DNA of 37,079 nucleotides from NCBI GenBank assembly GCA_031272455.1, contig JAISTS010000042.1, forward strand, positions 1 to 37,079, given 5' to 3'. Under the pieces are notes generated by a model that saw only the letters and a list, made by a program, of their open reading frames with translations, was not told the origin of the DNA and ran no database searches. Below, piece by piece: positions 1-37,079 of this stretch. Both the position numbers and the translations under genes were made by a program. The stretch comes from Tannerella sp. (lineage in GTDB: Bacteria; Bacteroidota; Bacteroidia; Bacteroidales; Tannerellaceae). Each line of letters begins with the position of its first letter. Position 1 is the stretch's first letter.

Positions 1-126
1 AGCCTCGAAGACGCGCTCGAATATATCAATATTGACGAATACGTTGAAATCACGCCCAAATCTATGCGGATGCGCAAAATCATCCTCGACGAGACTGAGC
101 GGAAACGGCAGAACAAATCGGCTTAA
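1..126 (+). CDS. typA: Ribosome-associated GTPase TypA/BipA, C-terminal fragment
   Basis: Frame 1 is open from the first base and ends at the TAA at 124-126, giving 41 residues. The peptide has the pattern EDALEYI..DEYVE.TPKS.R.RKI.LDE.ERKR, which I recognise as the conserved C-terminal end of TypA/BipA. This translational GTPase binds the ribosome and helps 50S assembly and stress adaptation. Only the extreme C-terminus is in the window, so the GTPase domain cannot be checked. The gene converges on the surface-protein gene that ends 7 bases downstream. Confidence 0.85.
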   Translation, partial: SLEDALEYINIDEYVEITPKSMRMRKIILDETERKRQNKSA

Positions 127-132
127 CGCCCG

Positions 133-2118
133 CTACCGAATCACAATCTTACGTATCAGACGGTTGCCCGACGGCGATTCCAAACGGACGATGTACAGTC
201 CCGACGGCAGCTCGACGGTCGTCTCACCCTGCTCTATGCGGCTCTGACGCAGCACACGCCCCGTCAGCGTATAGACAGTCAGCGTCGAGGTCTCCGTCGC
301 GCGCACGTACATTATATTACTGTTTGCATAAATGTTTGCCGTTTCGGTCTCGTCGATAGCGGCAACTCCCCGCGTAACTGTGAGGGTATAAACTTTCTGT
401 ATCTTGTCGGGACCGGTGGCGATGATACGGATTGTGTTGACGCCAAGGTTCAGATTAACCACCGTGTCGCCAGCGAATGTCGTCGTCGTGTTGGCGGCAG
501 GCGTGGCGTGGATAGTGATTTTCGACACTTTTTCGGAAACCGTCAGCGAATATGAGGTTATGCCGGGCGAGAAAGTCGGATTGAGGGCGGCGCCGGTTAC
601 CGTGAGGGTCTGCAGAGAACCTGCGCCAACGCCTGCGCCGGGCAGAACCGTAACAACGCAGGTCGCCTGTTTGTTGCCGTCGTAAGTGCTGACCGTGAGC
701 GTTGCCGTGCCTGCGCCATTGACGACAACTTTGCCTGTTGCCACATCGTAGTATGCCACAGCCGCCGAGCTTGTCCCCCAGCTCACGCTCTTTTCGGCGG
801 CATCAGCCGGCAATACGGTAACGGTAATATCAAACGGCGCGTCGCCAAGAGTTTTGGTGATGGCTGTCGGGTCAAGGGTTACGCCCGTTACGGCTACCGG
901 AGGCGGAAAGACGGTTACGTGGCAGGTATCTTTGAAGCCGCCGTCGTGCGTGGTAACGATAATATCCGCCGTGCCGACGCCTCGATAGGTAACGACGCCC
1001 GCCGTAACAGTGGCGACGGTCTGATCGGTCGTAGTCCAGACGACAAGGGTATCTGTCAGCGGATCTTCCGGTTTGTATTTTGACAGGGTAGCCATCAGCA
1101 GATATGCCGGGTCGGTCAGGTATTGCCTCACTTCGTGGACATTGAGCTTAACGCCCGTAACGTGGTTGATAAACCAGTCGCTGGTATAGACCGTAATATT
1201 GCAGGTTGCATAAACGGTGGTATTATCTGTCGAGCGGGCTGTGATTGTTGTCGTTCCGGCAGCAACGAATTTCACAAGGCAGGAATCCGAAGTGCCCCCG
1301 CTAACAGTTGCGACAGTGGGGTCTGACGACTGCCAGTAGAGGAATTTGTTATTTGCATTTGATGGAAAAACGGTCGCTCGCAGAAGAACAGAATCGCCAA
1401 TCAGCTCAGCAGGCAGGTAAGTTTCGTTCAGCGCAATGCTGTCAACGTGGATAAGTGCGGTTACTATCACGTGGCAGGTATCGCGGCGTGGAACACTGGC
1501 TTCCGACGCAGTTACAACGACAACGTCAACTGTTCCAGGATTGTGCAGATACACTACGCCGGAGGATGTAACTGATGCAACTGTAGAGGTAACGGGTGAA
1601 ATATACCAGTCAATCCGCGTGTCGGTCGTATTTGCGGGCAAAATCGTTGCATGCAGGTTAAATGATTGATTGATATCGCCTTCGATAGTGTCCTGACTTA
1701 TAGTAATGCTTGCCGGCGCTATCGGTTCGGTAACTTTAATGATAATCGTGTCGGTCAAATTTTGGTTGTACAGGGCAGTAACACTGATTTTGGCAATGCC
1801 TGTTGAATCGAGAATTATACATCCGTTGCCGTTACTTGCCGTAGTTACGGAAACTACTGAATCGGCTGACGAATGCCATGTAACGGATATCGTATCGACT
1901 TGGTCAGTTATGATTTGACTGCCAAAATAAAATTTAGGATACAAATATGTCGATTCGTTAGCGATAAGACCAATAGTTATGGTGTCACCATCTAATCCGG
2001 CAAGATACCGTGAATCCGAAGGCGATATAACTACACTGTCTAATGTCGCAAATGTTTGCGCTGCTGCATTAAGCGAGCAGGCGGCGAAAATCGAAAGAAA
2101 TAAAATTGCCCGTTTCAT
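133..2118 (-). CDS. Secreted Big2-repeat surface protein with T9SS sorting tail
   Basis: This 661-residue protein starts with a signal peptide (basic MKRA, hydrophobic core, AAAQ cleavage region at about 18-21). The body is a series of bacterial Ig-like (Big2) repeats, seen as recurring V..V.L......L..G....L.ATV.P..A....V.W.S.D..VA.V....V...G..T...T. About residues 500-580 resemble a cadherin-like beta-sandwich domain (LQTLTVTGAALNPTFSPGIT). The last 70 or so residues form a T9SS type A tail with the pattern VYTLTGRVL, then LPSGLYIVRL and a basic end (RKIVIR). The protein should be exported by Sec and attached to or released from the surface by the type IX system. No catalytic domain is visible, so adhesion or a structural role is the best inference. 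It is divergent from the fucosidase gene. Confidence 0.85.
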   Translation of the reverse strand: MKRAILFLSIFAACSLNAAAQTFATLDSVVISPSDSRYLAGLDGDTITIGLIANESTYLYPKFYFGSQIITDQVDTISVTWHSSADSVVSVTTASNGNGCIILDSTGIAKISVTALYNQNLTDTIIIKVTEPIAPASITISQDTIEGDINQSFNLHATILPANTTDTRIDWYISPVTSTVASVTSSGVVYLHNPGTVDVVVVTASEASVPRRDTCHVIVTALIHVDSIALNETYLPAELIGDSVLLRATVFPSNANNKFLYWQSSDPTVATVSGGTSDSCLVKFVAAGTTTITARSTDNTTVYATCNITVYTSDWFINHVTGVKLNVHEVRQYLTDPAYLLMATLSKYKPEDPLTDTLVVWTTTDQTVATVTAGVVTYRGVGTADIIVTTHDGGFKDTCHVTVFPPPVAVTGVTLDPTAITKTLGDAPFDITVTVLPADAAEKSVSWGTSSAAVAYYDVATGKVVVNGAGTATLTVSTYDGNKQATCVVTVLPGAGVGAGSLQTLTVTGAALNPTFSPGITSYSLTVSEKVSKITIHATPAANTTTTFAGDTVVNLNLGVNTIRIIATGPDKIQKVYTLTVTRGVAAIDETETANIYANSNIMYVRATETSTLTVYTLTGRVLRQSRIEQGETTVELPSGLYIVRLESPSGNRLIRKIVIR

Positions 2119-2148
2119 AATGGTTATATTTACAGATTATTATCGCCG

Positions 2149-2156
2149 CAAAATTA
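2149..2156 (-). promoter_or_regulatory. Bacteroidota -7 box for the Big2 surface protein
   Basis: On the minus strand this reads TAATTTTG, matching the TAnnTTTG consensus of the Bacteroidota primary sigma factor. It lies about 30 bases upstream of the start at 2118. A clear -33 TTTG is not obvious. Confidence 0.5.
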
Positions 2157-2198
2157 GTGATTTTTTTAATACCTGATATTTTTTTGCCGAAAAATGTA

Positions 2199-2206
2199 TA
2201 TATTTG
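2199..2206 (+). promoter_or_regulatory. Bacteroidota -7 box for the alpha-L-fucosidase
   Basis: TATATTTG matches TAnnTTTG and lies 36 bases upstream of the ATG at 2243. The region is very AT-rich and the -33 element is not well defined. Confidence 0.5.
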
Positions 2207-2242
2207 CATAAAAAATTATTGACATAAAACACCAAAGAAACT

Positions 2243-3625
2243 ATGAACAAACTAATTACAACTCTGATTATCAGTGTATTACTGCCGTTGACGCTTTCGG
2301 CTCAAAAAAAGTACGAAGCGACGTGGGAATCGATTGACAGCCGTCCTGTGCCCGAATGGTTCAGCGACGCCAAGTTCGGAATATTCATTCACTGGGGGCT
2401 TTTCAGCGTACCTGCCTGGGGACCGCTGCCCTCTGACGGCGCAAGCGTTTACGACTGCTATGCCGAATGGTACTGGTCGAAACTGATGAACAAGGACAAC
2501 AAAGTGAACCCGCTGTTTGTCGATTTTCACAATCGCAACTATGGCGAAAAGTTTAAGTATCAGGACTTTGCCGATCAGTTCAAGTGCGAGATGTTTAAGC
2601 CCGAATACTGGGCGAAGCTGTTTCGCGAGTCGGGCGCACGATATGTGGTGCTGACCTCGAAGCATCACGAAGGTTTTACGTTGTGGCAGAGCGCCCAGGC
2701 GTGGAACTGGAACTCGGTTGACGTCGGACCGCACCGCGACCTTGCAGGCGAGCTGACCGAAGCCGTCAAAAAAGCCGGTTTGCACATGGGGTTTTATTAT
2801 TCTCTGTATGAGTGGTTTAACCCGCTTTATCTGTCCGATCCCGACCGCTATGTTGACGAGCACATGCTGCCTCAGCTCAAAGATCTCGTTACGCGCTACG
2901 AGCCGGATATCGTCTGGACCGACGGCGAGTGGGATTTGCCATCTGAGCGCTGGCGGAGCACCGAATTTTTGGCGTGGCTGTATAACGAATCTCCTGTACG
3001 CGAGACTGTTGCGGTGAACGACCGTTGGGGTAAGGAGACGCGCAGCGTTCATGGTGGCTATTACACGACGGAATACGACCTTGTGCACGAGGGCAAAATC
3101 GAAAGCCTCGCGCATCCGTGGGAAGAATGTCGGGGCATCGGCAGTTCGTTTGGCTACAACCGCAACGAGCAGCTGAACGATTACAGCACTTCGGAAGAGC
3201 TTGTGCATCTGCTGATTGACAAGGTGTCGTCGGGTGGTAACCTGCTGCTCAACATCGGTCCGACAGCCGACGGACGTATCCCCGTCATTATGCAGCAGCG
3301 CTTAGCCGACATCGGCAGCTGGCTCGATGTCAATGGCGAAGCTATCTATGGCACACGTGCGTGGGATAAGGCGACTAAACAGCCGAATATCAACGCATTC
3401 TTCACTGCGAAAGGGAAAGATTTGTATGTGATTTGCACGAAATATCCCGACCGTGCTATTACGGTGCGCGGGGTTGGAGGCAAACCCAAGTCGGTCAGTC
3501 TGCTTGGCGTCGATGCAAAAGTGGAGTTTTTGGCTGCGGGCGGCAACGTAACAATCACCCCTCCGCGTATCAATCCGGCTGACGGACGGTACGCCTGGGT
3601 GTTTAAGCTGACGGGAGCGCTGTAG
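2243..3625 (+). CDS. Secreted alpha-L-fucosidase, glycoside hydrolase family 29
   Basis: The 460-residue protein begins with a Sec signal peptide (MNKLITTLIISVLLPLTLSA, cleaved near residue 20). The catalytic TIM barrel follows, with GH29 landmarks: WFSDAKFGIFIHWG at 39-52, LTSKHHEGFTLW at 137-148, GFYYSLYEWF near 183, and DIVWTDGEW at 222-230. D227 in the last motif is the expected nucleophile. The region WEECRGIG..FGYN at 293-306 is also typical; I do not assign the acid/base residue. The family hydrolyses terminal alpha-L-fucose from host or plant glycans with retention of configuration. The protein should be periplasmic or surface-exposed. No SusC/SusD pair is next to it, so it is not visibly part of a polysaccharide utilisation locus here. 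It converges on the response regulator with a 3-base gap. Confidence 0.92.
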   Translation: MNKLITTLIISVLLPLTLSAQKKYEATWESIDSRPVPEWFSDAKFGIFIHWGLFSVPAWGPLPSDGASVYDCYAEWYWSKLMNKDNKVNPLFVDFHNRNYGEKFKYQDFADQFKCEMFKPEYWAKLFRESGARYVVLTSKHHEGFTLWQSAQAWNWNSVDVGPHRDLAGELTEAVKKAGLHMGFYYSLYEWFNPLYLSDPDRYVDEHMLPQLKDLVTRYEPDIVWTDGEWDLPSERWRSTEFLAWLYNESPVRETVAVNDRWGKETRSVHGGYYTTEYDLVHEGKIESLAHPWEECRGIGSSFGYNRNEQLNDYSTSEELVHLLIDKVSSGGNLLLNIGPTADGRIPVIMQQRLADIGSWLDVNGEAIYGTRAWDKATKQPNINAFFTAKGKDLYVICTKYPDRAITVRGVGGKPKSVSLLGVDAKVEFLAAGGNVTITPPRINPADGRYAWVFKLTGAL

Positions 3626-3628
3626 GAA

Positions 3629-4288
3629 TCAGATGTAGTAGTCGGCAACGTCAATCATACCGACTTTGGCGGCATATTTTGTTGCCTCATACACGTTGCT
3701 GACGCCTATTTTGCGGAAGATGTTCTTGCGATGCGTCGAGATAGTGTGTTTACTCAAGTATCGCTCGTCTGCAATCATCTGGCTTGTCTTGCCCTGTGCG
3801 ATAGATTTGAGGATTTCGCGCTCGGTGCTCGTGAGTTTTTCTTTCTGCTCGGTTTCTTCGTGCTGACGTTTGGTCTGGAGCAGCAGTTGCGTCCGGCGGC
3901 AAATGTAGGGTTTGCGCTCGGCAGCTTCGCGGAAAGCCATTACCATCTCTTCGATAGGCACGTCTTTCATTATCACGCTGAAGCTGCGTTCGACGATGAT
4001 GCGCCGCAAAATCAGTTCGTTCAGGTCGTTGCTGAAGAAAATCCATCTTGCGAACGGAAATCTCATACTAATGATAAGCAAATTGTCGAAACTCGAAAAA
4101 TCGAACAGCGTGTAGTCCATAATTATGATTGCACGCGGGTGTTGAGTGAGTTCGTGGACAAGCTCAGCCTTATTACAGACAGACAAAATTTCGCCGCCCG
4201 GGAACGTGTTGTTCCAGACAGTTATAGCTCCCAACCGCGTAACCGGCTGATTATCAGCTAATATCAGCAAATTTCTTGTCTCTGCCAT
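3629..4288 (-). CDS. LuxR/NarL-type response regulator
   Basis: A 219-residue DNA-binding regulator starts at the ATG at 4288. The open frame continues upstream, but that extension is antisense to the lolD-like gene and lies upstream of the predicted promoter, so I reject it. Residues 1-125 look like a degenerate receiver domain (NLLILADNQPVTRLG at the start, AIIIMDYTLFDF with candidate phospho-acceptor D58). Residues 152-213 are a LuxR helix-turn-helix, with LTSTEREILKSIAQGKTSQ and LSKHTISTHRKNIFRKIG. No sensor kinase is adjacent, so it is an orphan regulator. The receiver lacks an obvious N-terminal acidic pair, so phosphorylation is uncertain. Confidence 0.88.
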   Translation of the reverse strand: MAETRNLLILADNQPVTRLGAITVWNNTFPGGEILSVCNKAELVHELTQHPRAIIIMDYTLFDFSSFDNLLIISMRFPFARWIFFSNDLNELILRRIIVERSFSVIMKDVPIEEMVMAFREAAERKPYICRRTQLLLQTKRQHEETEQKEKLTSTEREILKSIAQGKTSQMIADERYLSKHTISTHRKNIFRKIGVSNVYEATKYAAKVGMIDVADYYI

Positions 4289-4312
4289 ATAAAACGCATT
4301 AATAATCAGCGG

Positions 4313-4320
4313 CAAAGATA
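4313..4320 (-). promoter_or_regulatory. -7 box for the LuxR-type regulator
   Basis: The minus strand reads TATCTTTG, 24 bases upstream of the start at 4288. A TTTG about 22 bases further upstream is a plausible -33 element. This placement supports the short start over the longer open frame. Confidence 0.6.
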
Positions 4321-4384
4321 AAATATTATTTTCAAATACGAGCAAATTTTTTGCATTTTTTTTTGCGAATGGAAGAAAAATATT

Positions 4385-4392
4385 TACTTTCG
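4385..4392 (+). promoter_or_regulatory. Possible -7 box for the lolD-like gene
   Basis: TACTTTCG differs from TAnnTTTG at one base and lies 26 bases before the ATG at 4419. It is a weaker match than the other promoters in the window. Confidence 0.35.
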
Positions 4393-4418
4393 CCGATTGA
4401 AAACAAGGTAAAAACGAG

Positions 4419-5069
4419 ATGATAAGAGCGACCGGCATAACGAAAAGCTTTGATAATCTGCAAATTCTGAAAGGAATAGACCTCGAGGTCAACGCCGGCG
4501 AAATTGTAGCGATTGTCGGACCGAGCGGAGCGGGAAAAACTACTTTGCTCCAGATTATCGGCACTTTAGACAGTCCCGACAGCGGAAAAGTGGAGATCGA
4601 CGGCGTCGAGCCGTTCCGTTTGAAGGAAAAAGAGATGGCTGCATTTCGCAACAGGCATATCGGCTTCGTGTTCCAGTTTCACCAGCTGCTGCCGGAGTTT
4701 ACGGCTATCGAAAACGTGATGATTCCGACGCTGATCAACGGCGAAAAATTCGATGTCGCCCGTCGCAAAGCCGACGAACTGCTTGATTTTCTTGGGCTTG
4801 CCGACCGTCTGGAGCATAAGCCTTCGGAGCTGTCGGGCGGCGAGAAGCAGCGCGTAGCTGTGGCGCGGGCGCTGATAAACCGCCCTTCGGTTATACTTGC
4901 CGACGAGCCTTCGGGCAGTCTCGACAGCCAAAACAAGGAAGAGCTGCATACTCTGTTTTTCGACCTGCGTAACAAGCTGGGACAGACGTTTGTAATCGTT
5001 ACTCACGACGAGGGGCTGGCGAAAAAAAGCGACAGGATTGTTAGGATGAAGGATGGGGTTATTATTTGA
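4419..5069 (+). CDS. lolD: Lipoprotein-release ABC transporter ATPase (LolD/MacB type)
   Basis: This 216-residue soluble ATPase has all the ABC motifs: Walker [10 protein letters not shown] at 34-42, Q-loop near [12 protein letters not shown], signature LSGGEKQR at 138-145, Walker B VILADE at 158-163 followed by PSGSLD, and the H-loop in [10 protein letters not shown]. The pattern, including FRN..IGFVFQ and EPSGSLD, is that of the LolD/FtsE/MacB group. LolD powers LolCE in moving lipoproteins from the inner membrane to the periplasmic carrier LolA. No permease gene is adjacent, which is common for lolD in this phylum, so the partner must be encoded elsewhere. A role in another MacB-like exporter cannot be excluded. 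Confidence 0.85.
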
Positions 5070-5100
5070 GAATTAAGAATTAAAAATTAAGAGTTAAAAT
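5070..5100. repeat. AT-rich GAATTAA-type microrepeat in an intergenic gap
   Basis: Directly after the lolD stop, short AGAATTAA/AAATTAA units follow one another. Closely similar sequence occurs at 16530-16556 (opposite orientation) and 24246-24283. It has no coding potential. Confidence 0.6.
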
Positions 5101-5137
5101 ATAAATTATTTACATTATAAACTAAAATATTTATAAA

Positions 5138-6547
5138 ATGAGCAATGAAATTCAACAAACAGGTGGCAGGGGGACGTTTGGAAGTCGTCTCGGCATATTG
5201 CTTGCGACGGTAGGCAGTGCGGTAGGGCTTGGCAATATATGGCGTTTTCCGTATATGCTGGGCGCAAACGGCGGCGCGGCGTTTCTTCTGATTTACATAG
5301 GATGTATCCTGCTGCTTGGTTTGCCGGTGATGATAACGGAGTTTTTTATCGGACGTCATACGCAGAAGAATGCGGCTGGGGCGTTCAAGAAGCTGGCACC
5401 CGGAACGGGCTGGTCTGTAATAGGTTATAACGGCGTCTTGGCGGCGTTCCTGATTCTCGGATTCTATTACGTGATTTCGGGCTGGACGCTCGACTATGCC
5501 TTCAATTCGGTTACGACCTCGTATGCGGGCAAGACGGCAGCCGAGTTTACCGCTGAGTTTAAGGAGTTTTCGTCCGGCATTTTCCGTCCGCTGATATGGA
5601 CTTTGCTGTTTATCGCCATCACGCATCTCGTCGTTGTTTCGGGAGTAAAGAACGGCATCGAGCGGGCGTCTAAGATACTGATGCCTATGCTGTTTTGCAT
5701 ATTGATAGCGCTATGTATCCGCTCGTTGACGCTGGGAGGCGCTATGGGTGGCATCGAGTTCCTGTTTCGTCCCGATTTCAGCAAGATTTCGCCCAAAGTG
5801 ATACTCGACGCTATGGGGCAGGCATTTTTCTCGCTGAGCGTGGGGATGGGATGTCTTATCACGTACAGCTCTTATTTTAAGAAAGATACGAAGCTGCAAC
5901 GCACGGCTCTCGAAGTAACGGTGTTCGATACTTTCGTTGCGCTGCTCGGCGCGGTGATGATTTTCCCGGCGTTTTTCCATTTCCATCCCGAACTGATAGG
6001 GCAGTCGCTGGGACCGGAGCTTGTCGGACCGGAATTAGTATTCGTTACGCTGCCTAACGTGTTCACACAGTTGCCGTTGAGCAATGTATGGGCGTTCGTG
6101 TTCTATGTGCTGCTGGCTGTGGCGGCGCTGACGTCAACGATCTCGCTGCACGAGGTGGCTACGGCGTATATTCACGAGGAGCACAAGGTGTCGCGCAAAC
6201 GTGCGACGCTGTATGTGTCGATAGGCGCTGCTGTGCTGTGCGTGTTCAGCTCGCTGTCGTTCGGAATAATGAGGGATGCAACGGTTTTCGGGCTGACGTT
6301 CTTCAACCTGCTCGACTTCGTAACGGCAAAGCTGATGCTGCCATTCGGCGGGATGCTGATCTGTATCTTCGTCGGTAATCGCGTGAACAAGAAGATTTTG
6401 AAAGCCGAGCTGACCAACGAAGGGACGGCGGCGTTCTACTTCTTCAACGCATATTATTATTTTATTAAATATCTCGCGCCTGTCGCCATCGGACTGATTT
6501 TCCTGAACGAGCTGGGGCTGATGAAATGGCTCTTTTCGCTAGGCTGA
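5138..6547 (+). CDS. Neurotransmitter:sodium symporter family transporter (LeuT-like)
   Basis: This 469-residue integral membrane protein has the NSS family signature near its N-terminus, GSRLGILLATVGSAVGLGNIWRFPY at about 9-34, which covers the unwound TM1 that binds sodium and substrate. G-rich TM2 (ANGGAAFLLIYIGCILLLGLPV) and repeated hydrophobic spans, about 11-12 helices in all, follow. The TM6 region is around GQAFFSLSVGMGCLITYSSY. The family imports amino acids or related amines with Na+. The sequence alone does not tell the substrate. It lies 69 bases after lolD, across an AT-rich spacer, and may have its own promoter, although no good TAnnTTTG is visible. Confidence 0.9.
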   Translation: MSNEIQQTGGRGTFGSRLGILLATVGSAVGLGNIWRFPYMLGANGGAAFLLIYIGCILLLGLPVMITEFFIGRHTQKNAAGAFKKLAPGTGWSVIGYNGVLAAFLILGFYYVISGWTLDYAFNSVTTSYAGKTAAEFTAEFKEFSSGIFRPLIWTLLFIAITHLVVVSGVKNGIERASKILMPMLFCILIALCIRSLTLGGAMGGIEFLFRPDFSKISPKVILDAMGQAFFSLSVGMGCLITYSSYFKKDTKLQRTALEVTVFDTFVALLGAVMIFPAFFHFHPELIGQSLGPELVGPELVFVTLPNVFTQLPLSNVWAFVFYVLLAVAALTSTISLHEVATAYIHEEHKVSRKRATLYVSIGAAVLCVFSSLSFGIMRDATVFGLTFFNLLDFVTAKLMLPFGGMLICIFVGNRVNKKILKAELTNEGTAAFYFFNAYYYFIKYLAPVAIGLIFLNELGLMKWLFSLG

Positions 6548-6596
6548 AACGTTGATTGTTCGAGGGTAGCAGCCGCGCGGCAAAACTAACTGTATT

Positions 6597-7289
6597 ATGG
6601 CGTGGCAAGACTTATTCTACTTTGGCAAAGGTGAGCGTACGGCGCTTATCATTCTGCTTTGTATGATTGTGGGCGGAGGTATCCTGCTTGTGGTAAACCG
6701 TCCGACGGATAAAACGCAAGATGCTGTCGTTGAGGCGCCGACCGACACGACGACATCCGTAGCGCCGACGGCGCAAGCGAATACGCCGCCTGCGACACCG
6801 AAAGAGTCCGTTCCCGAACGTTTTAAGCGGCTCACGACGACCGACCGCAACACCTCATCCTATACTCGGACGGAGAAATTCACCGCCGGAACGGTGCTCG
6901 AACTCAATGGCGCCGATTCGCTGACGCTGCAGAAAGTGCCGGGCATAGGTCCGGCTTTCGCGAGAAGGATAGTGCGCTACCGTGAGCTGCTGGGCGGATT
7001 TTTTACCGTCGCTCAGCTTGGCGAAGTGTATGGCATCGACGAAGACAAATACAACGAGATTGCGCCATGGTTCAAGGTCGATGCATCGCTGATTAACAAA
7101 CTGAATGTCAACTCCCTGCCGCAGGATTCCCTCAGTCGTCATCCCTATATCAACTACAGTCAGGCAAGGGCGATAGAACGACTGCGCCGTCAGAAAAAAC
7201 AACTGACGGGCTGGGAAAACCTGCAACTGCTCAAGGAGTTCAGCGAACAGGATAAGACCCGTATCGAGCCTTACCTGTCGTTTGAATAA
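6597..7289 (+). CDS. Membrane-anchored helix-hairpin-helix (ComEA-like) protein
   Basis: The 230-residue protein has one N-terminal transmembrane segment (about residues 15-33, ALIILLCMIVGGGILLVV). A Thr/Pro/Ala-rich linker to about residue 90 comes next. Two helix-hairpin-helix modules follow: LQKVPGIGPAFARRIVRYRE near 111-130 (the ComEA hallmark VPGIGPA..RRI) and a second one from about 165 onward (INKLNVNSL...YINYSQARAIERLR). Such proteins bind double-stranded DNA without sequence specificity. In naturally competent bacteria ComEA receives DNA at the membrane. In Bacteroidota such proteins are widespread and their role is not settled. The C-terminus faces trpB2 with a 1-base gap. Confidence 0.85.
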   Translation: MAWQDLFYFGKGERTALIILLCMIVGGGILLVVNRPTDKTQDAVVEAPTDTTTSVAPTAQANTPPATPKESVPERFKRLTTTDRNTSSYTRTEKFTAGTVLELNGADSLTLQKVPGIGPAFARRIVRYRELLGGFFTVAQLGEVYGIDEDKYNEIAPWFKVDASLINKLNVNSLPQDSLSRHPYINYSQARAIERLRRQKKQLTGWENLQLLKEFSEQDKTRIEPYLSFE

Positions 7290-7290
7290 A

Positions 7291-8652
7291 TCAGATTATC
7301 TTTTCCAACTTATTGATATTCTTGACTAAATCGGCATCCGAGAGGTCGTCGTTCACCAATTCGTCGGCGAAATACTGGTCGTAGGCAGCCATATCTATCA
7401 GTCCGTGCCCCGAAAGGTTGAACAGTATCACTTTCTGCTTGCCTTCTTTCTTTGCCTGTTCTGCTTCGATGATGGCGGCGGCGATGGCGTGAGCCGATTC
7501 GGGAGCGGGGATGATGCCTTCGACGCGGGCGAAGAGCGTTGCCGCTTCAAAGGTGGTGAGCTGTTTGACGTCAACGGCTTCGACGAGTCCGTCCTTACGC
7601 AGCTGGCTGACGATGGTGCCGCCTCCGTGATACCGCAGACCGCCGGCGTGGATATGCGCAGGGGCGAAGGTATGACCGAGGGTAAACATCGGGAGCATGG
7701 GCGTGTAGCCTGCTTCATCGCCAAAGTCGTACTGGAACGTGCCGCGCGTCAGTTTGGGACACGAAGCAGGCTCGGCTGCGATGATGCGTATAGCCTTGTT
7801 GCCTTCGAGCTTGTGGCGAAGGAAGGGGAACGAGATGCCCGAAAAGTTTGACCCACCGCCGAAACATCCGATAACGATGTCGGGATATTCGCCTGCCATT
7901 TCCATCTGTTTTTCGGCTTCGAGACCGATGACTGTCTGGTGCAGGCAGACGTGATTGAGGACGCTGCCCAGCACATACTTGCAGTTGGGTGTAGCCATTG
8001 CCAGCTCGATGGCTTCGGAAATGGCTGTGCCGAGGCTGCCCTGATATGTGGGGTTGTCGGTCAGGATTTTCTTGCCCGCCTTCGTACTCATACTGGGCGA
8101 AGCGACGACCTGCGCCCCGAAAGTCTGCATTATGGAGCGGCGATAGGGTTTCTGGTTGTAGCTGACCTTGACCATGTAAACGGCAAGTTCAAGCCCGAAA
8201 GCCTTCGCTGCATACGCCATAGCTGCGCCCCACTGTCCGGCGCCTGTTTCGGTCGTCAGGTTGGTCAAGCCCTCTTTCTTGCAGTAGTAAGCCTGCGCGA
8301 GGGCTGAATTGAGTTTGTGCGACCCTACGGGGCTGACACTTTCGTTCTTGAAATAGATATGCGCCGGTGTGTCGAGCGCCTTTTCAAGTCCCGTGGCGCG
8401 TACAAGCGGCGTCGGACGCCATACTTTGTACAGTTCGCGTACTTCGTCGGGGATTTCTATCCATTTGTCGGTCATATTCATCTCCTGATGAACCAACTCT
8501 TTTGCAAACAGCGGATAAAAATCTTCGGCGCTGACAGGTTGTTTCGTTCCCGGATGCAAGGGCGGGAGCGGTTTGTTCGGCATATCCGCAGCGACATTGT
8601 ACCATGCCGTCGGAATGTCTTTTTCTTCCAATAAAAATTTCTTTGTACTCAT
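7291..8652 (-). CDS. trpB2: TrpB2-type tryptophan synthase beta-like PLP enzyme
   Basis: The 453-residue protein matches the long TrpB2 class. It has the N-terminal extension typical of TrpB2 (PTAWYNVAADMP...PLHPGT). The PLP-binding lysine is K113 in GSHKLNSA at 110-117, and TETGAGQWG lies near 134-142. A glycine-rich phosphate-binding loop, CFGGGSNFSG, follows. The C-terminal part has NLSGHG. TrpB2 condenses indole or a close relative with serine (or phosphoserine) to give tryptophan. It usually works without a TrpA partner, and none is encoded next to it here. It may salvage indole, or it may serve a tryptophan-independent reaction. It is transcribed away from dus. Confidence 0.92.
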   Translation of the reverse strand: MSTKKFLLEEKDIPTAWYNVAADMPNKPLPPLHPGTKQPVSAEDFYPLFAKELVHQEMNMTDKWIEIPDEVRELYKVWRPTPLVRATGLEKALDTPAHIYFKNESVSPVGSHKLNSALAQAYYCKKEGLTNLTTETGAGQWGAAMAYAAKAFGLELAVYMVKVSYNQKPYRRSIMQTFGAQVVASPSMSTKAGKKILTDNPTYQGSLGTAISEAIELAMATPNCKYVLGSVLNHVCLHQTVIGLEAEKQMEMAGEYPDIVIGCFGGGSNFSGISFPFLRHKLEGNKAIRIIAAEPASCPKLTRGTFQYDFGDEAGYTPMLPMFTLGHTFAPAHIHAGGLRYHGGGTIVSQLRKDGLVEAVDVKQLTTFEAATLFARVEGIIPAPESAHAIAAAIIEAEQAKKEGKQKVILFNLSGHGLIDMAAYDQYFADELVNDDLSDADLVKNINKLEKII

Positions 8653-8684
8653 CGTGGTATAATTTTTAAACTTATTAGTCGATG

Positions 8685-8717
8685 CAAAGAAACGAAAAAA
8701 TATTAAGGTTTACAAAT
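8685..8717 (-). promoter_or_regulatory. Promoter for trpB2
   Basis: The minus strand has TTTG at 8717-8714, a 21-base spacer, then TTTCTTTG at 8692-8685. That is one base off the TAnnTTTG consensus, with the right spacing. The start codon is 33 bases downstream. Confidence 0.45.
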
Positions 8718-8786
8718 TTTATTTTAAATAAATAAAAAAAGGGCGTAAATATAGGTTATATTAATGTACGCGCGTGCGAATGATGT

Positions 8787-8818
8787 TTTGCCGGTTACGA
8801 AATTAAGCCTTACCTTTG
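8787..8818 (+). promoter_or_regulatory. Promoter for the dus gene that decides its start codon
   Basis: TTTG at 8787-8790, a 20-base spacer and TACCTTTG at 8811-8818 match the Bacteroidota -33/-7 promoter exactly. Transcription should begin near 8825. The upstream ATG at 8764 therefore cannot be the translation start. Confidence 0.75.
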
Positions 8819-8841
8819 CGGCAAAAGACAGATTATTTGAA

Positions 8842-9840
8842 GTGCGAACAGGAACGATAGATTTTGGAGAGCGTCCGGTCATACTTGCGCCGATGGAGGA
8901 CGTTACAGATGCGGCTTTCAGGCTGATGTGCAAGCGTTTCGGCGCGGATTTGGTTTACACCGAATTCGTGTCAGCCGACGCATTGATACGTCATATCGGC
9001 AAAACGGAGGCTAAGCTGAATATTTCGGACGATGAGCGTCCCGTGGCGATACAGATATACGGACGCGACCCCGACACGATGGCGGAGGCTGCCCGTATCT
9101 GCGAGGCGGCGGCGCCCGATATTATCGACCTGAATTTTGGCTGTCCGGTAAAGAAAATCGCTAACAAAGGCGCCGGTGCGGGCTTGCTGCGCGACATTCC
9201 GCTGATGCTGAATATCACCCGCGCGGTGGTTGACGCCGTAAAACTGCCCGTAACCGTCAAGACCCGTCTTGGATGGGATGCAAACAGTTTGATAATAAGC
9301 GATTTGGCAGAGCAGCTTCAAGACTGCGGGATAGCAGCTCTCACGATTCACGGGCGTACACGGGCGCAGATGTACAGCGGCGAGGCTAACTGGTCGTTGA
9401 TTGGCGAAGTGAAACGTAACCCGCGCATCACGATACCTGTCATCGGCAATGGCGACGTAACGTCTGCCGAGCAGTGCCGCGAGCGGTTTGAACGCTATGG
9501 CGTTGACGGAGTGATGATTGGACGCGCCACTTTCGGTCGTCCGTGGATTTTTCGCGAGATCAAACATCTGCTTCAAACGGGCGAAAACCTGCCGTCGGAG
9601 CCGTTTGCGTGGTATCTCGACGTCATCAAACAGCAGGTGCGCGACAGCGTCGAACGGCTCGACGAGCGGCGCGGGATATTGCATATCAGGCGACATCTTG
9701 CTGCGACGCCGATTTTCAAAGGTATTCCCGACTTTCGCCCGACGCGCGTGGCAATGCTGAGGGCGGAAACTGTAGCCGAATTGTTTGAAATAATGGACGA
9801 CATCAAAAAAAATTCTTACATTTGCGGGGTAAACCAATAA
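8842..9840 (+). CDS. dus: tRNA-dihydrouridine synthase (DusB-like)
   Basis: I start this gene at the GTG at 8842 (332 residues). The longer frame from ATG 8764 includes the promoter, and the protein beginning (M/V)RTGTIDFGERPVILAPMED matches the usual family N-terminus. The enzyme reduces uridines in the tRNA D-loop using FMN and NADPH. Family landmarks are APMEDVTDAAFR at 16-27, the catalytic cysteine C101 in LNFGCPVKK, GAG.LL near 111, TVKTRLGW, LTIHGRT.AQMY.G.A.W and the FMN phosphate loop IGNGD, followed by DGVMIGRATFGRPW. The length is normal. The 3' end carries the -7 box of the next gene. Confidence 0.93.
   Translation: MRTGTIDFGERPVILAPMEDVTDAAFRLMCKRFGADLVYTEFVSADALIRHIGKTEAKLNISDDERPVAIQIYGRDPDTMAEAARICEAAAPDIIDLNFGCPVKKIANKGAGAGLLRDIPLMLNITRAVVDAVKLPVTVKTRLGWDANSLIISDLAEQLQDCGIAALTIHGRTRAQMYSGEANWSLIGEVKRNPRITIPVIGNGDVTSAEQCRERFERYGVDGVMIGRATFGRPWIFREIKHLLQTGENLPSEPFAWYLDVIKQQVRDSVERLDERRGILHIRRHLAATPIFKGIPDFRPTRVAMLRAETVAELFEIMDDIKKNSYICGVNQ
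9817..9824 (+). promoter_or_regulatory. -7 box for the S9 peptidase, inside the dus 3' end
   Basis: TACATTTG matches TAnnTTTG and lies 27 bases upstream of the ATG at 9852. The nearest upstream TTTG (9784-9787) is 29 bases away, which is too far for an ideal -33 element. Confidence 0.45.
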
Positions 9841-9851
9841 AATTACATAAA

Positions 9852-11957
9852 ATGAAAACTAAATATCTGTGGCTTATGTCATTAGCAGCAATTTTAGCAG
9901 GCGGTTGCAGTCGGGAACGTAAGGAAGACGCCGGTAAACCGCTCGAAATCAATAACGTACTCACGGCAGACGAGATCGCTGCTGCGCGCTATACTCCCGA
10001 AATTATGTGGAAGATGGGGCGGGTGGGCAACAGCGCCATTGCACCGTCGGGCGAAAACGTTGCATACACGGTAACGTATTATAACACAGCCGAAAATCGC
10101 GGCATTACGAGTATCTATATACAGCCTGTCGGAGGTGGAGAGGCGCGTCAGCTGACCGATAACGCGGGCAGCGAAGGCAATGTCCGGTGGAGCGCCGACG
10201 GCAGCAGGCTCTATTTCACGAGCGACCGCAGCGGCGACGACCAGATTTGGAGCATACAACCCGATGGCAGCGGATTGGCGCAGATCTCGACCGTCGAAGG
10301 CGGGATTAACGGTTTCGGCTTTACGAATGACGGGAGCAAGCTGTTCTATATCAAGCAGGTAGCTGTCGAGAAACGACTGTCGGCAGAGCTGTATCCCGAT
10401 ATGGACAAGTCGAAAGCCCGCATTTACGACGACCTGATGGCACGCCACTGGAATTACTGGGACGAAGGCAAATATTCGCATATATTCATAGCGGAGATGA
10501 AAGACGGTAAAGTGACTGAGGGTAAGGATATTATGCCCGACGAGCCTTGGGATGCGCCGACAGCAACCTCGTTCGACGTCGCCGAGATAGCATGGAACAA
10601 CGCGGGCACGCAGCTCGCCTACACCTGCAAGAAACAGACGGGCACGGAATATGCCGTTTCGACCGATTCGGACATTTTTATTTACGACCTTGCAAGCGGT
10701 ACGACGCGGAATATCTGTAAAGAAGATGGCGTTCCCCCGATGGTGGGCTACGACAAATATCCCGTTTGGAGTCCCGACGACCGGCGCATAGCTTTCACTT
10801 CGATGCGTCGCGCGGGCAACGAGTCGGACAAGGATCGTCTGTTTGTCTGGGACGACGGCGTGATGCGCGACCTGACGGCAACGTTCGACTATAACGCTTC
10901 GAATATACGCTGGAACGGCGACGACGAGCTGCTCTTTATCGCGCCGATGGAGGCTACACATCAAGTCTGCGCAGTCGATATGAACGGCGCGGTGCGCACG
11001 CTGACTTCGGGCGACCACGACATCAACGCCTTCACCTTCGCCGACGGCAGGATGATAGCCGAAGTAGCGCATATCTCACGCGCCACAGAGCTGTATTCGG
11101 TTGACTTCACCGGCAGCGGAGCGCTTGCGCAACTGAGCGATGTCAACAAAGAAATTTTCGACAAGATACCGATGGGCGCCGTCGAAAAACGTTGGGTGAA
11201 GACCACCGACGGCAAGCAGATGCTGACCTGGGTTATCTTCCCGCCCGACTTCGATGCGACGAAGAAATATCCCACTTTGCTCTACTGTCAGGGCGGTCCG
11301 CAGAGCGTAGTAAGCCAGTTTTGGAGCTATCGCTGGAATCTTCAACTTATTGCTGCACAGGGATATATCGTTGTTGCGCCCAACCGTCGCGGCGTGCCCT
11401 CGTTTGGTCAGGAATGGCTCGACGAGATTTCGGGCGATTACAGCGGGCAGAATATACGCGACTATCTGAGCGCTATCGACGACGTCGCAGCCGAGCCTTG
11501 GAGCGACGAGACCCGCCTCGGATGCGTCGGCGCAAGCTATGGCGGCTATTCGGCGTTCTTCCTTGCGGGCAACCACGAGCGCCGCTTCAAAGCCTTCATA
11601 GCCCACTGCGGCATCTTCAATTTCGAGAGTATGTATGGCGGCACGGAAGAGCTGTGGTTCGTCAACAACGATTACAAGGGCGCATACTGGGACGACGACC
11701 CCGTTGCCCGCCGCTCGTATGCCAACTCGCCGCATAAGTTCGTAAACCGCTGGGATGCACCGATTTTGATCTTCACCGGCATAAACGACTACCGTATTCC
11801 GTATTCGCAAAGCCTCGAAGCATTCACGGCGGCGCGGCTGCACAACATCCCCGCGCGATTGGTCGTCTTCGACAACGAAGCGCATCAGGTGTTCAAGCCC
11901 CAAAACTCCGTAGTCTGGCATCGCGAGTTTTTTGGCTGGCTGGCGAAATATCTGTAA
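9852..11957 (+). CDS. S9-family prolyl-oligopeptidase-like lipoprotein (DPP5-like)
   Basis: The start at 9852 (701 residues) gives a clean lipoprotein signal, MKTKYLWLMSLAAILAGGC, with C19 as the lipidated cysteine. The longer in-frame ATG at 9822 falls inside the promoter box. Residues about 40-430 form a PD40/WD40-like beta-propeller with repeated blades such as VRWSADGSRLYFTSDRSG and PVWSPDDRRIAFTS. The C-terminal alpha/beta hydrolase has nucleophile S562 in GASYGGYS, D646 in GINDYRIPYSQ and H678 in NEAHQVF, a complete catalytic triad. The fold and motifs fit dipeptidyl-peptidase or acylaminoacyl-peptidase families used by Bacteroidota to trim peptides in the periplasm. Exact specificity (DPP5 against others) is inferred. 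Confidence 0.9.
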   Translation: MKTKYLWLMSLAAILAGGCSRERKEDAGKPLEINNVLTADEIAAARYTPEIMWKMGRVGNSAIAPSGENVAYTVTYYNTAENRGITSIYIQPVGGGEARQLTDNAGSEGNVRWSADGSRLYFTSDRSGDDQIWSIQPDGSGLAQISTVEGGINGFGFTNDGSKLFYIKQVAVEKRLSAELYPDMDKSKARIYDDLMARHWNYWDEGKYSHIFIAEMKDGKVTEGKDIMPDEPWDAPTATSFDVAEIAWNNAGTQLAYTCKKQTGTEYAVSTDSDIFIYDLASGTTRNICKEDGVPPMVGYDKYPVWSPDDRRIAFTSMRRAGNESDKDRLFVWDDGVMRDLTATFDYNASNIRWNGDDELLFIAPMEATHQVCAVDMNGAVRTLTSGDHDINAFTFADGRMIAEVAHISRATELYSVDFTGSGALAQLSDVNKEIFDKIPMGAVEKRWVKTTDGKQMLTWVIFPPDFDATKKYPTLLYCQGGPQSVVSQFWSYRWNLQLIAAQGYIVVAPNRRGVPSFGQEWLDEISGDYSGQNIRDYLSAIDDVAAEPWSDETRLGCVGASYGGYSAFFLAGNHERRFKAFIAHCGIFNFESMYGGTEELWFVNNDYKGAYWDDDPVARRSYANSPHKFVNRWDAPILIFTGINDYRIPYSQSLEAFTAARLHNIPARLVVFDNEAHQVFKPQNSVVWHREFFGWLAKYL

Positions 11958-11999
11958 AATTACTGCAAAAACTGATTCAATTTTTAAATAGTTGCAACG

Positions 12000-13583
12000 A
12001 TGAAAACGAATTTTCTGATTTTATTTGGTCTGATGCCGATGTTTGCTGTCGGTCAGACTGTTGTCGGCGATTATGACGACGACGAGAACTATCTTGAGTG
12101 TACGACGGTAACGGTCGGACGGCTGGCTTCGGTTGATGGCGCCGTTATGACTTCGCATGCCGACGACAGCCGACGCCGCAGGACGGATATTTACGTCATT
12201 CCTGCAGCCGACCATCCCAAAGGGACGATGAAAACGCTGTATCAAAGCATCCCTGCGCCCAACGAGAAAGGCAAGATGCCGCGTTATAATATGGTAGCGG
12301 CGGGACAGCTGCCCGAAGCCGAGCACACCTATCAGTTTTTCAATTCCGCTTATCCCTGCCTTAACGAGAAGCAGCTGGCTATCGGCGAAGCGACCTTCGG
12401 CGGGCGGCGCGAATGTGTTGCCGACACCGGCTTGATCGACATCAACAGTCTGTGTATGTTGCTATTAGAGCGCTGTACTACTGCCCGACAGGCTATCCGT
12501 ACTGCCGGTGAACTGATGGATCGCTACGGCTATAACGATGTCGGCGAGTGCTTGACGATAGCCGACCGTCAGGAGGTATGGCATTTGGAAATCGTCGGTC
12601 CCGGGCGCAAAAAGATCGGCGCGGTATGGGTAGCCCAGCGCGTGCCCGACGGGCATATCTCCGTCAACGCCAACGCCTCGCGTATCGAGGAGATTGACTT
12701 GAAAAACAAGGATTATTTTATGGCGTCGGCAAATATCTATTCCGTCGCCGAGGAAAATGGCTGGTACGATCCCAAGAAGGATGTGTTTCGCTTTGCTTAC
12801 GTATATGCGCCCACGACACGCACCTCGCTTGCCTGCCGTCGTCGCGAATGGCGGGTGTTCAATCTGCTTGCCCCCTCGCTCGGACTCAATCCAAACAGCG
12901 AACATTACCCGTTCTCGGTCAAACCCGACACTTTGGTGAGCAAGGAAGACATCGCGCGGGTGTTCAAGGACTATTACGAGGGGACGGAATTTGACGCGCG
13001 CAGCACCTTGACCGTTGGCGACCGCAACCGTCAGCAGGTCATTTCGCCTGTCGCAAGTCCGTTTATGAAATCGGATGAGCAGCGTCTGCACCGTATTCGT
13101 GCCGAGCGTTCGATAGCCGTGTCGGTTACCGTTTATGCCACTATTTTGCAATGTCGCAGCTGGTTGCCTGACGAGATTGGCGGCTTGTGTTGGTTGGCTT
13201 ACGACAGCCCCGTAACTTCGGTTTACATACCGTTTTATGGCAGCGTACGCTATATGCCCGATTCTTATAAGGCTGACGGTCGTTTGACGGGTTTCAGCCG
13301 CGAGTCGGCGTGGTGGGCTTACCACCGCTTGACAACGCTTGTGTCGCAACGCTGGGGCGAGATGCTGCCGGAGGTTGACAGCGTATGGGCGCCGATGCAG
13401 ACCGAACTGTTTGATAATCAGCCTGCTGTCGAAGCTGAAGCCTTAACGCTGCTCAAACAGGGCAAACGCGCCGAGGCTATAGATTTCCTGACGAAATACG
13501 GCAACGACCACGCCAATAAAGCCGTCGAAACAGCTTGGAAGACAGGCGACTATCTCTGGAACACTTTCGACGGGCTGTGGTAG
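12000..13583 (+). CDS. Secreted C69-family dipeptidase
   Basis: The 527-residue protein has a signal peptide (MKTNFLILFGLMPMFAVGQ) and a short acidic propeptide. C34 follows, in ECTTVTVGRLASVDGAVMTSHADD. In peptidase family C69 (PepD) the cysteine of this C-T-T motif becomes the N-terminal nucleophile after autoprocessing. Further motifs such as GEATFGGRRE, ECLTIADRQEVWHLEIVGPG, VSVNANASRI and W..P.G.GL are spread along the family core. The enzyme cleaves dipeptides. It begins 42 bases after the S9 peptidase on the same strand, and no separate promoter is clear. The two probably form a peptide-utilisation operon. Its stop is 1 base from the stop of the convergent surface protein. Confidence 0.9.
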   Translation: MKTNFLILFGLMPMFAVGQTVVGDYDDDENYLECTTVTVGRLASVDGAVMTSHADDSRRRRTDIYVIPAADHPKGTMKTLYQSIPAPNEKGKMPRYNMVAAGQLPEAEHTYQFFNSAYPCLNEKQLAIGEATFGGRRECVADTGLIDINSLCMLLLERCTTARQAIRTAGELMDRYGYNDVGECLTIADRQEVWHLEIVGPGRKKIGAVWVAQRVPDGHISVNANASRIEEIDLKNKDYFMASANIYSVAEENGWYDPKKDVFRFAYVYAPTTRTSLACRRREWRVFNLLAPSLGLNPNSEHYPFSVKPDTLVSKEDIARVFKDYYEGTEFDARSTLTVGDRNRQQVISPVASPFMKSDEQRLHRIRAERSIAVSVTVYATILQCRSWLPDEIGGLCWLAYDSPVTSVYIPFYGSVRYMPDSYKADGRLTGFSRESAWWAYHRLTTLVSQRWGEMLPEVDSVWAPMQTELFDNQPAVEAEALTLLKQGKRAEAIDFLTKYGNDHANKAVETAWKTGDYLWNTFDGLW

Positions 13584-13584
13584 G

Positions 13585-14517
13585 TCAGCGTATCGACACC
13601 TTGAAGCGCCGGTTATCCTGCACGACGATATAAATACCGTTGGCAAGCGGAATCGAGCTGACGCCTTCAGCTATATTGGCTTTCTTCACAAGCTGCCCTT
13701 CGAGATTATACACCGACAGGGCTGAAGTCTTTGCCGCACTGACATAGAGGCGACCGTCGCTTGCCCAAACCGACTGTTCTTCAATCGGTTCGTTGCCCGT
13801 ATAATCCGCTCCGATATAGACAACCACCGGTCCGGTGATGTTGACTATCTGATATTCATACGTACCGTCGTTGAGCAGGGTGCCCGTTAGCAGTTCGTTT
13901 TCGTTATCGACAACGCGGCTCGTCTTGACGCCAAGTATATCGCGTGCATATTTCACTGTAAATGTGAACGTTGTCGAAGATTCGATATAATGCACTCCTG
14001 CTGCGGGCGTAACGGTTGCTCCGGGTATTTCGGGCAGATAGACGGCGCGAACAAGCGGGGGCAGGGTAGTACCTACGCCGATAGTAATCTTGGTCGGCAG
14101 GCTGGCAAACTGAGTGTTAGCTATCGCTTTATAGCGCACGAGATAAACACCCGGCAGCAGCTCTTCGATAGTCTTACGTCCGGAGTAGGGTGCATCCCAT
14201 GTTGCGCTGCCTTCGGTTTTATACTGCATCGAGTCGTTGACGTTTATTATCTGTCCGTCGCTGTATCCGGCAAACGATTCGCGGACGCCTGTTACATTGG
14301 GCGGGGTGGGTCGTGGTGGGATATATAGCATCTGCGCCGGACTGTTGTAAGCTGCGCCTGCCGAGCTGACTTTGACGATAGAGACGGTCGTATCGAACCA
14401 TTCTTCGGGAATGTCGAGCGTACTGGTGATGCTTTGCGTTGCGCCTCCGTTGAGGCTGTAATTGCCCGCGACGAAATTAATCAGGTCTTCGTCAATATAT
14501 TCGATGCCGACATTGGG
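13585..14517 (-). repeat. C-terminal module, paralogous copy 1
   Basis: Residues 669-978 of this protein align along their full length with residues 1139-1453 of the upstream protein. Shared landmarks are the IDY.NE.LIN start, PRPxPP/PRRPAAPV, ADG/SDGQI, MQY+T, the LPGVYL.RYKAI core, T.TPAAG.H and the VWA..G..Y.. T9SS tail. The boundary is approximate. Confidence 0.75.
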
Positions 14518-16521
14518 AATGGCTTCTTTCACCGTGATAGGAATTGTTACCGTACAGGACAGGTTTGTAAGGTCTTCGACCGTAACTGTAACCGAGGTCA
14601 AGCCCGATGTTACGCCATAAATGGACAGTATTCCGCCGCTCAGCGATGCCGTAGCGATAGCGCTGTTGGGCGGAGTATTTATTGATATGATAGTCAGGGC
14701 GTCAGCCGGTAAGTTCTGGTCGTCGGCTATGCTGTCGCCGTCGAATGTTACCGTTTCGCCAACCGACAGTACGGCAGCGGCTGCAGGGTCGGGTGTAGGC
14801 GTATAAGGCGGCACATATACCGGAATAGTTATGCTGATAATATTGCTGATATTGCGCACTTCGTCTTTGGCAATGATATAGACTGTATGCGTGTTGTTAT
14901 CGGTAAAGTTTATCGACGCAATAGAATCAATATCAATGACATTGGCGTTGTTGAAGCGCGTTTTTGCCGGCAGGGGGAAGAAGTCGGCAAACGAGGTCGG
15001 CGCTGTCGCCGGATCAAGGAGGTAATAGAATTTACCGCGTTTGCTACCCTCGTTCACTTGGAATTTCACCTTTGCGGGATAGTTGCCTCCGCTTATGGAA
15101 CGTATGGCGCCGATAGGTGTAAGTATGGGTGGATCGTCGTCGGCAAGGATTTTCAGCGTAAATGGTGTTGGTGCCGAGCCTTCGTTTGAGCGTGTGGCGA
15201 CGTTTTTTTGCGCCCAGACGTATGCTGTGTGCATAGTGCCGCTGTTGAGATGCACGTATGAAATATTGTCAATCAGCGCACCGCCCGGACCGACGACCTT
15301 AGGCGTATAGATATTGTCGGCGGTGATAAAGAGCGAGTCCATACGGGTGTTGAAGTTATAGTGCATCAGCGCGTCGTAGTCCGACACGATTTTGTAAGCT
15401 ATGCCGTCGGCGTTACTGACTGCGGGTGCTTGAAAACCAAGCACCTCGCCCGGTTTCATCGCTACGGTATCGGTGATTGACGTTGCCGTCTCGTCGTAGT
15501 CGTAATCGAAAGATGACCCGATGGTTGGCGACGTGCCTCCGGTCGTTTTCAGCGTCAGTTTGAAGGCTTTATGTATGCCATTGCCTGCGTGTCCGCCATT
15601 CGGGAGCGCGTCTTCGTCGGTATATATTCCGGCGTTGTCAGCCTGAATCTGGTCAACCTTATTGATGCTGTTGTATTCCATCAGTTCGGCGGCAAACAGG
15701 ATATTGGCAGTGTCTAACTTGAATATCGGGCGCACACCCATCGACACTCCGACGCCTTCAAAATTGATGTCGGCATCGGACTTGACCACGAGTTTGAAAT
15801 CTTCGTTGGCGGCAATTCGCGGAGTAAGCCAGTAGTAAACATTGAAAAATTCGTCCTGCAACGCGCCTTTCAAGCCCGCGCCTCTGAAATTATCCGCACC
15901 TGATGGCATTGCATAAGTAGATGCGGGCAGAGGATTGCCGCCTTTTGTCCAATACACTTTATTGGCGTTCGTAGCGGACAAATCCTGATAAGGCGTGCCC
16001 CAAGGTAGATAAAATTTTGCATTTGCACTTGATGTTCCCGCAACAGAAGTAACGGCATTATTCCAATAATCGGCGCTGGTAGCTGTCGTGGGGACATTGG
16101 CAAGTTCGGCAGCCGTAAAGCTGTTGGTGAACGATGCCCCGTTAAGCCAGCTGTTCAGGCTTGACGAAGCCCAGGTACTGCCTAAAGCGCCGTAGGGCTG
16201 GCTGTCGAGCACATATTCGCTCAGCAGCGTTATCTTGCCGTCTGATGCTTCTTCGCCCATAATACGCCATACTATCGGCGTCTCGGTCGATTCGTAAGCT
16301 GTGGCGGGACCGCGATTGGTATAAGGCACATTATCAAGCACATAATATAAGGATGTAGCGTGTTTATAATGTCCGAAATAGATAAAACTGCTTTGGTGGA
16401 ACAGTCCTCTTGTCGTTGTCATATCCACGCCGTGATTGACTTTCACCTGAGCGAAAACACTCGCCGATGCCAGCGCCATAGCGAGGTAAATTGCATATTT
16501 TATTGACTTATCAGATTTCAT
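13585..16521 (-). CDS. Large T9SS cargo protein with DUF6273-like N-terminal domain
   Basis: This 978-residue secreted protein has a signal peptide (about 1-24, ending FAQ). Residues about 45-275 contain PIVWRIMGEEASDGKITLLSE, then TWASSSLNSWLNG and finally GVSMGVRPIFKLD. That order of W-R-I, L-L-S-E, S-L-N-S-W-L-N and G-V-R-P resembles the DUF6273/lectin-like domain of bacterial surface proteins. Beta-sandwich repeats fill the middle. Residues 669-978 are a module paralogous to the end of the next gene, finishing in a T9SS tail (LSVYNLEGQLV...LANGIYIVV...KVSIR). A surface-adhesion role is inferred. It lies 48 bases behind the 1453-residue gene on the same strand and is probably co-transcribed with it. 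Confidence 0.82.
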   Translation of the reverse strand: MKSDKSIKYAIYLAMALASASVFAQVKVNHGVDMTTTRGLFHQSSFIYFGHYKHATSLYYVLDNVPYTNRGPATAYESTETPIVWRIMGEEASDGKITLLSEYVLDSQPYGALGSTWASSSLNSWLNGASFTNSFTAAELANVPTTATSADYWNNAVTSVAGTSSANAKFYLPWGTPYQDLSATNANKVYWTKGGNPLPASTYAMPSGADNFRGAGLKGALQDEFFNVYYWLTPRIAANEDFKLVVKSDADINFEGVGVSMGVRPIFKLDTANILFAAELMEYNSINKVDQIQADNAGIYTDEDALPNGGHAGNGIHKAFKLTLKTTGGTSPTIGSSFDYDYDETATSITDTVAMKPGEVLGFQAPAVSNADGIAYKIVSDYDALMHYNFNTRMDSLFITADNIYTPKVVGPGGALIDNISYVHLNSGTMHTAYVWAQKNVATRSNEGSAPTPFTLKILADDDPPILTPIGAIRSISGGNYPAKVKFQVNEGSKRGKFYYLLDPATAPTSFADFFPLPAKTRFNNANVIDIDSIASINFTDNNTHTVYIIAKDEVRNISNIISITIPVYVPPYTPTPDPAAAAVLSVGETVTFDGDSIADDQNLPADALTIISINTPPNSAIATASLSGGILSIYGVTSGLTSVTVTVEDLTNLSCTVTIPITVKEAIPNVGIEYIDEDLINFVAGNYSLNGGATQSITSTLDIPEEWFDTTVSIVKVSSAGAAYNSPAQMLYIPPRPTPPNVTGVRESFAGYSDGQIINVNDSMQYKTEGSATWDAPYSGRKTIEELLPGVYLVRYKAIANTQFASLPTKITIGVGTTLPPLVRAVYLPEIPGATVTPAAGVHYIESSTTFTFTVKYARDILGVKTSRVVDNENELLTGTLLNDGTYEYQIVNITGPVVVYIGADYTGNEPIEEQSVWASDGRLYVSAAKTSALSVYNLEGQLVKKANIAEGVSSIPLANGIYIVVQDNRRFKVSIR

Positions 16522-16529
16522 ATCTTTAA

Positions 16530-16556
16530 TTTTTTAATTCTTAATTTTAATTAATC
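16530..16556. repeat. AT-rich microrepeat between two surface-protein genes
   Basis: The 48-base gap is almost pure A/T and repeats TTAATT/TTAATTCTTAATTTTAATT. The minus strand matches the microrepeats at 5070-5100 and 24246-24283. Confidence 0.55.
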
Positions 16557-16569
16557 GTTTGTGAATAAA

Positions 16570-17517
16570 CTACTTAACAATTACTTTATGCGTTTCGCCT
16601 TCGGGCAGCACGACGATATAGACGCCTTTTGCTAACGGCACGGTCGTTATGCCTCCTGCTACTTCCATCCGTTTGACAAGCACTCCGTTGATGGAATAGA
16701 TGTCAACCGCAGTGCGCTCTGTCGCTTCGATGCAGACGGCGCCCTCGTAAGCCCAAACGCCGGTGTTGTCGATGTTTTCGTTGCCGACGGTTTCGGGTCC
16801 GATCACTATCTTGATGTTTTCGCGAACCGAATGGATGATGTAATCGTATCCGCCCGAAATGTTCTTGACGCCCGTAAGCGCTTCTTCCGAGCCTCCGGCA
16901 ACGCGGTCGGTAGCGACTTTCAGCACTCTGCCGTTAAACGTGAGCGTGAAGGCGAAGTCGTCGCCCGACGCTACTTGGTGGGCGCCTGCCGCCGGTGTCG
17001 TTGTTACGCCTTCGACGTAGGGGATAATGATTTCGCGCATTATGGACGGCATATTACGTGTAATCACCTCTATCACAGCCGTATAACTGGCGAACGCCAC
17101 ATTTTGTATTGCCTTATAGCGGATATAATAGACGCCGCCGGGCAGGTCGTCGAGCCGTGTAAATCCGGCGGGTATATCTATCCAGTCGCCTGTCGGACTT
17201 GTGCGATACTGCATCGCGTCGGTAACGCCTGTTATCAATCCGTCGGCAAAGCCTGTTCCCGATTCTTCCTGTACCTGAAGCACGGGTGCGGCGGGACGTC
17301 GCGGCACGGTGATATACTGCGGCAGGCTTCGTGCGCTGCTGTTTGCGGGGTCGGCAGCCTCATTCTTCAGCCCGTTGGCTACGTCGTTCATCCAGCTTTC
17401 GGGGATGGATATGGCGCCGTTGACGGGTTTCACGGGGCTGCCATCATTAAAGACGTAAGCCGTGTCGTTGCTGATATTGATCAGTGTCTCGTTGACATAA
17501 TCAATTATGGCATTTGG
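16570..17517 (-). repeat. C-terminal module, paralogous copy 2
   Basis: Residues 1139-1453 correspond to residues 669-978 of the downstream protein. Copy length is 315 against 310 residues. The copies have diverged a lot, but they keep the same order of conserved blocks, so the pair looks like an old duplication. Boundary approximate. Confidence 0.75.
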
Positions 17518-20500
17518 CGCGGGCAGCTTCGTTACGGTAAACGTAACGCTCAGTGTGCCAATCACGCGGTTATAGCTCTGCACGATGATATCCGCGGTAT
17601 AGGTGCCCTGTGTAAGTCCGGTTACTGGCGCCACTTTACAGGTGGTGCTTGAGCCTCCGGGCAGCGAGCTGAGCATACCGCTCGTATTGAGGGCGAAGGC
17701 GCTTGGGTTGGCGCCGCCGAGCGTTACGTTCAGACCGGGTAGCGTCATACTTGAGCCAAGATTTGTTACCGTAACGGTATTGGGCGTCAGCGTGCCATAG
17801 CCTTCGTTCTTGCTCGGGAAGACATACGAGGGCGAGACGAAAGTCAGGTCGATGCCGATGCCGATGTTATATACTTTAAATGTATAGGTCGTATCGAGAA
17901 TACCTGTGCCGAGATGATTTTTGATCGAGTTGGCGGCAAAATATATCGGGAAAACGCCATCGTTGAACGGTCCGACAACATTAAAGTCGTTTGTTCCGGG
18001 ATAAACCGAAGTGTAGGTTACGCTTGAAGCGGCGGGCAATGTAAATGTGGTAAGCGCATTTGCGGAATTAACCACAGTCGTGCCGTCGCTCTTAAACAGA
18101 GTATGATCAACAGGGTCGTCGCCCGATGCTATGCTGAAGGTGATAGACGGTTGCGGAGTGAAATACACCGTGTCAACAGTCGAGAAGTTGGGCATCGGAG
18201 TGCCGTTGTTAAGCGTCAGCGTTACGATATTCGATGCTATATTGTAGTTGCCGTACTCGTCGTCAACATTGTTTGCCGGAAATTCGACCGACACATTGCC
18301 GCTGCCGTTTGCCTGCACATAGAATTTGTAGGACTTGCCCGGAGTAACCGTCGTAACGCCGCCGACAATCGAGCCGTTCGTTACCGAGAACATCCCCGAC
18401 GCAGGATTGGTAGCAAGCACTTTCGTGTTCGGAACGTCGGCAAACGTTATGGTCAGCTCGACCGGACCGCCGCCGATAGTGCCCGTGGCGGGACTGATAG
18501 TCGGCGCAGGCTTATTGCGGTTGACGTCGTAAGGTCCGAGTACCCCGCTTCGCGAGCCTATCGTATTGACCGTCTCGACAAACCAGTGGATATAATAAAC
18601 GCCGTCGGGCTGCGGGAAAGCGATATTGCCAAGCAGGAAATTATATCCCAACTTGCCGTCAACAGGCGTGGCAGTCATCGCAGTCCAACCGTCTGTGCCA
18701 TCAGTTGGCACCCATCCGGCTGGTCGAGATTCGTCCGGATCGACCTGAGCGGAAGAGATTTTATACCAAACCTTTTTCACGCCGTCGATGTCGGGCGCTC
18801 CGGCGCGGGCATTGAGGCGGACGGTAGAATTGGTTTTGACCGGCGGGTCTGTAATCAGCGCAGGCGGGTCGGGATTGCGCGCTTGCATCTTGGCATTGGT
18901 TGAGCCGGTAACTAATTGCTGGTTTACCTGAATTTTCAGATAGATATATCGCGTGTAAGCCTGTCCCGTCGGGTCGGTAGCTTTCAGCACAACGGTGTCG
19001 ATAAGCGTACCGACGGGCACCTGATTGCGAAGTGTCGCCGTGATAGTGCCGGTCGTGCCGTTAGGTATTGAGGCGGCGTCGCTAAATGGCGGATCGGCTA
19101 CAATAGGACCTTCGAGGTCGAAATAGCGTACATTGGACGAGGGGTCCATCTTGACGTTGAGCCATTGATTGCCAGTATTGGCGATGCTGACCGACATCTT
19201 GGTGCTCGAACCCGATGTGATGTTCGGTCCGTAACGGTTGTAAGTCGCCGTGCCGAAATCAAGCAACGACGCTTGCAGGGTGCACGATGTCGATGGCGTG
19301 CCCGCTGTGGGCGCTACAGCCCAGCCTGTGCTTAACAGGAAGTTGTAGCTTGGAGATGGGTTTTGTCCTAAAACAACATTATACTGTGCTCTTGTAGGCT
19401 CGGTGCTGTTTTTGGGATTATATGATTGATGGACGCTCGGCGCTGACGGATTTGCCATCGTTGTAGTTGCATATATTTGATATGGTTGCAACGGATTGGG
19501 CGAAGGATAGTCGGTAAAAAAGTCAACCGCGCTGTTAGTGTAATAGTTAAGGGTGTCGGGAAGACCGCCGACGATTTGATTTGCTCCGACTGTAGTGCCG
19601 CAGAGCGAACCCAAAGAAGCCAGTTCGGGGAACAGGCTGCTTAAATCAACGAGATGCTGGATTTTTGCATAAACATCAGCTCCGGTTGCATCGGGATTTA
19701 ATTTTGCAGTAAATGCGCTCGTGTTCTGCAAGCCTACCGTTCCGTAAGATACCCGCAGTTTTGCTTTGTTAAGATAGAAAATCTTATCGCAGTTGCCGAC
19801 ATCCCAACATTGAGCGCCAGTGATTGTTGTTGTACCGCCGTAAACTTCTGATACGTCAGCCGAAGGTAAAATAATAATTGTACCGGTTGCCTCCGGATAA
19901 GCGCCGCCGCCGATACCAACACCATCTCTACCATCTAAGAAACCACCCGTCCACGGAGCACCGTTAATTATCTGCGGTGGTATATGATTTCCGGCAGCAT
20001 CGAACAAACCTTTTACCGAAGCCTTAATTTTCCCGCCGGTTATTATGATATACTTGAATTTGCCCTGAGTTGTAATAGCTGTACCTGATCTGTTACCTGC
20101 GCCAATTGCCGCCCCACAGAGTGTATTGCCGTTTTTAAGCAAAGAAGATGCAGTAACATCGCCTCCCGTAATCAGAATATAAGTGCCGTCTTCGCAGAAC
20201 GAGCCTGCGCCAATTGCTGCGCCGCTGTTTGTGCCTGCGGTAGGACCGGTGGAGTCGCAGGTGGCTCTTACTATACCGCCATTTATGGTGATATGTCCGC
20301 CCGCTCCGCCGACTCCGCCCGAACCGCTGCCGCCTCCAATACCTGCGCTGTCGTCGCCACCGGTAGCAATTACAGTGCCACTGTTTATGGTGATATAACC
20401 GGAATTGGTGCCATAATTACTGCCGATTGCAGCACCCGAGACGGTGGTCGTTTGTGTTACCGTAATGCTTCCGTGAGAGTCAATTCCATCGTACGATTCT

Positions 20501-20931
20501 ATTGTCAAATGACCGTTTGGAGCAACTCTGAAAATAGCAGCGCGGTGAGGATTGACGTTTGTGGTCTGACCCATAACGTTAGTACCCATAAGTTTTAGCG
20601 TTACGTATGCGTTGTCCTCGATATTAAATGCATTGCAGTTGGCATCGCCTGTTCTGATAGTTGCATCCTTGAGCGTGATTGTTCCCGAATATCCGGTTCT
20701 AACGGTAACCGGAAAAACTCCTGAGCCTCCATTCCAGCTGCCGACAATCACATAGTCAACGGGGTCGTCCGTAGCGCTTGGATTGATGACAATCGGATGA
20801 GTAACAGATATGTCATATATTACTGTACGGGGCTGAATAGCGCTGACGGACAAAGACATTCCCGTCAGGAGTAGAGAGGCAATCAGGGCTATCCTGAAAT
20901 TGCGTAAACACGTAGTTTTCAATACCTTCAT
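16570..20931 (-). CDS. Giant T9SS cargo protein with glycine-rich beta-helix-like N-terminus
   Basis: The 1453-residue protein opens with a long signal peptide (about 1-31, LIASLLLTGMSLSVSA). Residues about 60-330 show a repeated pattern of the form GAAIG.G...(C/G)...ITI.GG.V.A, with segments SAGIGGGSGSGGVGGAGG, GAAIGAGSFC and GAAIGAGNRSG. This would suit a right-handed beta-helix or carbohydrate-binding stalk. The middle has Ig-like/sandwich repeats, one recurring with PNP..GTITATL or ITFADVPNTK. Residues 1139-1453 are the module shared with the downstream protein and end in a T9SS tail (VDIYSINGVLVKRM, LAKGVYIVVLP, KVIVK). No enzymatic motif is visible. The length is unusual, and it is the lead gene of a two-gene surface operon. 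Confidence 0.82.
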   Translation of the reverse strand: MKVLKTTCLRNFRIALIASLLLTGMSLSVSAIQPRTVIYDISVTHPIVINPSATDDPVDYVIVGSWNGGSGVFPVTVRTGYSGTITLKDATIRTGDANCNAFNIEDNAYVTLKLMGTNVMGQTTNVNPHRAAIFRVAPNGHLTIESYDGIDSHGSITVTQTTTVSGAAIGSNYGTNSGYITINSGTVIATGGDDSAGIGGGSGSGGVGGAGGHITINGGIVRATCDSTGPTAGTNSGAAIGAGSFCEDGTYILITGGDVTASSLLKNGNTLCGAAIGAGNRSGTAITTQGKFKYIIITGGKIKASVKGLFDAAGNHIPPQIINGAPWTGGFLDGRDGVGIGGGAYPEATGTIIILPSADVSEVYGGTTTITGAQCWDVGNCDKIFYLNKAKLRVSYGTVGLQNTSAFTAKLNPDATGADVYAKIQHLVDLSSLFPELASLGSLCGTTVGANQIVGGLPDTLNYYTNSAVDFFTDYPSPNPLQPYQIYATTTMANPSAPSVHQSYNPKNSTEPTRAQYNVVLGQNPSPSYNFLLSTGWAVAPTAGTPSTSCTLQASLLDFGTATYNRYGPNITSGSSTKMSVSIANTGNQWLNVKMDPSSNVRYFDLEGPIVADPPFSDAASIPNGTTGTITATLRNQVPVGTLIDTVVLKATDPTGQAYTRYIYLKIQVNQQLVTGSTNAKMQARNPDPPALITDPPVKTNSTVRLNARAGAPDIDGVKKVWYKISSAQVDPDESRPAGWVPTDGTDGWTAMTATPVDGKLGYNFLLGNIAFPQPDGVYYIHWFVETVNTIGSRSGVLGPYDVNRNKPAPTISPATGTIGGGPVELTITFADVPNTKVLATNPASGMFSVTNGSIVGGVTTVTPGKSYKFYVQANGSGNVSVEFPANNVDDEYGNYNIASNIVTLTLNNGTPMPNFSTVDTVYFTPQPSITFSIASGDDPVDHTLFKSDGTTVVNSANALTTFTLPAASSVTYTSVYPGTNDFNVVGPFNDGVFPIYFAANSIKNHLGTGILDTTYTFKVYNIGIGIDLTFVSPSYVFPSKNEGYGTLTPNTVTVTNLGSSMTLPGLNVTLGGANPSAFALNTSGMLSSLPGGSSTTCKVAPVTGLTQGTYTADIIVQSYNRVIGTLSVTFTVTKLPAPNAIIDYVNETLINISNDTAYVFNDGSPVKPVNGAISIPESWMNDVANGLKNEAADPANSSARSLPQYITVPRRPAAPVLQVQEESGTGFADGLITGVTDAMQYRTSPTGDWIDIPAGFTRLDDLPGGVYYIRYKAIQNVAFASYTAVIEVITRNMPSIMREIIIPYVEGVTTTPAAGAHQVASGDDFAFTLTFNGRVLKVATDRVAGGSEEALTGVKNISGGYDYIIHSVRENIKIVIGPETVGNENIDNTGVWAYEGAVCIEATERTAVDIYSINGVLVKRMEVAGGITTVPLAKGVYIVVLPEGETHKVIVK

Positions 20932-21012
20932 ATACTTATACTTTTATTAATATCCTTTAAAAAAACATTGAACGACCGACATAATTACCTAATTACGAAA
21001 TCATTCTGGCGA

Positions 21013-21020
21013 CAAAGGTA
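21013..21020 (-). promoter_or_regulatory. -7 box for the surface-protein operon
   Basis: The minus strand reads TACCTTTG, about 80 bases upstream of the start at 20931. The 5' leader is thus about 75 bases and AT-rich. Confidence 0.6.
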
Positions 21021-21076
21021 TGCCTTAAAATTAAAATTGCAAAATTTTTTGCTAAAATAATTATTTTTTTCGTATG

Positions 21077-21814
21077 TTAAATTTCTTCGAGCGCATAATA
21101 TTGGTAGTCGCGGATAAGGGTTTGCAGCAGTGCGTCGTCGGCGATCGTGGGGTTGATTTGCAGGAAGGATCGTACTTTGGCAGCCAGTTCGCGTATGCGG
21201 TAGGGGCTTTGTTCGTCGTGTGTAGCGAGGGTAGTTCGGATAAGGTTGACCTGTTCGAGCGAGAGGTTGTCAGCCTGCGGAAAGACGGGTCGATAGCCGG
21301 CACCGAGGTGTCTAAATTCGTCGAGCGTTACGTTTATTCGGTGGTAATCCTTTTCTTTTATTACTAATGTATGGGCGGCGAGGTCGCCTATGCGTTGCCG
21401 GTCTTTGGTGAGCAGTATGCTTATTACTCCGATGCAGTAGGAGAGGTGGACGTCAACGAGCAGCAGCATCCAGCGCATCAGATAGGCGCCGAAGGATGGC
21501 GCCGAGCCATCTTTCATCACTACACGGATGCCGAGCAGCTTCTTGCCCGGCGTCTGTCCGCGGTTGAAATATTCCCATAGCAGCGAATAAAACATAGCCG
21601 GCAGGACGCAGCAAACGAGCAGGGTGAGGGTGAGGTCGTTCGAGGCGTGAGGCATCAGGTCGTCTAAGAGCCAGTCGAAGAAAAAAAACAGCGCCACGAA
21701 GTACAACATACAGATAATCAAATCTGTAAGCCTTGCCACAATGCGTTCGGCTACGCTTGCAGGCGTCTGGTCGATTTGCACGTAACGGCTTGTAATTATT
21801 GTCGCATCCGCCAT
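21077..21814 (-). CDS. RDD-family membrane protein
   Basis: I start at ATG 21814 (245 residues, MADATIITSRYVQIDQTPAS). The in-frame ATG at 21868 lies upstream of the promoter. The RDD pattern is present: ERIVARLTDLIICMLYFVALFF near the start with the R.xD pair, then RGQTPGKKLLGIRVV, and a further helix LLVDVHLSYCIGVISILL. TKDRQRIGDLAAHTLVI closes the domain. There are about 3-4 transmembrane segments, and the last 70 or so residues look soluble. RDD proteins are poorly characterised; some are sodium/proton antiporters. It is divergent from the ammonia-lyase operon. Confidence 0.85.
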   Translation of the reverse strand: MADATIITSRYVQIDQTPASVAERIVARLTDLIICMLYFVALFFFFDWLLDDLMPHASNDLTLTLLVCCVLPAMFYSLLWEYFNRGQTPGKKLLGIRVVMKDGSAPSFGAYLMRWMLLLVDVHLSYCIGVISILLTKDRQRIGDLAAHTLVIKEKDYHRINVTLDEFRHLGAGYRPVFPQADNLSLEQVNLIRTTLATHDEQSPYRIRELAAKVRSFLQINPTIADDALLQTLIRDYQYYALEEI

Positions 21815-21835
21815 TCTTCTGTTCGTATTATAGCG

Positions 21836-21843
21836 CAAAAGTA
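21836..21843 (-). promoter_or_regulatory. -7 box for the RDD gene
   Basis: The minus strand reads TACTTTTG (TA-CT-TTTG), 21 bases upstream of the ATG at 21814. A TTG about 22 bases further upstream is a plausible -33 element. Confidence 0.55.
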
Positions 21844-21911
21844 GAGATTTTTCGAGAGAACAGCGCAAGTTAAGAATGTTAAATTATTTTTACGTTTAAA
21901 AGTAATTTTTG

Positions 21912-21919
21912 TATCTTTG
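21912..21919 (+). promoter_or_regulatory. -7 box for the ammonia-lyase operon
   Basis: TATCTTTG matches TAnnTTTG and lies about 65 bases upstream of the chosen start at 21985. A T-rich stretch about 20 bases upstream is a weak -33 candidate. It stands back to back with the RDD promoter, so both operons fire from a gap of about 170 bases. Confidence 0.65.
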
Positions 21920-21984
21920 CGCGGCTTTAGTGGCGGGATTAGCATAAATCTCGCTGCAATATGCTTAATATAAGATATTTAACG

Positions 21985-23526
21985 ATGAATATAATCGAGA
22001 CTGACGGTTTGACTCTTGCCGCTTTGAAAGAGGTGATACTGCACGGCAAGGGCATCGGACTGTCAACAGATACTAAGAAAAGCGTCGCTGCGTGTTACGA
22101 TTTCCTTGAAAAGTTTTCTGCCGAGAAGATTATCTACGGCATCAATACGGGATTTGGACCGATGGCGCAGTACCGCATTGATAACGACTCGCTTACGCAG
22201 TTGCAGTACAACATCATCCGCAGTCATTCGACAGGTGCGGGCGAGCCGTTGCCCGATGTCTATGTCCGCGCTGCGATGGTGGCTCGTGTCGGCACTCTGG
22301 CTTGCGCCCGTTCGGGTGTGCATCCCGAATTGGTAGATTTGCTGGTCGAGTTTATCAATCGCGGCATTTATCCGATGGTGCCCGAACACGGCAGCGTGGG
22401 CGCGAGCGGCGACCTTGTGCAGCTGGCGCATATAGCGTTGGCGCTGATAGGCGAGGGCGAGGTGCACTACAAAGGCGAATGGCGCAAGGCGGCTGATGCG
22501 CTGAAAGAAAATGGACTTACGCCGTTCAAAATACATATCCGCGAAGGGTTGTCGGTAACTAACGGCACTTCGGTGATGACCGGCATCGGGATAGTCAATA
22601 CGCTATATATCAGGCGTTTGCTCTATTGGGCTGTCGCCGCGTCGGTGTGGATGAACGAGATAGCCGGTTCGTACGACGATATGATGTCGGACGAGCTGAA
22701 CGGCACAAAACGGCATACCGACCAGCGGCTCGTTGCCGAATGGATGCGTACGATAGCCAAAGGCAGTTCGCGCCTGCAAAAACGCGAGATCAAGCTATAC
22801 GACAGTGCGCACGCCAACGAGAAAGTTTTCACCGACAAGATACAGGCTTACTACTCACTGCGTTGCGTGCCTCAGGTGCTTGGTCCGGTGCTGACCACGC
22901 TGCGGCAGGCGGAAGCTATTCTCGTTGACGAAGTGAACTCGGCGAGCGACAATCCGATAGTTGACCCTGTGAGCGGCAATGTCTATCACGGCGGCAATTT
23001 CCACGGCGATTATATCGCTATCGAAATGGATAAGCTGAAAATCGCCGTAACCAAGCTTACGATGCTGATGGAGAGGCAGTTGAACTATCTCTGCCACGAC
23101 CGTATCAACGACCTGCTGCCGCCCTTCCTTAACCTCGGCGTGCGCGGGCTGAACTATGGCTTGCAGGCGGCGCAGTTCACCGCCACCTCGACGACAGCCG
23201 AAAACCAGACGCTCTCGTCGCCGATGTCGATCCACAGCATACCCTGCAACAACGACAATCAGGACGTCGTGAGCATGGGAACGAACGCGGCGCTGATGAC
23301 AAAAACGGTGGTCGAGAACGCCTTTCAGGTAACGGCAATACATTTTATGGCGCTGACGCAAGCGGTTGACTGTCTGGCGATTGCTAACAAGCTCTCGCCC
23401 GCCGTGCGCAGGATTTACGACGATGTTCGCCGCCTTTATCCCGCATCAGCCGAAGACAAGCCGCTGTATGGCGCAGTAGCGTCGGTAAGGAATTATTTAC
23501 ATGATAACGAACTTGATTTAAAATGA
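21985..23526 (+). CDS. MIO-type aromatic amino acid ammonia-lyase, probably tyrosine ammonia-lyase
   Basis: The 513-residue protein belongs to the HAL/TAL/PAL family. The cyclised MIO prosthetic group forms from A140-S141-G142 in GSVGASGDL. Other family blocks are YGINTGFGPMAQ at 51-62 with the catalytic Tyr, REGLSVTNGTSVM, YYSLRCVPQVLGPV, SASDNPI, VYHGGNFHGDYIA and TSTTAENQTLSSPMS. From memory, the Flavobacterium johnsoniae tyrosine ammonia-lyase shares these blocks and much of the flanking sequence. I also recall it having the same IIRSHS motif (here S80-H81), which the histidine lyases have as well. The product is thus probably p-coumarate, with urocanate the main alternative. I prefer the ATG at 21985 over 21961, because MNIIETDGL resembles that homologue's N-terminus. 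It is the first gene of a five-gene operon. Confidence 0.88.
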   Translation: MNIIETDGLTLAALKEVILHGKGIGLSTDTKKSVAACYDFLEKFSAEKIIYGINTGFGPMAQYRIDNDSLTQLQYNIIRSHSTGAGEPLPDVYVRAAMVARVGTLACARSGVHPELVDLLVEFINRGIYPMVPEHGSVGASGDLVQLAHIALALIGEGEVHYKGEWRKAADALKENGLTPFKIHIREGLSVTNGTSVMTGIGIVNTLYIRRLLYWAVAASVWMNEIAGSYDDMMSDELNGTKRHTDQRLVAEWMRTIAKGSSRLQKREIKLYDSAHANEKVFTDKIQAYYSLRCVPQVLGPVLTTLRQAEAILVDEVNSASDNPIVDPVSGNVYHGGNFHGDYIAIEMDKLKIAVTKLTMLMERQLNYLCHDRINDLLPPFLNLGVRGLNYGLQAAQFTATSTTAENQTLSSPMSIHSIPCNNDNQDVVSMGTNAALMTKTVVENAFQVTAIHFMALTQAVDCLAIANKLSPAVRRIYDDVRRLYPASAEDKPLYGAVASVRNYLHDNELDLK

Positions 23527-24245
23527 GATATGCACTTGTAACAGGAGGGTCGCGAGGCATTGGCAAAGCCGTCAGCCTGCGTTTGGCGGAAACGGGATAT
23601 CCGGTTCTGATCAATTACCGGTCGAACCGCGAAGCAGCCGAAGACACCCTCAACCGCATAGTCGAGGCGGGCGGACAGGCTGAACTGATGCCGTTCGATG
23701 TGGCTGACGGCGCGGCGGCGGAGAGCTGTCTGTCGGCTTGGCAGGAAGCGCATCCCGACGATTATATCGCCGTGTTGGTCAATAACGCAGGCGTCCGTCG
23801 CGACAACCTGCTCTTCTGGATGGCTGACGAAGAATGGGCTGAGGTGCTCAATACCAGCCTTAACGGGGCGTTCCGCATCACCCGCAATGTCGTTAAGTAT
23901 ATGATGAACAAGCGCTTCGGGCGGATAATAAATATAGTGTCCATTTCGGGACTGAACGGGATGGCTGGACAGGCAAACTATGCCGCCGCCAAAGCCGGAC
24001 TGATAGGCATCACCAAAGCCCTCGCCCTCGAAACGGCAAAAAAGAAGGTAACGGTCAATGCCGTCGCACCCGGATTTATCGAAACGGATATGACGAAAGA
24101 CCTTAACCACGAAGAATTGCAAAAAATCATCCCCGCAGGACGCTTCGGGCAGCCCGAAGAAGTGGCGGCGCTCGTCGGCTTCCTTGCATCCGAACAGGCT
24201 TCGTATATCACGGGGCAGGTGGTTGTGGTTAGTGGAGGGCTTTGA
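23523..24245 (+). CDS. FabG-like 3-oxoacyl-ACP reductase
   Basis: The 240-residue short-chain dehydrogenase has the cofactor loop TGGSRGIG at 7-14, NNAG at 87-90, N114, and the catalytic S140, Y153 and K157 in VSISGLNGMAGQANYAAAK. The closing motif is PGFIETDMT. This matches the NADPH-dependent FabG class, which reduces 3-oxoacyl-ACP to the 3-hydroxy form. The ATG overlaps the lyase stop by four bases (ATGA), a sign of translational coupling. In this operon it would serve the ACP-bound polyketide-like chain rather than general fatty acid synthesis, an inference from context. No dehydratase gene follows, so the next step must be supplied elsewhere. Confidence 0.9.
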   Translation: MRYALVTGGSRGIGKAVSLRLAETGYPVLINYRSNREAAEDTLNRIVEAGGQAELMPFDVADGAAAESCLSAWQEAHPDDYIAVLVNNAGVRRDNLLFWMADEEWAEVLNTSLNGAFRITRNVVKYMMNKRFGRIINIVSISGLNGMAGQANYAAAKAGLIGITKALALETAKKKVTVNAVAPGFIETDMTKDLNHEELQKIIPAGRFGQPEEVAALVGFLASEQASYITGQVVVVSGGL

Positions 24246-24283
24246 AGAATTGAGAATTGAGAATTGAGAATTAAAAATTAAAA
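24246..24283. repeat. GAATTGA tandem microrepeat inside the operon
   Basis: The heptamer GAATTGA is repeated in tandem and runs into GAATTAAAAATTAAAAGAT. The 67-base gap is unusually long for this operon, where other junctions are -4, 14 and 6 bases. It resembles the microrepeats at 5070-5100 and 16530-16556. Confidence 0.7.
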
Positions 24284-24312
24284 GATAAAAGATAATAACT
24301 TAGATAAGAGAT

Positions 24313-25530
24313 ATGAGGCGTGTAGTTGTAACGGGAATAGGGATTTATGCTTGCATCGGGAAGAATCTTGATGAGGTGCGCGATTCGCTGTACAGGGGCA
24401 AGTCGGGCATCGGCATCGAAGAGATACGCAAGGACTACGGCTATCGTTCGCCGCTGACGGGCATAGTCGAGCGTCCGGCGCTGAAAGGTGTGCTCGAACG
24501 CCGCCTGCGCGTGGGTCTGGCGGAAGAAGCCGAATATGCCTACGTTGCGACAGCCGAAGCGATGCAGACGGCAGGCATAGATATGGACTATCTCGACCGT
24601 AATGAAGTGGGGATTTTCTACGGCAACGACTCGTCGTCGAAAGCCGTTATCGAAGCGCATAACACTGTGGCGGAGAAACGCGATACCACGCTGCTCGGCT
24701 CAGGCGCTGTTTTCCAGTCGATGAACTCCACCGTTACGATGAACCTCTCGACCATCTTCCGTTTGCGTGGCATTAATATGACCATCAGCGCCGCCTGCGC
24801 CAGCGGCTCACATTCCATCGGACTGGGCTATATGTTTATCAAACAGGGACTTCAAGATGTTGTGCTCTGTGGCGGCGCTCAGGAAACGAATTTCTATTCG
24901 ATGGGCAGCTTCGACGCACTGAGCGCCTTCTCCATCAGAATAGACGAACCGACAAAAGCCTCGCGCCCCTTCGATGCTGCGCGCGACGGACTGATACCCA
25001 GCGGCGGAGCAGCCAGCCTTATCCTCGAAGATTACGACCACGCCATTCGTCGCGGAGCGACAATATATGCCGAGATAGCGGGCTACGGCTTCTCATCTAA
25101 CGGCAAAAATATCTCGCAGCCGAGCGACGACGGATGCTGTATAGCTATGGAACGCGCCCTCAACGACGCCCGTATAGCTGCCGCCGAGGTCGATTATGTC
25201 AACGCCCACGCCACCTCGACGCCGCAGGGCGATATGTACGAAGCTATCGCGCTCGACCGGCTCTTTGGCGCCACACGCCCCTTGGTCAGCTCCACCAAGT
25301 CGATGACCGGACACGAATGTTGGATGGCGGGCGCCAGCGAAGTGCTATACTCCATACTGATGATGCAGAACGATTTCGTCGCGCCGAACATCAATTTTGA
25401 GACGCCCGACGAATATTCCGCAAAACTGAATATCGCCGCTAAAAAGGTGGATACGAAGCTCGACGTCGTACTGTCGAACTCGTTCGGCTTCGGCGGCACC
25501 AACAGCGCATTACTGATAAAACGAATATAA
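24313..25530 (+). CDS. FabF-like 3-oxoacyl-ACP synthase (ketosynthase)
   Basis: The 405-residue thiolase-fold enzyme has the full Cys-His-His set of chain-extending ketosynthases. C162 lies in SAACASGSHSIG, H299 in NAHATSTPQGD, and K329 and H334 in STKSMTGHECWMAG. The N-terminus RRVVVTGIGIYACIG and the tail NSFGFGGTNSALLIK are canonical. It should condense malonyl-ACP with a growing acyl-ACP. With the lyase upstream, a p-coumaroyl starter is plausible. Only one ketosynthase is present, and there is no inactive chain-length-factor partner. Full aryl polyene loci generally carry several ketosynthases. The next gene, acp, starts 14 bases downstream. Confidence 0.9.
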   Translation: MRRVVVTGIGIYACIGKNLDEVRDSLYRGKSGIGIEEIRKDYGYRSPLTGIVERPALKGVLERRLRVGLAEEAEYAYVATAEAMQTAGIDMDYLDRNEVGIFYGNDSSSKAVIEAHNTVAEKRDTTLLGSGAVFQSMNSTVTMNLSTIFRLRGINMTISAACASGSHSIGLGYMFIKQGLQDVVLCGGAQETNFYSMGSFDALSAFSIRIDEPTKASRPFDAARDGLIPSGGAASLILEDYDHAIRRGATIYAEIAGYGFSSNGKNISQPSDDGCCIAMERALNDARIAAAEVDYVNAHATSTPQGDMYEAIALDRLFGATRPLVSSTKSMTGHECWMAGASEVLYSILMMQNDFVAPNINFETPDEYSAKLNIAAKKVDTKLDVVLSNSFGFGGTNSALLIKRI

Positions 25531-25544
25531 AAACAACTTATATA

Positions 25545-25790
25545 ATGGAAAGAACAGAAATAGAAGACATTGTAAAAAAGTTCCTTATTGAGGAAATCGA
25601 AGTTGACGAGGATGTTATCCGTCCCGACGCCTTGCTGAAAGACGACCTGGGCATCGACAGCCTTGATTTTGTTGACATTGTTGTTATCGTCGAACGCAAT
25701 TTCGGATTCAAAATCAAACCCGACGAGATGACCGGAGTGCAGACGCTCGGTCAGTTCTGCGATTACATCGAATCGAAAACAGGAGCCTGA
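25545..25790 (+). CDS. Acyl carrier protein
   Basis: This 81-residue acidic protein has the phosphopantetheine site S39 in DDLGIDSLDFVDIVV. It has the usual four-helix ACP pattern and a C-terminal end (GQFCDYIESKTGA). A phosphopantetheinyl transferase would load it, and it would then carry the chain for the reductase and ketosynthase next to it. A dedicated ACP inside the operon suggests a pathway separate from housekeeping fatty acid synthesis. The next gene begins 6 bases after its stop. Confidence 0.92.
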   Translation: MERTEIEDIVKKFLIEEIEVDEDVIRPDALLKDDLGIDSLDFVDIVVIVERNFGFKIKPDEMTGVQTLGQFCDYIESKTGA

Positions 25791-25796
25791 CCCGCT

Positions 25797-26657
25797 ATGT
25801 CAGCGAAAAGGCAATGGAAAGGAAATACCGGTGGCAATCTGTTGGGACAGAACGCCTTAATCCTTCTTTTCCGGCTGCTTGACGTCCGCGTCGGCTATGC
25901 TGCGATGGCGTTAATCGTACCGTTTTATATGCTTTTTGCCCGCAAAGGCTATAAGGCGATTTACCGGTATTACCGTCGGCGTTGGCAGATGTCGCCGTGG
26001 CGGTCGTTTATCAACACTTATCGCAATCACTACCGTTTCGGACAGGTCATACTCGACCGTTTTGCCGTTTATGCCGGACGTCGCGACTGTTTCAACGTCG
26101 AAATCGAAGGCAACGAGCATTTTAGCCGTCTGACAGCAGGCGAGAAAGGCTTTATCATAGCAGGCTCGCACGTCGGTAATTTCGAGATATGCGGCTATCT
26201 GCTCAATCCCGAACCGAAAACCATCAACGCCCTTGTTTTTGCAGGCGAAACGAGAACCGTCAGCGAGAACCGCGCCCGCGTGCTTACGCCTCATAATGTG
26301 CGACTTATACCCGTCCTCGACGATATGTCGCATATCTTTGCTATCAACGACGCCCTCCGTCACGGGCAGATCGTCAGTATGCCCTGCGACCGTAGCGCAG
26401 GCTCGGCTAAAAGCGTAGAATGTGATTTTCTTGGCGCCAAAGCCGACTTTCCCGCCGGTCCGTTCACTCTGGCGCGTACTTTCGACGTCGAGATACTTGC
26501 ACTTTTCGCCGTCAAAACCGCTGCGTTGAAATATAAGATTTATGTGATGCCGCTCGGTGCGGAAAACAGCGCCGCCGAATATGCCGAACGACTGCAAACC
26601 ATCGTCAACCGCTATCCCGACCAGTGGTTCAACTTCTACGAATTTTGGAAGCCGTAA
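25797..26657 (+). CDS. LpxL/HtrB-like lipid acyltransferase
   Basis: The 286-residue membrane-associated protein has a hydrophobic segment near 20-47 and the lysophospholipid-acyltransferase motif H125-VGNF-E130 (HX4E) in AGSHVGNFE. The pattern MPCDRSAGSAK and FPAGPFTLAR that follows is also typical of the LpxL group. LpxL uses acyl-ACP to acylate lipid A. Acyltransferases of this kind in aryl polyene and flexirubin loci are thought to attach the finished chain to a membrane lipid. Being in the operon with its own ACP favours that second role. The gene is followed after 32 bases by a convergent lipoprotein gene, which marks the end of the operon. Confidence 0.85.
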   Translation: MSAKRQWKGNTGGNLLGQNALILLFRLLDVRVGYAAMALIVPFYMLFARKGYKAIYRYYRRRWQMSPWRSFINTYRNHYRFGQVILDRFAVYAGRRDCFNVEIEGNEHFSRLTAGEKGFIIAGSHVGNFEICGYLLNPEPKTINALVFAGETRTVSENRARVLTPHNVRLIPVLDDMSHIFAINDALRHGQIVSMPCDRSAGSAKSVECDFLGAKADFPAGPFTLARTFDVEILALFAVKTAALKYKIYVMPLGAENSAAEYAERLQTIVNRYPDQWFNFYEFWKP

Positions 26658-26689
26658 CTTTTTTATTTGTTATTTTTTAGTTTTGGCGT

Positions 26690-27583
26690 CTATTCCTGTT
26701 TTCCGGCTAATTTGCTGTCGATATACAGGATTTTCTTTTCCGATTTTTCTTTCTCGATACGCATCATCTCGATGTCGCTCAAGACGGCGGCGAGGTCGTG
26801 TGTAGCGCGGATGGCGTCTTTGTCGCTTTCAGAGAGATAGAGCGAAAAGGGCTTGCCGCCGGTGTATTCGGCTTTGATGCGCGTCTTGGCGTCGGAGCTG
26901 TAAACGAAATTCACCGCATTGATGCAGTTGGCGCCCTTGTAAGTAACGACTTCGGTAGTGTTGCCGAGGTCGGTAAAGCGATAATTCATCCCGCCGTCGT
27001 AGGGGATAGTCGCGGTCTCGGCAAACGCACCGTCGGCAGCGCTCATTTTCAATCCCGTATGGTTGATCGGACGGCTGCCGAAATAGACGCTGGCAAGGTA
27101 AATCTCGCCTTTCTCATCGACTCCGCAACGGATATAACTGCGCTCTACGTTGTTCTCGACCGTTTTTTTCTGCCATACATAATTGCCGATATCTTCGTAT
27201 TCGGCATCTTTCTCAAAGACAAAACCGCGTTTCAGCTTTTCGGCTTCTTCGAGGCGTATGGGCGTCAGGCTATCGCAATACTCAATGTTGCGCACGCTTT
27301 CGCCGCGCTCGACCAACCGCATCAGCGTCAGCGCCTCGCGCAGCACATCGACTTCGCGCGGAAAATTAAGCCGCAGCGTGTCAATAGCATTTTTTGCTGC
27401 CGTAAACTGCTGACTTTCGTAATATCCCTGCGCCACAGCAAGTTGCGCCCGCGCCTCCTTTTCCTTGCCGCAAGCCGACAACAGGCATAGCGCCATCGCC
27501 ATGCAACAGCAGGTTAAGGCATTTACTAACTGCGCTTTATGTTTATAAAACTTGGTTTGTCTCTTGTATTTTTTCGTTTCCAT
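26690..27583 (-). CDS. Bacteroidales lipoprotein of unknown function
   Basis: The start is taken at 27583 (297 residues), because the longer ATG at 27604 is inside the promoter box. The N-terminus has a basic stretch, then a hydrophobic core rich in Cys and Met, ending LCLLSAC with C38 as the lipidation site. About residues 40-85 look like helical repeats (EARAQLAVAQGYYESQQFTAAKNAI). The rest is a compact domain with KKTVENNVERSYIRCGVDEKG. A coiled segment (IEMMRIEKEKSEKKILYIDSKL) closes the protein. I do not recognise a family. It converges on the acyltransferase gene and is divergent from the polyprenyl synthase gene. Confidence 0.7.
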   Translation of the reverse strand: METKKYKRQTKFYKHKAQLVNALTCCCMAMALCLLSACGKEKEARAQLAVAQGYYESQQFTAAKNAIDTLRLNFPREVDVLREALTLMRLVERGESVRNIEYCDSLTPIRLEEAEKLKRGFVFEKDAEYEDIGNYVWQKKTVENNVERSYIRCGVDEKGEIYLASVYFGSRPINHTGLKMSAADGAFAETATIPYDGGMNYRFTDLGNTTEVVTYKGANCINAVNFVYSSDAKTRIKAEYTGGKPFSLYLSESDKDAIRATHDLAAVLSDIEMMRIEKEKSEKKILYIDSKLAGKQE

Positions 27584-27601
27584 AGTGCTGCAAATTTCCT
27601 G

Positions 27602-27609
27602 CAAACATA
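27602..27609 (-). promoter_or_regulatory. -7 box for the lipoprotein gene, deciding its start
   Basis: The minus strand reads TATGTTTG. It lies 18 bases upstream of the ATG at 27583 and overlaps the ATG at 27604, so the downstream start is favoured. Confidence 0.6.
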
Positions 27610-27665
27610 CTATCTATTTTTCAATCTGCCAAATTTATTCGTTTTCCCTTTTCACGAAAAATATG

Positions 27666-27673
27666 TACTTTTG
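27666..27673 (+). promoter_or_regulatory. -7 box for the polyprenyl synthase gene
   Basis: TACTTTTG (TA-CT-TTTG) lies 15 bases upstream of the ATG pair at 27689/27692. The start is thus close to the transcription start. Longer in-frame starts further upstream lie before this box. Confidence 0.6.
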
Positions 27674-27688
27674 CAGGCTGTAAACTCT

Positions 27689-28666
27689 ATGATGACAGAG
27701 ATTGATATAATAAAACAGCCTGTAACAGAGCAATTTGCGGAGTTTGAAGCCGCTTTTGAGGCTGCCCTTTCAAGCGAAACGCCGTCGATATGCGCCTCTA
27801 TTACTTCGCTGCACCGTTCGGGTGGCAAGCATATTCGCCCCCTGCTGCTGTTGCTTACTGCGCGGGCTTGCGGACAGGTTACGCCTGCCGCCGTACAGTC
27901 GGCTGTGCTGCTCGAACTGCTGCATACCGCCTCGCTCGTGCACGACGATGTGGTTGACGACACTTCGCGCCGCCGCGGTACGCCCTCGCTCAACGCCCTG
28001 CACGGTAACGCAGTGGCTGTGCTCGTCGGCGATTTTATCCTCGCCAGTATGATGATTCGCGCCATCGCAACTGTTGACAAGCAGATTGTCAGTATGATAG
28101 CCGCCCTCTGTCGCGATATGGCGGAAGGCGAGATCCGGCAGTTGGACAACACCGCCGAGGCAGCCCTATCCGAAGCCGACTATCTGGCTGTGCTCGAGAA
28201 AAAAACCGCCGGACTGCTCTCTGCCTGCACCGAGATAGGCGCCATCACCGCCGGAGCGACGCACCCGACGCAGCTGCTCTGCCGCTCGTTCGGCGACCTG
28301 ATGGGTATCTGTTTCCAGATAAAAGACGATATCTTTGATTATTTCGACAATGCCGAGACGGGCAAACCCAGCGGCAACGACCTGCGCGAAGGCAAAGTTA
28401 CCCTGCCACTGCTCTACGCGCTCTCAACAGCGCCCGACGCCGAGAAAACCCGCTATCTCAGCATACTGCAAAACAAACAGTTTACCCCCGACAACACCGC
28501 CGCCCTGATACGCTTCGCCAAAGAGCGCGGCGGAATAGAATATGCCGAGCGCCGAATGAACGAATACAAAACGCGAGCCACAGCCCTAATCGACAACCTG
28601 CCCGCATCCGACGCCAAAGACAGCCTGCTGCGACTGGCGGAATTTATCACCGCGAGGAGACATTAA
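27689..28666 (+). CDS. Long-chain (E)-prenyl diphosphate synthase
   Basis: The 325-residue enzyme has both aspartate-rich motifs, DDVVD at 86-90 and DDIFD at 213-217, plus GGKHIRP at 45-51 and RRGTPSLN. Both motifs bind Mg2+ and the diphosphate of the substrates. The residues before the first motif (HTASLVHDD) are small, as expected in enzymes making long chains (about C35-C40) for menaquinone side chains. I therefore prefer octaprenyl/heptaprenyl synthase to farnesyl synthase. The frame continues upstream to 27539, but that is before the promoter. An ATG at 27692 is equally possible. Confidence 0.88.
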   Translation: MMTEIDIIKQPVTEQFAEFEAAFEAALSSETPSICASITSLHRSGGKHIRPLLLLLTARACGQVTPAAVQSAVLLELLHTASLVHDDVVDDTSRRRGTPSLNALHGNAVAVLVGDFILASMMIRAIATVDKQIVSMIAALCRDMAEGEIRQLDNTAEAALSEADYLAVLEKKTAGLLSACTEIGAITAGATHPTQLLCRSFGDLMGICFQIKDDIFDYFDNAETGKPSGNDLREGKVTLPLLYALSTAPDAEKTRYLSILQNKQFTPDNTAALIRFAKERGGIEYAERRMNEYKTRATALIDNLPASDAKDSLLRLAEFITARRH

Positions 28667-28682
28667 GTGTGCCATGCACGAA

Positions 28683-28730
28683 AAAAACGCAACAAGCCCC
28701 GGAACCTGCTTCTTCCGGGGCTTGCGAGTT
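28683..28730 (-). terminator. Strong intrinsic terminator
   Basis: CAAGCCCCGGAA at 28693-28704 and TTCCGGGGCTTG at 28713-28724 form a perfect 12-bp stem with an 8-base loop. On the minus strand it is followed by a run of T (complement of AAAAAAA at 28681-28687), so it ends transcription of the beta-helix gene. It also separates it from the convergent prenyl synthase gene. Confidence 0.85.
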
Positions 28731-28755
28731 ATTATAAATTAAAAACTATATGCGC

Positions 28756-30942
28756 TTATTTTACTACCACTTTCTTGATAGCGCCGTCGCCAAAGGCTGC
28801 GATATAGATGCCTGCGGGGAGACTGATGGTTGTCGTGCCCGAGACTGTCGCCGTCTTAGCGAGCGAGCCGGTGATGGTGTAAATCTTCAGCGTCGTCGGA
28901 GCGGCTGCCGTAGCATAGAGCACGCCCGTCGCACCGTAGGCTGTCGTTGCGGCTACGGCTTCGGATGCTTCAACTGTTTCAACGCCGGTAAACTTGATGC
29001 TGAGGTTCTTGTTGACCGTCGCGATGACGAATGTCAGTGAGCCGTCGGCATTCTTTGTTACAGCGGCTTCGAGCGGTGTGCCGTTGTCAGTAATAGCAAT
29101 ATTATCAACATTATAGCCATCTTTCGGGGTTACCGTGATCGACAGCGGCGAGCTGATACCCCAAGCGAATACGCCCGGAAGCGGTTGCTTGCCAATCGAA
29201 GCAAATGTCAGACCCGGATTCGAGAACACAGCTACCTGATGCCCGTAGTTGGGAACGTAGTCGTTTTCGTTGTAAATCAGGAACTTGCCAAGAATCAGGA
29301 AGTCGTACAGTTTGCCATTGATTTCAACGAGCTTCGCACCTGTGTGGCTCGTACCGTTGTAAACAGTACCGTTGTCGGCAATTACAACTACTAATTCATA
29401 CGAGCCGATTGCGCTCGGGAACGGAAGTCCGTCCTTATCCATTGTTGCTGCAATCGGATGGTCGTAGTCGCCATTGAAAATATAGTAGTAGCCGAGTATT
29501 GTGCCAACTTCTTTTTCGGTAATGCCTTTTTTCAGACTTGCTTTGACAGCGTGCTGATTGCCATCATAGCGGACATCTTCAAGCGTAACGCCATCGAAAC
29601 CAACCGGATCGAAATCGAACAAATCAGCTGTTACGAATTTCGGCTCGCCAACCTGTACCAACAGGGTTTTTGCACCGATGGTTTTGCCAATAGTAGGCGA
29701 TCCGGTCGCTCTGTCAACAACATAAACGATAATAGAATAGAAATCTGCACGCGATGTTTGTTGTTCGGGTAATGTTAAGAGGAAAGTGTCCTGAGAGCCG
29801 CTATTATATTTATTGATATACTTTATCCCTGCAGGAGTTACAGGCACAGTTCCGGAATTACTGAGAGTGTCTCCATCAAGAGTTGCCCAGTATTCATAAG
29901 CCGACAGAGTTGCGTCAGAGCCATCTTCCTTGTTTTTCAATTTTCCCGGGTCGATTACTACATCGCCGCCGTAATACGGAAGTTCGATTTTTGCGGGCAG
30001 ATTGAAGTCGTAAACCTGTTTCTTTAGATAGGTTTCCAAATCAACAAAAGCATAACCGCCGTCAGCAGCAGCTACAACTATATATCCGTCAACAGTTACA
30101 TTCGCTACACTTGCGCCGGCCTTAATATAAATAGGACCGTCTCCAAAGAGAAGTTCCGTTTCTTGCACGCTACTAATACCGTATCCTCCACCGCCGATGG
30201 TTTTGTCTTTGCCATCACCCGTGTAAGTGAAGTTCTTAATGTTCAGCGTAGGCGTTCCGGTAAACGATGCACCTGAATTAATGTCAGCAACTGCAATTCC
30301 GGAAGTAGTAGTAAGTCCGTCGATGTTAACTGTTGCGCCGCCATTCTCTACCCACAAAGCGGGTGCAACATTATTGGCAGTTACGTTTTTAATATTAACC
30401 GTAGAACCGTCTGCCACTGCAATAGCACCAACAGCTGTCTTTGGTGTAAGAGCCGCAAGATTAATACCTCCACCGTTGGTCGCAGCTCTAATAGCTCCAT
30501 TTCCATCCAAAGTCAAGTTTTCAAAAGTAACGGTAATGGTTACACCTGCAGGTGCTTGTTGTGATAATGATGGTCTATAATCACCGTTAGCGTTTACCGA
30601 AAAAATGTTTTGCCATGAATAGTCCGGAGATTGAGGATAAACGGCACCGTTATATCCTCCGTAAAGTTTATCAGTTCCTTGACCGACAGCTTTAATAACA
30701 ACAGTGCCCTGACCGATAATTGTCACGTTGTTGTTAATAAGGATTACTGTATCAACAAGATATGTGCCGGCGGGGATTGTTACCGTTCCGCCGATTCCGG
30801 CAGCATCAATAGCCTGTTGAATAGCATAACCTGTTGTACCACTTACGGTTACAGCAGCTCCATGCAATAAGTTAGCACTTCCCACAGTAAGCAGGAATAC
30901 TGTGAAGATAATTGTTTTGAATGAGTTAAAAATCTTTTTCAT
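28756..30942 (-). CDS. Right-handed beta-helix surface protein with T9SS tail
   Basis: The 728-residue protein has a signal peptide (FNSFKTIIFTVFLLTVGSANLLHG). From about residue 33 it follows the pectate-lyase fold pattern, with AIQQAIDAAGIGGTVTIPAGTY, then IINNNVTIIGQGT, TVTFENLTLDGNGAI and VNIKNVTANN. This is a right-handed beta-helix. A central stretch repeats V..DYDHP or VLYNG pieces and has no clear enzymatic residues, so binding or adhesion is as likely as lyase activity. A T9SS type A tail closes it (LKIYTITGSLAKTATV...LPAGIYIAAFG...KKVVVK). It has its own promoter about 80 bases upstream and a strong terminator downstream. Confidence 0.82.
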   Translation of the reverse strand: MKKIFNSFKTIIFTVFLLTVGSANLLHGAAVTVSGTTGYAIQQAIDAAGIGGTVTIPAGTYLVDTVILINNNVTIIGQGTVVIKAVGQGTDKLYGGYNGAVYPQSPDYSWQNIFSVNANGDYRPSLSQQAPAGVTITVTFENLTLDGNGAIRAATNGGGINLAALTPKTAVGAIAVADGSTVNIKNVTANNVAPALWVENGGATVNIDGLTTTSGIAVADINSGASFTGTPTLNIKNFTYTGDGKDKTIGGGGYGISSVQETELLFGDGPIYIKAGASVANVTVDGYIVVAAADGGYAFVDLETYLKKQVYDFNLPAKIELPYYGGDVVIDPGKLKNKEDGSDATLSAYEYWATLDGDTLSNSGTVPVTPAGIKYINKYNSGSQDTFLLTLPEQQTSRADFYSIIVYVVDRATGSPTIGKTIGAKTLLVQVGEPKFVTADLFDFDPVGFDGVTLEDVRYDGNQHAVKASLKKGITEKEVGTILGYYYIFNGDYDHPIAATMDKDGLPFPSAIGSYELVVVIADNGTVYNGTSHTGAKLVEINGKLYDFLILGKFLIYNENDYVPNYGHQVAVFSNPGLTFASIGKQPLPGVFAWGISSPLSITVTPKDGYNVDNIAITDNGTPLEAAVTKNADGSLTFVIATVNKNLSIKFTGVETVEASEAVAATTAYGATGVLYATAAAPTTLKIYTITGSLAKTATVSGTTTISLPAGIYIAAFGDGAIKKVVVK

Positions 30943-31027
30943 AGGTTGTTATAAATTAATGAATTAATAAGTAAATTCTAATCTATATGCTGCCTAAAAT
31001 CACCTCATCGGTTTTATAGAAAGCGGT

Positions 31028-31035
31028 CAAAGGTA
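31028..31035 (-). promoter_or_regulatory. -7 box for the beta-helix gene
   Basis: The minus strand reads TACCTTTG, about 85 bases upstream of the start at 30942. The leader of about 80 bases resembles that of the 20931 gene. Confidence 0.55.
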
Positions 31036-31153
31036 AGGAGAAGTTCCGAGTTGACAAAAAATAAATTTAACTTTTTTATTCTTAAATTTAATGAAAATTT
31101 TGTTAGATTTTGTTATTCGCTGGTTATTAGTGGTTTAGGCTGGGTGATTTTTT

Positions 31154-31444
31154 TTAGGATTTTTCGTCTGCCGTTCGTTTCATCACGAGGGGGTATCGTT
31201 CGGGATATTTCAGGCTGTCGATTTCCAGATCGACATCCAGACTGTCCCAGCGAATGGCGTTTCTGCCTTCCATTTTCACGTCGAAAATATCGGAGGTCTT
31301 GGCGTTTCTGAACCACGGCAAACGTCCGTACGACACGAAATAATCTCTGTCGGACACTGAGATAAAAATCCCGTCGGGCATAATAGAACGCACACTAACG
31401 GATGTAGTCGCGGTATTTTTTTCTGAAATCTTCTGCATGTTCAT
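31154..31444 (-). CDS. DUF2442-family protein
   Basis: The 96-residue protein has the DUF2442 pattern: SVRSIMPDGIFISVSDRDYFVSYGRLPWFRNAKT and then RNAIRWDSLDVDLEIDSL near its end. DUF2442 often follows DUF4160 in bacteria, where the pair is suspected to act as a toxin-antitoxin-like module. The start at 31444 overlaps the DUF4160 gene by 50 bases. A later ATG at 31438 or 31381 is possible, but the first keeps a full domain. The function is unknown; that it is the second gene of an operon is inferred. Confidence 0.75.
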   Translation of the reverse strand: MNMQKISEKNTATTSVSVRSIMPDGIFISVSDRDYFVSYGRLPWFRNAKTSDIFDVKMEGRNAIRWDSLDVDLEIDSLKYPERYPLVMKRTADEKS

Positions 31445-31631
31445 TTACTATTTCTAATGCGGTTTGTAATTCTTTCTTCTTAAACCCGTAGTTGCTGTCT
31501 AATTCGACATTTGGTTCGAGCCAGATTTTCGCTTCGTTGTCGTCTTTAAATACGTGAACGTGTGCTCTATTCTCCTCATTTGAGTGAATACTGAATCGAA
31601 ATCCCTTTTCTGACAAAAAACTTGGGCTCAT
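31395..31631 (-). CDS. DUF4160-family protein
   Basis: The 78-residue protein has the DUF4160 pattern MSPSFLSEKGFRFSIHSNEENRAHVHV, then AKIWLEPNVEL and EIVNEHAEDFRKKY. The His-rich HVHV pair and KIWL are the family hallmarks. It is the first gene of a pair with DUF2442, overlapping it by 50 bases. It is divergent from the PIN gene. Its biochemical role is not known. Confidence 0.8.
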   Translation of the reverse strand: MSPSFLSEKGFRFSIHSNEENRAHVHVFKDDNEAKIWLEPNVELDSNYGFKKKELQTALEIVNEHAEDFRKKYRDYIR

Positions 31632-31710
31632 AGTTCCTTTTTGTTATCAATTAGCTCGTAATTAGCGTTTTAATGTACCTGCACGGCACCGAAACGCATT
31701 ATTACGCAGG

Positions 31711-31718
31711 CAAAATTA
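31711..31718 (-). promoter_or_regulatory. -7 box for the DUF4160-DUF2442 operon
   Basis: The minus strand reads TAATTTTG, about 80 bases upstream of the ATG at 31631. Confidence 0.5.
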
Positions 31719-31761
31719 CTGAAAATTTTCAGAAAGGGCAAGAAATTTCGAAAAAAAATCG

Positions 31762-31769
31762 TACCTTTG
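31762..31769 (+). promoter_or_regulatory. -7 box for the PIN-domain operon
   Basis: TACCTTTG lies 22 bases upstream of the ATG at 31792. It is preceded by AGAAATTTC starting 21 bases upstream, a pairing also found before the TPP riboswitch. Confidence 0.65.
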
Positions 31770-31791
31770 CGAAAAAGATAAGCGCAAAACG

Positions 31792-32253
31792 ATGAAACAG
31801 CGATTTTATTTTGACACTTCGGTCTTCGGCGGCGTATATGATGCTGAATTTGAGGAAGCTACGTTACAGCTTTTCGAACGAGTAAAGTTGGGCGGCGTGG
31901 TTTGCGTTTATTCTGATTTGACGGAATCGGAGCTTGTCAGGGCACCTGAAAATGTCCGCGAATATTTCAAAACGCTGCCTTCGGACAATATGGAACGGAT
32001 TACAATAGACGATGAGATCATTGAACTCGCGTCGAAGTATCTGGAAGAGAAAGTCGTCGGTCAGACAAGTTTTGACGACTGCCTGCACATAGCTGCGGCA
32101 ACGATTAACAAGGTAGATATGCTGGTAAGTTGGAATTTCAAGCATATAGTCAACGTTTACCGTATCCGTGGCTATAATTCCATTAACCTGAAAATGAACT
32201 ACATATCGTTAGAAATACGTTCACCCAAAGAAATAATTGAGTATGGAGACTAA
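31792..32253 (+). CDS. PIN-domain protein (VapC-like candidate toxin)
   Basis: The 153-residue protein has the PIN-fold order of acidic residues: D8 in FYFDTSVFGG, E45 region in SDLTESEL, and D95-D96 in SFDDCLHIAAATI, then SWNFKHIVN at 113-121. The final motif is typical of one PIN subgroup in Bacteroidota and cyanobacteria. PIN domains are Mg2+-dependent RNases, and VapC toxins cut tRNA or rRNA. Its stop codon overlaps the start of a 50-codon gene, so the candidate antitoxin would be encoded after it rather than before. No activity is proven. Confidence 0.82.
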   Translation: MKQRFYFDTSVFGGVYDAEFEEATLQLFERVKLGGVVCVYSDLTESELVRAPENVREYFKTLPSDNMERITIDDEIIELASKYLEEKVVGQTSFDDCLHIAAATINKVDMLVSWNFKHIVNVYRIRGYNSINLKMNYISLEIRSPKEIIEYGD

Positions 32254-32395
32254 AACGAAAATCAGAGCTAAAACATTCGATACTGTTAAGACATTCAGGG
32301 AGATAAAGGAAAAAATCTCTTTGGAGTTAGTCGGCAAATCGAGTCGCGAAATCAAAGCTTACTTGCAGGCAAACAGTTTGCGGCTGCAATCGTAA
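32243..32395 (+). CDS. Small 50-residue protein overlapping the PIN gene (candidate antitoxin)
   Basis: The ATG at 32243 lies inside the last codons of the PIN gene, sharing 11 bases, and the frame ends at TAA 32393-32395. The protein begins METKTKIRAKTFDTVKTFRE and is rich in Lys/Glu with predicted helices (IKEKISLELV). It ends in a second basic helix (REIKAYLQANSLR). The KTFD.V...R pattern is, from memory, seen in small proteins encoded next to PIN genes in this phylum. The tight overlap suggests coupled translation and a role as antitoxin. This is an inference from position and composition only. Confidence 0.7.
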   Translation: METKTKIRAKTFDTVKTFREIKEKISLELVGKSSREIKAYLQANSLRLQS

Positions 32396-32435
32396 ATTTT
32401 TCTGACCGGATAGCAGAAATTTCAGAAATTCGTCG

Positions 32436-32443
32436 TACCTTTG
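32436..32443 (+). promoter_or_regulatory. -7 box of the TPP-riboswitch transcript
   Basis: TACCTTTG lies just upstream of the riboswitch, so transcription should start near 32450, at the 5' edge of the P1 stem. Confidence 0.65.
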
Positions 32444-32451
32444 CCGCGAAT

Positions 32452-32535
32452 TTTTACGGGGGTGCCTTACTTTTCAGGCTGAGATCATACCCTTACTACC
32501 TGAACCGGATAATGCCGGCGTAGGAAGATGTAAGT
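32452..32535 (+). ncRNA. TPP (THI-box) riboswitch
   Basis: The conserved THI-box segments are in order: GGGGTGCC at 32459-32466, CTGAGAT at 32479-32485, ATACCC at 32487-32492, ACCTGAACCGGATAATGCC at 32498-32516 and GCGTAGGAAG at 32518-32527. TTTTAC (32452-32457) can pair with GTAAG (32530-32534) as P1. The RNA binds thiamine pyrophosphate and should lower expression of the following receptor gene when TPP is abundant. The gap to the ATG at 32584 has CCCCTTTTTT, but I cannot say whether control is at transcription or translation. Confidence 0.93.
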
Positions 32536-32583
32536 TTACGTATCTTTTAATCCCCTTTTTTATTAATATATTATTAAGGTATA

Positions 32584-34776
32584 ATGAAAAAGGTATTTAT
32601 TGCAGGGCTTGCCGCGTTGACGGGCGCCGTCGGGCTTACTGCGCAGGAGCTTGACACGGCGCGTGTCTATCAGCTCAATGAGATTGTTGTTTCTGCCGTT
32701 GCGGCACGACAGGAGACGCCCGTCGCGTTCCAAAATCTTTCCGCTGCGCAGCTGGCGACGAATAATACGGGGCAGTCGCTGCCGTACCTCTTCGCCGGCA
32801 CGCCATCGCTGACCCTCACTTCCGACGGGGGCAACGGCATCGGCTATGCCACTTTCCGCGTGCGCGGTACGGACGCCAACCGCATCAATTTCACGGTTGA
32901 CGGTGTCCCGGTTAACGACAGCGAGAGCCACGGCGTGTTCTGGGTCAATATGCCCGACTTCGCCTCGTCAACGGGGCAGGTGCAGATACAGCGCGGGGCG
33001 GGCACTTCGACCAACGGCGCGGCGGCGTTTGGCGCTACGGTGGCGATGCAGACGATGAAACCGTCGCTTTCGCCATACGCCGAGGCGATTTCATCGGCAG
33101 GCTCGTATGGCACGTTTACCAACACGGTGAAGGGCGGGACGGGCCTTGTTGGCGAGCATTTCGTGTTCGACGCACGCTATTCAAACGTGAAAACCGACGG
33201 TTACATCGAGCGGGCGCGGGCGGAGATGAACTCGTATTATGCTTCGGCGGCGTACTATGGCGGTCAGACGATGCTCAAATTCCAGACTTTCGGCAGCAGC
33301 GAGAACACGTATCAGGCATGGAATGGCGTTGACGCCGCTATGCTCGCCACCAACCGGCGCTATAACAGTTGCGGCGCTTATGACGACGATGGCGTTACCA
33401 AGTTCTACGACAACCAGACCGACAACTACTGGCAACACCACTACCATCTCCTTGCCACGCAGCGTTTTAACCGTTTCGATATGAACCTCACCCTCCATTA
33501 CACCGACGGGAAAGGCTATTACGAAGATTATAAGGAAGACGCCAAATACGCATCCTACAAGCTGCCAAACTATACCGACGGCGATGGAAACGTACTGAAA
33601 CGTACTGACCTCGTCCGCCGCAAATGGCTGCGTAACGATTTCTACGGTGGCATCTTCCGCCTTAATTATACGCTCGAACGCCTGCAAGCCACCTTTGGAG
33701 CGTCGGTCAATAACTACGTCGGCGACCATTTCGGACGTGTGATGTGGGTGCGTACCGCTTACATTCTGCCCCAGCCCGACTACGAATATTACCGTAACCG
33801 CGGCGAAAAGCTCGATTACAACGCCTATCTAAAAGCCTCGTACCACTTTGCTGACGGTTTCAACGCCTACGCCGATATGCAGTACCGCGGCATTGATTAC
33901 CGCATCAACGGCAGCGACGACAAAGCCGGCGACAACCTGCACGTAGCCCGCAAGTTCGATTTTTTCAATCCCAAAGCGGGTCTGAACTACTCGCAAGGCG
34001 GACATAACGCCTACGCCTCGTTTGCCGTCGCCCACCGCGAGCCTAACCGCGACAATTTCACCGAAAACGGTCCCTCGGCGCAACCCACTTTCGAGACGCT
34101 CCACGACTGGGAAGCGGGTTACACGTTTACCCGTCCGGCGTTCAGCGCAGGCGTCAACCTGTATTATATGGACTACGACAACCAACTGATCCTCAACGGG
34201 AAAATCAGCGAAATAGGCGAGCAGCTGACCTCGAATATCCGCAGCAGTTACCGTGCGGGCATCGAGCTGACTGCGGGTGTGCGGCTCGCGCCCTGCCTCC
34301 GCTGGGAAGGCAATGCCACGCTGAGCCGTAACAAAATACGCGATTTCATCGAGTATGTGGACACCTACGACGCCGACTGGAACGACCTTCCGCAGACGGA
34401 AAACAGCCTCGGCACGACGGATATAGCCTTTTCGCCGTCGGTCATCGCAAACAGCCGTTTTGACTTTGCGCTGAAAGGCTTCTCGGCGTCGTTTTCATCG
34501 TCGCATGTCGGGCGTCAGTATCTCGACAACACCTCGTCGCGCACGAGCAGTCTCGACCCGTATTTCGTCAATAACCTGCGCGTCGGGTACGCTTTCAAAA
34601 CGCAGTATGTCAAAGAGATATCCATAGACCTAAGCATCAACAACCTATTCAACGAGATGTACGAAACGAACGGCTGGGTGTGGACCTACATCCTCGGCGG
34701 CGAGCGTATGCAGGAAGCAGGCTACTTCACGCAAGCCGGAACGAATGCGATGGTGAGGGTGGGGTTAAGGTTTTGA
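32584..34776 (+). CDS. TonB-dependent outer-membrane receptor, probably for thiamine
   Basis: The 730-residue protein has a signal peptide (MKKVFIAGLAALTGAVGLTAQ). A TonB-box/plug region follows, with YQLNEIVVSAVAARQE and then YATFRVRGTDANRINFTVDGVPVNDSESHGVFW and QIQRGAGTSTNG. The beta-barrel fills the rest and ends in an aromatic residue (VRVGLRF). The family imports large or scarce ligands using TonB energy. The TPP riboswitch directly upstream points to thiamine or a precursor as the substrate, a link established in Bacteroidetes for riboswitch-controlled receptors. The 3' end overlaps the stop of the convergent AlbA_2 gene by 12 bases. Confidence 0.9.
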   Translation: MKKVFIAGLAALTGAVGLTAQELDTARVYQLNEIVVSAVAARQETPVAFQNLSAAQLATNNTGQSLPYLFAGTPSLTLTSDGGNGIGYATFRVRGTDANRINFTVDGVPVNDSESHGVFWVNMPDFASSTGQVQIQRGAGTSTNGAAAFGATVAMQTMKPSLSPYAEAISSAGSYGTFTNTVKGGTGLVGEHFVFDARYSNVKTDGYIERARAEMNSYYASAAYYGGQTMLKFQTFGSSENTYQAWNGVDAAMLATNRRYNSCGAYDDDGVTKFYDNQTDNYWQHHYHLLATQRFNRFDMNLTLHYTDGKGYYEDYKEDAKYASYKLPNYTDGDGNVLKRTDLVRRKWLRNDFYGGIFRLNYTLERLQATFGASVNNYVGDHFGRVMWVRTAYILPQPDYEYYRNRGEKLDYNAYLKASYHFADGFNAYADMQYRGIDYRINGSDDKAGDNLHVARKFDFFNPKAGLNYSQGGHNAYASFAVAHREPNRDNFTENGPSAQPTFETLHDWEAGYTFTRPAFSAGVNLYYMDYDNQLILNGKISEIGEQLTSNIRSSYRAGIELTAGVRLAPCLRWEGNATLSRNKIRDFIEYVDTYDADWNDLPQTENSLGTTDIAFSPSVIANSRFDFALKGFSASFSSSHVGRQYLDNTSSRTSSLDPYFVNNLRVGYAFKTQYVKEISIDLSINNLFNEMYETNGWVWTYILGGERMQEAGYFTQAGTNAMVRVGLRF

Positions 34777-36465
34777 GGAGCCTTTCAACTTTCTGCCGAG
34801 AGCGGTCAGGCGGTATTTCTGGGTGGGGCTGCGGGGCGAATCAGGCTGGGTCATTTCGATTAGACCGGCTTTGAGGGCGGGACGGAGGAAGTCGGTCTTG
34901 AAATAATGAGTATTGCGAAGGTTCAATAACAACATCAGTTCTTTTTTTCCAAGCGCTTCTTCCTGCATTTTAAGCAACAAGTTATTTACTTGGGTGGTAA
35001 CAACGTTTACTTGGGTGGTTACTTGTTCGTTTTTTGAACTTACTTGGGTGGTAATTTGTTCGTTTTTTGAACTTACTTGGGTGGTAACTTGTTCGTTTTC
35101 GCTGCTTACATGGGGGGTAATATGTGCATTTTTACCCTTTACTTGTTTGTTTTTATCCCTTACATGGGGGGTAGCTTGTTTGTTTTCGCTGCTTACTTGG
35201 GGGGTAGCAATATTCTGACTGCCAGCGCGTTTAATCATTTCCTCCAAGCGGGAGGAATATTCGTTTACTTGGGTGGTAACATATTCACCCTCGACGTCTT
35301 CGTTTCTCGGCATAATAACAATGAAGCGCTCTCCTTCAACATCGTTAATAAACTGAATATCAGGAAACAAGTTCATTGCGCGTTTAAGTCCGGTTCCAAG
35401 ACCGCTGAAAGGCATGGTATGGATGCCGAAAGCCACTATCTGATTATTTCGTATCACCGGATTGCCATAGCCTAAATCGGCAACAGTCAGACTGTTAGGC
35501 AATTTACCCGGGCTGACTATTTCCACCCTGTTATCGAAAATCATCACTCTGATAGGCGCATTTTTGAAGTAATCGCGGTGCAGGAGAGCGTTTTGAACCA
35601 CCTCTTCAAGCACGATGCGCGGAATTTCCAACTCGCCGACAGTATTAAAACCGCGTCCGTGCTGCAAATGTTTAAGGTTTGACGTGAGAAACATCATCGT
35701 TTGCTTAAATATCTCAGGGATAGTGCCTTTCAGGTCATCGGGTTTGCTGCGGTAGTTTTCGCCACCGGCGTCGTTGCCGAGATACGAAATAGTCTTAACC
35801 GTGAAAGCCGGTCTGATGGTTTGAGGTTCAATTCCGAAGTACAGCAGCCCTGCAAGCGTGATTCTGCCATTGCGCAGAATACGTTTTGCCTGCAAAGCCC
35901 TCTCGTAGGTCATTCCCATTTCTTTGTAACTGCGTCCGAACTCTTTCCTGAAATAGGCGGCAAACAGCCTCTCGTCGAGGTCGTCAATGACGGTTTCAAA
36001 CACTTCCGCTTCTTCGGCAAACATCATCCCGCCCTGCTGATATAGCCGCACAATCTCGACGTTCTCGGTCAGACGTCGTTTGTCGGCGCCTTGTTTAATC
36101 CAGATTGCGCCGTTGAGGTCTTTGTAAGGCTTGCCGGCGCCCTCATCGACATAGACGACAAGCACGTACCTGTTGCCCGCTTCGGTTGGCGCTTTCACTA
36201 CTTCGGTGAGGATATGTACAAGCGGTTTGCATAGTTCTACTGCGATGGTCGATACGCGACTGCTCGTGCTTTGAATAGCCTTATAGTCAAGCCCCTCGAT
36301 GCGTCCGGTCTTGTCTTCGACGCCAAAAAGCAGGATGCCTCCGCGCGAATTGGCGAATGCAATCATCTCGGCGGCAATCTTTTCCTGATTGTCGAACTTC
36401 AGTTTGAACTGAACCTTACTGGTCTCGCCAAGCCGAGTGGTCTCAAGTAGTTCCTCTGCGGTCAT
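34765..36465 (-). CDS. AlbA_2/HATPase-fold regulator with repeat linker and winged helix
   Basis: The 566-residue protein has an N-terminal AlbA_2 (Schlafen-type) domain at about 1-135, with ETSKVQFKLKF and AFANSRGGILLFGVED. An ATPase-fold HATPase_c_4 domain follows at about 280-385, with LEEVVQNALLHRDY and VEIVSPGKLPNSL and GLGTGLKRAM. The span 396-494 is a repeat-rich linker built on TTQVSSKNEQ-type 11-residue units. Residues about 495-560 look like a winged helix (LLLNLRNTHYFKTDFLRPAL...PTQKYRLTALGRKL). Proteins of this architecture are often annotated as transcriptional regulators and some sit in defence islands. The promoter lies in a 49-bp repeat shared with hicBA. Function is otherwise unknown. 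Confidence 0.85.
   Translation of the reverse strand: MTAEELLETTRLGETSKVQFKLKFDNQEKIAAEMIAFANSRGGILLFGVEDKTGRIEGLDYKAIQSTSSRVSTIAVELCKPLVHILTEVVKAPTEAGNRYVLVVYVDEGAGKPYKDLNGAIWIKQGADKRRLTENVEIVRLYQQGGMMFAEEAEVFETVIDDLDERLFAAYFRKEFGRSYKEMGMTYERALQAKRILRNGRITLAGLLYFGIEPQTIRPAFTVKTISYLGNDAGGENYRSKPDDLKGTIPEIFKQTMMFLTSNLKHLQHGRGFNTVGELEIPRIVLEEVVQNALLHRDYFKNAPIRVMIFDNRVEIVSPGKLPNSLTVADLGYGNPVIRNNQIVAFGIHTMPFSGLGTGLKRAMNLFPDIQFINDVEGERFIVIMPRNEDVEGEYVTTQVNEYSSRLEEMIKRAGSQNIATPQVSSENKQATPHVRDKNKQVKGKNAHITPHVSSENEQVTTQVSSKNEQITTQVSSKNEQVTTQVNVVTTQVNNLLLKMQEEALGKKELMLLLNLRNTHYFKTDFLRPALKAGLIEMTQPDSPRSPTQKYRLTALGRKLKGSSKP
34984..35211 (-). repeat. 33-bp tandem repeat coding an 11-residue linker
   Basis: ACTTGGGTGGTAA-type units recur at 34988, 35009, 35042, 35075, 35108, 35162, 35195 and, separated, 35267. 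Spacing is 33, 33, 33 and 33 bases in the regular part, with 21 and 54 (33+21) elsewhere. In the protein they read VTTQVSSKNEQ and variants with TPHV or TPQV. The period keeps the frame, so copy changes would only alter linker length. Confidence 0.9.
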
Positions 36466-36516
36466 ACGTTTGTTTTAAGGGTGCAACATTGCCATAAAAC
36501 TCCTTTTCTTGTAAAT

Positions 36517-36565
36517 TAAAACACTGCAAAGTTAGCTAAAATTTTCGTTAACCGAGAAATTTCTC
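36517..36565. repeat. 49-bp repeat, copy 1 (AlbA_2 promoter)
   Basis: This copy matches 37031-37079 with a single mismatch (GTTAGC against GGTAGC). On the minus strand it holds TAACTTTG, the -7 box of the AlbA_2 gene, and a perfect 12-bp palindrome GAGAAATTTCTC at 36554-36565. Confidence 0.95.
36527..36534 (-). promoter_or_regulatory. -7 box for the AlbA_2 gene
   Basis: The minus strand reads TAACTTTG, about 62 bases upstream of the ATG at 36465. It is inside the 49-bp repeat. Confidence 0.6.
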
Positions 36566-36611
36566 CGTAATTTATTTGGTTGGTAACTGAAAAACAGTTA
36601 CATGCCATTTA

Positions 36612-36800
36612 TTACTTAATTCTGGGTATTTCCAACTGCTTGCAGATAGCATTTGCCAGAATGTCTTTAATCTCATTGTGTCGAGGTACGGAAGCAAAAC
36701 TGCCGGTAGCGTCATTCTGATACCATGAATGATTGCTGCCTTCACGCAACAACGAACAGTTATACTGTCGGATATGCTTTATTAGATGAGAGCGTTTCAT
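36612..36800 (-). CDS. hicA: HicA-family mRNA-interferase toxin
   Basis: The 62-residue basic protein has the HicA (YcfA) pattern: KHIRQYNCSLLREGSNHSWYQN, then VPRHNEIKDILANAICKQLEI. H24 in GSNHSW is the expected catalytic histidine of the double-stranded-RNA-binding-like fold. HicA cleaves mRNA and is neutralised by HicB. Its ATG overlaps the hicB stop by four bases (36797-36800), so the antitoxin is made first and the two are translationally coupled. Confidence 0.88.
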   Translation of the reverse strand: MKRSHLIKHIRQYNCSLLREGSNHSWYQNDATGSFASVPRHNEIKDILANAICKQLEIPRIK

Positions 36801-37012
36801 GCTAATTCCAACTTTCGCAGAAAATGCTTCTTCCCGGCGTACAGTTCTTGCGTTCTCGCCCTTTTAATATCCAACGCCTCCGTGATACATTCCAATAAGT
36901 TGAGGCTCAACTCCTCTATCGTTTGCGCCTGCGAAATAGCCTCCGGGACTTCTTCACATTGACCTACGTACCAACCGTCTTCCGTTTGAGTAATAATCAC
37001 ATTGTAACTCAT
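36797..37012 (-). CDS. hicB: HicB-family antitoxin
   Basis: The 71-residue protein has the degenerate RNase H-like HicB core: YNVIITQTEDGWYVGQCEEVPEAISQAQTIEELSLNLLECITEAL. It ends soon after, without a recognisable helix-turn-helix or ribbon-helix-helix domain. It can therefore neutralise HicA but may need another factor for autoregulation. It lies upstream of hicA, the reverse of the classical hicAB order. Its promoter is in the second 49-bp repeat. Confidence 0.88.
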   Translation of the reverse strand: MSYNVIITQTEDGWYVGQCEEVPEAISQAQTIEELSLNLLECITEALDIKRARTQELYAGKKHFLRKLELA

Positions 37013-37030
37013 TTGCGTTTATTTGAATTA

Positions 37031-37079
37031 TAAAACACTGCAAAGGTAGCTAAAATTTTCGTTAACCGAGAAATTTCTC
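37031..37079. repeat. 49-bp repeat, copy 2 (hicBA promoter), running to the window end
   Basis: It is near-identical to 36517-36565 and ends at the last base, so the repeat may continue past the window. It also holds GAGAAATTTCTC, here at 37068-37079. Confidence 0.95.
37041..37048 (-). promoter_or_regulatory. -7 box for hicBA
   Basis: The minus strand reads TACCTTTG, 28 bases upstream of the hicB start at 37012. It is within the second 49-bp repeat. Confidence 0.65.

Follow-up and report, generated by a model that had tools for sequence, protein, structure and literature searches.

A five-gene operon of Tannerella sp. as the probable first segment of a dispersed flexirubin-type pathway

To judge from its sequence and that of its relatives, the operon described here quite probably forms the opening segment of a flexirubin-type aryl polyene pathway, now split up over six contigs in seven fragments that would act in trans. 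With more reserve, we lean towards a scenario of repeated fission within one genus, in which a type II polyketide pigment block that is intact in many relatives would have come apart into two to seven pieces that retain the gene order, most of the new left ends having a -7 promoter, while the pathway steps are kept.

The window, that is the whole stretch of DNA analysed, is the entire contig C93 (37,079 bp) of a draft genome of 139 contigs that is 85.5% complete. Five open reading frames lie on its + strand with junctions of -4, 67, 14 and 6 nt. The first (21961..23526, +) codes for a FlxA-type tyrosine ammonia-lyase, presumably converting L-tyrosine to 4-coumarate (NF053541, 809.2 bits, cut-off 700; PF00221, 534 bits), in whose translation the MIO motif ASG was found by eye within GSVGASGDL. 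The next is a FlxB-type 3-ketoacyl-ACP reductase of the SDR type (23523..24245, +; NF053542, 381.1 bits, cut-off 340), followed by the FabB-like ketosynthase KS1 (24313..25530, +; PF00109/PF02801), whose C-H-H is intact (by eye in the translation, Cys in AACASGS and the two His in NAHATS and MTGHEC). The acyl carrier protein ACP1 (25545..25790, +; PF00550, 47.2 bits) has a DSL motif and the LpxL-type acyltransferase (25797..26657, +; PF03279, 53.7 bits) an HX4E motif, HVGNFE, both again seen by eye. A Bacteroidota -7 promoter box, TATCTTTG (21912..21919, +), stands 49 nt 5' of the operon's first start codon, and a TTG at the tested -33 spacing is absent 5' of it. The co-directional genes, junctions, intact motifs and single -7 box reported in the initial annotation were thereby all confirmed from open reading frames, families and motifs. 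The best PDB matches of KS1 are FabB-type (4xox, 304 bits; 1dd8, 299 bits), ahead of 4ewg (249 bits) and 7f27 (243 bits). Housekeeping FabB thus outscores the ApeR-type entries, and an ApeR role is proposed for KS1 by analogy. The GC content of the operon resembles that of its surroundings. No tRNA was found in the window, and an ABC ATPase is encoded at 4419-5069, 17 kb away from the operon.

As the initial annotation had stated, the other window proteins that were scanned, among them part of the overlapping small ORFs, yielded no ligase, dehydratase, thioesterase, CLF or lipid exporter. Its description of the operon as stripped-down was not supported by the search of the other contigs, where FlxY, FlxJ, a dehydratase-like protein, a thioesterase, ketosynthases, a second ACP, LolA, a glycosyltransferase and an MMPL exporter were found. 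These lie on five contigs besides C93, namely C22, C26, C65, C70 and C84, and the Flx equivalog models exceed their cut-offs on C93 (FlxA, FlxB), C22 (FlxY) and C26 (FlxJ). The ligase to be looked for elsewhere in the genome is the FlxY of C22 (NF053551, 702.7 bits, cut-off 520), and C26 bears the methyltransferase (OMT) FlxJ, whose family name is taken from NCBIfam (NF053543, 619.1 bits, cut-off 560). C65 holds in turn a dehydratase-like hotdog protein, a thioesterase, a ketosynthase, an acyl carrier protein (ACP2) and another ketosynthase. For the FabZ-like dehydratase, likewise to be looked for, the candidate is this hotdog protein, which scores 29.8 bits with the FabZ model, below the cut-off of 113, and has no Pfam match; its identity as a dehydratase is weakly supported by sequence and supported by its position in the cluster. 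The C65 ketosynthase KS2 matches 6qsp_A at 188 bits and 7f28_B at 182 bits, 7F28 presumably being an ApeO-ApeC entry, and FabF-type entries slightly higher, up to 203 bits. One C65 gene was first labelled CLF, a label that was dropped on inspection by eye, and is taken as a further ketosynthase given that Cys and both His are present. For the 193-aa gene after it, neither Pfam nor NCBIfam gave a family at the usual threshold and the best PDB match (E=0.004) is unconvincing; in some relatives the two are read as a single ORF. C70 carries a KS-like protein, LolA and a dehydratase::glycosyltransferase (DH::GT). The KS-like protein reaches only E=0.0024 with 7f28_A, its assignment as a CLF being weak by sequence, and the C70 gene compared with the LolB2-type model of NCBIfam scores 33.0, under the cut-off of 60 that the gene of locus L232 passes (97.2); this protein was not treated as defining. 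Finally, an MMPL exporter (MMPL::acyltransferase) is found on C84.

A route is proposed from these assignments. The window FlxA would deaminate tyrosine to 4-coumarate and FlxY would activate it. KS1 (FabB/ApeR-type), using ACP1, and the C65 ketosynthases, using ACP2, would then elongate the coumaroyl starter. Ketone reduction would fall to the window FlxB, dehydration to the hotdog proteins of C65 and C70, and ring methylation to FlxJ. The polyene might then be esterified and moved toward the outer membrane by the window acyltransferase, the DH::GT and LolA/LolB-like proteins of C70 and the MMPL::acyltransferase of C84.

The initial annotation had read the operon as a minimal aryl-polyene-like cassette, of which the second part holds, or more exactly flexirubin-type given the FlxA and FlxB scores, while the first is not supported. 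In such a reading the operon would make a short aryl-acyl lipid together with fatty acid enzymes of the housekeeping set. This fits the four sister species G383, G385, G388 and G394, where no other pathway genes adjoin the five, and similar loci in the order sample (L055, L062, L098) and the named sample (L109, L155, L158, L184), some of which have genes inserted between the five while the sequence of L098 stops directly after the acyltransferase. ApeR-type ketosynthases are also reported with shorter products in the accessible part of PMC8358021. However, the same genome holds the rest of the pathway with a ligase that is FlxY, and a second block accompanies the five-gene operon in each of the four sisters that have it, which makes a stand-alone cassette very unlikely; it was a tempting false lead, now removed.

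The reading as a first segment is also consistent with the layout in relatives. Regarding the five-gene order and its conserved neighbourhood, to which the initial annotation had drawn attention, C65-type genes come directly after the operon in 33 of the 44 order-level loci whose sequence extends 8 kb or more downstream of FlxA; in these 33, the remaining four operon genes and one or more of the C65 type follow FlxA within 10.5 kb. The contiguous form was seen in only 25 of 59 loci of the named sample. Contiguous flx-type clusters (e.g. L054, L069, L222, L232) have the same gene set and order downstream of FlxA, but in one block of roughly 13-17 kb rather than at several loci; no match to the window acyltransferase was found in L222, L228 and L229. 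The four sisters are intermediate, with two blocks, one of which is the five-gene operon. The C26 OMT, C65, C70 and C84 MMPL genes match, in order, their contiguous second block. The two FAD genes come after the exporter in all of the four but G388, where they were not seen.

Could a normal cluster have been scattered by the assembly, through contigs that are chimeric or broken inside it? The genome is a draft, the C65 piece stops 1.5 kb short of its contig end, and in G385 and G394 only 0.3-1.3 kb separate both blocks from contig ends, so that they may be adjacent there. Nevertheless, genes adjacent in the sister block are separated in the genome studied by a minimum of 6-53 kb (26 kb between acyltransferase and OMT, 28 kb between OMT and DH, 6.1 kb between KS2 and KS-like, 53 kb between DH::GT and exporter) with other genes intervening, even if the C65 and C70 pieces are possibly only 6.1 kb apart. 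The full gene set that might have been expected just outside the window is present in the genome but does not adjoin the operon, as far as the contig shows. Dispersal is moreover found independently in G371, of the same genus, where a single contig of 3.01 Mb has the pathway genes at six loci separated by 58 kb or more, and it is therefore not only an assembly effect in the genus. The promoters described below also argue against an artefact, which we consider highly improbable.

A -7 box precedes six of the seven fragments of the genome studied (all but that of C22), which start 19-49 nt downstream of it. The number expected in the window is about 0.07 boxes per 160 nt of a single strand. Boxes are mostly absent from the same genes inside blocks. 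At genus and family loci (L201-L237, L241-L340, L342-L360), with identical upstream sequences merged and kinship uncorrected, the box was present at 34 of 46 fragment-leading genes versus 12 of 333 block-internal genes, a gene being first in its fragment when no query gene lies within 400 nt upstream, where an unqueried neighbour is possible. Genes with less than 500 nt upstream were excluded, as was FlxA, which was counted apart (24/36). Within blocks the box was found at OMT in 0/29, DH in 0/32, KS-like in 1/28 and exporter in 1/14; leading genes lacking it include KS-like (0/3), exporter (0/3), thioesterase (0/1) and LolA (0/1), and in G371 it stands at two of the five fragment-leading genes examined. 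An ORF upstream of FlxA in L232 (1270-2961), first labelled lig563 as a ligase, had no Pfam match and was left out of this count. Since most fragments have their own -7 box, the dispersed pathway would be transcribed as separate units acting in trans.

The pieces could also be remnants of a decaying pathway en route to loss, and 19 of the 41 genomes of the genus, many of them incomplete, have no FlxA match above the cut-off. However, no internal stops were reported in the matches to FlxA, the ketosynthases, ligase, acyltransferase, methyltransferase, DH::GT and exporter of the genome studied, the ketosynthase motifs are intact by eye and most pieces are preceded by -7 boxes, all of which renders decay very unlikely. 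Simple vertical descent was not supported: in the trees built for FlxA and KS1, the genome studied and its sister group (100/98 in both) sit with another genus of the family, apart from the rest of their own. In the KS2 tree it groups with five sisters (93/85), and the window-like copy of G376 falls outside.

Our data suggest that cluster-based genome mining would catch only fragments of the pathway in this genus. The graded natural series, from a single block through two blocks to as many as seven fragments, allows promoter gain to be traced at the breakpoints; it bears on why pathway genes stay clustered and, if our reading is true, would make the worth of clustering measurable apart from that of the pathway.

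In Chitinophaga pinensis, according to the portion of PMC3992019 available to us, there is a flx cluster, flxA-flxY, with a separate dar locus, and the activities of FlxA and FlxY have been published. Like it, the pathway proposed here starts with FlxA- and FlxB-type genes, and it too has several ketosynthases, a FlxY-type ligase, LolA, a glycosyltransferase and an exporter, but that single cluster contrasts with the seven fragments on six contigs reported here. No description of such a dispersal was found in the accessible portions of the literature searched, including PMC3992019, PMC9248904, PMC8358021 and PMC10734526. As in aryl polyene clusters, insofar as the accessible text of PMC8358021 covers them, a FabB-type ketosynthase stands beside a ketoreductase, as ApeR does beside ApeQ, there are two ACPs, and KS2 matches 6qsp_A, an ApeO-ApeC structure named in that paper, and 7f28_B, presumably another, though FabF-type entries score slightly higher; the dispersed layout sets the present genes apart from those clusters as well. 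The pathway itself is known, and it is its layout that is unusual.

The five open reading frames of the window operon, with their spacing, motifs and -7 promoter box, were all confirmed in the sequence. The draft genome (2.75 Mb, 139 contigs, 85.5% complete), presumably of a Bacteroidales member judging from its closest named relatives, holds the operon on contig C93, which is the entire window, with 21.9 kb of sequence before it and 10.4 kb after it. Among the window genes scanned, those seemingly unrelated to the operon encode a fucosidase, a LuxR-type regulator, an ABC ATPase, an SNF-family symporter, a PLP enzyme, Dus, peptidases, an RDD protein, a polyprenyl synthetase, a TonB-dependent receptor and a Schlafen-like protein. 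The polyprenyl synthetase (27539-28666, +) is downstream of the operon, and in the sister species G394 a 71%-identical one (L355 7204-8181, -) is found 4.8 kb upstream of the corresponding operon, and the ligase operon is located further out on that side; the neighbourhood is thus partly common to both. Two large proteins are encoded at 13585-20931 (-), one of 978 aa matching a T9SS sorting-tail model (26.3 bits, cut-off 23) and DUF6273, the other of 1453 aa with a sub-threshold beta-helix match, and a Schlafen/AlbA_2 domain protein with a Fic-like C-terminal domain at 34765-36465 (-).

The first two operon genes exceed the cut-offs of the NCBIfam flexirubin biosynthesis models FlxA (809.2 bits, cut-off 700) and FlxB (381.1 bits, cut-off 340). 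The initial annotation proposed a minimal aryl-polyene-like cassette, since the rest of the pathway is absent from the window, but such a cassette is not needed, given that those parts are present on contigs C22, C26, C65, C70 and C84. C65 (25,448 bp) carries, in one direction, genes for a dehydratase-like protein, a 4HBT thioesterase, a ketosynthase, a 193-aa protein, a second ACP and the ketosynthase KS2. On C70 (31,973 bp) are a KS-like gene (PF13723), an EamA-type small membrane protein, LolA, a LolB2-like protein scoring under the model cut-off, and a dehydratase::GT2 glycosyltransferase fusion. The O-methyltransferase FlxJ (619.1 bits, cut-off 560) is on C26, 6.7 kb from a PF01553 acyltransferase, and C84 has an MMPL::acyltransferase with two FAD oxidoreductases. 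The ligase FlxY (702.7 bits, cut-off 520) is on C22 beside the gene of a 121-aa protein; this 121/128-aa protein without known family (L341 9163-9528; L203 4595-4981) directly precedes FlxY in this genome. Genes resembling FlxY, with 53-65% identity to the one in the single-contig genome G371, were found within the stretch fetched around FlxA or its cluster at 11 loci (L060, L085, L088, L096, L115, L120, L166, L177, L181, L229 and L354), of which only the L354 protein was scored on the FlxY model (714.6 bits).

At order level 58 of 295 genomes have a FlxA above the cut-off, at family level 38 of 123 and at genus level 22 of 41. Flanking sequence was retrieved for each of the 57 order-level matches outside the own genome, and 44 had at least 8 kb downstream; the other four operon genes and at least one C65-type gene lay within 10.5 kb in 33 of these, the remainder having the five genes only (3), the lyase alone (1) or other partial sets (7). 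A named sample (80 loci kept out of 296, 59 with 8 kb downstream) gave 25, 4, 9 and 21, respectively, so the contiguous form is common, not universal. The companion gene in the order sample was an O-methyltransferase in 18 loci and a B12-radical SAM protein in 14, mostly in the acyltransferase-dehydratase gap and in some loci between KS1 and ACP1. In G242 (L055 4420-7000) an operon of the window type has KS1 separated from ACP1 by three genes, one for a DNA methylase family protein, and in G346 (C160 17818-19305) the FlxA gene is reported with one in-frame TAG, the cluster being otherwise contiguous. The window operon is very probably the first segment of a flexirubin-type aryl polyene pathway split into fragments that would act in trans.

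Within the genus, the window's five genes are together in four of 21 other FlxA-bearing members, the sister species G383, G385, G388 and G394; FlxA adjoins the 121/128-aa gene of the ligase operon in 14, and three have neither arrangement. The four sister species have the methyltransferase through the exporter as a single block on another contig than the five genes, followed by the FAD pair in three. Between the two blocks lie at least 8.5 kb in G383, 5.8 kb in G388 and 4.1 kb in G377, whose first contig starts inside the ketoreductase gene; in G385 and G394 the contig ends leave 1.7 and 1.6 kb only, and the blocks may adjoin there. Neighbours in the sister block are separated in the own genome, the distances across contigs being at least 26 kb (acyltransferase to methyltransferase), 28 kb (methyltransferase to dehydratase), 6.1 kb (KS2 to KS-like gene) and 53 kb (dehydratase::GT fusion to exporter). 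In G371 (3.01 Mb) the pathway genes are at six loci with a smallest gap of 58.9 kb: exporter (174 kb), FlxA-ligase operon (834 kb), KR-ACP1-AT-OMT-DH-TE-KS-ACP2 (899-905 kb), KS2-KS-like-SMR (2005-2008 kb), KS1 (2778 kb) and LolA-LolB-DH-GT (2859-2861 kb).

In six of the seven own-genome fragments TAnnTTTG lies 19-49 nt ahead of the start codon of the leading gene (window lyase, C65 dehydratase, C70 KS-like gene, C26 methyltransferase, C26 acyltransferase and C84 exporter); the C22 fragment start has no TAnnTTTG, and a peptidase gene ends 9 nt upstream of it. Among five sister genomes, the box lies upstream of the methyltransferase that leads the second block in 5/5, the dehydratase and the KS-like gene in 0/5 each, and the exporter in 1/4. 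Over the genus and family loci surveyed it was found at 34 of 46 fragment-leading genes versus 12 of 333 internal ones, the counter-cases being KS-like genes (0/3) and exporters (0/3) in first position; in G371 it is at two of five fragment-leading genes. Repeated fission of a one-block pathway within the genus into order-preserving fragments, with -7 promoters at most new left ends, is somewhat more likely than not.

In both the FlxA and the KS1 tree the own and sister sequences form one group, with support of 100/98 each time; this group sits closer to genomes from another genus in the family than to other members of its own genus. Among these nearby genomes, G299, G311 and G312 have the contiguous cluster; in G305 and G310 it was not seen whole. 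Given this placement, the window lineage and the remainder of the genus probably split the cluster independently of each other, or the block was transferred between genera.

Confidence in both the split pathway and its repeated fission is slightly reduced, since contiguous clusters are less widespread among the named loci and the scores of KS1 put it nearer to FabB than to ApeR. By sequence KS1 is FabB-like, its top PDB matches being of FabB type (4xox, 304 bits; 1dd8, 299 bits), ahead of 4ewg (249 bits) and 7f27 (243 bits). PMC8358021 describes 4EWG as an ApeR homologue and ApeR itself as FabB-like; 7F27 is presumably the ApeR entry of that paper. For C. pinensis, PMC3992019 reports assays of FlxA as a tyrosine ammonia-lyase and of FlxY as a 4-coumarate-CoA ligase. 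In our genome we infer the enzyme activities, the product and the co-expression of the dispersed fragments. The pathway and its enzyme families are known ones; what is unusual is the layout.
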